From assembly GCA_903906315.1 (NCBI GenBank), contig CAIVJW010000351.1, positions 1-56,115 on the forward strand: a stretch of DNA of 56,115 bases. Direction: 5' to 3'. Under the pieces are notes generated by a model. It worked only from the letters and a program-made list of their open reading frames with translations, made no database searches and was not told the origin of the DNA. A program made the translations under genes and the position numbers. Shown piece by piece: positions 1 to 56,115 of this stretch; the first letter of the stretch is position 1, and every line of letters begins with the position of its first letter. Source of the stretch: an uncultured delta proteobacterium (lineage in GTDB: Bacteria > Myxococcota_A > Polyangia > Polyangiales > Polyangiaceae).

Positions 1-89
1 CGGCGCTGCCCCCGAAGCCGCCCGCGCCGGCCCCGCCGCCGAAGGCCGCGTCGCCCGCGCCCCGGCCGGTGGACGAGCCCGCGCCCTGA
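1..89 (+). CDS. C-terminal tail of an unknown Pro/Ala-rich protein (partial)
   Basis: The frame starting at base 3 runs open to TGA at 87-89 and encodes about 28 residues made almost only of Pro, Ala and a few Lys, ending DEPAP. This looks like the disordered tail of a secreted or regulatory protein whose body lies upstream of the window. No domain is visible and the function cannot be named. It could also be a chance open frame, because GC-rich DNA rarely has stops. Confidence 0.4.
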
Positions 90-123
90 CCGAGGGCCTG
101 GCGGTCGCGCGTCCTCCCGCGCG

Positions 124-138
124 GGTAGCCGTGCTACC
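124..138. promoter_or_regulatory. 15-bp inverted repeat just upstream of purL
   Basis: GGTAGC-CGT-GCTACC is a perfect 6-bp inverted repeat ending 10 bases before the ATG at 149. It could be an operator or a small leader hairpin. The GTG at 131 lies inside the repeat, which argues against that codon being the purL start. No known operator is claimed. Confidence 0.3.
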
Positions 139-148
139 ACCCCGCGCC

Positions 149-2482
149 ATGGAGCCTGCCCTCTTCCCCGGCGACCGCCCGGTCGACGCCGATCTCGCGC
201 GCTCGCACAAGCTCTCCGAGGCCGAATACGCGAGCATCCTCGACCGCCTCGGCCGCACGCCGTCGTACGCCGAGCTCGGCGTGCTCAGCGTGATGTGGAG
301 CGAGCACTGCTCCTACAAGAGCTCGCGCGTACACCTCGCGCGCCTGCCGACGAAGGGCCCTCGCGTCATCCAGGGCCCGGGCGAGAACGCCGGCGTCGTC
401 GACATCGGCGACGGCTTCGCGGCCGTCTTCAAGATGGAGTCCCACAACCACCCGTCGTTCATCGAGCCCCACCAGGGCGCGGCCACGGGCGTCGGCGGCA
501 TCCTGCGCGACGTCTTCACGATGGGCGCGCGCCCGATCGCGAACCTCGACTCGCTGCGCTTCGGCCGCGCCGATCACCCCCGCACGCCCGCGCTCGTGCG
601 CGGCGTCGTCGAGGGCGTCGGCAGCTACGGCAACTGCATGGGCGTGCCCACCGTCGGCGGCGAGCTCTTCTTCGACAAGGCCTACGACGGCAACATCCTC
701 GTCAACGCCTTCACCTGCGGCGTCTGCCGGCAGGACCGCATCTTCTACGGGCGCGCGAGCGGCGTCGGCAACCCGGTGCTCTACGTCGGCGCGAAGACGG
801 GCCGCGACGGCATCCACGGCGCGACGATGGCGTCCGACGAGTTCACCGCCGAGGGCCCGAGCCAGCGGCCCACCGTGCAGGTCGGCGACCCGTTCATGGA
901 GAAGCTCCTGCTCGAGGCGTGCCTCGAGATCTTCGAGCACGATCTCCTCGTCGGCATCCAGGACATGGGCGCGGCGGGCCTCACCTCGTCGTCGGTCGAG
1001 ATGGCCGGTCGCTCCGGATCGGGCCTCGACCTCGATCTCGACCAGATCCCGCGGCGCGCGCGCGGCCTCACGCCCTACGAGATGCTGCTGAGCGAGTCGC
1101 AGGAGCGCATGCTCCTCGTCGCGCAGCCGGGCAAGGAGCACCTCGTCGTCGAGATCTGCAGGAAGTGGGAGCTCGACGCGGTCGTCATCGGCCACGTCAC
1201 CGACACGGGCCGCTGGGTCATCCGCGCGACGCCCGGCCACGACCCGCTGGACCACGATCGCGCCACGCCGCGCGCTCCGGTCGTCGTCTGCGATCTCCCG
1301 GTCGACTTCCTCACCGACGCCGCGCCGAAGTACGACCGGCCGCAGCGCGACGACCTCACCATCCCGACGCGGATCGTCTTCGACCCCGCCACCATCCCCG
1401 ATCCGGCCTCGTGGGAGGCCGAGATCCTCGCGCGCGTCGGATCTCCGAACCTCGGATCGCGCCGCTGGGTCTGGCGCCAGTACGACCACATCGTCCGCGG
1501 CGGCACCCGCGCGCGGCCTGGCGGTGACGCCGCCGTCGTGCGCGTCCCGTGCGAGGCGCCCGGCGTGCGCATCGACAAGCTCCTCGCGTTCTCGTCGGAC
1601 GTGAACCCTCGCCTCTGCGAGCTCGACCCGTTCCAGGGCGCCGCGATGGCCGTCGCCGAGGTGTGCAGGAACCTCGTCTGCGTCGGCGCGGAGCCCATCG
1701 GCTTGAGCGACTGCCTGAACTTCGGCAACCCCGAGCGGCCCGAGATCATGCGCCAGTTTGCGCGTGCGATCGACGGCCTGGCGGCGGCCTGCGGCGCGCT
1801 CGCCGTGCCGATCGTGAGCGGCAACGTGAGCCTCTACAACGAGACGGACGGCCGCGGGATCCTGCCCACGCCGACGATCGCGGGCGTGGGCCTCATCGCC
1901 GACGAGGGCGACGTCGTCGGCGCGACCTTCCCGCGCGCCGGCCTCGCGGTGCTCCTCCTCGGCGCGCCGGGCGGCGGGCCGCTCGGCGGCTCCGAGTACG
2001 TCGCGGCGCACACTGGCGAGGTGAAGGGGCCGCCCCCGCGCATCGACCTCGGCGCGGAGCAAAGCCTCCAGGCCCTCGTGATCGAGCTGCTCCGCGAGCG
2101 CCCTCGGCTCCTCGAGAGCGCGCACGACGTGTCCGAGGGCGGGATCGTCACGGCGCTCGTCGAGTGCTGCGTGGCCGGCGACGACGACCGCGCGATGGTC
2201 GGCGCCACCGTCGCGATCGACGCCGCCAGCGCCGCCGGCGAGCCGCTCGCGGCCGCGCTCTTCGGCGAGGCCCCGACGCGCATCGTCGTGAGCGTCGCCC
2301 CCGATCACCTCGCCGAGGTCGGTCGCCGCGCCGCCCTGCGCGGCGTGCCCGCGACCCGCATCGGCACGACCGGCGATCCGCGCCTCGTGATCGGCCGCGC
2401 CGGAGCGACCGTCGCGGCGTTCGATCTCGACGCGCTTCGGGACGCGCGCGAGCGCTGCCTCGAGCCGATCGTCGGGCGCTGA
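149..2482 (+). CDS. purL: Phosphoribosylformylglycinamidine synthase subunit PurL
   Basis: This is the ATP-dependent FGAM synthase of de novo purine synthesis, converting FGAR to FGAM in the cytoplasm. At 777 residues it is the short PurL type, which by family knowledge needs separate PurQ (glutaminase) and PurS partners; neither is in the window. Visible hallmarks are SHNHPS near residue 98, the Gly-rich stretch after [21 protein letters not shown] near 51, and the second-half motif GNVSLYNET, giving the expected internally duplicated AIRS/PurM-like fold. I start at ATG 149; an in-frame GTG at 131 would add six residues but lies in an inverted repeat. No clear Shine-Dalgarno is seen. Identification is secure. 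Confidence 0.96.
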
Positions 2483-2505
2483 AGCGCCTCGCGCCGCGCC
2501 CGGAG

Positions 2506-2533
2506 GCCGCCCGACGCCTGTCGTTCGGGCGGC
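2506..2533 (+). terminator. Stem-loop downstream of purL
   Basis: GCCGCCCGA (2506-2514) pairs perfectly with TCGGGCGGC (2525-2533) across a 10-base loop, starting 23 bases after the purL stop. There is no run of T after it, so it may be an inefficient terminator or simply a stabilising 3' hairpin. The -35 of the next promoter begins only 2 bases later. Confidence 0.4.
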
Positions 2534-2535
2534 GC

Positions 2536-2563
2536 TTGACGTGTAAGTAAACGTTCGCATACT
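2536..2563 (+). promoter_or_regulatory. tetR-devBCA promoter with embedded TetR-type operator
   Basis: TTGACG (2536-2541) and CATACT (2558-2563) are spaced by 16 bases and form a plausible sigma-70-type promoter. Between and overlapping them lies GTAAGTAAACGTTCGCATAC (2543-2562), an imperfect palindrome centred on AACGTT with 14 of 20 positions symmetric. An operator in the spacer 9 bases before the start codon of a TetR gene is the classic arrangement for autorepression. The stretch is clearly AT-richer than its surroundings. Confidence 0.6.
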
Positions 2564-2570
2564 TTCGGGC

Positions 2571-3182
2571 GTGGCCTCCTCCACCGTCCGCAAGCCCACC
2601 GCCGAGCGTCGCGAGGAAATCGCCGACGCCGCCCTCCGCATCATCGGCACGCGCGGCATCGCGGCGCTCACGGTCGCGACGCTCGCCGCCGAGCTCGGCC
2701 TGACGGGTGGCGCGCTCTACCGCCACTTCCCGTCGACCGAGGCGATCCTCGACGCCGTCGCCGCGCGCGCGGAGGCGCTGCTCGACGACACGCTGCCGGC
2801 CGGGGGGCTGCCTCCGCTCGAGTGGCTCGAGCGCTTCGCCGAGTCGCGCACGCGCACGGTGGGGACGCACGTCGGCCTCGCGCGCCTGATGCTCTCCGAG
2901 CAGGTGGCGTTCTCGCTGTCGCCCGCCGCCGTCGCGCGCCTGCAGGGGGTCGTCGACCGCTCCCGCGCCGGGATCGCGCGGGCGCTCGTCGAGGCCCAGG
3001 CGGCGAGTCTCGTGCGCGACGACCTCCCCGCGGCGGCCCTCGCGCCCATCGTCATGGGCACGCTGCAGATGATCGCGATGCAGCGCGCCGACACCGGGAT
3101 CCAGCGCGTCCCCGGGGATCCGATGAGCCTCTTCCGCACGCTGATGACCTTGCTCGCCCCCGCCCGGAGCCACCGCCGATGA
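2571..3182 (+). CDS. TetR/AcrR-family transcriptional repressor
   Basis: The protein has 203 residues, typical for TetR regulators. The N-terminal helix-turn-helix spans roughly residues 15-58 and includes TVATLAAELGLTGGALYRHF, whose end is the family signature. The C-terminal ligand pocket is too variable to read a ligand from. The start is GTG 2571, directly after the operator-like palindrome. Its stop overlaps the ATG of the exporter gene (ATGA), so it heads an operon with the membrane fusion protein, permease and ATPase. The likely role is ligand-relieved repression of that exporter and of itself. Confidence 0.9.
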   Translation: MASSTVRKPTAERREEIADAALRIIGTRGIAALTVATLAAELGLTGGALYRHFPSTEAILDAVAARAEALLDDTLPAGGLPPLEWLERFAESRTRTVGTHVGLARLMLSEQVAFSLSPAAVARLQGVVDRSRAGIARALVEAQAASLVRDDLPAAALAPIVMGTLQMIAMQRADTGIQRVPGDPMSLFRTLMTLLAPARSHRR

Positions 3183-4381
3183 CCACCGATGCCTCTACGA
3201 ACCCCGTCGTGCTGCCGCCCGTGCCGCGCCCTCGCGCGAAGGGCCGTCTCCGCGCCGCGGCCAAGCTGCTGATCGGCGCGGCGGTCGTCGCCACCGCCGG
3301 CGTCGCGTGGAGCGAGCGGCCCGTTCGCGTGCGCGCGGCCTCGGTCGATCGCGGCGAGGTGCGGCTCGAGGCGATCGGGGTCGGGACGATCGAGAGCGAC
3401 GAGATCGTCACGCTCGCGTTCGTTGCGCCCGGTCGCGTCGCGACGTTGCGCGTCGACGAGGGCGATCGCGTGCGCGCGGGCGACGTCCTCGCGACGCTCG
3501 ACGTCGCCGACCAGACTCGGCAGATCGGGGTGGCGCGCGCCGGGGAAGGGGCCGCGACGACGGTGATCGCGCGCGTCCAGGCCGACGTGTCGCGGGCGCA
3601 GGCGGGCCGCGACGCCGCGCACAAGGACCTCGACCGGGCGCGGGCGCTCCGGGTCGACGGGTCGATCGCCGAGGCCACGCTCGACGCCGCCGTCGAGCGC
3701 GCCGACCGCGCCGAGGCCGATCTCGCCGCCGCGATCGCGGCCGTCACGCAGGCGAAGGCCGCGGCCTTCGCCGCGCGAGAGGGCACCGGCCTCGCGGCGC
3801 GCCGCCTCGACGACGGGCGCCTCGCGAGCCCCGTCGACGGCGTGGTCCTCGAGCGCAAGCACGTCGTCGGCGACGTCGTCGGCGCGGGCACGGCCGTGAT
3901 CGTCGTCGCGTCGACTCGCAAGGTGCGCGCTCGCGCGTGGATCGACGAGACGGTCCTCGGCGCGCTGCGCGAGGGCGCCGAGGCGCAGGTCGAGCTGCGA
4001 TCCGCGAAGGGCAGCCCCGTGCGCGGCCGCGTCGAGCGCATCGGCGCGCAGGCCGACCGTCAGACGCACGAGGTGCTCGTCGACGTGGAGCTCGTCGAGC
4101 GCCCGGCCCGCCTCGCCTTCGGCCAGCGCGCCGACGTGGCGATCGGGCTCGATCGCCGCGCCGACGTCGCGCGCGTGCCCGCCGGCTTCTGCGACGTGGC
4201 GGGCCAGAGCTGCTTCGTCCTGCGTGAGGGCCGCGCCGCCCGCGTCAGCGCGACCTTCGGCCTCGCCGGCGGCGACGTCGTCGAGGTGATCTCGGGCCTC
4301 GCGCCGGGGGACGTCGTGATCGCGGCCGCGCCCGGCGCTGGCCCGATCGCCGAGGGGCGCCGCGTCCGGAGGGCGCCGTGA
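3179..4381 (+). CDS. DevB/MacA-like periplasmic membrane fusion protein
   Basis: This 400-residue HlyD/MFP-family adaptor would link an inner-membrane ABC exporter to an outer-membrane channel. One membrane anchor is seen at about residues 24-46. It is followed by a beta-strand half of the lipoyl domain (VAPGRVATLRVDEGDRVRAG), an Ala/Arg/Glu-rich coiled-coil hairpin at about 115-205, the second lipoyl half (ASPVDGVVLERKHVVGDVV) and beta-barrel segments to the end. The start is ATG 3179, overlapping the tetR stop; the longer open frame upstream overlaps tetR and is not used. Gene order MFP-permease-ATPase matches cyanobacterial devBCA. No TolC-type partner is in the window. Confidence 0.88.
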   Translation: MTTDASTNPVVLPPVPRPRAKGRLRAAAKLLIGAAVVATAGVAWSERPVRVRAASVDRGEVRLEAIGVGTIESDEIVTLAFVAPGRVATLRVDEGDRVRAGDVLATLDVADQTRQIGVARAGEGAATTVIARVQADVSRAQAGRDAAHKDLDRARALRVDGSIAEATLDAAVERADRAEADLAAAIAAVTQAKAAAFAAREGTGLAARRLDDGRLASPVDGVVLERKHVVGDVVGAGTAVIVVASTRKVRARAWIDETVLGALREGAEAQVELRSAKGSPVRGRVERIGAQADRQTHEVLVDVELVERPARLAFGQRADVAIGLDRRADVARVPAGFCDVAGQSCFVLREGRAARVSATFGLAGGDVVEVISGLAPGDVVIAAAPGAGPIAEGRRVRRAP

Positions 4382-5517
4382 ACCTCGCCCTCAAGGACGT
4401 TCGCCGGCAGCTTCCGCGCTTCGTCGCGACCGCGTTCGGCCTCGGGCTCCTCTTCGCGATCGTGCTCGCGATGGGCGGCATCTACCGCGGCATGGTCGAC
4501 GACGCGGTGCTGCTCGTCGATCGCACCGGCGCGGACCTCTGGCTCGTGCAGCGCGACACGCGAGGCCCCTTCGCCGAGCGATCCGTCGTCGCCGGGGCGC
4601 TCGAGGCGCGCGCCGCCGCGGTGCCCGGCGTCGCGTGGGCGCGCGCGTTCACCACCGTCACGATCCAGCGGGAGCTCGAGGGCAAGCCCTTCCGCGCCAC
4701 GCTCGTCGGGCTCGCGTGGCCCGAAGACCGGGGCGGGGAGCTCCCGCTCGTCGCAGGCCGGGCGCTCGAGTCCGTCCACCGCGAGCTGGTCGCCGACACG
4801 TCGCTCGGCCTCGCCCTCGGCCAGCGGCTCCCGCTCGGCGACGACACGTACTCGGTCGTCGGCCTCACGCGCGGCCTCGTCTCCGCGAGCGGCGACGGCC
4901 TCATGTTCCTCTCCAACGCGGACGTCCTCCGCGTGGAGTCCTACCAGCCGCCCGAGGCCGTGCGCCTCCGCCGCGGCGCGGGCCTCGCCGACGACGCCGC
5001 GGCACCCATGATCGCGGCCGTCGCGGTCCGCGTCGCGCCGGGTCGCGACGTCGCCGAGGTGCGCGCGCGCCTCGCCGGCTGGCCCGACGTGTCCGTCAGC
5101 TCCACCGACGAGCAGCGCGCGCTCCTGCTCTCCGGCGTCGTCGACAAGTCGCGCCGCCAGATCGGCCTCTTCCGCGCCCTGCTCGTCGTGGTCTCGGCCA
5201 TCGTCGTGTCGCTCGTCATCTTCAACATGACCGTCGCGAAGACCCGCGAGATCGCGCTCCTCAAGCTGATGGGCGCCCGCCTCTCGGTCGTCGTCCGCCT
5301 GATCGTCGAGCAGTCGCTCCTGCTCTGCGGCCTCGCCTACGGCGTTGCGGTCGCGGTCGCGCAGCTCGCCTTCGACAAGTTCCCCCGCCGCGTGGCCGTC
5401 GAGCCCGTCGACTACGCCGCCGCCTTCGCGCTCGTGCTCGCGATCGGCCTCGTCGCGAGCGCCGCGGGCGTGCGGCGCGCCCTCGCGATCCCCCCCACCG
5501 CCATCCTGGCCGGTTGA
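4378..5517 (+). CDS. DevC/FtsX-like ABC exporter permease
   Basis: The protein has 379 residues. One membrane helix (about 15-37) is followed by a large extracytoplasmic domain, then three helices near 262-285, 308-335 and 347-368, which is the MacB/FtsX/DevC topology. LWLVQRDTRGPFAE at about residues 54-67 is typical of the DevC branch. The GTG start overlaps the preceding stop (GTGA), so it should be translationally coupled to the adaptor gene. Substrates of this family include glycolipids and drugs; the substrate here cannot be read from sequence. Confidence 0.87.
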   Translation: MNLALKDVRRQLPRFVATAFGLGLLFAIVLAMGGIYRGMVDDAVLLVDRTGADLWLVQRDTRGPFAERSVVAGALEARAAAVPGVAWARAFTTVTIQRELEGKPFRATLVGLAWPEDRGGELPLVAGRALESVHRELVADTSLGLALGQRLPLGDDTYSVVGLTRGLVSASGDGLMFLSNADVLRVESYQPPEAVRLRRGAGLADDAAAPMIAAVAVRVAPGRDVAEVRARLAGWPDVSVSSTDEQRALLLSGVVDKSRRQIGLFRALLVVVSAIVVSLVIFNMTVAKTREIALLKLMGARLSVVVRLIVEQSLLLCGLAYGVAVAVAQLAFDKFPRRVAVEPVDYAAAFALVLAIGLVASAAGVRRALAIPPTAILAG

Positions 5518-5521
5518 AGCC

Positions 5522-6226
5522 ATGCCCTCCGCCATCTCCGCCCACTCGCTCGAGAAGACTTACGGATCCGGGGAAGGGGAGGTGCGCGCGCTCCGCGGCG
5601 TGTCCCTCGAGGTCGCGTCCGGCGAGGTCGTCGCGCTCGTCGGGCCGAGCGGCTCGGGCAAGTCCACGCTGCTCACCTCGCTCGGCCTGCTGGCGCTGCC
5701 CGACACCGGCACGATCCGCATCGGAGGCGAGCTGGTGGTCGACGCCGGCGTCGCGCGCGGGGACCTCGCGGCGATCCGGCGCAGCCGCCTCGGCTTCGTC
5801 TTCCAGCGATCGAATCTCGTCCCGTTCCTCACGGCCGTCGAGAACGTCGCCCTTGCGCTCACCATCAACGACGTCGACGCGCGCGACGCGAAGGATCGAG
5901 CTCACGCGCTGCTCGCGAGCCTCGGCCTGGGCGACCGATCGAGCGCGTACCCCGAGGAGCTCTCCGGCGGCCAGGCGCAGCGCGTCGCCATCGCGCGCGC
6001 CCTCGCCATGGACCCCCCGGTCCTGCTCGCCGACGAGCCGACGGCCGCGCTCGACGGGCCGCGCAGCCGCGACGTGATGATGCTCTTCCGCCGCATCGCG
6101 CACGAGCGAGGCGCCGCGGTGGTCGTCGTCACGCACGACCACCGCGTGCTCGACGCGTTCGACGGCGTGCACGAGATGGACGACGGCATCCTGTCGGAGC
6201 GCCGCTCCGGTGCCGCGCACGCCTGA
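5522..6226 (+). CDS. DevA/LolD-like ABC transporter ATPase
   Basis: This 234-residue nucleotide-binding subunit lies 4 bases after the permease. Walker A is GPSGSGKST at 41-49. The ABC signature is LSGGQAQRVAIARAL, Walker B runs through VLLADEPTAALD, and the switch histidine is in VVVTHDHR. The start is ATG 5522; the longer open frame overlaps the permease. It is the last gene of the tetR-MFP-permease-ATPase operon and would power export across the envelope. Confidence 0.92.
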   Translation: MPSAISAHSLEKTYGSGEGEVRALRGVSLEVASGEVVALVGPSGSGKSTLLTSLGLLALPDTGTIRIGGELVVDAGVARGDLAAIRRSRLGFVFQRSNLVPFLTAVENVALALTINDVDARDAKDRAHALLASLGLGDRSSAYPEELSGGQAQRVAIARALAMDPPVLLADEPTAALDGPRSRDVMMLFRRIAHERGAAVVVVTHDHRVLDAFDGVHEMDDGILSERRSGAAHA

Positions 6227-6463
6227 CGCCGCGCCGCACCCGCCCCCCGAGAGCCGCGAGCGCGGACGGTGCGACGCCGGGGAGCTTGCCGATGGGCCCG
6301 CCTCACGGGCACCTCGAAAGGCGCCGCCTGCGATGGGCTACGGTCGGCCGATCGCTCGAGGGTCGCGCAGACGACGCTGAGGCCCGGATGGCGCGCCCGA
6401 GATGGACGGCGGCCTCCGCTGGCGCAGAACGGCTGCGCGCCCGATGAGGTTGTTCGAAACGAA

Positions 6464-6495
6464 GAGGCCGGACGGTGAGCCCACCGCCCGGCCTC
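6464..6495 (-). terminator. Strong stem-loop terminator after the minus-strand lipoprotein gene
   Basis: GAGGCCGG and CCGGCCTC form the outer arms, CGGTG and CACCG the inner arms, with one internal mismatch and an AGCC loop. Read on the minus strand it lies 25 bases past the stop codon at 6520 and is followed by TTCGTTTCG. The other strand could also use it to end the exporter operon, whose stop is at 6226. Confidence 0.65.
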
Positions 6496-6519
6496 GCCGC
6501 ACGCTCGTCCGCGCGACGG

Positions 6520-7958
6520 CTACGGGCCGCCGTCGGGCGCGCCCGCGTCCGGCTTCTGTCCGCCGACGAGCTCGCCGTACTCCGCGCAGCCCCACGCCTC
6601 GATGCGCAGCTCCCAATCCCAGGCCCACGTCCAGCCCGAGTCCGCCTTGCGGATCGTCCAGTAGCTGCCGTTCGTCAGCTGAAGCTGCTTGTCGAGCGGG
6701 ATGATCTGGTTCGCGTTGAGGAGGTGGTCGTCGCCGTCCATCGCCAGGCCCGCCGAGACGATGCCCGACACCGCGCCGATGACCGTGAACACCCAGCCGT
6801 ATGCGCCCGCGACGCCCGATCCGCCGACGGCCGCCGCGCCCTTGGCGAGCTCGTCGAGCAGCTTCTGGTAGTTCGAGTTGTCGTCGTTCTCGAAGCAGTC
6901 GTACGTGACCATCAGGTTGCCGGCGGGCGACGTCGGCTCCTTCTGACCCCAGAAGATGCCCTGGCCGATGGAGAAGTCGTAGCTCTTGCCCTCGTCGAGG
7001 GCGGGGGTCATCGGCGTCACGACGATCTCGCTGCCCACCGCCGCCTCCGACTGGATGGTGCAGTAGACGATGTCGTTCGTCATGTCGTCGTAGTCCTCGT
7101 GCACCGTCACGCGCGCGACGCGCATGCGGAGCATGGGGGCGCCGCACTCGACGGTGCCGCCGGGCGGCACGCTGCCGAGGGGCTTGAGCGGCGGCTCGAC
7201 TTGCCCGGATCACCGAGCTCGAGCAGCTCGGGGTGCTCGATGAGCTTCACGTCGGCGCCCGCGCGCGTGAGCGAGCGGCGCAGGGCCGACGCCTCGCGCG
7301 GGTGCGCCGCGAGGACGCTGCGGAGCACGGTGACGAGCGAGTTCTCGTTCGGCAGCGGCTTGGGCTGGAGCGCCGCGGCGAGCGCGACGGCGGCGGGGTC
7401 GCGCGCGAGGACCTTGTTGCGCAGCCGCTCGAGGATCTTCTCGGCCGGGACCACCTCGAACGCCATGTCGAAGGCCGCCGCGTGGTCGAGCGCGACCGGC
7501 GGGATCTGCACGTTCTCGCACTTCGGGGCCTCGAGGCACGGCTTGCACGGCCCGCAATCGGCCTCGCAGGTGTGGCAGCTCTCGTCGTCGGCGCAGGTGC
7601 CGTCGCCGCACGGGCCCTGCCCGCCCACGCCGCCCGACCCGCCCGACCCGCCCGACCCGCCGGTCCCGGCGCAGCCCGAGCAGTCGTCGAAGCCGCTGCC
7701 GTCGGCCTTGCATTTCTGCACGCCGCTGCTGCCGCCGGCGCACGGGCAGGCCTCCTGCTTGCCAGGCACGCACTCCTGCTTGGGCGTCGTCGTCGTCGTC
7801 TTCGTCGTCGACCCGCCGCCGGCACCGAGGCCGCCCGCGCCGCCCAGACCCCCCACGGAGTCCGCTGCCGTCGTGCTGTCGCCGGACGCGCAGCCGACCA
7901 TCATCGCCACCAAACCACCGGCGGCCAGGAACCAGGAGCGCGGGCCACGTCGTCGCAT
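6520..7958 (-). pseudogene. Cys-rich secreted lipoprotein, interrupted by an apparent -1 frameshift
   Basis: From ATG 7958, with GAGGAGG 8 bases upstream, the frame encodes a lipoprotein signal ending MMVGC. A Gly/Ser/Thr linker follows, then two Cys-rich repeats (CVPGKQEACPCAGG and CGDGTCADDESCHTC) and a helical stretch ending LELGDPG. Near 7203-7207 the meaningful frame changes. The continuation (VEPPLKPLG, then GGTVECGAPMLRMRV and a C-terminal domain with TNDIVYCTIQ and GQGIFWGQK) is read one base out of phase up to the stop at 6520. Adding one C on the plus strand in TTGCCCGG restores one frame of about 480 residues. This is either a sequencing slip or a real recent mutation. Function unknown; probably envelope or surface. 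Confidence 0.7.
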
Positions 7959-8134
7959 GCAAGACCTCCTCGAGCACGCGCGCAGTCTCCGCGCGCAGGG
8001 CAATGCGCCAAGCGTACCAGAGGACCGCCGCCGTGCGCTCCTCCTCCGCTCACTTTCGAGGCGCCCTTGCGGGGCGATGTGCCTCGCTGTGGGATGCCCC
8101 GGGCCGCCGCGCCTCCGGACGGCGAAGGGCCGCG

Positions 8135-9346
8135 TCAGCCCTTCTTGCGCAGCCTCTCGAGGATGGCGCGCGGCGACATGGCCGCGCGATAGACGTAGAG
8201 CTCCCCGGCGTCCTCCTCGCCGAGGACCTCCTCGCTCACGCGCAGCTGCTTCGGCACCGCGAGCAGGATGCGGCTCGGGAAGCCCTTGCGGAGCAGCTCC
8301 ACGCGCTTCCAGACGGCGTCGCGGCTCCAGAAGCCGAAGGCCTCGAGGTAGACCTCCTCGCCGGTCTCCGCGTTTCGGAAGACGAGGTCGGGCACGCACA
8401 CGACCTCGCCGGGCAGCGCGAAGATGCGCTCGCTCGCGTCGACCGACCACTCGCCACCGACGCGCCGGAAGGCCTCGCAGAAGGTGTCGAGCTCCGGCGT
8501 GCTCGTCGGGGCCTCGTGCCGGCGTGCCTCGAGCCCCGCCTCGGGCCCGAGCTCGAAGACGGCGGGCTCCCGGGCCTTGCCCCAGACGACCTCGGCGACG
8601 AGGCGGAAGCTCGCGCAGGCGAGCACGCTGGGGAGGAAGATCGCGAGCTTCAGCCCGTAGCGCTGGACGGAGTCGAAGAGGCTGAACGGGCCGTCGAGCG
8701 TGATCGTGTAGCCGCTCGTCGGATCGCCGGTCACGACGTGCAGCAGGCCGTGGAAGCGCGCCGCGCGGAAGAGGCGCCGGTAGCGGTCGGGCGTCTCGCC
8801 GGAGACGTGGACGGTGACCTTCGACGCACGCAGGAGCACGCCCTGCGCGAGCGCGAGGTTGTACCGCTCGACGAGCTCGTCGCCGTCGATCGTCTCGAAG
8901 CGCTCGAGCCGCTCGGCGTCGCGCAGATCGGCGTAGATCGCGGCCTCGAGGGCCTCGACCGTGGCGCCGAGCGTCGCGGCGGCCTCCGCGAGCACCGCAG
9001 CCCGATCGAAGGCGTCGCGCACGTCGAGCGCCCGGTGCGCGCGCGCGGACGCCTCGAACACGGTCTGTCGCACGGTCTCCGGATCGAGGGCGCTCTTCGC
9101 GGCGAACTCCGCGCGATCCTCGAGCAGCTTGCGCAGGCCCAGCGCCACGACGCGCAGCTGCGCCGGCACCTCCACCGCGTCGATCGCGGCGTCGAGCTCC
9201 GCGCGCGAGCAGCCGACCATGGCCTCGAACGCCGCCACCATGCCGGCTGCGATCGGCGCCACGCGGACGCGCGCCTTCGCGTCGAGGAAGCGCGGGACGA
9301 GGCCGCGCGCGGTCTTGCGCACGCGGACGAGGTCAGTGGTAAGCAA
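8135..9346 (-). CDS. DUF790/Bax1-like nuclease partner of XPB helicase
   Basis: The protein has 403 residues. It carries the DUF790 pattern: an N-terminal helical region, the signature DELVERYNLALAQ near 157-168, and a C-terminal nuclease-like core with VPDLVF (Asp320) and EVYLEAFGFW (Glu335), resembling the PD-(D/E)xK arrangement of archaeal Bax1. Bax1 is known as the structure-specific nuclease that binds archaeal XPB in nucleotide-excision-like repair. Here the gene overlaps the helicase gene upstream by 14 bases and uses a TTG start inside it, so the two should be translated together. The exact catalytic Lys is unclear by eye; WKR near 346-348 is a candidate. Confidence 0.85.
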   Translation of the reverse strand: MLTTDLVRVRKTARGLVPRFLDAKARVRVAPIAAGMVAAFEAMVGCSRAELDAAIDAVEVPAQLRVVALGLRKLLEDRAEFAAKSALDPETVRQTVFEASARAHRALDVRDAFDRAAVLAEAAATLGATVEALEAAIYADLRDAERLERFETIDGDELVERYNLALAQGVLLRASKVTVHVSGETPDRYRRLFRAARFHGLLHVVTGDPTSGYTITLDGPFSLFDSVQRYGLKLAIFLPSVLACASFRLVAEVVWGKAREPAVFELGPEAGLEARRHEAPTSTPELDTFCEAFRRVGGEWSVDASERIFALPGEVVCVPDLVFRNAETGEEVYLEAFGFWSRDAVWKRVELLRKGFPSRILLAVPKQLRVSEEVLGEEDAGELYVYRAAMSPRAILERLRKKG

Positions 9347-10715
9347 CGTGGCTCCTGCGCTTGTCGCTCGTGTACTCCTCGGACGTGCCGGCCGCGACCA
9401 GCTCGTAGAGGAGCGCGCGCTTGTCCGGGCGCTTGCGCAGGATGCGCCCGAGGCGCTGCACGTGCTCGCGGACCGATCCCGATCCGGAGAGGACGATGGC
9501 CACGTTCGCGGCCGGTACGTCGACGCCCTCGTTCAGCACCTTCGAGGTGACGACCGTGCCGAGCGCGCCCTCGTTGAACGCGGCGAGCGTGCGGCTGCGC
9601 TCCTTCACCTTGGTCTGGTGGGTGATCGCGGGCACGAGGAAGCGCCGCGAGATCGCGTAGACGGTCGCGTTGTCCTCGGTGAAGACGATCGTGCGGTCGT
9701 GCCGGTGCTGGTGCAGCAGCCGCTCGAGCACCGCCAGCTTGCCCGGGGCGGCGAGGGCGAGCGCCTTCTGTCGGCGGTACGCCGCGAACGCGCGGCGCCC
9801 GGTGTCGCTCGCGGAGCTGAGCATCACGAACCGGCCCCAGCCGTCGGGGCTCGACATCCGGATCCCGTTCGCGCGCAGGAAGGCCTTGTACGTCTCGCGG
9901 TCGGCCTCGTACGCCGCGCGCTCCTCGGCCGAGAGCGGGACGTCGAGCCGCACGACCTCGTAGCTCGCGAGGTAGTCCCCGGAGAGGTCGGTGATGTCCT
10001 TGCGGTAGACGACCGGGCCGACGAGCTCCTCGTAGCCTTGACCGTCGGTGCGCTCGGGCGTCGCGGACAGCCCGAGTCGGAAGGGCGCGAGGCACATGCG
10101 CGCCGCCATGGCGTACGACGGGCTCGGCAGGTGGTGGCACTCGTCGAAGACCACGAGCCCGAAGCGCCCGCCGAGCCGATCCATGTGCAGGTGCGCCGAG
10201 TCGTAGGTCGTGACCGTCAGGTCGCGGACCTCGTGGTAGCCGCCCCCGACGATGCCCACGTCGACGCCGAACGCGGCCGCGAGGACGTCGTACCACTGGC
10301 TGAGGAGGTCGAGCGTCGGCACGACGACGAGCGTGCTGCGCTGCTTGGCGAGGATCGCGAGCGTGGCGACGTGGGTCTTGCCCGATCCGGTCGGCAGCAC
10401 GACGACCCCGCGGCCACGCCGGGCCGTCCACGCCTCGAGCGCCTCGCGCTGGTGGGGGTATGGCTCGCGGCGCGCCACCGGCTCGAGCGCGAGCGTCGCG
10501 TAGCCGCGCGCGTCGTCGACGACCTCGAGCTTCTGCGCGTGCAGCCACCGCATGACGGGCGCGTAGTCGCACGCCGGCGCGCGCAGCACCTGATCGCGCG
10601 CGTCGACCACGAGCGACGCCGGGCGCGCGGCCGCCTCCGGCGCGTCGGGCGCGAGCCCCTCGAGCCGGATGGTCCCTCCCTGGAACGAGAGCCGCAACGT
10701 CACTGCGCGCGGCAT
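9333..10715 (-). CDS. XPB-like superfamily 2 DNA helicase
   Basis: This 460-residue helicase has an N-terminal damage-recognition-like region (1-80), a Q-motif-like YPHQREAL, Walker A PTGSGKT at 108-114, a DECHH box at 191-195, SATPERTDG at 217-225 and motif VI HVQRLGRILRKR near 419-429. This is the compact archaeal/bacterial XPB type, not the long eukaryotic TFIIH form. The start is ATG 10715. The next gene on this strand encodes its presumed nuclease partner and overlaps its 3' end. The likely role is unwinding and incision of damaged DNA in the cytoplasm; the location beside peroxide-defence genes fits an oxidative-damage role, which is inference. Confidence 0.9.
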   Translation of the reverse strand: MPRAVTLRLSFQGGTIRLEGLAPDAPEAAARPASLVVDARDQVLRAPACDYAPVMRWLHAQKLEVVDDARGYATLALEPVARREPYPHQREALEAWTARRGRGVVVLPTGSGKTHVATLAILAKQRSTLVVVPTLDLLSQWYDVLAAAFGVDVGIVGGGYHEVRDLTVTTYDSAHLHMDRLGGRFGLVVFDECHHLPSPSYAMAARMCLAPFRLGLSATPERTDGQGYEELVGPVVYRKDITDLSGDYLASYEVVRLDVPLSAEERAAYEADRETYKAFLRANGIRMSSPDGWGRFVMLSSASDTGRRAFAAYRRQKALALAAPGKLAVLERLLHQHRHDRTIVFTEDNATVYAISRRFLVPAITHQTKVKERSRTLAAFNEGALGTVVTSKVLNEGVDVPAANVAIVLSGSGSVREHVQRLGRILRKRPDKRALLYELVAAGTSEEYTSDKRRSHVAYH

Positions 10716-10752
10716 AGCACGGCGCCGCGCGCGTGCGGCGCGGCGGCCGAGA

Positions 10753-11244
10753 TCAGCCGCCGTCGCGCTTGCCCGGGGCCTTCTTTTCGGGGCGCAGTCG
10801 TCGCACGACCTCGAGCGCCTCCTGCACGTGGCGGCGTGGCAAGAGCTGCGACTCGAACACGTGCCGGACGATGCGCTCGCGGTCGACCACGTACGTCACG
10901 CGGCCGGGCAAGAGGCCGAGCAGCTTCAGCGCGCCGAACGCCTCGTGGACGACGAGGTCGGGGTCGGACGCGAGCAGGAACGGCAGCTTGTGTCGCTCGG
11001 CGAACCGTCGGTGGCTCTCGGCCGAGTCGGAGCTCACGCCCACCACCGACGCGCCCGCGTCGACGAAGGCCTCGTAGGCATCTCGGAACCCGCACGCCTC
11101 GAGCGTGCACGCGGGGGTGTCGTCCTTCGGATAGAAGTAGACGACGACCGGCCCTCGCGCGGCGAGGCTCGCGATCGTGACCGGTCCCGATTGCGTGAAC
11201 AGCGTGAGATCGGGGGCGCGGTCGCCGGCGGCGAGGCTCGTCAT
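10753..11244 (-). CDS. bcp: Bcp/PrxQ-type thioredoxin-dependent peroxiredoxin
   Basis: The protein has 163 residues. The peroxidatic Cys46 lies in PACTLEACGFRD and the resolving Cys51 is five residues on, the atypical 2-Cys PrxQ/BCP layout. It would reduce hydrogen peroxide and lipid hydroperoxides using thioredoxin. ATG 11244 is chosen; the same frame is open far upstream through ahpF, but that is a shadow. It lies 152 bases after ahpF on the same strand and 37 bases before the XPB gene, so it may be cotranscribed with either. Confidence 0.93.
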   Translation of the reverse strand: MTSLAAGDRAPDLTLFTQSGPVTIASLAARGPVVVYFYPKDDTPACTLEACGFRDAYEAFVDAGASVVGVSSDSAESHRRFAERHKLPFLLASDPDLVVHEAFGALKLLGLLPGRVTYVVDRERIVRHVFESQLLPRRHVQEALEVVRRLRPEKKAPGKRDGG

Positions 11245-11340
11245 GATCTTCGTGGCTGCGAGCCTACCAGCATGCCTCGCCGCGGTCGGCTTCGCTTCGG
11301 GGATGGCAGCGCGCGCGCGGGTTTGCCCGTCCGCGCAAGA

Positions 11341-11366
11341 CCGTGAGGGGGCGTGACCGCTCACGG
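11341..11366 (-). terminator. Stem-loop downstream of ahpF
   Basis: CCGTGAG (11341-11347) pairs with CTCACGG (11360-11366) about 30 bases after the ahpF stop. There is no T-run, so termination is uncertain. It could partly separate ahpF from bcp. Confidence 0.3.
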
Positions 11367-11396
11367 ACGCTCGCGGTGCCGCTTCCTGGGCGGGTC

Positions 11397-12944
11397 CTAC
11401 GACGCGCGAATGCGGTCCTCGAAGGCAGCCAGCGCCGCCTTCGCGCCCTCGCCCATGGCGATCACGATCTGCTTGTAGGGCACCGTGCTGACGTCGCCGG
11501 CCGCGTAAATCCCCGGCACGCTCGTCCGGCAGCGCGCGTCGATGACGATCTCGCCGGCGCGGTTCGTCTCGACGAGCTCCTTGATGAACGCGCTGTTCGG
11601 CACGAGGCCGATCTGCACGAAAACCCCCGAGATCTCGACGTCGCGCGGCGCCTCGGTCTTCTTGTCCTGGTAGCGCAGCGCGGTGACGCCGTCCGCCCCG
11701 CCGACGATCTCGGTCGTGCGCGCGCTCGTGATCACGGTGACGTTCGGAAGCGCCCGGAGGTTCCTCACGAGCACCGCGTCGGCGCGCAGCTCGTCCAAGA
11801 ACTCGACCAGCGTGACGTGGGCGCAGATGCCGGCCAGGTCGATCGCGGCCTCGACGCCCGAGTTGCCGCCGCCGACGACGGCGACGCGCTTGCCCTTGTA
11901 GAACGGTCCGTCGCAGTGCGGGCAGAACGCCACGCCGCGGCCGAGGTACTCCTTCTCGCCGGGCACGCCGAGCTCCCGCCAGCGCGCGCCGGTGGCCACG
12001 ATCACGACCGGGGTCTCGAGGACCTCGCCGCCCTTGAGGTGGACCTCCTTCTTCTCGCCGTTCGTGACGCGCTCGACCTTGCGGTGCTCGAGGAGCTCGA
12101 TCGGGTAGCTCGCGAGGTGCTTCTGCAGGCTCGCCGAGAGCTGCGGGCCCTCGGTGTAGGGCGTTCCGATGAGGTTCTCGATCCCGCGCGTCTCCTCCAC
12201 CTGCCCGCCGATCTTCGCGGCGACGAGCGCGGTCCGCAGGCCCTTGCGCGCGGAGTAGATGGCCGCCGCGGCCCCGGCCGGGCCGCCGCCCACCACGACC
12301 ACGTCGTACCCGCGCCGCGGTGCCGGGGTGGTGGCCGCCTCGCGGGCGCCGAAGCGCTCCTCGAGCGTGTCGAGCAGGCCCGCGAAGTCGGCCTTCCCCA
12401 CGTGGATCAGGTGATCGCCGTCGTACACCGACGGGACGGCCTGCACCCCGATCGCGCGCACCTCGTCCTCGGCGAGGCCGCCGTCGATCATCGTGTGGCG
12501 CAGGTCGCCGTGCACGAGCGCCATCAGGTTCAGCGCCTGGACCACGTCGGGGCAGCTCGTGCACGAGAGCGAGACGTACGTGCGCAGGTCGATCGGGCCC
12601 GCGAGCCGGCGGACGCGATCGAGGATCGCGTCGTCGGGGCGCCGGCCCTTGCCGTCGGCGTGGAGGACGGCGAGCACCAGCGAGGTGAACTCGTGGCCGC
12701 CGGGGACGCCGCGGAAGCGCACGCCGGTCGGCGCGCCGTCGCGGACGAGGAGGAACTGGACGCCCGGGGTGGACGGGCCCTCGATGACCACGCGGAGCTT
12801 CGGGCTCGCGCTGGCGAGCTTTCGCAGGAGGTCGATCAGCTCGGCCTGCTTCGGGTGGTCGGACGGGCTCGCGACGAAGGTCAGCTCGGCCGAGAGGCCC
12901 GCGAAGTGGGTGCGGAGCTGGTCGAGGATGGCGTCGTCGAGCAT
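11397..12944 (-). CDS. ahpF: Alkyl hydroperoxide reductase subunit F
   Basis: AhpF is the NADH-dependent flavoprotein disulfide reductase that regenerates AhpC. At 515 residues it is full length. The N-terminal double thioredoxin-like domain carries the CTSC redox pair at 128-131, the FAD Rossmann motif is VVVGGGPAG near 216-224, the thioredoxin-reductase-type active site is CPHC at 341-344, and the NADH motif VVGGGNSG spans about 356-363. It lies 100 bases after ahpC on the same strand, giving the usual ahpC-ahpF order. Confidence 0.96.
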   Translation of the reverse strand: MLDDAILDQLRTHFAGLSAELTFVASPSDHPKQAELIDLLRKLASASPKLRVVIEGPSTPGVQFLLVRDGAPTGVRFRGVPGGHEFTSLVLAVLHADGKGRRPDDAILDRVRRLAGPIDLRTYVSLSCTSCPDVVQALNLMALVHGDLRHTMIDGGLAEDEVRAIGVQAVPSVYDGDHLIHVGKADFAGLLDTLEERFGAREAATTPAPRRGYDVVVVGGGPAGAAAAIYSARKGLRTALVAAKIGGQVEETRGIENLIGTPYTEGPQLSASLQKHLASYPIELLEHRKVERVTNGEKKEVHLKGGEVLETPVVIVATGARWRELGVPGEKEYLGRGVAFCPHCDGPFYKGKRVAVVGGGNSGVEAAIDLAGICAHVTLVEFLDELRADAVLVRNLRALPNVTVITSARTTEIVGGADGVTALRYQDKKTEAPRDVEISGVFVQIGLVPNSAFIKELVETNRAGEIVIDARCRTSVPGIYAAGDVSTVPYKQIVIAMGEGAKAALAAFEDRIRAS

Positions 12945-13044
12945 GGCAGTCTCCCGTGAGTCGGCGGTCGGAGAATGGCAGTCGGTCGAGAGCGTCGCGA
13001 CGCGGCCGGGCGCGGGGAGCGCCGGCCGCGCCGCTCCGCGCGGG

Positions 13045-13608
13045 TCAGATCTTTCCGACGAGGTCGAGGCCCGGCTTCAGCGTGGCGGCGCCCGGCGTCC
13101 ACTTCGCGGGGCAGACCTCGCCCGGGTGCGACGCGACGAAGATCGCCGCCTGGATCTTGCGGACGAGCTCCTCGGCGTTGCGGCCGATCGAGTTGTCCTG
13201 GATCTCGGCGAGCTTGATCTTGCCCTCAGGGTTCACGACGAACGTGCCGCGGTAGGCGAGGCCGGCCTCCTCGATGTGCACGCCGAAGAAGCGCGTGAGC
13301 GTGCCCGTCGGGTCCGCGAGCATCGGGTAGTTGATCTTCTTGATGGTGGCGGATGCGTCGTGCCACGCCTTGTGGACGAAGTGCGTGTCGGTGCTGACCG
13401 AGTACACCTCGACGCCGAGCTTCTGGAGCTCCGCGTACTTGTCCGCGAGGTCGCCGAGCTCGGTCGGGCAGACGAAGGTGAAGTCGGCCGGGTAGAAGAA
13501 GAACACCGCCCACTTGCCGAGGACGTCCTTCTCGGTGACCGTCTTGAAGGCGTCGCCGTGATAGGCCTGGACGGAGAACGCGGGGAGACTTGCATTGATG
13601 ATGGTCAT
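13045..13608 (-). CDS. ahpC: Alkyl hydroperoxide reductase subunit C (2-Cys peroxiredoxin)
   Basis: The protein has 187 residues. Peroxidatic Cys47 is in FTFVCPTE and resolving Cys166 is in GEVCPAKW, both as in typical bacterial AhpC. It reduces hydrogen peroxide and organic peroxides and is recycled by the adjacent AhpF. ATG 13608 has AGGAGCG 6 bases upstream. The gene is transcribed away from oxyR, and the inverted repeats in the shared 165-bp gap sit next to a candidate -35 on this strand. Confidence 0.97.
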   Translation of the reverse strand: MTIINASLPAFSVQAYHGDAFKTVTEKDVLGKWAVFFFYPADFTFVCPTELGDLADKYAELQKLGVEVYSVSTDTHFVHKAWHDASATIKKINYPMLADPTGTLTRFFGVHIEEAGLAYRGTFVVNPEGKIKLAEIQDNSIGRNAEELVRKIQAAIFVASHPGEVCPAKWTPGAATLKPGLDLVGKI

Positions 13609-13710
13609 TGGATCGCTCCTGTGAATCGGTGGGTTCGCTCCGGACGTGCGCGGCGCTGCGGGGCGTCGCGGCCCTGTCGGCGGGGCCGTCGCCGGCCTCG
13701 GATGCCAGAG

Positions 13711-13739
13711 GTGTAAGTCGCCGCCGGGCGCATCACCAA
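13711..13739 (-). promoter_or_regulatory. Candidate ahpC promoter
   Basis: Read on the minus strand, TTGGTG (13734-13739) and TTACAC (13711-13716) are spaced by exactly 17 bases. Both hexamers are poor matches to consensus, as expected for a promoter that needs an activator. The inverted repeats assigned to OxyR start only 2 bases upstream of the -35. Confidence 0.4.
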
Positions 13740-13741
13740 CA

Positions 13742-13775
13742 CATCGTTCCGATGGCGGCGATAAGCTCCGCTTAT
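13742..13775. promoter_or_regulatory. Two phased inverted repeats, probable OxyR operator
   Basis: CATCG-TTC-CGATG (13742-13754) and ATAAGC-TCC-GCTTAT (13761-13775) are both perfect inverted repeats. Their centres are 20 bp apart, two helical turns, so they lie on one face of the DNA. The second contains the LysR-type T-N11-A and resembles the ATAG/CTAT half-sites of OxyR. It overlaps the oxyR start codon and therefore could also repress oxyR. Confidence 0.6.
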
Positions 13776-14772
13776 GAGCTCCGCGCCCCACCCGTTCTCA
13801 CTCCGGCAGCTCCAGTACGCCGTCGCCGTCGCGGACACCCTGAGCTTCCGCAAGGCCGCCGAGCGCTGTCACGTGTCGCAGCCGGCGCTCAGCGCGCAGC
13901 TCGCGCAGCTCGAGGAGACGCTCGGCGTCCGGCTGTTCGAGCGCGATCCGCGCCGCGTGCTGCCGACCGAGGCCGGCAAGGACCTCGTCCTGCGATCGCG
14001 CGCGGCGCTCCACGCGGCCGACGAGCTCCTCGCGTCGGCCCACCGCGCGCGCGACCCGCTCTCGGGCCGCCTCCGCATCGGCGTGATCCCGACCATCTCG
14101 CCCTACCTCTTGCCGATCGCGGCGCCTGCGCTCCGCGCCGCGTTCCCGCAGCTCGTCACCGTGTGGGTCGAGGACAAGACCGAGGTGCTCGTCGAGCGCC
14201 TGGGTGCCGGCGCGATCGACGCCGCGCTCCTCGCGCTCGAGGCCGAGATCGGTGACGTCGACCACGAGCGCGTGGCGGAGGACCCGTTCGTGCTCGCGAC
14301 GCGAAAGGACGACCCGCTCGGCGAGGCGTCGGATCGCGGGGCGGCGCTCGCGGACCTCGCGGACGCGGACGTGCTGCTGCTCGACGACGGGCACTGCTTC
14401 CGCGACCAGGCGCTCGCGTTCTGCGCGAAGGCGAACGTGCGCGAGCTCGAGTTTCGCGCGACGAGCCTGTCGACCCTCGTGCAGATGGTCGCCGCGGGCA
14501 GCGGCGTGACGCTGCTGCCGTCGCTCGCCGTCCCCACCGAGGCCGGGCGCGCGGGGCTCCGGGTGCGCCCGTTCGCGGCCCCGGCGCCCAGCCGCACGAT
14601 CGCGCTCGTGTGGCGCAAGCGATCGCCCATCGCGGGCGCGCTGCGGGATCTCGCCCACGCGATCCGCGACGCCTATCCGCGGCCGTCGACGCCCGACGCC
14701 TCGGCCCGCACGCCGGCGGCCGCCCGTCGCCCGCCGCGAGCGCGCGACCGCGCGACCGCGCGACCGGCGTGA
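13774..14772 (+). CDS. oxyR: OxyR, peroxide-sensing LysR-family regulator
   Basis: The protein has 332 residues. The N-terminal LysR helix-turn-helix covers about 8-66 (FRKAAERCHVSQPALSAQL). The peroxide-sensing pair is Cys208 in LLDDGHCFRD and Cys217 in LAFC, nine residues apart as in E. coli Cys199/Cys208. That pair separates OxyR from other LysR regulators. The last 40 residues are a Pro/Ala/Arg-rich tail not usual in the family. Divergent orientation from ahpC and the phased operator support direct control of ahpCF. The start is ATG 13774. Confidence 0.93.
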   Translation: MSSAPHPFSLRQLQYAVAVADTLSFRKAAERCHVSQPALSAQLAQLEETLGVRLFERDPRRVLPTEAGKDLVLRSRAALHAADELLASAHRARDPLSGRLRIGVIPTISPYLLPIAAPALRAAFPQLVTVWVEDKTEVLVERLGAGAIDAALLALEAEIGDVDHERVAEDPFVLATRKDDPLGEASDRGAALADLADADVLLLDDGHCFRDQALAFCAKANVRELEFRATSLSTLVQMVAAGSGVTLLPSLAVPTEAGRAGLRVRPFAAPAPSRTIALVWRKRSPIAGALRDLAHAIRDAYPRPSTPDASARTPAAARRPPRARDRATARPA

Positions 14773-14952
14773 ACCGCGTGGCCCGGGAGCGCGCGCGGTG
14801 TGATCTTGGAGGGCACGCCCGGGCTGGAATGCGGGGTGGTATTGTGCGATCGGCGGCGCTGGTTGGGGCGCGCGCGCTCCGCCTCGCAGCGCACTCCATT
14901 GCGCGATCGGCCGTCGATGGATGCTAGGGTCGGGCCCGGAGGAGATCACGGG

Positions 14953-15432
14953 ATGAGCTCGAATCACCACGCAGCGAGGGCCGCCCTGATCGCCCTCGCG
15001 ACGGCATCGATCGCGACCCTGGCCGGCTGCGGCAAGGACCCGAAGCAGGGGTGCGATGGCCTCGCGGCGGCCGCTAGCGCCGCGGTCGCGGCCGGGAGCG
15101 TCGCGCCGGAGAAGGCCGGGGACGTCGACGGGCTGGTCAAGCAGATCACCGAGGCCCGCGACCGCGTCCACGCGGCCCGCGAGAACCTCGTGAGCACGAC
15201 GATCTCGGTCGACGCCGTGCACCTCGAGCAGCGGCTCGAGTCTCGGGTCGCGCTGCTTCGGAAGGCGTTTGCGCCCGCAGGGGCCGTCGCCTCGGCCGCG
15301 CCCGCCCCGTCCGCCGCCCCCGAAGCGCCGAAGGCTCCCGCCGCGGCCGATTTCGCCGCTCGCCTGAAGGAAAACGCGCGCGCCATCGAGGGCGCGCGCG
15401 ACGAGGCGCTCGCCGGCTGCCTGGCGAAGTAG
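14953..15432 (+). CDS. Small Ala-rich lipoprotein of unknown function
   Basis: The protein has 159 residues. A lipoprotein signal ends in LAGC and is followed by GKDPKQGC. A predicted helical region (about 40-110) leads to an Ala/Pro linker (115-135) and a final helix ending in AGCLAK. GGAGGAG lies about 9 bases before ATG 14953. It stands alone, convergent with the next kinase gene. Nothing points to a specific role; a periplasmic coiled structure is possible. Confidence 0.75.
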   Translation: MSSNHHAARAALIALATASIATLAGCGKDPKQGCDGLAAAASAAVAAGSVAPEKAGDVDGLVKQITEARDRVHAARENLVSTTISVDAVHLEQRLESRVALLRKAFAPAGAVASAAPAPSAAPEAPKAPAAADFAARLKENARAIEGARDEALAGCLAK

Positions 15433-15510
15433 GCGCGTCGCCCGTCCCGCCCGGCGTACGAGGGGCCGGCGGCAGGCTGGCGGGGCCCGCGCGCGGCCCT
15501 GCGCGGAGGC

Positions 15511-17928
15511 CTACGGCGTGGCGGCGAGGCGTGGCTCCGCGGCGATGGCCGCGTCGAGCGCGGCGAGCGCTCCGGGGAAATCGAAGTCCTCGAGCCGGGC
15601 GGCGATCACCGCGGTGGCGTCACCGAGGACCGGCGCCAGGGCTGATCGCCCGTCGGTGAAGAGATCGATCGCGGCGGTGTCGTCCATCGCCAGGAGCGCG
15701 TGCAGGCGCTGGGCGACGCTGGAGGACCGGGGCCAGTCGACGGGGGGCGGGGGCGGCGCTTGCGTGTCCTGGACCGCGGCGCGCATCGCGGGGATCGCCA
15801 GGTCGAGCTCGGCGATGACGGCGGCGACGGCCGCCCGCGCCTCGTCGGTCGCGCCCGATCGCGCGGCGGCCTCGAGCGTCTTGACGAGCGCCGCGAGCCG
15901 CGTCGCGCTCACGTTGCCGGCCGCGCCCTTGAGCGAGTGCGCCGTCGTCGCGATCGCCGCGAGGTCGCCCCTCTCCGCGAGGTCGCGGAGGCGCGCGCCT
16001 TCGCCCCCGTGGCGCTCCACGAAGACGCGCAGCACCCGCGCGTACACCGAGGGGTCCCCGCCCAGGCGATCGAGGCCCTCCTCCGCGTCGATCCCGGGCA
16101 CCGCGAAGATCCGATCGAGGAGATCGCTCGATGCGCTGGAGGCGCCGTCCCCGCGCTGCGCCTCGAGCGTCGTCGGGTCGTGCGGGCGCTCCCCGAGCCA
16201 CCGCACGATCGCGCCGAACAGCCGATCCGGATCGACCGGTTTGCCGAGGTGATCGTCCATCCCGGCCGCGAAGCAGCGCGCGCGGTCGTCCGTCGACGCA
16301 TCGGCCGTCATCGCGACGATCGGCACCGCGCCCATCCCCGGCAGCGCGCGGATGGCCCGGGTCGCGTCGATCCCGTCGATTTCGGGCATCTGCACGTCCA
16401 TCAGGATGAGGTCGTAGCGCAGCGACCGCGCGAGCTCGACGGCCTCCCGGCCGTTCACCGCGCAGTCGACCTCGATCCCGACGCCGCGCAGCAGCTCGAC
16501 CGCGACCTCGCGGCTGACGGGGTCGTCCTCCGCCAGCAGGACCGCTGCGCCCCGCGCCGCCGCGAGGGCCCGCTCGGCGTCGCCGCGGCTGGCCTTCGCG
16601 ACGTGCGGCCCGCGTGGTCGCGCGTCGAGGTCCGCGAGGCCGGCGCCCGGCTCCGCGCGGCGGAGCGGGATCTCGATCCAGAACGTGCTGCCTCGCGCGA
16701 CCTCGCTCTCGACCCCGAGGGTGCCGCCCATCTGGGCGACGAGGCGCCGCGAGATGGCGAGCCCGAGGCCGGTGCCGCCGTACTCGCGCGTCGCCGAGCC
16801 GTCGCCTTGCTCGAACGCCTGGAAGATGCGCGCGCGGTCCTCGGGAGCGATCCCGATGCCCGTGTCCTCGACCTCGAACCGGGCCAGGTCGGCCTCGCCG
16901 TCCGCGCCGACCGTCCGCGCTCGCACGGTGACGGTGCCGCGCGGCGTGAACTTCAGCGCGTTCGAGACGAAGTGCTCGAGCACCTGACGGAGCCGCGGGC
17001 CGTCGCCGCGCAGCTGCGCCGGGAACCCCGCGACGTCGAACACGAGCGCGAGCCCGCTCGCCGCAGCCTTCTCGCCGCTGCGGCTCGCGATGGCCTCGAA
17101 CACCTCGTCGACGCGGAACGAGAGGTCCTCGAGCGCGAGGTCGCCCACTACGAGTTTCGAGAAATCCAGCAGATCGTCGAGTATCTGTAGAAGGTCGCTC
17201 GCGGCCTCGGTCACCCTGGCGAGCTGCTCGCGCTGCCGGACGCTCAGGGGCTCGCGCCCCACGAGGTGCGCGAAGCCGACGATCGCGTTCATCGGCGTGC
17301 GAAACTCGTGGCTCATGTTGCGGAGGAAGGCGTCCTTCGCCTCGTTCGCCGCCTTCGCGGCGGCCTTCGCGGACGCGAGCTCCGCCTCGATCGCGCCCTC
17401 GTCCGAGCGGCTCGCCACCGCGGAGAAGAGCCGGTCGCGCACGCTCGCGAGGCGCGCCGCGACGATCTCGATGAGCTCGCGCTCCTCTCGCAAGAACGGC
17501 CCCTCGTCCGCCGCCGGCCGCGCTTCGCGGTAAGCGACCGTCACCCGGGCCTCCGTGCCGTCGGCCGCGCGGGCTACCGCCGTCTGCATCCACGCCGTCT
17601 CGACGAAGCCGTCGCTCGCGACCCGCTCCGACCCCTGCTCGACGCACGCGGTGGCGATCTCGGGGTACTGCCACCCGCCCGGGAGGATCGCGGCGACCTC
17701 CCGCATCATCGCTCGCTCCGTGGTGTCGAGCGCCTCCGTCGCGCGGACGACCGCGTGGAGGCAGCGGAGCGCCGTCATCCGACCGCCGATCGCGTCCGGC
17801 CGTCGCTCGGTCCGCGAGCACCGCTGCGGCACGCGATCGGCGCGCGGCTCGTCCGCGTCGTCGACGGCGGTCCCGGGGGCGTGCAGCGGGGGGAGGGCGC
17901 GGAGGAGGCGCTCATTGGATCGGGTCAA
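15511..17928 (-). CDS. Hybrid histidine kinase with receiver and HPt domains
   Basis: Up to 805 residues. An N-terminal sensor module at about 52-165 contains GGWQYPEIATAC, a soluble module often seen ahead of kinases. HisKA follows with His207 in MSHEFRTPMN, then an ATPase domain (N box near 322-326, [15 protein letters not shown] at 384-390), a receiver with Asp511 in LMDVQMPEIDG, and an HPt domain with His664 in AHSLKGAAGN. A full phosphorelay chain is thus within one protein. There are no membrane helices, so it is cytoplasmic. TTG 17928 is taken because third positions stay about 90% GC up to it; ATG 17778 is the main alternative and would give 755 residues. Confidence 0.9.
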   Translation of the reverse strand: MTRSNERLLRALPPLHAPGTAVDDADEPRADRVPQRCSRTERRPDAIGGRMTALRCLHAVVRATEALDTTERAMMREVAAILPGGWQYPEIATACVEQGSERVASDGFVETAWMQTAVARAADGTEARVTVAYREARPAADEGPFLREERELIEIVAARLASVRDRLFSAVASRSDEGAIEAELASAKAAAKAANEAKDAFLRNMSHEFRTPMNAIVGFAHLVGREPLSVRQREQLARVTEAASDLLQILDDLLDFSKLVVGDLALEDLSFRVDEVFEAIASRSGEKAAASGLALVFDVAGFPAQLRGDGPRLRQVLEHFVSNALKFTPRGTVTVRARTVGADGEADLARFEVEDTGIGIAPEDRARIFQAFEQGDGSATREYGGTGLGLAISRRLVAQMGGTLGVESEVARGSTFWIEIPLRRAEPGAGLADLDARPRGPHVAKASRGDAERALAAARGAAVLLAEDDPVSREVAVELLRGVGIEVDCAVNGREAVELARSLRYDLILMDVQMPEIDGIDATRAIRALPGMGAVPIVAMTADASTDDRARCFAAGMDDHLGKPVDPDRLFGAIVRWLGERPHDPTTLEAQRGDGASSASSDLLDRIFAVPGIDAEEGLDRLGGDPSVYARVLRVFVERHGGEGARLRDLAERGDLAAIATTAHSLKGAAGNVSATRLAALVKTLEAAARSGATDEARAAVAAVIAELDLAIPAMRAAVQDTQAPPPPPVDWPRSSSVAQRLHALLAMDDTAAIDLFTDGRSALAPVLGDATAVIAARLEDFDFPGALAALDAAIAAEPRLAATP

Positions 17929-18194
17929 GCGTGCGAGGCGCGCGCGCCGCGTCGCGCGGCTGCTGGCTCACTCGGCGAGGACCACGCTAGCACCATCCGG
18001 GGGCATCGACAGCGCGGCCTTCCCGCGCCTCCGTCGCGCCGAGGCGCCCGCCGATCGCGAGGCGTGCCAGTCGGATCGCCGGGCCGTTCCGGGGGTCACG
18101 ACCGCCCTCGGCGCGGTCGCGATCGCAGCGCCCCGGGGGGATCGCCGTCGACCCCCCTTCAGGGCTCCGGCGCCCCCGACGAGCTTCCGTGGCT

Positions 18195-21100
18195 TCAGCT
18201 CGGGTGTGGAGCCGAGTCGGCGTCGGGCCGCTTCCGGCTCGACGCCGCGTCGAGGATGTCGCACCCGCGGACGTAGGCCCGCTCGAGCTCGTCGGCCCAG
18301 CCCTTCAGCGCATCGAACGCCGCGGTGGGTGAGCCCTTTTCCAGGCGCTCCGCGAGGTGCCCGACGGCCACCAGGCCGACCGCGCGCGCGGCGCCCTTGA
18401 GCGAGTGTGCGATCGTCGGGAGCTCGGCGCGGCTCTCGCGACCGATTGCCGCGCGGACGGCGTCGACGGCCTCGCGGCCCGTGCGGCGGAACGGCTCGAT
18501 CACGGCGCGGTGCAGATCGCGCCCCTCGAAGACCTCCTCGAGCTCGGCGAACAGCTCCTCGTCGAGCTCGTCGGGGCTCCAGGCTGGCTTCGACCCGGAG
18601 GGCGGCGCCTCGCTCGACGTCCGGTCCGGCACCGTGGGCAGCCACCGCGCGACGCAGCGCAGGAGGCCGTCGCGGGTGATGGGCTTCGTCAGGTAGTCGT
18701 CCATCCCGGCGCGCAGGCAGCGGTCGCGATCGCCGGCCATCGCGTGCGCGGTCATCGCGATGATCGGCAGGTGCCGCCCGGTGCCCGCCTCGATCGCGCG
18801 GATCCGCTCCGTCGCGACGAAGCCGTCCATCACCGGCATCTGGCAGTCCATGAGCGCCAGATCGAAGTGCTGCGCCGCGATGCGCTCGAGCGCCTCGCCC
18901 CCGTGGCTCGCCAGCATCACCGTGGCGCCGGCGAGCTCGAGGAACTTCTCTGCGACCGCGCGGTTGACCTCCTGGTCCTCCACCACGAGCACCCTGGCGT
19001 GCGCGGCGAACCGCTTCGGCGGCGGCGGGCGCAGGTCGCGGCTCGGTCGCGGCACGCCGGCGCCGGTGACGTCGCGGCGGCGCTCGAACGCCGTGGTGAG
19101 CGCCGAGACGAGGGTGTCCATGGGGCTCGGCTTCGTGACGAAGGCGTCGAAGCCCGAGTCGCCGGCCCGTCCGATGTCGTCGAGCGCGCCGCTGCCCGAC
19201 GCGAGGACGAGCGCGAGCGCGTGGTTGCGCGGGTCGCTCCGGGTCATGCGCGCGAACGTCATCCCGTCCATGCCCGGGGGCATGTGGTAGTCCACGAGCA
19301 CGCCGTGGAACGGCTCGCCGCGCCCGATCGCCGAGTCGATCTGCTGGAGCGCGTCGCCGCCGGACGCCGAGGCGCACGTCGTGGCGCCGTAGGCCTCGAG
19401 CCGACGTCGGAGCACCGTCCGGTTTACCTCGAGGTCGTCCACCACGAGGATGCGATGCCCGCGGAGCGCGCCCGCGAGCGGGCTGGGCGCCGGCTCCGCC
19501 GAGTCGAGGCCGAGCGGCACCTCGAGGAACACCGACGTCCCGACGCCGTCCTCGCTCTCGAGCCGCACCTCGCCGCCCATGGCCTCGACCAGGCGTCGCA
19601 CGAGCGTCAGCCCGAGGCCCGTCCCGCCGAAGCGCCGCGCGGTCGATGAGTCGGCCTGCGTGAACGGGTTGAACAGCTTGGCCTGCTTGTCGTGCGGGAT
19701 GCCGATCCCGGTGTCGCGCACGACGACCTTCAGGCGACACCCTCCCTGCGCGATCGGCGCCGACGTGACCTCGATGACGATCTGTCCACGCTCGGTGAAC
19801 TTCACCGCGTTGCTGACGACGTTCGTGAGCACCTGGCGCAGGCGGCTCGGGTCGCCGAGCGCGCGCGCCGGCGTCGCCGGGTCGAAGTCGACGGTGAGCT
19901 CCACCGGCTGCCGTTCGAGCCGCGCGCGGAAGAGGTCGGCGACGTCGAAGATCAGCTGCTCCAGCTTGAAGGGCACGATCTCGAGCGTGAGCTGCCCCGC
20001 CTCGATCTTCGAGAAGTCGAGGATGTCGTTGAGCAGCGACAGGAGAGCCTCGCCCGAGCGGTTGATCGCCGCGACGCACTTCTGCTGCTCGTCCGAGAGG
20101 TCCATGCCGGCGAGCAGCTCGGCCATGCCGAGCACGCCGTTCATCGGCGTGCGGATCTCGTGGCTCATGTTGGCGACGAACTCGCTCTTCGCGGCGTTGG
20201 CGCGATCGGCGACCGTGGCCATCTCGTTGGCGCGGAGCGTCGCTGCCTGAAGGTCCCGGTTGATGGCGCGAAGCTCCTCCTCGGCCTGCTTCAAGGGCGT
20301 CAGGTCCATGAGGTAGCCGCGCAGCCGCACGGGCCTCCCCGCGTCGTCCCGCTCGGGCACCGTGAAGTCGTAAAACCAGCGGTATTGGCCGTCCTTGAGG
20401 CGAAGGCGGTACGAGAGCTCGAAGCTGCGCGTGCGGGCCGCGAGGTGCTCCTGGATCGTCCGTCTCACGAGCTCGCGGTGATCGGGGTGCACGAGATCGG
20501 TGAAGCTGAAGCCCCCTGCGACCATCTCCTCGGCGGTGTAGCCCAGCGCCGACGCCACGTTCTGCGACACGTACTCGACCGACCGGTCGGCGTCGGGGCG
20601 CCAGATGAAGACCGTGACCGGCCCGCCGACGAAGAGATCCCGCTCGCGCTTGACCTGCTCCTCGACCAGCTTGCGCTCGGTGATCTCCGTGTGCGTGCCG
20701 AACATGCGCAGCGGCTTGCCGTCGGCCGTCCACTCCGTCACGCGGCCGCGATCGTGGACCCAGACCCAGCTGCCGCTCTTGTGCCGAATCCGGCACTCGA
20801 CGTCGTAGTTCGGCAGCTCGCCCGCGAAGTGCCGCGCGATGAGGTCGTTGCTCAGCGCGAGGTCGTCGGCGTGCGCGAGGCCCACCCAGGTCTGGATGCT
20901 CACCGGCTCGAGCTCGGCGAGCGCGTAGCCGGCGATGTCGGCCCACCGGTCGTTGAAGACCGTGGCGCCGGTCTGGACGTTCCACTCCCAGGTCCCGATG
21001 TTGGTCGCGGTGATGATCTGCGTCAGGCGCTCCTCGCTGCGGCGCTGCGTGACCTCGGCATGCTTGCGCTGCCGCACGCTGACGAGCATCTGGGCGAACA

Positions 21101-23159
21101 CCGTGAGGAGGCGCTTCTCGTGGTCGGTGTACGCATGGTGCCCGCGCACCGAGTCGAACCCGACGAACCCGAGGCACGCGGGGCCGTTCATCATCGGGAC
21201 GGCGAGGAGGCTCTTGATCTCCTGCGGCTCGAGGATGTCTCGCACGGTGCCGGGCGGGAGCGCGGAGACGTCGGGCACGTCCATCGTCTCGCCCTTCTGG
21301 TGCGCGCCGACCCAGTCGGGTAGTGCGTCCGTCGGCACGCCCTGGAGCGCGTCGAGCTGCGGCGCGATCCCCTCGCCGCACCACTCGTGCGTGTTGTTGC
21401 AGACCTGCCGATCGAAGTCGTAGTCGAAGATGTACGCGCGGTCGGCGCCGACGAAGATCGCCATGTCCTCGAGCGACCGCTGGATGACGGACTCCACCTG
21501 CTCGAGCGGCAGGTTGATGTACGTCGACGACAGATCCATGAGCAGCTGCTGCAGGCGCGTCTGTCGGTCGAGGGCGACGTCGAGCGACTTGCGCTCCGTC
21601 ACGTTGCGCACGAGGCCTATCGCCTGATCCGTCCCGACCGCGGCCAGGCGGCACTCGAACGAGGCCGCGCCGCTGAGGACGGGCAGCTCGTACTCGATCG
21701 GCGGGACGGACTCGCCACGCAGCGCGGCGGCGACGCCCGCCAGGATCTGCCCTGCGAGCGCCGGGGGCAGCACGTCGCCCACGCGCTTGCCGAGGAAGTG
21801 AGCGGGCGTCATCGCGAGGTCCTGCGCGTTGCCGGCCTTCACGTCGCGGAAGACCCCGTCGGCGTCGAGCACGAAGACGATGTCCGGCAGCGCCGCGAGG
21901 AGCGCCTTGCCGTAGAGCTCGTTCGCGGCGAGCGCCTTCTGGTTTCGCACGAGCTCGCTGAGGTCGACCATGACGGTCAGCAGGAACTGCGCGCCCTGGC
22001 TGACGATCACCTCGCCCGAGAAGATGCCGTCGAGGACCTCGCCGTTCTTGCGCCGGATCTGGAGCTCGAGGTTCGTGAAGCGCCCCGTCTCCATCAGAAG
22101 GACCGCCGCTCTCTCCTGCTCGGCGGGCCGGAGGAAGAGCCCGAGCTCGCCCGTCGTCTTGCCGAGGATCTCGGCGCGCGTGTAGCCGACTCCGGCGACG
22201 AACGCGTCGTTCACGTCGTAGAAGCGTCCCTCGGGCACCGTGGAGACGGCCATCAGCGCCGGGTTGCTGCGGAAGAGGCGCTCGAACCGTTGCTGCGCCT
22301 CCTGCTCCGCGCTGAGGTCCTTGCAGACGCCGAAGATGCAGTCGGCGCCGTTCCACCGGCCCATCCACACGCGCGTGTCGACGGGCACGAGCGCGCCGCT
22401 CCGGGCTGCGAGGGGCAGCGGGCAGTGGTCGCGCTCGCCGCGGAACATCTCCGCGAAGATCCCCTCGGCCTCGGCGCGCCGCTCCGGCGGGTGTACGTCG
22501 AGGATGTGCATGCCGCGGAGCTCGTCCGCGGAGTAGCCGAGGCGCCGCGTCACGGCGGGGTTCGAGTAGAGGACCAAGCCCTCGGGCGTGCCGACGAAGA
22601 TGAGGTCGTCGACCGTCTCGAAGAACGTGCGGAAGTTCTCCTCGCTGTCGCGGAGCTTTTCCGCCGTGCGCTGGTGGTCGGAGTGGTCGAACGTCGCGCC
22701 GGTGACGCGGACGGGGCCGCCGGCCGCGTCGCGGCTGACGAAGCAGTGCGTGCGCAGGTGGCGGATCTCGCCCCCCGGGAGCCGCACGCGGAAGCCCACG
22801 TCGAGCTCGTCGGCGGACCGTTCGGTGGGCTTGAGCACCGCGGCGAGCAGCGCGGTGTCCTCGGGGTGGACGCACGTTTGCAGCGCCTGCCGCGGGGTGA
22901 GCGCCCCGCCGGGGGGCAGGCCGAAGAGCGCGTACATCGAAGCGCTCCAGAACAGGGCGTCCCGCTCGAGGTCGAGATCCCAGAGGCCGACTTCGGCGTC
23001 GCGAGTGGGTAGGGGCACGCGCACGGGGGAGAACGGCTTCGGCGTCCGGCGCTGAAGGGGCGCGGCGTCGCGGGGAGCTCCACGGTCCGCCGCGCTACCG
23101 CCCGGGGCATTCGGGGGGTCGACGTCGGCGGGGCCCCTCGGCGGCTCCGGTGCGGTCAC
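18195..23159 (-). CDS. Giant multi-PAS/GAF hybrid histidine kinase with two receivers and HPt
   Basis: 1654 residues from GTG 23159; the open frame continues upstream but crosses the divergent gene. Order: Pro-rich start (1-50), PAS (about 55-165), PAS (175-285), PAS (293-405), PAS (418-525), GAF (540-695), PAS (710-830), PAS (840-955), HisKA with His1000 in [11 protein letters not shown], ATPase domain to about 1215, receiver 1 (Asp1290 in VLVDYHMPPGMDG), receiver 2 (Asp1438 in LMDCQMPVMDG), HPt (His1585 in IAHSLKGAARA). Several PAS domains end in the PAC-type phrase seen in redox, light or ligand sensors. No membrane helices, so it senses cytoplasmic cues. It is divergent from the next kinase gene. 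Confidence 0.93.
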   Translation of the reverse strand: MTAPEPPRGPADVDPPNAPGGSAADRGAPRDAAPLQRRTPKPFSPVRVPLPTRDAEVGLWDLDLERDALFWSASMYALFGLPPGGALTPRQALQTCVHPEDTALLAAVLKPTERSADELDVGFRVRLPGGEIRHLRTHCFVSRDAAGGPVRVTGATFDHSDHQRTAEKLRDSEENFRTFFETVDDLIFVGTPEGLVLYSNPAVTRRLGYSADELRGMHILDVHPPERRAEAEGIFAEMFRGERDHCPLPLAARSGALVPVDTRVWMGRWNGADCIFGVCKDLSAEQEAQQRFERLFRSNPALMAVSTVPEGRFYDVNDAFVAGVGYTRAEILGKTTGELGLFLRPAEQERAAVLLMETGRFTNLELQIRRKNGEVLDGIFSGEVIVSQGAQFLLTVMVDLSELVRNQKALAANELYGKALLAALPDIVFVLDADGVFRDVKAGNAQDLAMTPAHFLGKRVGDVLPPALAGQILAGVAAALRGESVPPIEYELPVLSGAASFECRLAAVGTDQAIGLVRNVTERKSLDVALDRQTRLQQLLMDLSSTYINLPLEQVESVIQRSLEDMAIFVGADRAYIFDYDFDRQVCNNTHEWCGEGIAPQLDALQGVPTDALPDWVGAHQKGETMDVPDVSALPPGTVRDILEPQEIKSLLAVPMMNGPACLGFVGFDSVRGHHAYTDHEKRLLTVFAQMLVSVRQRKHAEVTQRRSEERLTQIITATNIGTWEWNVQTGATVFNDRWADIAGYALAELEPVSIQTWVGLAHADDLALSNDLIARHFAGELPNYDVECRIRHKSGSWVWVHDRGRVTEWTADGKPLRMFGTHTEITERKLVEEQVKRERDLFVGGPVTVFIWRPDADRSVEYVSQNVASALGYTAEEMVAGGFSFTDLVHPDHRELVRRTIQEHLAARTRSFELSYRLRLKDGQYRWFYDFTVPERDDAGRPVRLRGYLMDLTPLKQAEEELRAINRDLQAATLRANEMATVADRANAAKSEFVANMSHEIRTPMNGVLGMAELLAGMDLSDEQQKCVAAINRSGEALLSLLNDILDFSKIEAGQLTLEIVPFKLEQLIFDVADLFRARLERQPVELTVDFDPATPARALGDPSRLRQVLTNVVSNAVKFTERGQIVIEVTSAPIAQGGCRLKVVVRDTGIGIPHDKQAKLFNPFTQADSSTARRFGGTGLGLTLVRRLVEAMGGEVRLESEDGVGTSVFLEVPLGLDSAEPAPSPLAGALRGHRILVVDDLEVNRTVLRRRLEAYGATTCASASGGDALQQIDSAIGRGEPFHGVLVDYHMPPGMDGMTFARMTRSDPRNHALALVLASGSGALDDIGRAGDSGFDAFVTKPSPMDTLVSALTTAFERRRDVTGAGVPRPSRDLRPPPPKRFAAHARVLVVEDQEVNRAVAEKFLELAGATVMLASHGGEALERIAAQHFDLALMDCQMPVMDGFVATERIRAIEAGTGRHLPIIAMTAHAMAGDRDRCLRAGMDDYLTKPITRDGLLRCVARWLPTVPDRTSSEAPPSGSKPAWSPDELDEELFAELEEVFEGRDLHRAVIEPFRRTGREAVDAVRAAIGRESRAELPTIAHSLKGAARAVGLVAVGHLAERLEKGSPTAAFDALKGWADELERAYVRGCDILDAASSRKRPDADSAPHPS

Positions 23160-23188
23160 GCCTCGCCGCCCTGGATGGTGTCGTTCAT
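23156..23188 (-). other. Possible 10-residue leader ORF coupled to the giant kinase
   Basis: ATG at 23188 opens a frame encoding MNDTIQGGEA, whose TGA (23158-23156) overlaps the kinase GTG as GTGA. Such a leader could couple translation into the weakly initiated GTG, which has no clear Shine-Dalgarno of its own. It may equally be chance. Confidence 0.25.
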
Positions 23189-23499
23189 CGTTGCCGGGGA
23201 TCCTGCCTGGAGGATCCAGGCGGGGCAAGGCGCCCCGCGTGCCGATCGGCCGGGCGCGGCTCGATCGCGGCGAGGGGCGCGCACGCTCGCCCGCGCGATC
23301 TCGGCCAGTTGCGGCGATCCGAAGGTGTTCCTTCCCCGGTGCGCTACAGCCTATCCACGGTCGCGCAGGCCCCGAGGCCGTGGGCTTCACGCGGTCGCGT
23401 CCCCTCGGGCGCGCGGCGGATCGAGGCGAAGCGCCTCCGTGCGTCAATCGCGCGGAACGGGCTACAGGTGCGGCTTCTCCCATCCGTAGGCTTTGCCGT
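23160..23499. other. Divergent intergenic region between two kinase genes
   Basis: This 340-bp region must hold promoters for both kinase genes. I see two perfect small inverted repeats: GCCTGGA-GGA-TCCAGGC at 23205-23221 and GAAGG-TGTT-CCTTC at 23321-23334. No convincing -35/-10 pair was found on either strand. Open frames here are short and read as composition noise. Confidence 0.4.
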
Positions 23500-25329
23500 A
23501 TGGCTCTCTCGCCGTCGGACCGTCCGGCCACGAGGCCTTCGGGCCTCGGTCGCCGGCGCGCCCTCGGCCTCGGCGGGTCGGTCGGCCTGTCGGACTGGGC
23601 GCTGTCGCCGGTGCTGGTGGTCGTGACCACGCTCGGCGTCGTGCACGCCGCGCGGCCGTGGCTCGAGGCCCGCATCGGTGCGCGGCTATCGAACCTGCTC
23701 GACCTCCTGGCGGTCGTCGCGACGGGCCTGTTGGCGGCCGTCGCGTGGGGCCTCGCGACCAGCCGCGCCCGGGTCGTCGCGACCATGGCCGACCGCGAGG
23801 ACCGCTTTCGCGTCCTCTGGGAGCACGCGAACGACGCGGTGCTGATCGTCGACGCGCGCCGTCGCGTCCTCGAGGCGAACGCGCGGGCGGCGGAGCACTT
23901 CGGCCGACCGATCGACGACCTCGTCGGCCGCTCCCTGGACGATCTGCGTCCAGCGGACGCGAACGGGGAGGTCGCGCTCGTGGGCCTCGGCGACGCGCGC
24001 TACGAGACCGTTCACCTCCGGGCCGACGGCTCCGAGCGCGAGGTCGAGGTCAGCGCCCGCCGCGTCACGCTCGGTAACGAGGAGGTCGTCCTCGAGATCC
24101 TGCGCGACGTCACCGATCGCAACCGCGCCGAAGCGCGCGTGCGAGAAGGCGAGGAGGACCTCCTCCGCCTGAACCAGGTCCAGCGCACGATCCTCGACAA
24201 CGCCAACGTCGGCATCTCCTTCACCCGCGACCGCGCGCTCGTGTGGGTCAACCGCCGGATGGCCGAGATGTTCGGGTACGCCTCGCCCGCGGACCTGGTC
24301 GCGATGTCGACGCGTCAGCTGTTCCCGACCGCCGAGGCGGAGGAGGCGCTCGACGCCGAGGGGGCCGCGGTGCTCACGGCCGGCGGCGTGTTCGAGGCCG
24401 AGCGCGAGCTTTGCCGCGCCGACGGCGTCGCGCGCTGGGTTCGCCTTTCGGGCAAGGCCGTCGACCCGAAGGCGCCGTCCGCCGGCAGCATCTGGGTGTT
24501 CGACGACGTCACGGCGCGGAGGCAGGTCGAGCTCGATCTCGCCGCCCGACGCCGAGAGCTCGAGGACCTCAACGTCGGCCTCGAGGCGCGGGTCGCGAAG
24601 GGAGTCGAGGAGCTGCGCGAGCGCGACCGCCTCCTCATCGTGCAGGGCCGCCAGGCCGCGATGGGCGAGATGATTGCCAACATCGCCCACCAGTGGCGCC
24701 AGCCGCTGAACGCGCTCGGCCTCGTCGTCGCCAACCTCGCCGACGCCCAGGGGATGGGGGAGCTCGACGACGCGACGCTCGACCGCGCCGTGGCCGACGC
24801 GAACCGGCTCATCCAGCGCATGTCGACGACAATCAGTGATTTTCGCAATTTCTTCCGGCCGGACAAGGTCAAGCGGGGGTTCTCGACGCTCGAGCAGGTC
24901 GAGGCCGCGATCGACCTCGTCCGCCCGAGCTTCCGGGCGCAGCAGGTCACGATTCAGCTCGACGCGCCGGCGGACGTCATGATCTGGGGGTTCCCGAACG
25001 AGTACGCTCAGGTGGTCCTCAACCTGCTCGTCAACGCGCGCGACGCCATCGTCGGGTCGGGCGCTCTGGCCGGTATCGTCCACATCGACCTTTCGACGCT
25101 CGACGGCGAAGGGTGGCTCTGGGTCCGCGATACCGGGGGGGGCATCGCGCCCGAGGTGTTAGACAAGATGTTCCTGCCATATTTCTCGACGAAGCCGAAC
25201 GGCACCGGGATCGGGCTCTACATGTCCAAGACGATCATCGAGCAGAACATGGGCGGCCGCCTGGCGGCCCAGAACGTCCCGGGTGGCGCCGAGTTCGCGG
25301 TCATCGTTCCGTGCGCGAGCCGGCCATGA
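23500..25329 (+). CDS. Membrane-bound PAS histidine kinase
   Basis: 609 residues from ATG 23500. Two hydrophobic helices (about 34-51 and 66-87) give a short membrane hairpin. Then come PAS (about 100-210), PAS (222-342), a coiled coil (343-385) and a kinase core with His397 in IAHQWRQPLNALG. The ATPase domain has NLLVNARDAI as N box, DTGGGIAP, and GTGIGLYM. The AHQWRQPL type of core is found in many orthodox sensor kinases lacking a receiver. Its stop overlaps the start of the next gene (ATGA), so the receiver-bearing protein that follows is the likely partner. Confidence 0.92.
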   Translation: MALSPSDRPATRPSGLGRRRALGLGGSVGLSDWALSPVLVVVTTLGVVHAARPWLEARIGARLSNLLDLLAVVATGLLAAVAWGLATSRARVVATMADREDRFRVLWEHANDAVLIVDARRRVLEANARAAEHFGRPIDDLVGRSLDDLRPADANGEVALVGLGDARYETVHLRADGSEREVEVSARRVTLGNEEVVLEILRDVTDRNRAEARVREGEEDLLRLNQVQRTILDNANVGISFTRDRALVWVNRRMAEMFGYASPADLVAMSTRQLFPTAEAEEALDAEGAAVLTAGGVFEAERELCRADGVARWVRLSGKAVDPKAPSAGSIWVFDDVTARRQVELDLAARRRELEDLNVGLEARVAKGVEELRERDRLLIVQGRQAAMGEMIANIAHQWRQPLNALGLVVANLADAQGMGELDDATLDRAVADANRLIQRMSTTISDFRNFFRPDKVKRGFSTLEQVEAAIDLVRPSFRAQQVTIQLDAPADVMIWGFPNEYAQVVLNLLVNARDAIVGSGALAGIVHIDLSTLDGEGWLWVRDTGGGIAPEVLDKMFLPYFSTKPNGTGIGLYMSKTIIEQNMGGRLAAQNVPGGAEFAVIVPCASRP

Positions 25330-26498
25330 AGAGCGTCGACCCCGACGACCTGCGCTACCTCCGCGGGCTGACCGTCCTCTACGTCGAGGACGACGACGAG
25401 ACGCGGGCGCAGCTCGCCGAGTTCCTCGGGCGCCGCGTCCACCGCGTGATCGTCGCCAGCGACGGCGCCGCGGGGCTCGCGGACTACCGCGCGTTCCGGC
25501 CCGACCTCGTGATCACCGACATCCAGATGCCCCCGATGGACGGGCTCACGATGGCGCGCCTGATCCGCGAGGTCGACGGCGCCGTCCCCATCCTGGTCAC
25601 CACGGCTTTCGACCAGACCGAGTACCTCACGCGCGCGATCGACATCGGCGTCGAGACCTACGTGATGAAGCCCGTCGAGGGCCCCCGGCTGCACGCCGCG
25701 CTCCTCTCCTGCGCGCGCAAGCTCCGGCTCGAAGCCGAGGCGGACCACCGCCGATCGCTCCAGGCCGACCTGCTCCGCGCCGAGGCCGTGGCCGTGCTCG
25801 CGGCGGGCATGGCGCACGACTACAACAACCTGCTCCAGACCGTGCTCGGCAACCTCTCGCTCGCGCGCGAGCTCATCGCGCCCGACGCGCCGGCCGCCTG
25901 CCTGCTCGAGGAGGCGGAGGACGCGGCGAGCGAGGCGAGCGCGCTCGGCGCCATGCTCCGTCGCCTCGCCCACCGGGGCCCCCCTCCCGTCGCCTCGACC
26001 GACCTCGCCCGCGCCCTGCGAACGGCCCTCGAGGACGCGCTCGAGGGCCATCCGATCGAGCTCGGGCTCACGCTGCCCGAGGGCTGTCCGCCGGTCGCGA
26101 TCGAGGAGACCGAGCTCCGCGTCGTCGTCCGGCACCTCGTCGCCAACGCCTGCGAAGCGATGCCCACCGGCGGCACGCTGCGGGTCTCGGCCGACGTCGT
26201 CGTCGACCCGGGGACGACCACGCTGCTGCTCGGCGAGGGCTCGTACGTGCGGATCGTCTTCCTCGACTCCGGGCACGGCATCGCGCCCGAGTCCCTTTCG
26301 CGCGTGTTCGATGCCTACTTCTCCACGAAGGATCGCGGCTCCTGGCGCGGCATGGGCCTCGGCCTCACCGTGACGCGGTCGATCCTCGAGCACTACCGGG
26401 GGACGGTGTTCGCCGAGAGCGGTCCGGACGGCGGCGCTGCGGTCCACGTCCTCGTCCCGGTGGCCGCCCACGTCGTCGACGGAACGCCCGCCCCGTAG
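25326..26498 (+). CDS. Receiver-histidine kinase fusion (N-terminal receiver)
   Basis: 390 residues. The N-terminal receiver has the acidic pair in YVEDDDE, Asp65 in VITDIQMPPMDG and Lys115 in VMKPVEG. A linker helix leads to a small kinase core with His164 in AGMAHDYNNLLQ, ANACEAMPTGG as N box, DSGHGIAPES, and GMGLGLTVT. The receiver precedes the kinase, the reverse of normal hybrids, so phosphorylation by the upstream kinase may switch this kinase on or off. Translation is coupled to the upstream membrane kinase by a 4-base overlap. No DNA-binding domain. Confidence 0.9.
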   Translation: MKSVDPDDLRYLRGLTVLYVEDDDETRAQLAEFLGRRVHRVIVASDGAAGLADYRAFRPDLVITDIQMPPMDGLTMARLIREVDGAVPILVTTAFDQTEYLTRAIDIGVETYVMKPVEGPRLHAALLSCARKLRLEAEADHRRSLQADLLRAEAVAVLAAGMAHDYNNLLQTVLGNLSLARELIAPDAPAACLLEEAEDAASEASALGAMLRRLAHRGPPPVASTDLARALRTALEDALEGHPIELGLTLPEGCPPVAIEETELRVVVRHLVANACEAMPTGGTLRVSADVVVDPGTTTLLLGEGSYVRIVFLDSGHGIAPESLSRVFDAYFSTKDRGSWRGMGLGLTVTRSILEHYRGTVFAESGPDGGAAVHVLVPVAAHVVDGTPAP

Positions 26499-26579
26499 CT
26501 CGCGCAGCGAGCCGCTGGCGTCGGGGGGGCGGGGGCGCGCGGGTGCGCCCGGCGCGGGCGCACGTCGGCGCCGTGCGCA

Positions 26580-26607
26580 TTGACAAACAGTGAACGTAGA
26601 TTAGACA
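26580..26607 (+). promoter_or_regulatory. Promoter of the CxxCH lipoprotein gene
   Basis: A perfect TTGACA (26580-26585) is followed after 16 bases by TAGACA (26602-26607). The whole stretch is AT-rich within very GC-rich flanks, about 45 bases before the start codon. Confidence 0.55.
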
Positions 26608-26617
26608 TCGACCTCGT

Positions 26618-26637
26618 GTCGTCGCGGGCGCGACGAC
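26618..26637. promoter_or_regulatory. Inverted repeat in the 5' untranslated region
   Basis: GTCGTCGCG and CGCGACGAC are perfect 9-base arms separated by GG. The repeat lies just downstream of the predicted promoter and 13 bases before the ATG, next to the GAGGAGCGAGG ribosome-binding region. It could be an operator or a hairpin that masks ribosome access. Confidence 0.4.
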
Positions 26638-26650
26638 GAGGAGCGAGGCT

Positions 26651-28135
26651 ATGTCGCGCAGGTCCAAGATCGGGTCGAAGGGGGTCCTCCTGGGCTCCGT
26701 GGTGGTGGTGTCCTCGCTCGCGGGCGCGTGCTCGAGCGACCCGGCCGGCGCCGGCGGGGGCGGGACGAACGCCGCGGCCGGCGGCGGACCCGCGACCGGC
26801 GCGGAGGGCGCGGGCGGCGCCGCCGCGGGAGCCGCGGTCGGCAGCTGCGCGCGGGTGAACCCGTTCTCGAAGGGCTCCGAGTGCAAGCAGTACACGGGCG
26901 AGGGTTGGACCGGCGAGTCGGCGCACGCCGACTGCGACGCCTCGATGGGCGGCCCCGGCGCGTTCACCGCGGGGGGCGTGTGCGCGCCGGCGTCGCTCCT
27001 CGGTCGCTGCGACGTCGCGACGGACGACGGCACGAGCTACGTGCTCTACAGCGAGGGCGACGACGCCGCGCAGTGCAGCATGACCCGGACGGGCTGCGAG
27101 ACCTTCGCGAAGGGCGCGTTCACCCCCGGCCCGGTCTGCGCGGGCGCCACCGGCGGTGGCGGGGCGCCGACCGGGGGAGGCTACGGGACGGTGCCGTTCG
27201 TGCAGCCCTACCGCGTCTGCAAGGACCCGGTTCCCGGCGAGCCGGCGGGCCACGGCGAGGCGGGCCAGGTCTGTACGTGGACGCTCATCTCTGGTTCGAC
27301 AGAGGTTGGACGTCACTACGAGGACTACGCCGCGTGCGCCGACGTGCTCACCCAGCGGCCCTACTGGCCCGCGCCGGCGCGTGAGGCGACGGCGCCCGGC
27401 GACCCGCGGCTCGAGGACGCGGCCTACCTGGGCGAGATCGCCTGGGCCAAGGCCCAAGTCGAGGCGAGCGCGTGCGTCTGCTGCCACGCCGATCGGCTGG
27501 CACCGAGCGGCGCGTCGCAGTGGGCGACGGACGCCGAGGGCATCTGGCTCGACGGCGTGCGCGACAGCGGCCTCGCCATGATGGCCGGCCTCGCGGACTC
27601 GACCGCGCTCGGCGCCTTTCCTGCCGAGGACAACAACGGCTTCGATCGGAGCGTCGTCGGCGTGCCCACCACGGACGTGGCGCGCATGAAGGCCCTCCTG
27701 ATCGCCGAGTGGGCGCGCCGCGGCCTCACGGACGCCGACGCCGCGAAGGTGCCGCCGTTCGGCGGGCCCCTGGTCGACCAGCTGAGCTACGAGCCGGGGC
27801 CGTGCAAGGACGGGCAGGGGGTGACCGCGGGAGGCGCGGTCACGTGGACCGGCGGCGAGGCGCGGTACGTGTACGTGCTCGAGGCCGACGCGAAGAACCC
27901 GGGCGTGCCGCCGAACCTCGACGAGCCCGCCGGGACGCGCTGGTTCGTCGAGGTGCCGAACGCGGCGCCGGCGGTCGCCACGGGGATCGCGTACGGCGCC
28001 GTCGCCGGGGACCTGCGCCAGCGCGTTCCTGCCTCCGGGGCGCCCGCGGCGCTCCAGGCCGGCGCGACCTATTACCTCCACGTGCTGAAGGACGTGGGCT
28101 TCCCCCTCACGCGCTGCCTCTTCACCGCCCCCTGA
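26651..28135 (+). CDS. Lipoprotein with a CxxCH heme-type motif
   Basis: 494 residues. The signal peptide ends in SSLAGAC, then a Gly/Ala-rich linker (30-65). Several disulfide-type Cys pairs follow up to about residue 180. ACVCCHAD at 274-281 contains C275-x-x-C278-H279, a c-type heme attachment motif, followed by a region rich in acidic residues. The C-terminal about 100 residues look like beta strands (YVYVLEAD, YYLHVLKD). GAGGAGCGAGG precedes the ATG. Possibly an envelope electron carrier or a sensor; no family is recognised and a structural Cys/His cluster is the alternative. Confidence 0.75.
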   Translation: MSRRSKIGSKGVLLGSVVVVSSLAGACSSDPAGAGGGGTNAAAGGGPATGAEGAGGAAAGAAVGSCARVNPFSKGSECKQYTGEGWTGESAHADCDASMGGPGAFTAGGVCAPASLLGRCDVATDDGTSYVLYSEGDDAAQCSMTRTGCETFAKGAFTPGPVCAGATGGGGAPTGGGYGTVPFVQPYRVCKDPVPGEPAGHGEAGQVCTWTLISGSTEVGRHYEDYAACADVLTQRPYWPAPAREATAPGDPRLEDAAYLGEIAWAKAQVEASACVCCHADRLAPSGASQWATDAEGIWLDGVRDSGLAMMAGLADSTALGAFPAEDNNGFDRSVVGVPTTDVARMKALLIAEWARRGLTDADAAKVPPFGGPLVDQLSYEPGPCKDGQGVTAGGAVTWTGGEARYVYVLEADAKNPGVPPNLDEPAGTRWFVEVPNAAPAVATGIAYGAVAGDLRQRVPASGAPAALQAGATYYLHVLKDVGFPLTRCLFTAP

Positions 28136-28421
28136 TCGCGACCGCGCGGCGCGCGGCGCGCAGGCGATTGCGTGCGGGGCGGACCGGTTGCGGCGCGCCT
28201 GTGGCACGTTGGTGCGCCGCCGTGGTGCGGGTCGCCACCGAGTCGCCCCGCCCATCGCCGGCGGCGCGCTGGTCGACGGAATGATCTGCGCGCGGGGATC
28301 GGAATGGAGAATAATCGCGGCCCCTCCTCCAGGCCCGATGCTGCGGAGCCGATTGGATGGACTGGCGGGGACGCGCCGGGCGCGCCTCCAGAGACCTCCT
28401 GATCGAGCGGGTGCACCCTTC

Positions 28422-29060
28422 ATGATCAAGCTCTTCCAGCTGCCGTACAGCCACTACAGCGCCAAGGTGAAGATCGCCCTCCTCGAGAAGGGCTTGCCGT
28501 ACGAGGCGCCCGTGCTCGAGGCCGGCTACACCCGGTCGGCCGAGTACCTCGCCCGCAACCCGCTCGGGAAGGTGCCCTACCTGGTCGACGGCGAGTTCGG
28601 CGTCGGCGAGTCCGAGGTGATCGTCGAGTACCTCGAGGAGCGCTACCCCGACCCGCCGCTGCTCCCGCGCTCGATCGAGGGCCGCGCCCGGAGCCGGTGG
28701 CTCTCGCGTTTCCACGACCTCTACCTCGGGCCGCAGCTTTCCACGCTGTACTTCGCGCTGTCGGACGGCCGGGCCGGCACCCCCGCCTTCGCGCCGGAGG
28801 TCGACCGGTTCGTCGAGCTCGTCGGGCTCCTCGAGTCGCACGTCGACCCGGCCCCGTACTTCCTCGGCGCGGAGTTCACCCTCGCGGATGCGTCGTACGC
28901 GCTCTCGTATCACTACGTGGTGACCCTCGGCGCAGCCCACGGCCGTCCGCTCGGCCCGGCCGACATGCCGAAGCTCACCGGCTGGTTCGCCGCCGTGTCG
29001 GCGCGTCCTTCGGTCGCGAAGGTCCTCGACGCCGCGAAGGTTGCGCTGGCGGGAGGCTGA
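28422..29060 (+). CDS. Glutathione S-transferase-like protein
   Basis: 212 residues. The N-terminal thioredoxin-like fold starts MIKLFQLPYSHYSAKVK and has NPLGKVPYLVDG with the cis-proline and ESEVIVEYLEERYP, the glutathione-binding Glu-Ser pair. The C-terminal helical domain contains the N-capping motif LADASYAL. Ser10 or Tyr9 region could activate the thiol. It would conjugate or reduce electrophiles or peroxides. ATG 28422 is used; the frame is open further upstream without typical coding sense. A kinase gene starts 3 bases after its stop. Confidence 0.9.
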   Translation: MIKLFQLPYSHYSAKVKIALLEKGLPYEAPVLEAGYTRSAEYLARNPLGKVPYLVDGEFGVGESEVIVEYLEERYPDPPLLPRSIEGRARSRWLSRFHDLYLGPQLSTLYFALSDGRAGTPAFAPEVDRFVELVGLLESHVDPAPYFLGAEFTLADASYALSYHYVVTLGAAHGRPLGPADMPKLTGWFAAVSARPSVAKVLDAAKVALAGG

Positions 29061-29063
29061 ACC

Positions 29064-30956
29064 GTGTCCGCTCCGCTTCGGTTCCAGGCCCTCGAGTCGT
29101 TCGAGTGGTCGGACACCCCCATGTGGGTGTTCGATTTCGCCCACCGCCGCATGGCCTGGGCGAATGCGAGCGGGGTCGCGTTCTGGGACTCGCCCTCGCT
29201 CGCGGAGCTCCTCGCGCGCGACTTCTCGAAGCTGTCCGAGGCGACCGTCATCCGCAACGAGGCCACGCTCGCGGAGCACGCCGCGGGGCGCAGCTGCCGC
29301 GAGCAGTGGACGCTCTACCCGAAGGGTAAGCCGGTCACGGTCAAGGCGCACAGCACCGGGGTCTACCTGGCCGACGGCACGCTCGCGATCCTCTACGAGG
29401 CGCACCCCGTCCCCGAGGGCGTCGACCCCACGGTGCTGCGCGCCGTCGAGGCGCTCCAGCACACCTCGGTCCGCGTCGCGCTGCACCGCATGGACGGCGT
29501 CGCCGTGCTGCGCAACCCGGCGGCCGTGCGCGTGCTCGGGTCGCTCGCGCCGGACGCGGAGGTCGACGACTTCGCGGCCATGTTCGTCGACAAGGCCGCG
29601 GCCGCGCGCGCGCGGGTGACGGTCGAGGGCGGGGGCACGTTCAGCGAGGAGGTCGAGCTCGTGACGCCCGACGGGGCTCGCTGGCACGGCCTCGACGCGC
29701 GCCCGGTGCTCGACCCGGTGACGGGCGCGACCCTCGTCCAGGTGAACGCCCGCGACATCAGCGACCGCAAGGCCGCCGAGCGCGCGCTCGAGCGCGCCAA
29801 GCAATACGCCGAGGCCGCCAGCGTCGCGAAGAGCCAGTTCCTCGCGAACATGAGCCACGAGATCCGGACGCCGATGAACGGCGTCATCGGCATGCTCGAG
29901 GTGGTCCTCGAGACCGAGCTCGCCCCGCACCAGGTTCGCCACCTCGAGATGGCGCGGACCGCGGCCGACTCCCTGCTGTCGGTGATCAACGAGATCCTTG
30001 ATTTTTCGAAGATCGAGGCGGGCCAGGTGCAGCTCGAGCGGATCAACGTCGACGTGCGCGGGGTCGTCGACCAGGTCATCGCGCCCATGCAGGTCCGCGC
30101 GCGCCAGAAGTCCCTGCGCTTGCGCGCGGCCGTCGACCCGGCGATCCCGCTGCGCCTGCTCGGCGACCCGCATCGGCTCACGCAGGTGCTCGTGAACCTC
30201 GTCGGCAACGCGCTCAAGTTCACCGAGCGTGGCTTCGTCGTCGTGTCGGCGGATCTCATCGAGCAGAAGGGCACGACGGCGGAGGTCCTCTTCGCGGTGC
30301 GCGACACCGGCATCGGCATCGCGCCCGAGCACCAGAAGCGCATCTTCGAGCAGTTCGTGCAGGCGGACGGGTCGACCACGCGCCGATTCGGAGGCACGGG
30401 GCTCGGCCTGTCGATCTGCTCGCGCATCGTGCGTCTCATGGGGGGTGAGCTGTGGGTCGAGAGCGAGCCGGGCAAGGGCAGCTCCTTCCGGTTCCGCGTC
30501 CCGCTCTCGACGCCGCCTCGCGAACAGGCGAGCGTGCCCGTGATGTCGACGACCCACGCCGCGCGCCGCGAGCCGTTCGGGCGCAAGCGCACGATCTTGC
30601 TCGCCGAGGACAACGCGGTAAACCAGGAGGTCGCGGTGACGATGCTCCAGAGCCTCGGGTTCCAGGTCCTCGTCGCCGACGACGGGCGCAAGGCCGTCGA
30701 CGCGGCCGAGACGCGCCCCGACATCGTGCTGGTGCTGATGGACGTGCAGATGCCTGGGATGGGCGGCTTCGAGGCCACGGCCGAGCTCCGTGCTCGTGAG
30801 CACGCCGGCGCCCCGCGCGTGCCGATCCTGGCGATGACCGCCCACGCGATGGAGGGCGATCGCGCGCGCTGCCTCGCGGCGGGCATGGACGACTACGTGT
30901 CGAAGCCCATTCGGCTGGCGACGCTCGTCGAGGTGCTCCAGCGCTGGGCGCCCTGA
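29064..30956 (+). CDS. PAS hybrid histidine kinase with C-terminal receiver
   Basis: 630 residues from GTG 29064. Two PAS-like domains (about 10-115 and 125-238) precede HisKA with His265 in [11 protein letters not shown]. The ATPase domain has [23 protein letters not shown] and GGTGLGLS. The receiver (508-628) has Asp560 in [12 protein letters not shown] and a KPI lysine. No membrane helix and no HPt, so an external HPt protein would be needed for a full relay; the HPt domains of the two minus-strand kinases are candidates. It lies 3 bases after the glutathione transferase gene, probably in one transcript. Confidence 0.92.
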
Positions 30957-31024
30957 ATTAGGACGTCGCGACGGCGGTCGACAAAGACCTTCCCCTGCCG
31001 GTGTGCGCTGGATAACGTCGGACG

Positions 31025-32227
31025 ATGTTCCATGACCGTATCGACGCGCTCGAGGGTACCGAGCACGTCGGGGCGATCGGGGGCGCCGTCCTCGACGAGG
31101 ACGAGGACGCCGAGCTTCAGGGGCTCGTGCGCGAGGCCGCGGCCGCGCTCGGTGCGCCCCTCGCCCTCGTGTCGCTGGTGCTGCGCCACTTGCAGCTCTT
31201 CCGGGCGCACGTCGGCCTGCCGCCGGAGCTCGCGGTCGCGCGGGCGACCGATCGGTGCGTCTCGTTCTGCCAGTTCGTCGTCCGCGATCGCGCCCCGTTC
31301 GAGGTGACCCACGCCAGCCGCGACGAGCGCGTGCCGCAGGTCCTGACGCGGACCTACGGCGTGCAGGCATACCTCGGGATGCCGCTCTGGGTCGGGGGCT
31401 CCGTCGTCGGATCGCTCTGCGTGCTCGACGTCGTGCCGAGGACGTTCCGCGAAGAGGAGCGCCGCGCCCTGCGGGCCCTCGCCGACCGCGCGAGCGCGCG
31501 GCTCGCTCACCTGTCGACCGAGGTCCCCGAGGCGGCCTCGCAGCTGCTCGGTCGCGCAGCCGCTCCTTCGTTCGGCGAGATCCGCAACGTCCTCACGGCG
31601 CTGACGGGCAACGTCGTGCTCGCCCGCGTCTCGGCCGCCGAGCTCGCCGCCCGCCTGCGCCTGGACGGGCTGACGTCCGACGAGGGGGGGCCCACGGCCG
31701 AGTACCTCCTCGAGGTGCCGGCGACCGTCGGCGAGATCCAGATTTCGCTGGGTGACATCGAGAGCACGGCGACGCGGATCAGCACCCTCGTCGCCGCGCT
31801 CGAGGAGCTCAACCTGCCGAGCTCGCAGCCCGCGTCGCTGCTGGCCCTGCTGCGCACGGCCGATCACCTCGCGCACCACATGACCAAGCTCGTCGGGGGT
31901 GTGCGGCTGGTCTCGCCTCCCGAGTACGTCGGGCTCGCGGGGCGGGGTGGGCACGCGCTCCCCGCCCTGGCGGCGCTGCTCTCGATGGTGGCGAGCCGCA
32001 TGGTGAAGCGCGCCCTGTGGAGCGGGCTCGACCTGCGCGCCGAGGACGCGGGCGCGACGTTGACGGTCGATGTGCGGTCGCCGCTCTCGGGGATGGAGCT
32101 CGACGAGATCGCCGCGGAGCTGCGCAGCCTGCTGGCCGGCCGCGAGCTGGCGCTGCGCGTCGACGGATCGACCGTGCGGCTCGAGGTGTCGATCGCGCCT
32201 TCGATCGCGCCGCCCGAGATCGCGTAG
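31025..32227 (+). CDS. GAF-domain protein with degenerate kinase-like region
   Basis: 400 residues. The GAF domain (about 28-163) has the family phrase YLGMPLWVGGSVVGSLCVLD. Next comes a two-helix dimerisation-like region in which FGEIRNVLTALTGN aligns with the HDLRN-type H box, but the histidine position is Gly184. The final part (about 290-400) has strand-helix content like an ATPase domain but no N, G1 or G2 box. It therefore cannot autophosphorylate in the usual way and may act as a ligand-binding partner or scaffold for the kinases upstream. Start is ATG 31025. Confidence 0.75.
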   Translation: MFHDRIDALEGTEHVGAIGGAVLDEDEDAELQGLVREAAAALGAPLALVSLVLRHLQLFRAHVGLPPELAVARATDRCVSFCQFVVRDRAPFEVTHASRDERVPQVLTRTYGVQAYLGMPLWVGGSVVGSLCVLDVVPRTFREEERRALRALADRASARLAHLSTEVPEAASQLLGRAAAPSFGEIRNVLTALTGNVVLARVSAAELAARLRLDGLTSDEGGPTAEYLLEVPATVGEIQISLGDIESTATRISTLVAALEELNLPSSQPASLLALLRTADHLAHHMTKLVGGVRLVSPPEYVGLAGRGGHALPALAALLSMVASRMVKRALWSGLDLRAEDAGATLTVDVRSPLSGMELDEIAAELRSLLAGRELALRVDGSTVRLEVSIAPSIAPPEIA

Positions 32228-32245
32228 CGCTACGCCACGAGGGCG

Positions 32246-32959
32246 TCAGCGCCCGGCGCCCGCCGATCGCTCGAGCACGATCACCCGGCCCGTCGGGGTG
32301 GCCAGCGTCGTCCGGTGCACGACGCCGTATCGCTTCATGGCCCGCGCGGCCGCGGCGAGCTCTTCGTCCGCGCGCTGGCCCTTGATGAGCAGCAGGATCC
32401 CGCCTCGCTTCGCGAGCGGCGCGGTGAGCGCGACGAGTGCCTCGGTGCGCGCCACGGCGCGGGCGGTGACGGCGTCGAACGTGCCACCGAGCGGCCCGGA
32501 GGCCACCTGCTCGGAGCGATCGGCGAGGACGCGCACGCGGGTGAGCCCGATCGCGTCGCACACGTCGCGGAGGAAGGCGGCCTTCTTCTGGGTGGACTCG
32601 ATCAGCGTGACCTCGAGGTGGGGCGCGGCGATCGCGATCGGGATGCCGGGCACGCCTCCGCCGGACCCGACGTCGACGACCTGGGCGCCGGGCGGGAGAT
32701 CCGCGATCAGGGGCATCAGCGTGAGGGCGTCGAGGATGTGGCGTTCCCACGCCTCCGTCGGGTCGACGATGGAGGTGAGGTTCAGCTGATCGTTCATCGC
32801 GAGCAGCCGCGCGAGGTAGTCGCCGAGCACTTCGAACGCGGCGGCGTCGATGCGCGCGCCGACGGCCTCGAGGCGCGCGGCGAAGCCCTCGGGGGGGGCG
32901 AGGCGGGGCGGCGAGGGGAGCTCGAGGCGAGGGCGAGGGGGGGCTTCGGGGCGCGTCAC
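32246..32959 (-). CDS. rsmG: 16S rRNA (guanine527-N7)-methyltransferase RsmG
   Basis: 237 residues. RsmG adds the N7 methyl group of G527 in 16S rRNA using S-adenosylmethionine. The fold is seen in NDQLNLTS, the SAM motif VVDVGSGGGVPGIPIAI and LIESTQKKAAFLRDV, with VTARAVAR further on; all are classic GidB/RsmG signatures. The N-terminal about 25 residues are Pro-rich and not part of the family. GTG 32959 is the start. It faces the GAF gene tail-to-tail with only 18 bases between. It is not linked here to gidA or parAB as in many bacteria. Confidence 0.95.
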   Translation of the reverse strand: MTRPEAPPRPRLELPSPPRLAPPEGFAARLEAVGARIDAAAFEVLGDYLARLLAMNDQLNLTSIVDPTEAWERHILDALTLMPLIADLPPGAQVVDVGSGGGVPGIPIAIAAPHLEVTLIESTQKKAAFLRDVCDAIGLTRVRVLADRSEQVASGPLGGTFDAVTARAVARTEALVALTAPLAKRGGILLLIKGQRADEELAAAARAMKRYGVVHRTTLATPTGRVIVLERSAGAGR

Positions 32960-33087
32960 TGCGGCGCAGCGTAGCCGCGGAAGGCCCCGCCGGGGTGGGG
33001 TTCGAGGTCGGCTGGTCGGCGCCGGCCCGATCGCGGGGCGCGGCGCCTTTGGTGCGGCCGACGCGCGTTCGGGTATACGTCAGGGTC

Positions 33088-33693
33088 GTGGCGACCTCCA
33101 TTCAGGGACTGGCCCCGGGATTCCTCGTCGCGTCGCCGCCGCTCGGCGACCCGAACTTCGACCGCACCGTCGTGCTGCTCGCCGTGCACGGCGACGGCGG
33201 TGCGCTCGGCTTCGTGGTGAACCGCGCGGCGCCGGTGACGATCGGCGAGCTCCTGTCGATCGCCGGCTACGGCGAAGGCCTTGTCGAGGCGACCCCCGTG
33301 CACGTCGGCGGCCCGGTGCAGCCGAGCTCGGGCTGGGTCGTGATGGTCGACCCGGACCTCGACGCGGCCTTGGGGAGCGTGCTCGCGGTCGGCGATCGGG
33401 TGCGGGTCACCTCGTCGCGCGCGGCGTTCGACGCGATGGCGCGGGACGTCGAGGACGGCAAGCCCATCGGCGGGTCGCACGATCCGCGGCGCCGGATGGT
33501 GTTGCTCGGCTACAGCGGGTGGGGCCCGGGGCAGCTCGAGGGCGAGATCGCGGCGGGCGCGTGGCTGCCGGTGCCGCTCGACGAGCGCGTGCTGTTCGAC
33601 GTCCCGCTCGAGGACCGCTGGCAGGAGGCCTACGCGCTGCTCGGCCTGAGCCCGGCCGCGATGATGACGCTGGGGAGCGGCGGGGACGCGTAG
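33088..33693 (+). CDS. YqgE/AlgH family protein (UPF0301)
   Basis: 201 residues, slightly above the family's 180-190. The N-terminal phrase APGFLVASPPLGDPNFDRTV and GALGFVVNR, then VHVGGPVQ and LGYSGWGPGQLEGEI, are family signatures. AlgH/YqgE has no settled biochemical role. GTG 33088 is chosen because the family's opening phrase begins 9 residues later. It is divergent from rsmG with 128 bases between. Confidence 0.93.
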   Translation: MATSIQGLAPGFLVASPPLGDPNFDRTVVLLAVHGDGGALGFVVNRAAPVTIGELLSIAGYGEGLVEATPVHVGGPVQPSSGWVVMVDPDLDAALGSVLAVGDRVRVTSSRAAFDAMARDVEDGKPIGGSHDPRRRMVLLGYSGWGPGQLEGEIAAGAWLPVPLDERVLFDVPLEDRWQEAYALLGLSPAAMMTLGSGGDA

Positions 33694-33735
33694 CGCGCGG
33701 GCAGGCCCGGCGGCGGGCGCTCGGGTCGGCGGCGA

Positions 33736-34971
33736 TCATCGCGCAGCAGGGCCGGCTGCCGCGGGGCGCGCGGCGGTGACGCGGGCGGCCCAGCGCAGGG
33801 CGGGCCGCTCGACGACGAGCCACGAGGCGAGGCCCATCGCGGCCGCGAGCGCGAGGCCGAAGAGCCCGTTCAGCGCGAGCGTGCGCGCGCTCTCGCCGAC
33901 GAGGTGGTAGCCGACCACGCCGAGCGCGAGCTGGTGGTAGAGGAAGACGCCGTAGCTCACGACGCCGATCGCGCGGAGCGGGGCGGGCGCGACGATCGCG
34001 CGCGCGCGGCCCTCGCACAGGCACGCCGACAGCACGATCGAGGCGGTGGCGATCGACATCGGCGCGTAGGGCCACGATCCGCCGGGCTCGAGCAGGAGCG
34101 CGCCCTCGACGCGGAAGCAGCCGACGAGCGCCGCGATCGACAGCGCGAGGGCGAGCGGGGCGAGGCGCGTCGCGCGGGCGGCGAGGCGGCCGTCGAGGAT
34201 CGCGGCGTGCGCGGCGGCAGCCGAGGCGCCGAGCACGAACTGATCGAGGCGGCTCGTCACGAGGCGGCGCTGGGTTACCTCGAAGATCGCGGTGCGGACC
34301 CCCGGCTCGAGGATCGCGCGGTGGAGCGCGTCGCGGCTCGCCCACGCGATCGCGCAGACGATCGCCGCGACCAGCGCGCGGCGGGCGGGGCGGGCCGCGT
34401 CGCGCGCGAGGAGCGGCCGCGCGAGGAGCGGCATGACGAGGTAGAAGTGCGCCTCGGTCGTGAGCGACCACGTGGCGCCGATGATCACGATGCCGCCGGG
34501 GGTGACGTAGCCCTGGAGCAGGGCGAGGTGCGCGGCGAGGGAGGCGCCGATGCCGTCGCGCGCGAACAACGCCGGGTGCGTCGCGACCACGATCGCGAGG
34601 GCGACGAGGTAGCCCGGGAAGATGCGCGCCGCGCGGCGCACGAGGAAGCGCCGGGCGGGCTCGGCGCGGCCGAGCTGGAACGCGCGCAGGTAGCCCTGCG
34701 CGAGCGAGAAGCCCGAGAGCACGAAGAAGAGATCCACGCCCCACCACGCGTGGTGCAGCACCGTGAGGACCCAGGGCGCGATCGCGGCGGGGAGCGCGGC
34801 CTCGGCGCGCGCGTCGAGGAAGCGCATGTAGCGGTCGCCGAGGTGCTGCACGAACACGGCGAGGATGGCCACGCCGCGGAGCGCGTCGAGCTGCGGCAGA
34901 ACGCGCCCGCTGCTCGGGGCGGGGCGGTCGAGCAGGCCGCGTTCGGGCCGCGTGGGGCGAGGCGTGGGCAT
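33736..34971 (-). CDS. Acyltransferase-3 family membrane protein
   Basis: 411 residues with about ten hydrophobic helices. The family's opening LDALRGVAILAVFVQHL and HAWWGVDLFFVLSGFSLAQGY are both present with the conserved Arg and His. Such enzymes O-acylate sugars of cell-surface polymers or antibiotics, using a cytoplasmic acyl donor. ATG 34971 is the start; the frame is open much further, over lnt, as a shadow. It is divergent from lnt with a 111-base gap. Confidence 0.9.
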   Translation of the reverse strand: MPTPRPTRPERGLLDRPAPSSGRVLPQLDALRGVAILAVFVQHLGDRYMRFLDARAEAALPAAIAPWVLTVLHHAWWGVDLFFVLSGFSLAQGYLRAFQLGRAEPARRFLVRRAARIFPGYLVALAIVVATHPALFARDGIGASLAAHLALLQGYVTPGGIVIIGATWSLTTEAHFYLVMPLLARPLLARDAARPARRALVAAIVCAIAWASRDALHRAILEPGVRTAIFEVTQRRLVTSRLDQFVLGASAAAAHAAILDGRLAARATRLAPLALALSIAALVGCFRVEGALLLEPGGSWPYAPMSIATASIVLSACLCEGRARAIVAPAPLRAIGVVSYGVFLYHQLALGVVGYHLVGESARTLALNGLFGLALAAAMGLASWLVVERPALRWAARVTAARPAAAGPAAR

Positions 34972-35082
34972 CGGGGACGGGCGCGCTCGACGCGGGAGTC
35001 GGCGCGGCGAGCCTAGCGGAGGTCGGGCGGCCGCGGGCGGCCTCGGCACCCGCGCGGGGCCGAGTCGTGATACGGCGCTCGG

Positions 35083-36714
35083 GTGGAGCCCGCCATCGTC
35101 GAGCCCGCGCCCCGGCGCAAGCGCAAGCGGAAGGCGGCCCCGACCGCCGCCGCGCCCGGCGCGTACGACCTCGGCTTCGCGCTGACGCTCGGCGCGCTCT
35201 CGGGCCTGCTCTACGCGCTCACGCTGCCGGGCTTCGAGCTCTGGCCGCTCGCGCTCGTCGCGCAGGCGCCGCTCGTGATCGCGCTGCGCGGGCAGGCGCC
35301 CCGCCGCGCCGCGCTCGTCGGTCTCGCCGCGGGGCTCGTGATGGCGGCGCTCGGGGCGCCTTGGATCGCGGGGACGGTCGCGCGCTTCGGCGAGGTCCCG
35401 TGGCCGCTCGCGCTGCCGATCGCGTTCCTGGTCTGGGCGGAGATGGCCGGCCGCATGGCCGCGCTCGGGTGGCTCACCGCCCGGGCCGAGGCGCGGGGCT
35501 GGCCTGCGTCGATCGCGTTCGTCGCGGCGTTCGGCGCCACCGAGCTCGTCTACCCCGTGATCTTCCCCTGGTTCTTCGCGGTCACGGTCCGCGCCGTCCC
35601 GGCGCTCGTGCAGGGCGCGGAGCTCGGCGGCCCGTACCTCGTGTCGCTCGTGCTGCTCGGACCGAGCCTCGCCCTCGCGGAGGCGATCTGGGCGCGGCGG
35701 GTGGGGCGCGCGATCGATCGGCGCCTCGTCGCGGTCGGGATCGCCACGCCGGTCCTCGCCGCCGCGGTCGGTCTCGCGCGCATCGCGCAGGTCGACGCGC
35801 GCACCGCGGCTGCGCCCGCGATCCGGATCGGCCTCGCGCAGGGCAATCAGCCTGCGAAGGGGCGAAAGCAGTCGGTCGCGACCTACCGGCGGCTGACGGC
35901 GGATCTGCGCGATCAGGGCGTCGACCTCGTGGTGTGGCCCGAGGGCGCGCTGCCGGAGGTCTACCCGGAGGCGACGTACCCGGCCGACCTGCGCGCCGCC
36001 GTCACGGGGACGCTCGGGGTGCCCGTGGTCTTCGGCGGCGGGGTCGTGCGCGAGGTGGGCGGCAGGAAGCGCGAGACGAACACGGCGTTCCTGGCCGACG
36101 CTTCGGGGGAGATCCTCGGGCGCTACGACAAGGCGCACCTCGTGCCGTTCGGCGAGTACCTGCCGCTCGGCGACGCGATCCCGTCGCTCTACGCGCTCGC
36201 TCCCAACACGAGCCACCTGCTGGCGGGCGACTCGGTGGATCCGCTCGTCTGGGGCGACCGGCGCCTCGCGGCGCTCATCTGCTACGAGGACATGCTGCCG
36301 CAGTACGTGAACCGGATGGTGTCGCGCACCGACCCGGACCTGCTCGTGAACCTCACGATCGACACGTGGTTCGGCAACACGATGGAGCCGTGGTCGCACC
36401 TCGCGCTGGCCGAGATCCGCGCGATCGAGCACCGGCGCTTCCTCGTGCGATCGACCAATAGCGGCGTCTCCGCGGTGATCGACCCGGTCGGGCGGCGCGT
36501 GGCGGTGAGCTCCGTCTTCCGCGAGGAGACGATCGTCGCCGAGGTCCGCTGGCTGCGCGGCAAGACGGTCTACGAGGTGATCGGCGACGGGCCGATGTGG
36601 CTCGTGACCGCGGCCTCGGTGGCGATGGCGCTGCGCGCGCGGCGCAAGGCGGGGGAGGCGGGCGCGGGCCCCGATCGGCCCGTCAGCCGAGGTCGATCGT
36701 CGACCGGCGCATGA
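35083..36714 (+). CDS. lnt: Apolipoprotein N-acyltransferase
   Basis: 543 residues. Lnt adds the third acyl chain to the N-terminal Cys of lipoproteins in the inner membrane. An N-terminal membrane part (about 28-235) is followed by a nitrilase-like domain with the catalytic triad Glu287 (VVWPEGALPE), Lys350 (GRYDKAHLVPFGE) and Cys400 (ALICYED). The basic N-terminal tail RRKRKRK is unusual but fits a cytoplasmic end. The start is GTG 35083. The many lipoprotein genes in the window would be substrates. Its 3' end overlaps the convergent SDR gene by 32 bases. Confidence 0.94.
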   Translation: MEPAIVEPAPRRKRKRKAAPTAAAPGAYDLGFALTLGALSGLLYALTLPGFELWPLALVAQAPLVIALRGQAPRRAALVGLAAGLVMAALGAPWIAGTVARFGEVPWPLALPIAFLVWAEMAGRMAALGWLTARAEARGWPASIAFVAAFGATELVYPVIFPWFFAVTVRAVPALVQGAELGGPYLVSLVLLGPSLALAEAIWARRVGRAIDRRLVAVGIATPVLAAAVGLARIAQVDARTAAAPAIRIGLAQGNQPAKGRKQSVATYRRLTADLRDQGVDLVVWPEGALPEVYPEATYPADLRAAVTGTLGVPVVFGGGVVREVGGRKRETNTAFLADASGEILGRYDKAHLVPFGEYLPLGDAIPSLYALAPNTSHLLAGDSVDPLVWGDRRLAALICYEDMLPQYVNRMVSRTDPDLLVNLTIDTWFGNTMEPWSHLALAEIRAIEHRRFLVRSTNSGVSAVIDPVGRRVAVSSVFREETIVAEVRWLRGKTVYEVIGDGPMWLVTAASVAMALRARRKAGEAGAGPDRPVSRGRSSTGA

Positions 36715-37468
36715 TCGCGACGGCGCTCGCGCGCGGCAGCAGCCGCCCGAGCACGATCGTCGCGAGGCGGTTGACCGCGCCGGGCACGGTGGTCGGCCCG
36801 CGGCCGAGCGCGTCGAGCGTCCGCTCCGCGACGACGGTCGCGTCGAGCGTGCCCGGGGCCTCCTTCGTGGCCGTGCGGAGGTAGTTCGGCGTGCGGATCG
36901 CGCCCGGGCACGACGCGAGGACGTCGACGCCGCGCGGCGCGAGCTCGCCCCACAGGCCCTCGGCGAGGACCAGGTTGAAGGCCTTGCTGGCCGCGTAGGC
37001 CGCGATGCGCGGGCCGCCCTGGAAGCCGGCGATGGACGACATCAGCACGATCCCGCCGCGGCCGCGCGCGATCATCGGCGGCGCCAGCGCGTGGGCGAAG
37101 CGCAGCGGCCCGGCGCAGTTGACCTCGACGACGCGCAGCGCCTCCTCGAGCGGTCGATCGAGGAGCGGGCCGATCGAGGTCGCGGCGGCGTTGTAGACGC
37201 CGAGGCCGACGTCGAGGCCGCGCGTCGCGTCGGCGATCGCGTCGGTGAACGAGGGCGCGGCGAGATCGCAGGCGAGCGGCTTGACGCGCACGCCGTGATC
37301 GCGCGCGAGGCCCTCGGCGAGCTCGTCGAGCAGGGCGGCGCGGCGCGCGATCAGCACGAGGTGGAGCCCGCGCGCGGCGAGCGCCCGCGCGAAGGCTGCG
37401 CCGAGCCCCTCGGAGGCGCCGGCGACGACGGCCCAGGGGCCGTAGCGGTCGAGGAACGAAGGCTTCAC
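36683..37468 (-). CDS. Short-chain dehydrogenase/reductase
   Basis: 261 residues from GTG 37468. The cofactor motif is AGASEGLGAAFARAL at about 16-30, the NAG-like motif is YNAAA at 92-96, and the catalytic residues are Ser145, Tyr158 and Lys162 (YAASK). ARR at 41-43 after the second strand favours NADPH. The overall look is that of the hydroxysteroid- and 3-ketoacyl-reductase branch of SDRs, but the substrate cannot be fixed. Its start overlaps the EXPERA gene stop by 4 bases (GTGA), indicating an operon. Confidence 0.88.
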   Translation of the reverse strand: MKPSFLDRYGPWAVVAGASEGLGAAFARALAARGLHLVLIARRAALLDELAEGLARDHGVRVKPLACDLAAPSFTDAIADATRGLDVGLGVYNAAATSIGPLLDRPLEEALRVVEVNCAGPLRFAHALAPPMIARGRGGIVLMSSIAGFQGGPRIAAYAASKAFNLVLAEGLWGELAPRGVDVLASCPGAIRTPNYLRTATKEAPGTLDATVVAERTLDALGRGPTTVPGAVNRLATIVLGRLLPRASAVAIMRRSTIDLG

Positions 37469-37998
37469 GCGGCCTCGCGAGGGTCGGGCGCGGCGTCGCG
37501 CGTGAAGGGATGATCGGACCTCGCGAACCTCCAGGTCACGAAGAACGGCAGCAGCCACCACGGCAGGTTGGCCATCGTCACGACGAAGGGCGCGGGCGTG
37601 CGGAACGGCCCCGTCAGCTCCTCGAGTATGATGATCGACACGTTCGCGAACATGATCCCCGACCAGAAGATCGCGGGCACCCGGATCCACTCGCGGCCCT
37701 TCACGATCGCCCACATCGCGACCGCGTAGAACGGCCCGAAGAGGACGGCGTCGAGCCAGATCGTCGCGCGCCACCAGGTGGGGCGCGCGTTCTGGAGCGG
37801 GTCGAAATGGTCGCCCCACCAGTGCACGAGGTCGACGAGCGGTCGAGGCGGCCAGAACGGGTACTCGAAATGGGCTCGATCGGCGATCACGAGCTGCTCG
37901 AGATCGACGATGTACGTGATGAAGAACAGGTTGACCGCGAAGAAGCCGAGGAGGACCCAGTCGATGGGGCGCTCCTTCAGCGGGACGAGCTGGCGCAA
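37465..37998 (-). CDS. EXPERA-domain (emopamil-binding-like) membrane protein
   Basis: About 177 residues from TTG 37998, which has GAGGAG 6 bases upstream; the frame stays open to 38166, but that part covers the divergent promoter region. Four membrane helices are visible (about 10-30, 72-95, 104-125, 135-155). HWWGDHFDPLQNARPTWW and WLDAVLFGPFY match the EXPERA superfamily, which in eukaryotes includes sterol delta8-delta7 isomerase and TMEM97. In bacteria the role is unknown. Overlap with an SDR gene hints at lipid or isoprenoid chemistry. Confidence 0.8.
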   Translation of the reverse strand: MRQLVPLKERPIDWVLLGFFAVNLFFITYIVDLEQLVIADRAHFEYPFWPPRPLVDLVHWWGDHFDPLQNARPTWWRATIWLDAVLFGPFYAVAMWAIVKGREWIRVPAIFWSGIMFANVSIIILEELTGPFRTPAPFVVTMANLPWWLLPFFVTWRFARSDHPFTRDAAPDPREAA

Positions 37999-38128
37999 GC
38001 GATGCTCCTCGAAGGGGCCCGGCCGCGAGCGCGCGGCCGCGGGGACGTATAGCAGCGGACCGGCTCCGCGCGCCGCATTCGCGCGCGTTCGGCTCGATCC
38101 TCGCCGCGGGACGTGACAGCGTGACCGG

Positions 38129-38737
38129 GTGGCGTCCGTCCTCGACCGCGTCTTCCCGTTCGTCAACGACCTCGCGCTCGGGCCGGCCGTCGACCCGATC
38201 CGCGCGCGCGTCGCGGCCGGCGCGAGCGGGCGCGTGCTCGAGATCGGCGCCGGTACCGGGCTGAACTTCGCGCACTACCCGGCCGACGCCGACGTCACCG
38301 CGGTCGAGCCGGCGGCGTACATGCGCGTCCGCGCGGCGGACCGGGCGCGGGGCGTGCGGGCGCGCGTCGCGATCGTCGACGCGCGGGCCCACGCGCTGCC
38401 GTTCGACGCGGGGTCGTTCGACGCGGTCGTGATGACCTTCGTGCTGTGCTCCGTGCGCGACCTGGAGGGCACGATCCGCGAGGTGCGGCGCGTGCTCGCG
38501 CCCGGCGGCGCGATCCACCTGGCCGAGCACGTGGTTGCCCCCGACCCGGGCCTGGCGCGCTGGCAGCGGCGCGTGCAGCCGGTGTGGGGCGTCGTGTTCG
38601 GCGGGTGCCGGCTCGACCGCGACGTCGCCGCTGCCCTTCGTGCGGGCGGCTTCGACACCGACGAGGTCCTCGCGATCGATCTGCCGCTACCGGCGCTCGC
38701 GCGGCCCGGGGCGGTCGGCGTCGCGCGCCGGCGGTGA
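38129..38737 (+). CDS. Class I SAM-dependent methyltransferase
   Basis: 202 residues. Motif I is VLEIGAGTGLNFAHY near residue 36, motif II is LPFDAGSFDAVVMTFVLC and the post-motif is VLAPGGAIHLAEHV. This resembles the UbiE/METTL7-like group acting on small or membrane-associated acceptors. GTG 38129 is the start; the divergent EXPERA gene begins 130 bases away. The esterase gene follows its stop after 1 base, so both are probably cotranscribed. Confidence 0.88.
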   Translation: MASVLDRVFPFVNDLALGPAVDPIRARVAAGASGRVLEIGAGTGLNFAHYPADADVTAVEPAAYMRVRAADRARGVRARVAIVDARAHALPFDAGSFDAVVMTFVLCSVRDLEGTIREVRRVLAPGGAIHLAEHVVAPDPGLARWQRRVQPVWGVVFGGCRLDRDVAAALRAGGFDTDEVLAIDLPLPALARPGAVGVARRR

Positions 38738-38738
38738 C

Positions 38739-39665
38739 GTGGGATCGCGGGCGCGATCTCCCCGGGGCCCGGAGCTGTCGCGGCGCGCGCTGCTCGGCGG
38801 GATCGCGGGCCTCGCGGCGGGCGCGATTGCCCCGGGGGCGCTGGCTGGCGAGGCCGACGACCTCGAGGTGCGCGATCTCGCGGTCGAGGGGGACCGGGCG
38901 TTCGGGCGCCGGTTCACCCTGTGCATCCCGAAGCACCTCGCGCCCGGCGAGCGGGTCCCGCTGCTGGTGCTCCTGCACGGCCTGGGCGAGACCTACGACC
39001 CGCGCGCGGGCGTCCACGCCTGGATCGATCGCTACGGGCTCGCGACGTCGTACGCGCGGCTGCGGCGCCCGCCCATCGCCCGGACGTCGAAGCGCGCGGA
39101 CCTGACCGACGCGCGCCGCGCCGAGATCGACGCCTCGCTCGCGGCGCGGCCGTTCGGTGGGCTGGTCGTCGCGTGCCCGTTCACCCCGAACCTGCCCAAG
39201 ATGGCCGCGCCCGGCGCCGCGATCGACGCCTACGCGCGGTGGGTCGTCGAGGTCGTCGTCCCCCGCGCGCGCGCCGAGGCGCCCGTGCTTCCGGGGGCTC
39301 GGCACACGGGCATCGACGGCTGCTCGCTCGGCGGTTTCGTCGGCCTCGAGGTGTTCTTGCGGCGCCCCGAGGCTTTCGGCGCGTGGGGCGGCGTGCAGTC
39401 GGCGTTCGGCGAGCACCGCGCGGCCTCGCTCGCCGATCGGATCGATCGCGCCCTCGCGGCGGTGGGGCCGAGGCCGCTCCACGTCGAGACGAGCACGGGC
39501 GACCCTTTCCACGACGCCAACGTGAGGCTCGCGGCCGATCTCGAGCGGCGCGGCGTCGCTCGTGAGCTGCGGGTCGCGCCGGGCCCCCACGACCAGCCGT
39601 GGCTCCGCGAGGTCGGCACGATCGAGCTCCTCCTCTGGCACGATCGATCGCTGCGCGGCCCGTAG
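38739..39665 (+). CDS. Tat-exported alpha/beta-hydrolase esterase
   Basis: 308 residues from GTG 38739. A twin-arginine signal is present (ELSRRALLGG followed by a hydrophobic run ending ALAGEA). The hydrolase core has LLVLLHGLGE as oxyanion region and GCSLGGFVG with nucleophile Ser196. His in PGPHDQPWLREVG is the likely catalytic base. The pattern is that of feruloyl-esterase-D or polyhydroxybutyrate-depolymerase-like enzymes. It should fold in the cytoplasm and act in the periplasm or outside. Substrate unknown. Confidence 0.82.
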   Translation: MGSRARSPRGPELSRRALLGGIAGLAAGAIAPGALAGEADDLEVRDLAVEGDRAFGRRFTLCIPKHLAPGERVPLLVLLHGLGETYDPRAGVHAWIDRYGLATSYARLRRPPIARTSKRADLTDARRAEIDASLAARPFGGLVVACPFTPNLPKMAAPGAAIDAYARWVVEVVVPRARAEAPVLPGARHTGIDGCSLGGFVGLEVFLRRPEAFGAWGGVQSAFGEHRAASLADRIDRALAAVGPRPLHVETSTGDPFHDANVRLAADLERRGVARELRVAPGPHDQPWLREVGTIELLLWHDRSLRGP

Positions 39666-39992
39666 CGCGGCGCGTCGGCGCGGGCCACGGGACCGGGACG
39701 GTCGCCGCTTGCGCGTGTGGGCCACGTTACGTCGCTGGCGACCTGGCGGATCCCGCGCTGGCGCCGCTGCCCGGAGTGGCGGCGGGACGCCGTAACGCCG
39801 GCCGCCGCGACCGGGCGGGTTCCGCGTGACCTCACGGTCGACGACCTCGGGCGGCGCGTCATGAGCGGTGCGCGGCTGCCAGGCGAGGAGCGGATCGACC
39901 TTGCCCGGCATGTTCTCGGGCCACCCGAGGCGTCAAACCTTGGTACGTTGCCGGGGCTGCGCGTCGAGCCATTTTGCTGCGCGAGCCCGACC
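39666..39992. other. Leader region of the giant TPR gene
   Basis: This 327-bp stretch is open in the TPR frame back to 39717 but does not look like repeat protein and includes a small perfect hairpin CTCGGG-CCA-CCCGAG (39915-39929). I take it as promoter and leader. No clear -35/-10 pair was found. If it is coding, the TPR protein would gain up to 92 residues. Confidence 0.4.
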
Positions 39993-42900
39993 ATGCCGAA
40001 CGACTCGAAGAGGTCCGTGCCCATCCGACTCGACTCGCTCGCGGAGGTGCTCGCCGAGCGCCACGAGAGCGAAGCGGCCGTGCTCGACGTGCTGATCGGG
40101 GGCCTCGCCCGCGGTCAGTCGAACGCCGAGCTCTGGGCGATGCTGCACGCCGCGGCGCGGCGCGACGATCGCGTGTCGGAGCTCGCGTTCGCCTACGAGT
40201 CGGCGCTCGGCGACAAGAAGGTGCGGCTGCTCGCCGCGGCGGCGCAGGTCGACCTGCAGATGCACGCGGCCCGATTCTTCGTCGACGATTTCGGCGACGT
40301 GGAGGGCGCGGTACCGCACCTGGAGCGGGTGATCGCGCTGGCGCCGGTGAACGCGGAGGCGTTCGAGCGGCTCGAGGCTTACCTCGTCGAGCGCCGCGAG
40401 GACCGGCGATTGGCGGAGCTCTACGCCTCCGTCGCCCAGTTCCGCGAGCGCGGTGAGCAGCTGCGCCTCCTCCGGCGGGCCATCCAGATCTTCTCCGGCA
40501 TCGCCGGCGAGGACGACCGGGCGGTCAAGCTCGGGCGCGAGGTGCTGCGGCTGGATCCGCAGGACCGCGCCACGCGATCGGTGATCGAGGCGAAGCTCGT
40601 CCGCGCCGGGCGCGCGGGCGAGGCGGCGCGGCTCCTCGAGCAGGCGCTCGTAGACGCGGCCGAGGGCGACGCCGACGAGGCGCTCGCCCTGCGGACCAGG
40701 CTCGTCACGATCTACGCGGGGATCTCGGAGCCCGAGCGCGCGCTCCCCCACGCGGAGGAGATCCTGCGCGTCGACCCGGCGCACGAGGCGGCGCGCGCCA
40801 CGCTGGGCGCGCTGCTCTCGAACAAGGCGCTCGCGGTGCGGGCGGCCGCGGCGCTCGAGGGAGCGCACGAGCGGACCGGCGACCTCGCCGAGGCGGTGCG
40901 CCTCCTCGCGCTGCAAGTGGAGGCGCTGCGCGGGCCGAAGCGGCTCGAGGCGCAGAAGCGGCTGCTGGTGCTCCTCGCGGACCGCCTCGGCGACGCCGAC
41001 GCCGCGTTCGCGGTCTGCGAGGCGGTGGTGCCCGTCGATCCGGGCGACGAGGCGATCCGCCAGCGCCTGCGCGCGCTCGCGGCGCAGCTCGGCCGCCCGC
41101 TCGACGCGGCGCGCGTGATGCAACGGGCGAACCTCGTCTGCCGCGACGTCGTGCTCCGCGCTGGGCTCGGGGCCGAGCTCGGCGAGCTCTACCTCGAGGG
41201 CGGGGACGTGAAGAAGGCGCGCCTGTCGCTCGCTTCCGTCATCGACGGCGGGGCCGACGCGGGCGCCGTGCTCCGCGCGTCGCGCGCGCTCGGGATCCTG
41301 TGCACGCGCGAGCAAGACGCGCGTGGGCTCGCGGCGGTGCTCCAGCGCCTCGGCGAGATCGAGGTCGACGCCGCCGCGCGCGCCGAGGCGACCGTGCGGC
41401 TCGCGGCGATCTGCGAGGGAGCCCTCGCCGACCCGGCGGGCGCCGTCGCGGCGTACCGCCGGCTGTTCGACACTCCGCACGAGGAGGAGGCGATCGGCGC
41501 GCTCGAGCGGCTGCTCGCCGGCTCCGACGACCTGCTGGCCCTCGCCGAGATCCTCGACCGCAAGGCGCTCCACACCGCCGATCCCGGGGCCGCGCGCGAT
41601 CTCGCCTTCCGCGCCGCGGAGGCGCGCACGGCCGGCGCGGAGGACGAGATCGCGATCCGGGCCTGGCGCGCGTTCGCCGACCGCTTCGGGGCGTCGCGAG
41701 CCGTGTACGCGCGCCTCATCCCCCTGCTCGATCGCGCCGCGCGCTGGGAGGACCTCGCCGAGACGCTCGCGGCCGACGCCGAGCTCGCGCCCGAGGACGA
41801 GCGAGCCGCGCTCCTCGGTCGCCTCGGCCTCGCGCGGCTCGAGCGGCTCGGCGATCCGCTCCGCGCCGTCGATGCGTTCGCCCGCGCGCTCGCGCTCGAC
41901 CCGTACGAGAAGGCGAGCGTGCGCGCGCTCGGCGCGTTGCTCGAGGCGGACGGCGAGGTCGCCGTCGCCGCGGCCGACGTGCTCGAGCCGCTGCTTCGCG
42001 CCGAGCGCGCCCGCGGCGACTCGGCGGCCGCCACGCGCGGGCTCGTCCGTGTCCTCCTCGCCCGAGCCGACGCGGCTCCGCTCGCGCGCGCGCGCCTGGA
42101 CGCGCTGGCGGAGGCCGCGAGCCTGACGGCCGGCGAGCTCGCGGACCCGAGGGCCGCCCTCGAGCTCGCCGGCCGCGGGCTCGGCGAGGCCATGCGCAGC
42201 TCGATGCTCGAAGGGCTCGGCCCGTGGCTCGTGCGCGTGGACGCGTTCGCAGTCGTCGCGAGCGAGCCGGGCCGTCGCGCCGTGATCCTCGCCGGGGCGC
42301 TCGGGGACCGGTCGATCGATCACCCCGCCGTCGCCGCGCTCGCTCGCCGCGCGGCCGAGGCGCTCGCCGCGACGGGCGCCGAGCCCGCGGCGATCGCCGT
42401 CTACCGGCGGCTGCTCGCGTTCGATCCGCGCTCGCCCGACGTCGTCGAGCGGATCGACGCCCTGCTGCGCGCGCATGGCGCGCCCGGGGACCGCGCCGAG
42501 GTGCTGCGCGGCGCGCTCGCGCACGAGACGGATCCCGAGGCGCGGCGCCGCCTTCTGCACCTGCTCGCGTCCCTCGAGCGCCACGAGCTCGGCGACCTCG
42601 AGGCGGCCGTCCGGACCTACCGGATCGCCCTCGTCGAGGACCCCGCCGACGCCGAGGCGCGCGAGGCGCTCCTCGAGGCGCACCTCGCGGCGGGCTCGCA
42701 CGACGAGCTCTTCGACGAGCTCGCCCGCGGGCTCGCGGGCGCCGCCGGCGACGACCGCGCGCGCCTGCTCTGCCGCATGGCGGAGGCCGCCGCGGCGGGC
42801 GGGCGGATCGACGACGCGGGCCGCTGCTACGCGGAGGCGCTCGCGGCGCCTGGCGTGGCGCTCGCCGAGAGCGAGCTGGAGGCCGCCGAGCAGGTCGCGG

Positions 42901-45900
42901 TCCGCCGCGACGACCCCGTGCTCGAGCGCGCCGTGCTCGAGCGGCGCGCGGATCTCGCGACCGACGAGGTCGCACAGGTCGCGTGCCTGGAGCGGCTCGG
43001 CCTGCTCGAGGCGACGCGGGGCGGCGACCTCGGCGCCGCGGTGCGCGCGTGGAAGCGCGCTGCGGAGGCGGCGACGCGGGGAGCCGACGACGAAGCGGCG
43101 CGCCGTCTGCACGCGCGCGTGCTCGAGGTGCGGCCGGACGACGCCGACGCGGCGGAGTTCCTCGTCGCCGCGTACCGCGGAGGCGGCGCACCCGCGAAGC
43201 TCCTCGGCGCCTACGAGGCGCTCGCGCGGGCGCGGGCGGGCTCGCCGGCGGTGGTCGACGCCGTGCTCGGGCTCGAGGCCCCGGCCACGATCGAGGGCGC
43301 GGTCGATCGGTTCGTCGCGGCGGCCGACGCCGCGCTCGCGGCCGGCGGGATCGGCGACCCGGGTCGCGTGGCCATCCTGACGGCGCGCGCACGCGTGCTC
43401 GCGGCAGCTCCGGGACGCGAGGACGACGCCGCGGCGGCGTTCCGTGGCCTCGTCGCCGCGGCGTCCGAGCCGGGCGACGCCGCGCGTGCCTTCGAGGCGT
43501 TCCTCGACCGCCACGGGCTGGATCCCGCACGCATTGCGGACCGGCGCTGGCTCCTCTCGTGGCGCCTCGACGCCGCCGCTCCGGCGGAGCGGGTTTCGTG
43601 CCTGATCCGCTGGGCGGAGGCCGAGGAGCGCGCCTTCGGTGACCTCGCCGCGGCTGCGGACCTCCACGGCAGGGTCCTCGCGATCGAGCCCGCTCACGAC
43701 GAGGCGCTCGGTGCGCGCGCGCGGTTGCTGCTCGCGCTCGGTGACCCGGAGGGCGCGCTCGCGGCCCTCGTCGCGCGTCGCGAGGGCGCCGCGGGGCCCG
43801 CCCGCGCGTCGCTGTCGATCGCGATCGCCCGCCTCTCGCTCGAGCCCCTCGGCCGCGTGGACGAGGCGCTCGGGGCGCTCGAGGCTGCGATGTCGGTAGC
43901 CCCGAACGATCCGGCCGCGATCGCGCTCGTCGAGCACGCGATGACGCTGCCCGCCGCTCGCGCTCGCGCGTCCGCGTTGCTCGAGCGGGCGGCCGAGGAG
44001 GGCGGCGATGCGCCCACGTCGCGCCGCCTGCTGCGCGCGCTGCTCGCCGATCCGGACGCGCCGGCAGAGGACCGCCGGAGGTGGCTCGGTCGCCTCGTCG
44101 ACCTGGACGCCGACGACCCGGGGTCGGCGCTCGAGTCGGTGCTGGCCGCGCTGCGCGAGCTCCCCGGCGAGGCCTCTCTCTGGGATCGGGCCGAGGCGCT
44201 CGCGCGTGAGCTCGACCTGCCCGTCGTCGTCGCGGAGGCCTATCGCCACGCGATCGATAGCGCCGCGCTGGGCCTCCCCGACGAGGCGTTCGAGGAGCTC
44301 GGGCAGCGCGCGGTCGCGTTCCACGAGGAGTGGCTCGACGAGCCCGAGACGGTGGCGACGATCCTGCGCCGCGTGCTCGCGAGGTGTCCGTCGGCGACGT
44401 GGGCGTTCGATCGGCTCAAGCTCTTCTTCAACGCGGCCGAGCGCTGGGACGAGCTGTTCGCGGCGTACGACGAGGTGATCGCGGCCTCGCCCGTCGACCA
44501 GCGCATCGCGCTCCTCGAGGACGCGGCCGAGACGGCCCGCGATCTCGCCGGGGACGTCGACCGCGCCATCCGTTACCTCGAGGGCCTCTTGCCGTGGAAG
44601 CGCGAGGCGCGCGTCACGGCCTCGCTGGAGCGCCTCTACGAACGCACCGGGCGGCACCGCTCGCTCGTCGAGCTGCTGTCGCACGATCTCGCCGAGCTCG
44701 ACCTCGAGGCGGCTCAGCGGCTGCGCATTCGCATCGCGGGCCTCTGGCTCGACGCCGGCGACGCGGCGGCCGCGTGCGGCGTCCTCGAGGACGCGATCGC
44801 GCTCGAGCCGTCGCGTCCCGAGGTCGTCGAGCTGCTCGAGCGCGCGCTCGCGCAGACCGCGGGCGCAGACGATCCCGCTCGCCGTCGGGTCGCCGTGCTC
44901 CTCGTCGCGCGCTACCGCGTCGAGGGGCGCGACGTCGACCTCGCGCGGGTCCTCGAGATCGCGCTGTCGGCCGAGCGCGAGCCCGCCGCTCGCGCCGTCT
45001 TGCTCGCGGACTTGCGCGACCTTCGCGCGAAGCTCGGCGACGATGCGGGCGCGCTCGCGCCGAGCGCCGAGCTCGCCGCGCTCGAGCCGGGCGTACCTTC
45101 GCACCTCGCGGAGCTCGAGCGTCTGGCCGCCGGCGTCGGGCGGCTCGACGTCTTCGCCGACACCCTCTCGCGCATTGCCGAGGCGCGCTCCGACGGCGCC
45201 GAGCGCGCTGCGCTCTACGCGCGATCCGCGGCGCTCTACGAGGGGCCGCTCGCCGATCCGGCCCGCGCCGCGGCGCTGCGGCGCCAGGTGATGGCGCTCG
45301 CGACCGACGACGAGGAGGTGCTGGCGTCCGCGCGCGTGCTCGAGCAGCTGCTCGGCTCGCTCGGGCGAGGCGCCGAGCGCTGCGAGGTGCTCGAGCGGAT
45401 CGCCTCGATCGCAGGCGATCCCGTGGAGCGACGCGCCGCGCTCGCCGAGGTGGCCCGCGTGGCGACCGAGGCCGGGGACGACGCGCGCGCCATCCGCGCC
45501 TGGCGGGCGCGCGTCGACGCCGCCCCCGAGGACCGCGCCGCGCAGGTCGGGCTCGTCGAGGCGCTCACCCGCCTCGGGCTCCACGAGGACCTCGCCGTCG
45601 CGCTCACGCGCCGGGCCGGGTTCGCGCCCGACGTCGCGGCGGCTCGTGACGACCGCGCCGCCGTCGCGCGGCTCCTGGCCGGGCCGCTCGGGCGGCCCGC
45701 CGAGGCCATCGAGGTCTGGACGCGCCTGCGCGAGGAGCTCGGCCCCGACGACGCGAGCTGCGATGCGCTCGCCGAGCTGCTCGGCGCCGCGGGGAGGGGG
45801 GACGACCTCGCGGCCCTCCTCGATGCGTCGCTCACGGCCGCCACGACCCAGGATCGCCGCGTCGAGCTCGCTCGTCGGCTCGGCGACACCCACCGCCTCC

Positions 45901-48900
45901 GCACGCGCGATCTCGACCTGGCCGTTCTCGCGTACGGCATGGCGCTCGGCGACGACCCGGGCGATCGGGGCGCGCTCGACGGCCTCGAGGCGATCGTCGA
46001 GGAGCTCACCCGCGCGGCGCGGCCGGGGGCGCCGCCGCCGCTATTGCGTTCCGCGGTCGACGCGATCGTCGCCGTTCAGGCGGAGCGCGATGCGTGGGAT
46101 GCCACGCTCCGCCTGCTCGAGCCTCGCCTGCTCGTCGCGGCCGACGACGCCGCGCGGGTCACCTTGCTGCTGGAAGCCGGGGGGCTGCACGAGGGGCGGG
46201 CGGGCGATCCCGAGCGGGCCTTCGAGGCCGTGTGGCGCGCGTTCCGGCTCTCGCCGTCCGGCGCCGCCGGCGTCGAGGTCCTGCGCCTCGCGACCGTCGC
46301 GGACCGCTGGGCCGACGTGGCCGAGGGGCTGCCGCGCGCGCTCGAGGGGCGCGATCCACCGGCCGCGACGGTGGCGCGCGACCTGTTCTCCCACGTGGGC
46401 GCTTGGGCGCGGGACGTGCGGCTCGACCCCGAGGCCGCCGAGGCCGCGTTCGCGCGCGCGCTCACCCGTGATCCGGAGAACGCCGAGCTGCTCGCGTCGG
46501 TCGCCGACCTTCAACGCCGCGCGCCGGGCGCAGCGCTCGTCGCGACCCTCCTCCGGCTCTCGGACGCGAAGGGCGGCGACCTCGCGCTCCTGCGCGAGGC
46601 TGCGGCGGTCGCCCGCGGGCCCGTCGGCGATCGCGATCGCGCGAGAGGCATCGCCGAGCGCCTGCTCGACCTCGCGACCGAGCGCTGGCTCGCCGCGGGC
46701 GACGAGGGCGGCGCGCCTCGGGATGCCGCGGCCTGGGCCCTCGCCGCGCTGATCGATCTCGCCGACGACGTCGCGGACGCGGGCACGCCGGCCGCACCTC
46801 GCTCACCCGACGTCCGCGCGCGGCTGATCGAGCTGCACCTGCGCGGCGCGTCGCTGCCCTTCGGTGCGGCCGATCAGCGGCGCATGCGGCTCGACGCGGC
46901 CGCGCTCGCCGACGACGACCGGGCGATGGATCTCTACCGAGCGCTCTTCGAAGAGCGCCCCGAGGACGAGATCGTCGCCTCCCGGCTCGAGGCCCTGTAC
47001 CGAAGCGCGGGTCGCAGCCACGAGCTGCTCGCGCTGCGCGAGCGCCAGATCGCCCTCGTAGAGGGCGATCCGAGAGCTCGCCTGCGCCTGGACGTCGCCG
47101 AGATCCGCGCCGCGCTGGGGGAGCGCGAAGCGGCGGCGAGCATCCTCCGCGAGAGCCTCGTCGAACGGCCCGGCCACGAGGCCTCGGCCGACCGGCTCGG
47201 GCAGCTGCTCGCCGAGCTCGGGCGCAACGCCGAGCTCGTCGCGCTGCTCGAAGATCGGGCGACCTTCGCCGAGCGCGCCGGCGATCTGCCCCGCGCCTCG
47301 GCCGCGTTCGAGCGCGCGGGCACCCTCGCGATCGAGCGCCTCGCCGACCCGGACCGCGGGCTGATCTCGCTGGAGCGCGCCGCCGAGCTCGGCTCGGACC
47401 CGGCCCTCGACGCGGTCGCCCGGCTCCGCGCCGCGCGCGGTGACCACGCCGCCGCGGCCGACGCGCTCGAGCGCCTGTGCGAGCGCGGCGCCCCCGAGAC
47501 CGTCGCGATCGCGCTGCCGCGCCTGCTCTCGTCGCTCGTCGACGCCGGTCGTTACGCCGACGCGCGCGATCGGCTCGACGTGGCGCTGGCCGCGGGCGTC
47601 CCGGGCGGCGACGCCCTGCGGGGCTGCCTGCTCGCGCTGTTCCGCGGCGCCGCTGCCTGGGGGCCGCTCGCCGACCTCCTCGCCGTCGAGGCGGACCTCG
47701 CCGCCGATCCGGAGGCGAAGCTCGCCGGGCTCCGCGAGGCCGCGGACCTGCACCTCGACCGGCGAAGCGATCCCGCCTCCGCCGTACCGCTCCTCGAGCG
47801 GGCCGCAGCCGTCGCCCCCGCCGACCGCAGCGTCGCGCTCACTCTGGCGGCGGCGCTCTCTTCGATCGGGCGCCCGGCCGACGCGGCCGAGGTGCTCCGC
47901 GGCATCCTCGCGAGCTACGGCGCGCGCCGGCCCCGGGATCGCGCGCGCTTCCACCACGAGCTCGCGCGCGCCCTCCTGGCGGCCGACGACCGAGCCGGCG
48001 CGCTCGCCGAGCTCGACCTCTGCCTGCGCATCGATCCCGCGCACGCCGCAGCGTTGAGCGTCCAGGCGCGCCTCGCGATCGACGACGGCCAGGTCGAGCG
48101 CGCCCAGCGCACGCTGCGCGCCTTGCTGCTCGTCGTGAAGACCGCCGGGGCGGACGCCGGCGTCGGCCGCGCGGAGGTGCTCTGCGAGCTCGGGTACGTC
48201 TCGGAGCTCTCGGGCGACCACGCTCGCGCCGAGGAGCACCTCGAATCGGCGATCGAGCTCGCGCGCAGCGACGCCGGCGAGTGGCCGGCCATCCTTCGCG
48301 CGCTTCGCGATCGGAAGCGCGACGGCGCGCTCGGGCGGGCGCTCGCCGCGCGCCTCGAGGGTGCCGTCGGGATCGCGCCGGACGAGGCAGCGCCGCTCTT
48401 TTGCGAGCTTTCGGCGGTGGAGGAGCGGCTCGGGCGGCCTGACGCCGCCTTCTCTGCGAGCCTCTGCGCCGTGGAGGCCGCGCCAGGCGGCGCTGCGGTT
48501 CACCAGCTCGCGGCCGCGCTCGCCCACCGCCTCGACCGTGCCGCCGACTACGCGGCCGCGCTGACGGCGCTGGCCGATCGCCTCGACGACGGAGGCGCTC
48601 TCGCGGCGGTCGCGCTCCACGCGCTCGCCGTCCGCCTCGCGGAGGTCGGCGCCTCGGATGATCGCGTGCTCGGCCTCCTTCGTCGCGCCGAGCAGCGGGC
48701 CGTCAGCGCCGGCGTCGAGGCGTCCGCGATCCGGTGTTCGTTGCAGTCGATCTACGCGCGGAGCGGCGACGAGGCCGCGGCGGAGGCGCTGCTCGAGCAA
48801 CAGCTCGCCGCGTTCGCGCTGGACGCGGTCGGCGCCGACGTCGCCGAGGCTGCGCTGGCGCTCGCCGCCCTTCGGATGAGCCATCCTTCCGGCGTCGACG

Positions 48901-51851
48901 GCGGCGTCCCCCTCCTCGATCGCGCGCTGCGCGCCGGCGCCGCCCCCGATCGCGTCGAGGTGGCCGTGCGCCAGGGCCTCGCCGGGTGCCCCGACCACGC
49001 GGCGCTCGCCGACCTGCTCGCGCGGATCGGCCGCGACCACGGCCGGCCTCGTGCGCGCCTCGACGCGCTCGTGCTGCGCGCCGAGGCGGCTGCGAAGCGC
49101 GCGGAAGGACTGGGATCTTCGGCGGACTGCCACGCGGCCGTCGCGGCGCTCCGCGAGGCCGCCGAGCTCGCCGCCAGCCAGGGCGACATCGCGAGCGTCG
49201 AAGGGCTGGCGGCGCGCGCTCTCGCCCTCCTGCCATCCGCGGAGGGCACAGCTGCGGACGACGCCGACCTCGGCTGGGCGCTCTCGGATCTCGCCCGCGT
49301 GCGCGAGCGCGCCGGCGACCGCGCCGAGGCGTCGTCGCTGTGGGAGCGCGCAGCTCGCGTGGCCGCGCCGTCCGAGCGCCGCTCCTTGCTCCTCAGCGCC
49401 GCCTCGCGAGCCGAGGACCCGCAGCGATCCGCCACGATCCTCGAGGAGCTCGTGGCAGAGGACCCGTCGGACCCCGTCGCGTGGTCCGCGCTCGTCGCCG
49501 CCCTCGAGCACCTCGGCGGCGCCTCGCGCGTCGCGCTGGCCACCGAACGCGCGCTCGCGTCCCTGTCGGACGCGCCGCTCCGCGTGTCGCGCCTGCGCGA
49601 GCTCGCGCGCCTCGTCGGCGCGTCGGACCCGGCGCGCGCCGCGGCGTTGCTCGAGCCGGCGCTCGGCGACGACCCCGATCTCGACCTGGTGGCCGATGAG
49701 GTCGTCGCGCTCCTCGGGCGCGCGGGCCTCGACGACGACCTCGCGCGGGTGCTGACCGTGCGCGTCGCCGTGCTCGCCGCGCGCGGGGACGTCCCCGCGA
49801 CGGCCGCGACGGGGCTCCTTCTCGGCGCGGCGCTCGAGCGCTTGGGGCGCACCGACGGCGCGCTCGCGGCGTACCGTGGCGCCCTCGCCGCCGACCCGAC
49901 CAACCTGGACGCGCTGCGCGCGGATCTGCGCCTCGACGGCGGCGGGACGGTCGACCTCTGCGAGGTGATCGCGCGCCTCCTCGCGACGGGCGCCGTCCTC
50001 GACGCCGCCCAGGTCGCTCTCGAGACGGCTGCGGCGCGCGGCGCGACCGGTGACGAGGACGGCGCGCTCGAGGCGCTCCTCGAGGGCCACTACGCTTGCC
50101 CGGGCAGCGCCCCCCTCCTCGACGCCCTCGTCGCCCGCTACGACGCGCGTGGCGACCACCGCGCGGTGGTCGAGCTCCACGTAGCCACCGCCGCGGCCTC
50201 GCTCGCCATCGACGAGCGCGTGGCGGCCCTGCGCGCGGGCGCAGCGGTGCTGCGTGACCGCGTCGGAGACGTCCACGGCGCCGTCGAGCTGCTCCTCGAG
50301 GCGCACGCGATCACCCCCGACGATCGGGCTCTGCTCGAGGCGCTCGTCGACGCCTGCGGCGCGGCGGGCGATCACCGCCGCGCGCTCGCCGCGCTGTCCG
50401 TGGCGATCGATCGCAGCCCGGCCGACGGCGCGCTCTACCGGCTGCGCGCGTCCCTCCACGACGCGGTCGGCGACGAAGACGAGGCCCTCGCCGATCTCGA
50501 GCGCGCCAACGACGCGAGCCACGGCGAGCACACCCTCGAGCTCGTCGCGATGCTCGAGCACGCCCTCGAGGTCCTCGACGCACGGCCCCTCTCGCTGAGC
50601 GTGCCGGCGAACAAGCCGCGCTCGACCGTGCCGCCCGTGCGCGCGTCGCAGCCGCCGATGGAACCGACCCCGGGGCCGCCACCGCCGTGGTCTGCCCCGG
50701 TGCCTCCGGTCGTCTCGTTCGACTCCGAGGAGATCACCGCCACGGGCGTGAGGCCGATGCCGACGAGGCCCAAGGCTCCCCGGGCCAACGGCAGCGCGAT
50801 CGCGGTCGTGGTGGGACCTTCCCGCGAGCGGACGCTCCGGCTGCGCTTCGCCGAGGTGCTCGTGCGCTCCGGCGACGTCGACCGAGCGCGCAGCCAGCTC
50901 GCGACGCTCCTGCACGCCGACCCCGCCGATGCGGACGCGCTCCACGCGGCGGCGCTCCTCGAGGAGGGCGCGCGTCGCTGGGACGCGGCGACGGGCCTCT
51001 ATCGCCGCCTCCTCCCGTTGATCGAGGGGGACGCGCTCGCGGACATCGCGCTGCGCCTCGCCGACACGAGCGAGCGCGTCGGGCGCCCCGGGGACGCGCG
51101 CGCGGGCCTCGAGCGCGCGCTCGCGTTCGGGCCTCCGCGGCCAGCCCTCGGCCTGCGCCTCCGCGCGATTGACGATGCGATCGCCGCGGCCGACGGCGAG
51201 TGGAGCGCGAACGACGTCGAGGCGCTGCCGCCCGACCTGGCCGAGCGGTTCGCGCTGCTCGTGCAGGCGGGGCGCCGTGCCCTGGAGGGGGACCTCGCCG
51301 GTGACCGCGCAGTCGCGCCGCTCGAAGAGGCGCAGCTGCTCCGCCCCGACGACGACGACGTCGCCGTTCTCCTCGCGGAGGCCTACGTAGAGGCCGATCG
51401 TCGCGCCGACGCCGAGATCCTCGCGACGCGCGTCGCCGGACAGCGAATGGGCGTGCGATCGCGCGCGATCGCCGCGATTCACCGACTGCGCGCGCGCCTC
51501 GCCAGCGAGGACGGCGCGGACGACGAGGCGCTCGTCGCGATCACGGAGGCGTTCGTGTGCGATCCGTACGACCCCGCCATCGGCGTCGAGCTCGCTCAGC
51601 GGGCGATCGACGTCGGCGACGTGGACACCGGGCGCCGCGCGCTCGACGCCGTCGTGAACACCCGTCGCGCGGGCGACGGCGCGGGTCGCTCGGTCGCGCC
51701 GCTGCGCGCACGAGCGCTCCACCGCCTCGCGGAGCTCGCGATCTCCGACGGCGATCGCGCGCTCGCTCGGTCGCTCCTCGAGCAGGCCCTGCGCGAAGAT
51801 CCGGCCTCCGATGGGGCCCGCTCGACGCTCGCGGAGATCGACGGCGGGTGA
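39993..51851 (+). CDS. Giant TPR-repeat scaffold protein (3952 residues)
   Basis: One uninterrupted frame fills 21% of the window. Nearly all of it is helical repeats of about 34-38 residues with TPR-like phrases such as LGREVLRLDPQD, FARALALDPYEK and YRGALAADPTN, rich in Ala, Leu, Arg, Asp and Glu. There is no signal peptide, membrane helix or enzyme motif, so a cytoplasmic scaffold is likely. At about residues 3535-3610 a proline-rich hinge (NKPRSTVPPV, PTPGPPPPW) breaks the repeats; a final about 340-residue TPR block follows. ATG 39993 is chosen, as repeats begin soon after. The HU-like gene follows 362 bases later. Role unknown. Confidence 0.88.
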   Translation: MPNDSKRSVPIRLDSLAEVLAERHESEAAVLDVLIGGLARGQSNAELWAMLHAAARRDDRVSELAFAYESALGDKKVRLLAAAAQVDLQMHAARFFVDDFGDVEGAVPHLERVIALAPVNAEAFERLEAYLVERREDRRLAELYASVAQFRERGEQLRLLRRAIQIFSGIAGEDDRAVKLGREVLRLDPQDRATRSVIEAKLVRAGRAGEAARLLEQALVDAAEGDADEALALRTRLVTIYAGISEPERALPHAEEILRVDPAHEAARATLGALLSNKALAVRAAAALEGAHERTGDLAEAVRLLALQVEALRGPKRLEAQKRLLVLLADRLGDADAAFAVCEAVVPVDPGDEAIRQRLRALAAQLGRPLDAARVMQRANLVCRDVVLRAGLGAELGELYLEGGDVKKARLSLASVIDGGADAGAVLRASRALGILCTREQDARGLAAVLQRLGEIEVDAAARAEATVRLAAICEGALADPAGAVAAYRRLFDTPHEEEAIGALERLLAGSDDLLALAEILDRKALHTADPGAARDLAFRAAEARTAGAEDEIAIRAWRAFADRFGASRAVYARLIPLLDRAARWEDLAETLAADAELAPEDERAALLGRLGLARLERLGDPLRAVDAFARALALDPYEKASVRALGALLEADGEVAVAAADVLEPLLRAERARGDSAAATRGLVRVLLARADAAPLARARLDALAEAASLTAGELADPRAALELAGRGLGEAMRSSMLEGLGPWLVRVDAFAVVASEPGRRAVILAGALGDRSIDHPAVAALARRAAEALAATGAEPAAIAVYRRLLAFDPRSPDVVERIDALLRAHGAPGDRAEVLRGALAHETDPEARRRLLHLLASLERHELGDLEAAVRTYRIALVEDPADAEAREALLEAHLAAGSHDELFDELARGLAGAAGDDRARLLCRMAEAAAAGGRIDDAGRCYAEALAAPGVALAESELEAAEQVAVRRDDPVLERAVLERRADLATDEVAQVACLERLGLLEATRGGDLGAAVRAWKRAAEAATRGADDEAARRLHARVLEVRPDDADAAEFLVAAYRGGGAPAKLLGAYEALARARAGSPAVVDAVLGLEAPATIEGAVDRFVAAADAALAAGGIGDPGRVAILTARARVLAAAPGREDDAAAAFRGLVAAASEPGDAARAFEAFLDRHGLDPARIADRRWLLSWRLDAAAPAERVSCLIRWAEAEERAFGDLAAAADLHGRVLAIEPAHDEALGARARLLLALGDPEGALAALVARREGAAGPARASLSIAIARLSLEPLGRVDEALGALEAAMSVAPNDPAAIALVEHAMTLPAARARASALLERAAEEGGDAPTSRRLLRALLADPDAPAEDRRRWLGRLVDLDADDPGSALESVLAALRELPGEASLWDRAEALARELDLPVVVAEAYRHAIDSAALGLPDEAFEELGQRAVAFHEEWLDEPETVATILRRVLARCPSATWAFDRLKLFFNAAERWDELFAAYDEVIAASPVDQRIALLEDAAETARDLAGDVDRAIRYLEGLLPWKREARVTASLERLYERTGRHRSLVELLSHDLAELDLEAAQRLRIRIAGLWLDAGDAAAACGVLEDAIALEPSRPEVVELLERALAQTAGADDPARRRVAVLLVARYRVEGRDVDLARVLEIALSAEREPAARAVLLADLRDLRAKLGDDAGALAPSAELAALEPGVPSHLAELERLAAGVGRLDVFADTLSRIAEARSDGAERAALYARSAALYEGPLADPARAAALRRQVMALATDDEEVLASARVLEQLLGSLGRGAERCEVLERIASIAGDPVERRAALAEVARVATEAGDDARAIRAWRARVDAAPEDRAAQVGLVEALTRLGLHEDLAVALTRRAGFAPDVAAARDDRAAVARLLAGPLGRPAEAIEVWTRLREELGPDDASCDALAELLGAAGRGDDLAALLDASLTAATTQDRRVELARRLGDTHRLRTRDLDLAVLAYGMALGDDPGDRGALDGLEAIVEELTRAARPGAPPPLLRSAVDAIVAVQAERDAWDATLRLLEPRLLVAADDAARVTLLLEAGGLHEGRAGDPERAFEAVWRAFRLSPSGAAGVEVLRLATVADRWADVAEGLPRALEGRDPPAATVARDLFSHVGAWARDVRLDPEAAEAAFARALTRDPENAELLASVADLQRRAPGAALVATLLRLSDAKGGDLALLREAAAVARGPVGDRDRARGIAERLLDLATERWLAAGDEGGAPRDAAAWALAALIDLADDVADAGTPAAPRSPDVRARLIELHLRGASLPFGAADQRRMRLDAAALADDDRAMDLYRALFEERPEDEIVASRLEALYRSAGRSHELLALRERQIALVEGDPRARLRLDVAEIRAALGEREAAASILRESLVERPGHEASADRLGQLLAELGRNAELVALLEDRATFAERAGDLPRASAAFERAGTLAIERLADPDRGLISLERAAELGSDPALDAVARLRAARGDHAAAADALERLCERGAPETVAIALPRLLSSLVDAGRYADARDRLDVALAAGVPGGDALRGCLLALFRGAAAWGPLADLLAVEADLAADPEAKLAGLREAADLHLDRRSDPASAVPLLERAAAVAPADRSVALTLAAALSSIGRPADAAEVLRGILASYGARRPRDRARFHHELARALLAADDRAGALAELDLCLRIDPAHAAALSVQARLAIDDGQVERAQRTLRALLLVVKTAGADAGVGRAEVLCELGYVSELSGDHARAEEHLESAIELARSDAGEWPAILRALRDRKRDGALGRALAARLEGAVGIAPDEAAPLFCELSAVEERLGRPDAAFSASLCAVEAAPGGAAVHQLAAALAHRLDRAADYAAALTALADRLDDGGALAAVALHALAVRLAEVGASDDRVLGLLRRAEQRAVSAGVEASAIRCSLQSIYARSGDEAAAEALLEQQLAAFALDAVGADVAEAALALAALRMSHPSGVDGGVPLLDRALRAGAAPDRVEVAVRQGLAGCPDHAALADLLARIGRDHGRPRARLDALVLRAEAAAKRAEGLGSSADCHAAVAALREAAELAASQGDIASVEGLAARALALLPSAEGTAADDADLGWALSDLARVRERAGDRAEASSLWERAARVAAPSERRSLLLSAASRAEDPQRSATILEELVAEDPSDPVAWSALVAALEHLGGASRVALATERALASLSDAPLRVSRLRELARLVGASDPARAAALLEPALGDDPDLDLVADEVVALLGRAGLDDDLARVLTVRVAVLAARGDVPATAATGLLLGAALERLGRTDGALAAYRGALAADPTNLDALRADLRLDGGGTVDLCEVIARLLATGAVLDAAQVALETAAARGATGDEDGALEALLEGHYACPGSAPLLDALVARYDARGDHRAVVELHVATAAASLAIDERVAALRAGAAVLRDRVGDVHGAVELLLEAHAITPDDRALLEALVDACGAAGDHRRALAALSVAIDRSPADGALYRLRASLHDAVGDEDEALADLERANDASHGEHTLELVAMLEHALEVLDARPLSLSVPANKPRSTVPPVRASQPPMEPTPGPPPPWSAPVPPVVSFDSEEITATGVRPMPTRPKAPRANGSAIAVVVGPSRERTLRLRFAEVLVRSGDVDRARSQLATLLHADPADADALHAAALLEEGARRWDAATGLYRRLLPLIEGDALADIALRLADTSERVGRPGDARAGLERALAFGPPRPALGLRLRAIDDAIAAADGEWSANDVEALPPDLAERFALLVQAGRRALEGDLAGDRAVAPLEEAQLLRPDDDDVAVLLAEAYVEADRRADAEILATRVAGQRMGVRSRAIAAIHRLRARLASEDGADDEALVAITEAFVCDPYDPAIGVELAQRAIDVGDVDTGRRALDAVVNTRRAGDGAGRSVAPLRARALHRLAELAISDGDRALARSLLEQALREDPASDGARSTLAEIDGG

Positions 51852-52213
51852 CGAGTTGCGCGCGCGCGGGCTCGTCCGCGCGCCGCTCGCGCTCGCGCTC
51901 GCTTCGCGTCGCGCGGAAGTCGCCGATGTCGGCCGTGAGTCCGCGGAATCTGCCGAGCTGCGGCCGCGCATCGGCGTACGGCTCGGGCCGCGCGGCTCGC
52001 CCGCGCGAGGCGCGTCGAGCGCGCACGTAGCGCGGGACACGCTCGAGTAGCCGCGGTTTCGCTCGAAGTTTTCGCTTCTTTTGCGTCGAACGCCGTGTAT
52101 TGTTCGCGACGTCGCGCGCGCGGCGGCACCTGGGCCGTGATGGGGTTGTCACGGTGGGGCCGCCACGATCGTGCGCGAACGACGACTCTGATTCTCGAAG
52201 GAGACCCATATCC
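51852..52213. other. Intergenic region before the HU-like gene
   Basis: This 362-bp gap holds no gene I can support. The part at about 52060-52110 is much richer in T and A (TTTTCGCTTCTTTTGCG, then TGTATTGTTCG) and probably carries the promoter of the HU-like gene. TATTGT at 52098-52103 is a candidate -10, with no good -35 at the usual distance. Confidence 0.4.
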
Positions 52214-52555
52214 ATGGCAGCGAAGAAGACGGCCGCCGCCGGCGGCGCGAAGAAGAGCCTGAGCAAGAGCGCCTTCATCCTGGCGGTCGCCGAGTCGATC
52301 GGTGAGGAGCTCACCAAGAAGCAGGTCAAGCACGTGCTCGAGGCGATCAGCGACGTCGGCTACCGCGAGCTGAAGAAGAGTGGCCTCTTCACGTTGCCTG
52401 GCTTCGCGAAGTTCCGCGTCGTGAAGAAGCCCGCCACCAAGGCGCGCCAGGGCGTGAACCCGTTCACGAAGCAGGCGATGACCTACGCCGCGAAGCCGGC
52501 CAGCAAGTCGGTCCGCGCGCGCCCGATCAAGGCGATCAAGGACGCGCTGCTGTAG
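52214..52555 (+). CDS. HU/IHF-family DNA-binding protein
   Basis: 113 residues. HU-family proteins bend and compact DNA as dimers. SKSAFILAVAESIGEELTKK is the helical dimer part, GLFTLPGFAKFRVV the saddle strands, and NPFTKQ sits where HU has the intercalating arm sequence with its proline. A Lys/Ala-rich leader of about 14 residues (KKTAAAGGAKK) and a basic C-terminal part (KSVRARPIKAIK) extend the core of about 90. ATG 52214 has GAAGGAG 10 bases upstream. Downstream is a strong terminator. Confidence 0.9.
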   Translation: MAAKKTAAAGGAKKSLSKSAFILAVAESIGEELTKKQVKHVLEAISDVGYRELKKSGLFTLPGFAKFRVVKKPATKARQGVNPFTKQAMTYAAKPASKSVRARPIKAIKDALL

Positions 52556-52616
52556 TCACCCCCCGGGCCCCCCGAGGGGACTTTCGCCCGGGACGCCGCT
52601 CGGACGCAGAAATGGC

Positions 52617-52642
52617 AACGGCCACGAGAGATCGTGGCCGTT
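52617..52642. terminator. Perfect 11-bp stem-loop between convergent genes
   Basis: AACGGCCACGA and TCGTGGCCGTT pair perfectly around a GAGA tetraloop. It lies 62 bases after the HU-like gene and 35 bases after the convergent lipoprotein stop, so it can end transcripts from both sides. GNRA-type loop and long stem make it very stable. Confidence 0.75.
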
Positions 52643-52676
52643 CGCGTTCCATGCGCCCTCGTCGAGGGCGACCCGC

Positions 52677-53300
52677 TCACTTCTTCTTGGCGTACACCTG
52701 CGCGGCGACCGGGCCCGATCCGGTGCGGGCCTTGAGCAGCACGCGCACGGGCACGGGCAGCGGGAAGGCCCACTGGACGCAGGCGTTCTTCGCGCCGATC
52801 GCCGCCTGCGGGCCCGAGTCCGTGCTGACCGCGATCACCGGCTTGATGCCCAGCGCGGCGACGGCGGGGCCGGCCACGCTCGCGTCGATCTCGAGCTGCA
52901 GATCGAGCTGGGTGACGCCCGGGAGCGACTGCCCGACGACGGTGTAGCAATGCCCCGCCTCGAGCAGGAACGTCGGGCCCGTGTACGTCTGCCCTTCCGG
53001 CGTGATCGCGCAGATGGCGCCGCCCGCGGCCTTCATGCCGGGGGCGTCGGCCGTCGCCCGGCCCTGGATCGCCGTCGTCATCGCGAGCGACTGCACCGCG
53101 TCGCACGGCGTCGGCGCGGACGGGGCCGGGGGGGCAGCGGCGACGACCAGGGGAGGAGGCGGCGGCTGCAGCACGGCGACCCCCGCGTCCGGCGCCGGCG
53201 TCTCGGCGAACTTCGCGCCGCCGCCGCCGCAGCCGACGATTGCGCACGCGAACAACGTGCTCGCGCCCATCGAGATGAGGATCTTGGTCGAGTCGTTCAT
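52677..53300 (-). CDS. Lipoprotein of unknown function
   Basis: 207 residues. The signal peptide ends in CAIVGC, followed by Gly and a Pro/Ala-rich linker (about 35-65). The globular part has three Cys (CDAVQSL, GAICAIT, GHCYTVV) plus NACVQW, and strand-rich phrases such as LDLQLEIDA. The repeated strand pattern suggests a small periplasmic beta domain. No family is recognised; similar lipoproteins with GHCYTVV-type motifs occur in myxobacteria as far as I know. Confidence 0.75.
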   Translation of the reverse strand: MNDSTKILISMGASTLFACAIVGCGGGGAKFAETPAPDAGVAVLQPPPPPLVVAAAPPAPSAPTPCDAVQSLAMTTAIQGRATADAPGMKAAGGAICAITPEGQTYTGPTFLLEAGHCYTVVGQSLPGVTQLDLQLEIDASVAGPAVAALGIKPVIAVSTDSGPQAAIGAKNACVQWAFPLPVPVRVLLKARTGSGPVAAQVYAKKK

Positions 53301-53680
53301 GTCTGCCCTCGTGCTCCGGATAGTCAGTGCCGCTCGCGGCTACCTACACCCGCAGAGCGCCTGCCGGCGAACCAATTGCGCAGGTCGCGGGGAGCGTGCC
53401 GCGGTTACCACACCGTCGACGTCCCGAGTGTGGCGTCGAGGCAACAGCGATCCGGGCGCGCGCCGAGCCGCAAGCGCGCGGCGCCCGGATTCGAGGCGGT
53501 CCGCCGTTTGCTATCGCTCTCCGCGCTACTCGGGGGTGCGCTCAGCGCCCGCCTTCCGGATCGGAACAATGGACTGGACAGGCGGTTCGTAATGGGAGTA
53601 CCAAATCCGACCGAGCAAGTGCATCGACGCGGCGATCGCGTCGCTTACCGACACTGATCCACGATAGGGAGACTTGAATC
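53301..53680. other. Intergenic region between divergent lipoprotein genes
   Basis: 380 bp with no supportable gene. A long inverted repeat, ATCCGGGCGC (53450-53459) and GCGCCCGGAT (53481-53490), could form a hairpin with a 21-base loop. A candidate promoter for the plus-strand gene is TGGACA (53575-53580) with TACCAA (53599-53604), 18 bases apart. Confidence 0.4.
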
Positions 53681-53911
53681 ATGAAGAAGGCGATGCTTCT
53701 CCTCGCGGCGACCGCGCTCCTGGCCCTCTCGGGCTGCAAGAGCAACTGTTCGAAGCTCAAGGACCAGTGCGATGCGTGCACGGGCGCCGCGAGCAAGGGC
53801 CTCGGCGGCCAGTCCACCTGCAACTTCTACGTCAGCGCCGACGTCCAGGATGCTTGCAAGATCGTTCTCGACGCGAACACCTACGCGGCCGACAGCATCA
53901 GCTGCAAGTGA
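53681..53911 (+). CDS. Small Cys-rich lipoprotein
   Basis: 76 residues. A clean lipoprotein signal ends in ALSGC and the mature part has five more Cys (CKSNCSKLKDQCDAC, STCNFY, DACKIV, ISCK). AGGGAGA sits 9 bases before ATG 53681 and a very strong terminator follows, so this is a real monocistronic gene. The even Cys spacing suggests a disulfide-bonded helical hairpin. It shares the CKSxC start of the mature protein with the lipoprotein at 55187. Function unknown. Confidence 0.8.
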   Translation: MKKAMLLLAATALLALSGCKSNCSKLKDQCDACTGAASKGLGGQSTCNFYVSADVQDACKIVLDANTYAADSISCK

Positions 53912-53965
53912 CCTCACGCTGACGCCCGGCGGCTCGGCCGCCGTGGCGCTAGCCCAGAGGACGTG

Positions 53966-54000
53966 AAGAGCGGCGACAACTCGCCGCTCTTTGCATTTTC
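53966..54000 (+). terminator. Intrinsic terminator of the small lipoprotein gene
   Basis: AAGAGCGGCGA and TCGCCGCTCTT are perfect 11-base arms around CAAC, followed by TGCATTTT. It starts 55 bases past the stop codon. It is the best rho-independent terminator in the window. Confidence 0.85.
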
Positions 54001-54059
54001 GGACCTCGGGGCCGCCGTTACACTGCGAGGAGCAGCGCCGGCCCGGTGGTGCTCGCCCG

Positions 54060-55187
54060 ATGTCGCAGACCGAGAAGACCGCGGACCTTGCGAGCCGACG
54101 CCCTGCGTCCGAGGGGCCGCCGTCCTCGCGCCCGCCGCGCTCGCGCGACGAGAGCCATGCGAGGAGGTGGGTCGCTCCTGCGCTCCGCGTCGCGGGGCTG
54201 CTCTTGCTGCCCGCGGTCGCGTGGCTGGCCTTCCCGGCGCGCGCGCGAGCGCCGCTGCAACCGCCCGCGCGCCTCGCCGCGGCAGAGGTCGCGCGTGCGA
54301 GCGCCGATCCCCGCGCGCCGCGCTCACCGACGCCCGATTCGCGCGCTCGCACGCCCACCGCGTCCGGGCTCGCCGCCCCTCCTTCGGACGCGCCGGACGC
54401 CGGCGGGCTGCCGGTGGTGGGCCTCGTGCTCGGCCCGAACGACGCCCCGATCGCAGACGCCACCGTCGGTTGCGACGACGGGCGCGACGTCGATCGGGTC
54501 GACACCGACGTCGAGGGTCGCTTCCGCCTGCAGCCGGAGGCCGAGGGCTGCAAGGGGGTCGCGCGGCATCCGCGCTTCGGCCGATCGGCTCCGGTCGTCC
54601 TCGCGGCGGGCGGCGGAAACGTGCTGCGGGTCGGATCGAGCAGCGGAATCGAGGGCGTGGTCGTCGACGACTCCGGTGCGCCCGTGTCCCCCTACTTCCT
54701 GTACGTCGAGTCGTTCAGCTCCGCGTCCGACCGCAAGGAGCTCGACTACCAGCGGTATGTCGACGATCCCAAGGGCGCGTTTCGGTGGTCCGGCCTCCCG
54801 CCAGGTCGGTACGTGCTCCTCGCGAGCGCGGACGGCCGCGCGCCGTCGCGCTCGGCGCCGATCGATCTCTCCGAGGAGAAGCCGGTGAAGGATGTGACGA
54901 TCGTCGTCTCCCCCGGGGCGAAGCTCGAGGGAGTGGTGGTGGACGCCCAGACCAAGTCGCCGATCGCGGGCGCCACGGTCGGCCTCTACATGACCGGGCC
55001 GTATGGCCTCGTGCTGCGTGCGCCCGCCTCGACGGGGCCGGACGGCTCGTTCACCATGACGGGGCTGCCGCCGGGGCCCTTCCCGCTGCGATCCACCGGC
55101 AAGGGCTACGAGAACAAGCTCTTCCCCGAGGTGGTCGCCGGGGGCGGCCGGCAGACCTTCCCCCTTGCGCGCGAGGCCTCCAATTGA
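54060..55187 (+). CDS. Single-pass protein with carboxypeptidase-regulatory-like repeats
   Basis: 375 residues from ATG 54060. A cytoplasmic N-terminus (1-40), one membrane helix (about 43-62) and a Pro/Ala/Thr linker (65-115) precede three Ig-like beta modules of the CarboxypepD_reg type, visible as VVGLVLGPNDAPIADATV, IEGVVVDDSGAPV and LEGVVVDAQTKSPIAGATV, with GSFTMTGLPPGPF as the usual closing turn. Such modules serve as surface or periplasmic structural domains. The stop overlaps the start of the next lipoprotein gene by one base, so the two are coupled. Confidence 0.8.
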   Translation: MSQTEKTADLASRRPASEGPPSSRPPRSRDESHARRWVAPALRVAGLLLLPAVAWLAFPARARAPLQPPARLAAAEVARASADPRAPRSPTPDSRARTPTASGLAAPPSDAPDAGGLPVVGLVLGPNDAPIADATVGCDDGRDVDRVDTDVEGRFRLQPEAEGCKGVARHPRFGRSAPVVLAAGGGNVLRVGSSSGIEGVVVDDSGAPVSPYFLYVESFSSASDRKELDYQRYVDDPKGAFRWSGLPPGRYVLLASADGRAPSRSAPIDLSEEKPVKDVTIVVSPGAKLEGVVVDAQTKSPIAGATVGLYMTGPYGLVLRAPASTGPDGSFTMTGLPPGPFPLRSTGKGYENKLFPEVVAGGGRQTFPLAREASN

Positions 55188-55495
55188 TGTCGATCCTTCG
55201 GCTCGCGTGCCTCGCCGCGATCGTCGCGGCGCCGGGCTGCAAGAGCGCCTGCGACACGGCGATCGAACACCTCGATGGCTGCGCCCTGTCGTCGCTGCCC
55301 GTGGCGGCCGCCGCCGACGCGGGGGCGCTCGACGCCGGCGCCGGGTCGCCCCCCGACCCCGCGACGACGTGCACGGGCGTGCTCGAGTGCGACGCGAAGT
55401 GCATCTCCGAGGCGAGCTGCGAGGACCTCGCGAAGAAGGAGCCGCACGGGGCGTACCAGCTCTGCCTCGAGCAGTGCGTGTCCGGCGGGAAGTGA
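55187..55495 (+). CDS. Small Cys-rich lipoprotein coupled to the upstream gene
   Basis: 102 residues. ATG 55187 shares one base with the previous stop (TGATG). The signal ends in AAPGC and the mature protein has about nine further Cys in KSAC, DGCA, TTCTGVLECDAKCISEASC, LCLEQC, divided by an Ala/Asp/Pro linker at about 38-55. Cys-rich ends suggest disulfide-bonded halves. It opens with CKSxC like the protein at 53681. Partner of the carboxypeptidase-regulatory-like protein by coupling; biochemical role unknown. Confidence 0.78.
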   Translation: MSILRLACLAAIVAAPGCKSACDTAIEHLDGCALSSLPVAAAADAGALDAGAGSPPDPATTCTGVLECDAKCISEASCEDLAKKEPHGAYQLCLEQCVSGGK

Positions 55496-55660
55496 CGGTG
55501 ATCCTGCGTACGTGGGAGCGGCTTCTCGCGGCGGGATGAAAGGATCGCGAGGGCTCGCCCGTCCAACGCGGCGGCCCCGTGAGGCCACGTCGCCGTCCGT
55601 CGGACGGTTGCGCGGCTCGCCCCCCGATGAGACAAGGGCGGCGAACCGCAGGAGGTCGCC

Positions 55661-56115
55661 TTGATCCGAACCGCTCGACTCGCGCCCGTGCTTCTCGTCG
55701 CCTTGATCGGCGCTTGTGTCGACCAGGCGCAGCCCCCGCAGTCCGGGTACAACGCGGGCTACGGCGCGCCCGGCTATGGCCCGAACGCGGGCTACGGCGC
55801 GCCGGGCTACGGCCAGAACCCGGGCTACGGCGCGCCGGGCTACGGCCAGAACCCGGGCTACCCCGGTGCGCCGTCCGGTGGCGGGTACCCCGCGCCGACC
55901 GCGACTGCTCCGGGCGGCTACGCGCCCGCCCCGACCGCGACTGCGCCGGTGCCCGCTCCGGTCCCGACGACGCCCGTTCCTGCGCCGACCACGCCGCCGC
56001 CCGCAGGCACGACGCCCGCGCCCGCGGGGACGGCGCCGGGGGGCTTCCCGTGGCCGTTCCCGTTCCCGCCGCCGGGCGGCTTCGGCGCGCCCGCGCCCGC
56101 ACCGGCGCCCGCGCC
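55661..56115 (+). CDS. Gly/Tyr/Pro-rich repeat lipoprotein (partial, runs off the window)
   Basis: TTG 55661 with GGAGG 5 bases upstream starts a frame open to the last base (about 151 residues). The signal peptide ends in LIGAC. The mature part begins with three 11-residue repeats of the type NPGYGAPGYGQ, then Pro/Ala/Thr-rich sequence and GGFPWPFPFPPPGG. This is a flexible, low-complexity surface or periplasm-spanning stalk; any folded domain would be downstream of the window. The start codon is supported by the ribosome site and the lipobox. Confidence 0.75.
   Translation, partial: MIRTARLAPVLLVALIGACVDQAQPPQSGYNAGYGAPGYGPNAGYGAPGYGQNPGYGAPGYGQNPGYPGAPSGGGYPAPTATAPGGYAPAPTATAPVPAPVPTTPVPAPTTPPPAGTTPAPAGTAPGGFPWPFPFPPPGGFGAPAPAPAPA
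55751..55862 (+). repeat. 33-bp tandem repeat, about 3.4 copies
   Basis: Units begin at 55751, 55784, 55817 and 55850 (the last one partial). They differ at only a few positions (AACGCG or AACCCG at the start). Each unit encodes 11 residues, so copy-number change keeps the reading frame. Confidence 0.85.

Follow-up and report, generated by a model that had tools for sequence, protein, structure and literature searches.

The window analysed here, a stretch of 56,115 nucleotides from a soil bacterium, raises the question of what a single protein of nearly four thousand residues, apparently built of TPR repeats from one end to the other, is for. Its gene is an uninterrupted frame of 3,952 codons on the + strand from the ATG at 39993, which was taken as the start; the same frame opens upstream of this ATG, at GTG 39717. 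The codon-position G+C content of the frame (0.86/0.54/0.92) is coding-like, and the product has a mass of 415.4 kDa, a pI of 4.95 and an alanine content of 23.3%. In agreement with the original prediction of no signal peptide, the hydropathy profile gives no indication of a signal peptide or a membrane segment (the highest mean over 19 residues is 1.61, and 0.70 within the first 60). The gene, its parts and two of its neighbours are listed below; residue numbers refer to this giant protein unless another protein is named.

39993..51851, + strand: giant TPR protein gene, with full-length relatives in other genomes
40083..44042, + strand: N-terminal block, residues ~31-1350, apparently a diverged en bloc copy of residues ~1380-2700; absent from relatives of 2,520-2,847 codons
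44130..50501, + strand: putative ancestral core block, residues ~1380-3503, collinear with a 2,640-residue paralogue and best conserved at about 1401-1600
50595..50810, + strand: proline-rich linker, residues 3535-3606, with 19 prolines in 72 residues, predicted to be disordered and expanded in the window protein only
50826..51848, + strand: final TPR block, residues 3612-3952, kept in most relatives
52214..52555, + strand: HU-like DNA-binding protein of 113 amino acids, a neighbour kept in one group of relatives only
52677..53300, - strand: 207-codon gene without a Pfam family, travelling with the HU-like gene in one group

A frame of this size could have been produced by an assembly error joining separate genes, and this explanation was checked and rejected: relatives with frames of 3,375-4,730 codons occur in dozens of genomes, and similar-sized ones are present in the complete genomes of Sorangium strains So ce26 and So ceGT47 and of Minicystis rosea. 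Judged by these sequences, the gene is real and not an assembly join. In Sorangium cellulosum So0157-2 (locus L082, 9635-22163), two overlapping frames of 1,604 and 3,376 codons are found, reflecting either a real break or a sequencing error.

The Pfam search of the giant returned TPR families only and no other domain, enzyme domains included. Four profiles exceed their curated cut-offs, namely TPR_8 (44.8 vs. 25.7 bits), TPR_1 (44.0 vs. 27.8), TPR_17 (34.5 vs. 24.4) and TPR_19 (29.8 vs. 25), which together with sequence periods of 34 and 37 residues places the protein in the TPR superfamily of 34-residue helix-turn-helix repeats. The TPR families of NCBIfam all score below their curated cut-offs (MamA, 116.1 of 200 bits; PrsT, 74.5 of 312.2; Tgl, 19.4 of 225), and membership in these three was rejected. 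Autocorrelation was computed on an alignment of 46 rows, which comprises the window protein, 39 of the 53 named frames (complete and longer than 2,500 codons) and six others; it peaks at lags 17, 34, 37 and 71 (z 17.9, 14.6, 13.5 and 12.7). We interpret lag 17 as one helix, lags 34 and 37 as one hairpin each, and lag 71 as a TPR pair, and the working unit of the giant appears to be this pair of about 71 residues (34+37). The unit model, which was started from one 71-residue unit of the window protein and iterated to a final length of 60 positions, has 46 matches in the giant and 2,072 in the 46 rows, as compared with 10 in 46 shuffles of the giant. These matches cover 2,468 of the 3,952 residues (62%), thus the model does not tile the whole protein.

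Structure prediction with AlphaFold covered two segments, amounting to 2,213 of 3,952 residues (56%). Residues 1391-2500 are predicted to form 61 helices (mean pLDDT 90.2, pTM 0.41) and residues 2850-3952 to form 56 helices (mean pLDDT 86.5, pTM 0.45), with no strand in either segment; helical hairpins run throughout both, and over that part of the length the solenoid is continuous. The overall curvature is unreliable given the low pTM values. Extrapolated from these two segments, the whole giant would contain about 212 helices, or 106 hairpins, and the earlier estimate of about a hundred repeats with no other domain therefore stands. The sequence search of the PDB gave 51 sequences at E <=0.001, the nearest being designed TPRs and the TPRs of O-GlcNAc transferase, and the nearest folds identified by Foldseek are TPR adaptor subunits, such as Ski3, Ctr9 and IFT-A chains. 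TM-scores do not exceed 0.33 among the matches listed, indicating that the repeat type is shared and the overall shape is not.

The original prediction had also called such a solenoid rare, which is not borne out within this group of bacteria. The first 1,000 residues of the window protein match five additional large TPR frames of the genome it comes from; their open frames have 3,920 codons on contig C293, 2,656 on C17, 3,809 and 1,957 on C127, and 1,918 on C27, and gene lengths of 3,770, 2,640 and 3,806 codons were taken for the C293, C17 and large C127 giants, respectively. Matches to the giant are present in all 59 near genomes searched, many of them being other giant types. The unit model detects 50 units in the C293 giant, 42 in the large C127 giant, and 33, 16 and 14 in other giants. 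In three other genomes, relatives of the C293 type are adjacent to a gene that was identified by eye as a class IV-type aminotransferase. The window giant is thus of an ordinary kind for large-genome Myxococcota, unusual in scale compared with bacteria at large, uncharacterised, and restricted to its family. Besides the gliding one, the genomes of Polyangiaceae encode a set of giant TPR proteins, on which a literature search combining TPR with myxobacterial terms found no paper; the text of PMC3169522 on gltI homologues mentions several copies without describing them.

The N-terminal third of the giant appears to be a copy, made en bloc, of the third that follows it. Each protein was cut in two before BLAST in 41 of the 46 rows (at least 3,300 residues; L082 was excluded as two frames), and in 35 of these 41 long relatives the part before residue 1376 finds its best match in the remainder at a constant offset of 1344-1353 residues in window coordinates; in the other six, no internal match reached E 1e-6. 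The offset of about 1,349 corresponds to 19 units of 71 residues, i.e., 1,349 residues, and the match itself is directly visible over residues 31-730 of the window protein and, in a Polyangium relative, over 31-1022. The C17 protein from the same genome is collinear with residues 1376-2107, 2127-3503 and 3612-3952 of the giant at 33-38% identity. In a comparison of equal-length pieces of the window protein, the second copy is 37.6% and the first copy 29.4% identical to this paralogue; only this comparison was used, because the count by which the second copy scores higher in 41 of 41 rows is biased by the longer second piece. Thirteen short relatives, chosen for a frame of 2,500-2,850 codons and space for flanks, represent six families of the order and class, all different from that of the window genome; all 13 are collinear with the C17 paralogue over nearly the whole length and start near residue 1371-1392 of the giant where that end is matched. 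The short form of about 2,600 residues without the N-terminal block is accordingly found in the window genome and 13 others. Of 144 genomes from the order, 44 have the long form among the matches listed, as counted by an N-terminal match of at least 34% identity with an E-value of 2.4e-70 or better, and all 44 belong to the family of the window genome; the next match listed below these (E 7.5e-61 at 32%) belongs to a different giant type.

Most simply, the long form would descend from the form of about 2,600 residues by a single en bloc duplication of some 19 TPR pairs that took place in an ancestor belonging to the family. A quick tree of the 46 rows is compatible with such a duplication, and it would also accord formally with loss of the block from the short form instead of gain by the long one, since it is unrooted, contains many open forks and includes a window row of deviating composition. 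The new point is the 19-pair block duplication with the short form retained: copying of a block of about 19 TPR pairs is a clean mode of growth, and the short form in the same genome provides a natural control.

A proline hinge near the C-terminus, separating a final TPR block that could act as a mobile docking arm, was another feature of the original prediction. The linker is present where it had been placed, since residues 3535-3606 have pLDDT values below 50 in the model of the second segment and both flanking blocks are confident; the block boundary is real as well, given that the last TPR block is conserved. What did not stand is a conserved docking arm. The stretch between residues 3500 and 3618 comprises 119 residues with 21 prolines in the window protein, but only 37-70 residues in 41 of 45 relatives, among which the Sorangium group is intermediate (55-70 residues, 5-9 prolines). 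In the other four relatives, all from Polyangium, it is missing along with the first ~140 residues of the final block, and the sequence resumes at residue 3755. The proline-richest stretch sits elsewhere in other members, for example around residue 748 of L051 and residue 400 of the C127 giant; L065, a frame of the C293 type, also has a proline-rich stretch near its C-terminus. A hinge as conserved functional design was rejected, as only the window protein has it long and proline-rich and linkers occur at other joints elsewhere. The final TPR block is a real conserved module, and the long proline linker a lineage-specific local elaboration.

As to function, we consider it probable that the giant is a structural solenoid of TPR pairs in the cytoplasm, grown by block copy and working as a multi-client scaffold. 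A cytoplasmic scaffold, as originally proposed, is the natural reading of a protein with TPR repeats only and no signal peptide. The giant would be an adaptor with a purely structural role, folded into a right-handed solenoid of the TPR type with about 106 hairpins, along which several partner proteins may dock on separate surfaces or grooves. Conservation along the 46-row alignment is uneven and highest at about residues 1401-1600, 2601-2750 and 3801-3952, which would be the likeliest docking sites, and the final block would be reached through a joint of freely variable length. Kinship of the unit type to GltI, the giant TPR protein of Myxococcus xanthus discussed below, hints at a motility, envelope or polarity complex as the assembly it organises, more than at a nucleoid one. 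If the scaffold reading is true, these bacteria would contain as-yet-unnamed cytoplasmic assemblies of the size of the focal-adhesion machinery.

Unevenness of conservation would also be expected if the array were the product of a repeat ratchet, i.e., a largely tolerated surplus of neutral length in which a few conserved blocks act. Relatives indeed differ by hundreds of residues and lack whole sections (e.g., about 390 residues after position ~1985 in a group of 3,470-3,550 codons), and linkers arise at different joints. However, the long frames remain open across many genomes at 34-50% identity, which calls for selection along most of the length, and we regard neutral growth as unlikely. 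More doubtful still is an elastic ruler or tether on the scale of the cytoplasm, in which one molecule would link distant cell structures and its length would be set by duplication and variable joints. A TPR superhelix has 7-8 repeats and 6-7 nm per turn; on this geometry, about 106 hairpins would wind through some 14 turns, giving a coil in the range of 0.1 micrometre.

The probability is distinctly small that the window protein is the GltI/AgmK of this genome, the TPR giant that forms part of the gliding (Glt) machinery. In M. xanthus, GltI is described as a TPR protein of 4,132 amino acids in which both signal peptide and membrane domain are absent, and the accompanying table gives 1,191 for gltD, 471 for gltE, 89 for gltF and 640 for gltG, the latter with FHA (PMC3169522). 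GltI belongs to the focal adhesion complexes described in PMC12288465. The window protein falls into the same size class and is likewise cytoplasmic by prediction and TPR only, one unit model matches both giant types, and gltI homologues in Sorangium are said to occur "sometimes in several copies," in a statement made for seven genes as a group (PMC3169522). On the other hand, the large C127 giant stands behind a row of genes encoding, in order, a 1,280-aa exported TPR protein, a 503-aa TPR protein, an 86-aa exported protein, a 717-aa FHA protein and a 359-aa TPR protein, which parallels the published gltD-E-F-G order by size and content. Two distant genomes from the phylum have a similar row ahead of the giant, as judged by eye and from gene sizes, with no FHA gene called in one of them. 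Giants of the C127 type are present in 74 of 79 genomes of the family and have matches in 107 of 235 genomes of the phylum at E 1e-15, some of which are surely other giant types. Neither gltH nor gltJ was recognised beside the C127 giant, and a GYF search for gltJ pointed to nine places in the genome, none of them on contig C127 or C351, thus the assignment of the C127 giant to GltI is one of partial synteny only. The window protein matches the C127 giant in two pieces at 24-26% identity that are not collinear, and it is not among the eight best matches listed for that giant, M. xanthus GltI entering this comparison by description. The window gene is flanked by an esterase-like gene, a methyltransferase gene, Lnt, the HU-like gene and others, with no glt-type gene among them, and so lacks the location near gltD, E, F and G and before gltJ that characterises gltI. 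By position, and probably also by likeness, the window protein is therefore not the GltI of its genome; the C127 giant, which like GltI/AgmK stands in a gliding-type cluster, is a different gene.

The neighbours of the scaffold candidate vary among its relatives. An HU-like gene (Pfam Bac_DNA_binding, E 1.5e-15) does follow the giant, as originally noted, its likely start being the ATG at 52214 behind a purine-rich stretch; a link between the two did not hold up. Both the HU-like and the 207-codon genes follow the giant in the loci of 13 relatives and in the window. The least probable reading is a nucleoid-linked scaffold formed by the giant together with the HU-like protein. The HU-like gene is directly downstream and co-directed in 12 of the 13 relatives' loci that have it (it is the third called gene downstream in L051), and the proteins are 66-80% identical over the matched part. 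However, the two genes are 362 bases apart, and adjacency is confined to one part of the tree, where 14 of 15 rows show it (two resolved groups and, unresolved beside them, the window row), compared with none of 31 others, some with short flanks. The 207-codon gene is equally conserved there and lies mostly on the opposite strand, which suggests that the gene order was inherited. In another branch, a gene of about 305 codons stands upstream of the giant and a J-domain-like gene downstream, and a further branch has a cysteine-containing protein of about 93 codons downstream (naming by eye). No conserved neighbour common to all branches was found, and the gene context therefore gives no function.

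Several further observations concern these surroundings. In L083, L093, L098, L102, L103, L104, L110 and L118, the first or second downstream gene encodes a co-directed protein of about 90-98 codons with a CxxC-type stretch; the same genes stand behind giants of 3,470-3,530 codons. The conserved protein of about 207-280 codons without a Pfam family that accompanies the HU-like gene (52677-53300, - strand, in the window; 564-1400 in L042; 18920-19879 in L051) is accompanied in several relatives by a second, diverged copy nearby. A DUF790 gene adjoins an XPB-type helicase gene at 8135-10715 (- strand) of the window, and this pair is also found near the giant in the Polyangium loci L074-L076 and L080 and in L097 (48-74% identity). 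The window also contains a cluster of genes, at 18195-23786 and 15511-17928 (both - strand), 25113-26498 and 29064-30956, for multi-domain sensor histidine kinases with PAS, GAF, receiver and Hpt domains.

Among known systems, eukaryotic TPR adaptors, such as Ski3, Ctr9, IFT-A chains and the TPR region of O-GlcNAc transferase, share with the window protein the TPR solenoid, a docking platform in the adaptors and probably in the giant; however, the likeness is that of generic repeats at 10-20% identity (TM-score <=0.33 among the matches listed), and the repeats of the window protein are several times more numerous and come with no partner domain. Within its own genome, the C293 giant is of the same unit type and matches in several pieces at about 31% identity, but these pieces follow another order, the type is widespread in the order, and its neighbours differ. 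The C17 paralogue is collinear from residue 1376 on, lacks the N-terminal block of ~1,350 residues, and belongs to a type that occurs outside the family as well. GltI/AgmK (MXAN_4863) is, according to PMC3169522, likewise a giant TPR-only protein of Myxococcota with neither signal peptide nor membrane segment, and its likely counterpart, the C127 giant, is built of the same TPR-pair unit; the window gene differs in lying outside a glt-type cluster and in belonging to a family-restricted set.
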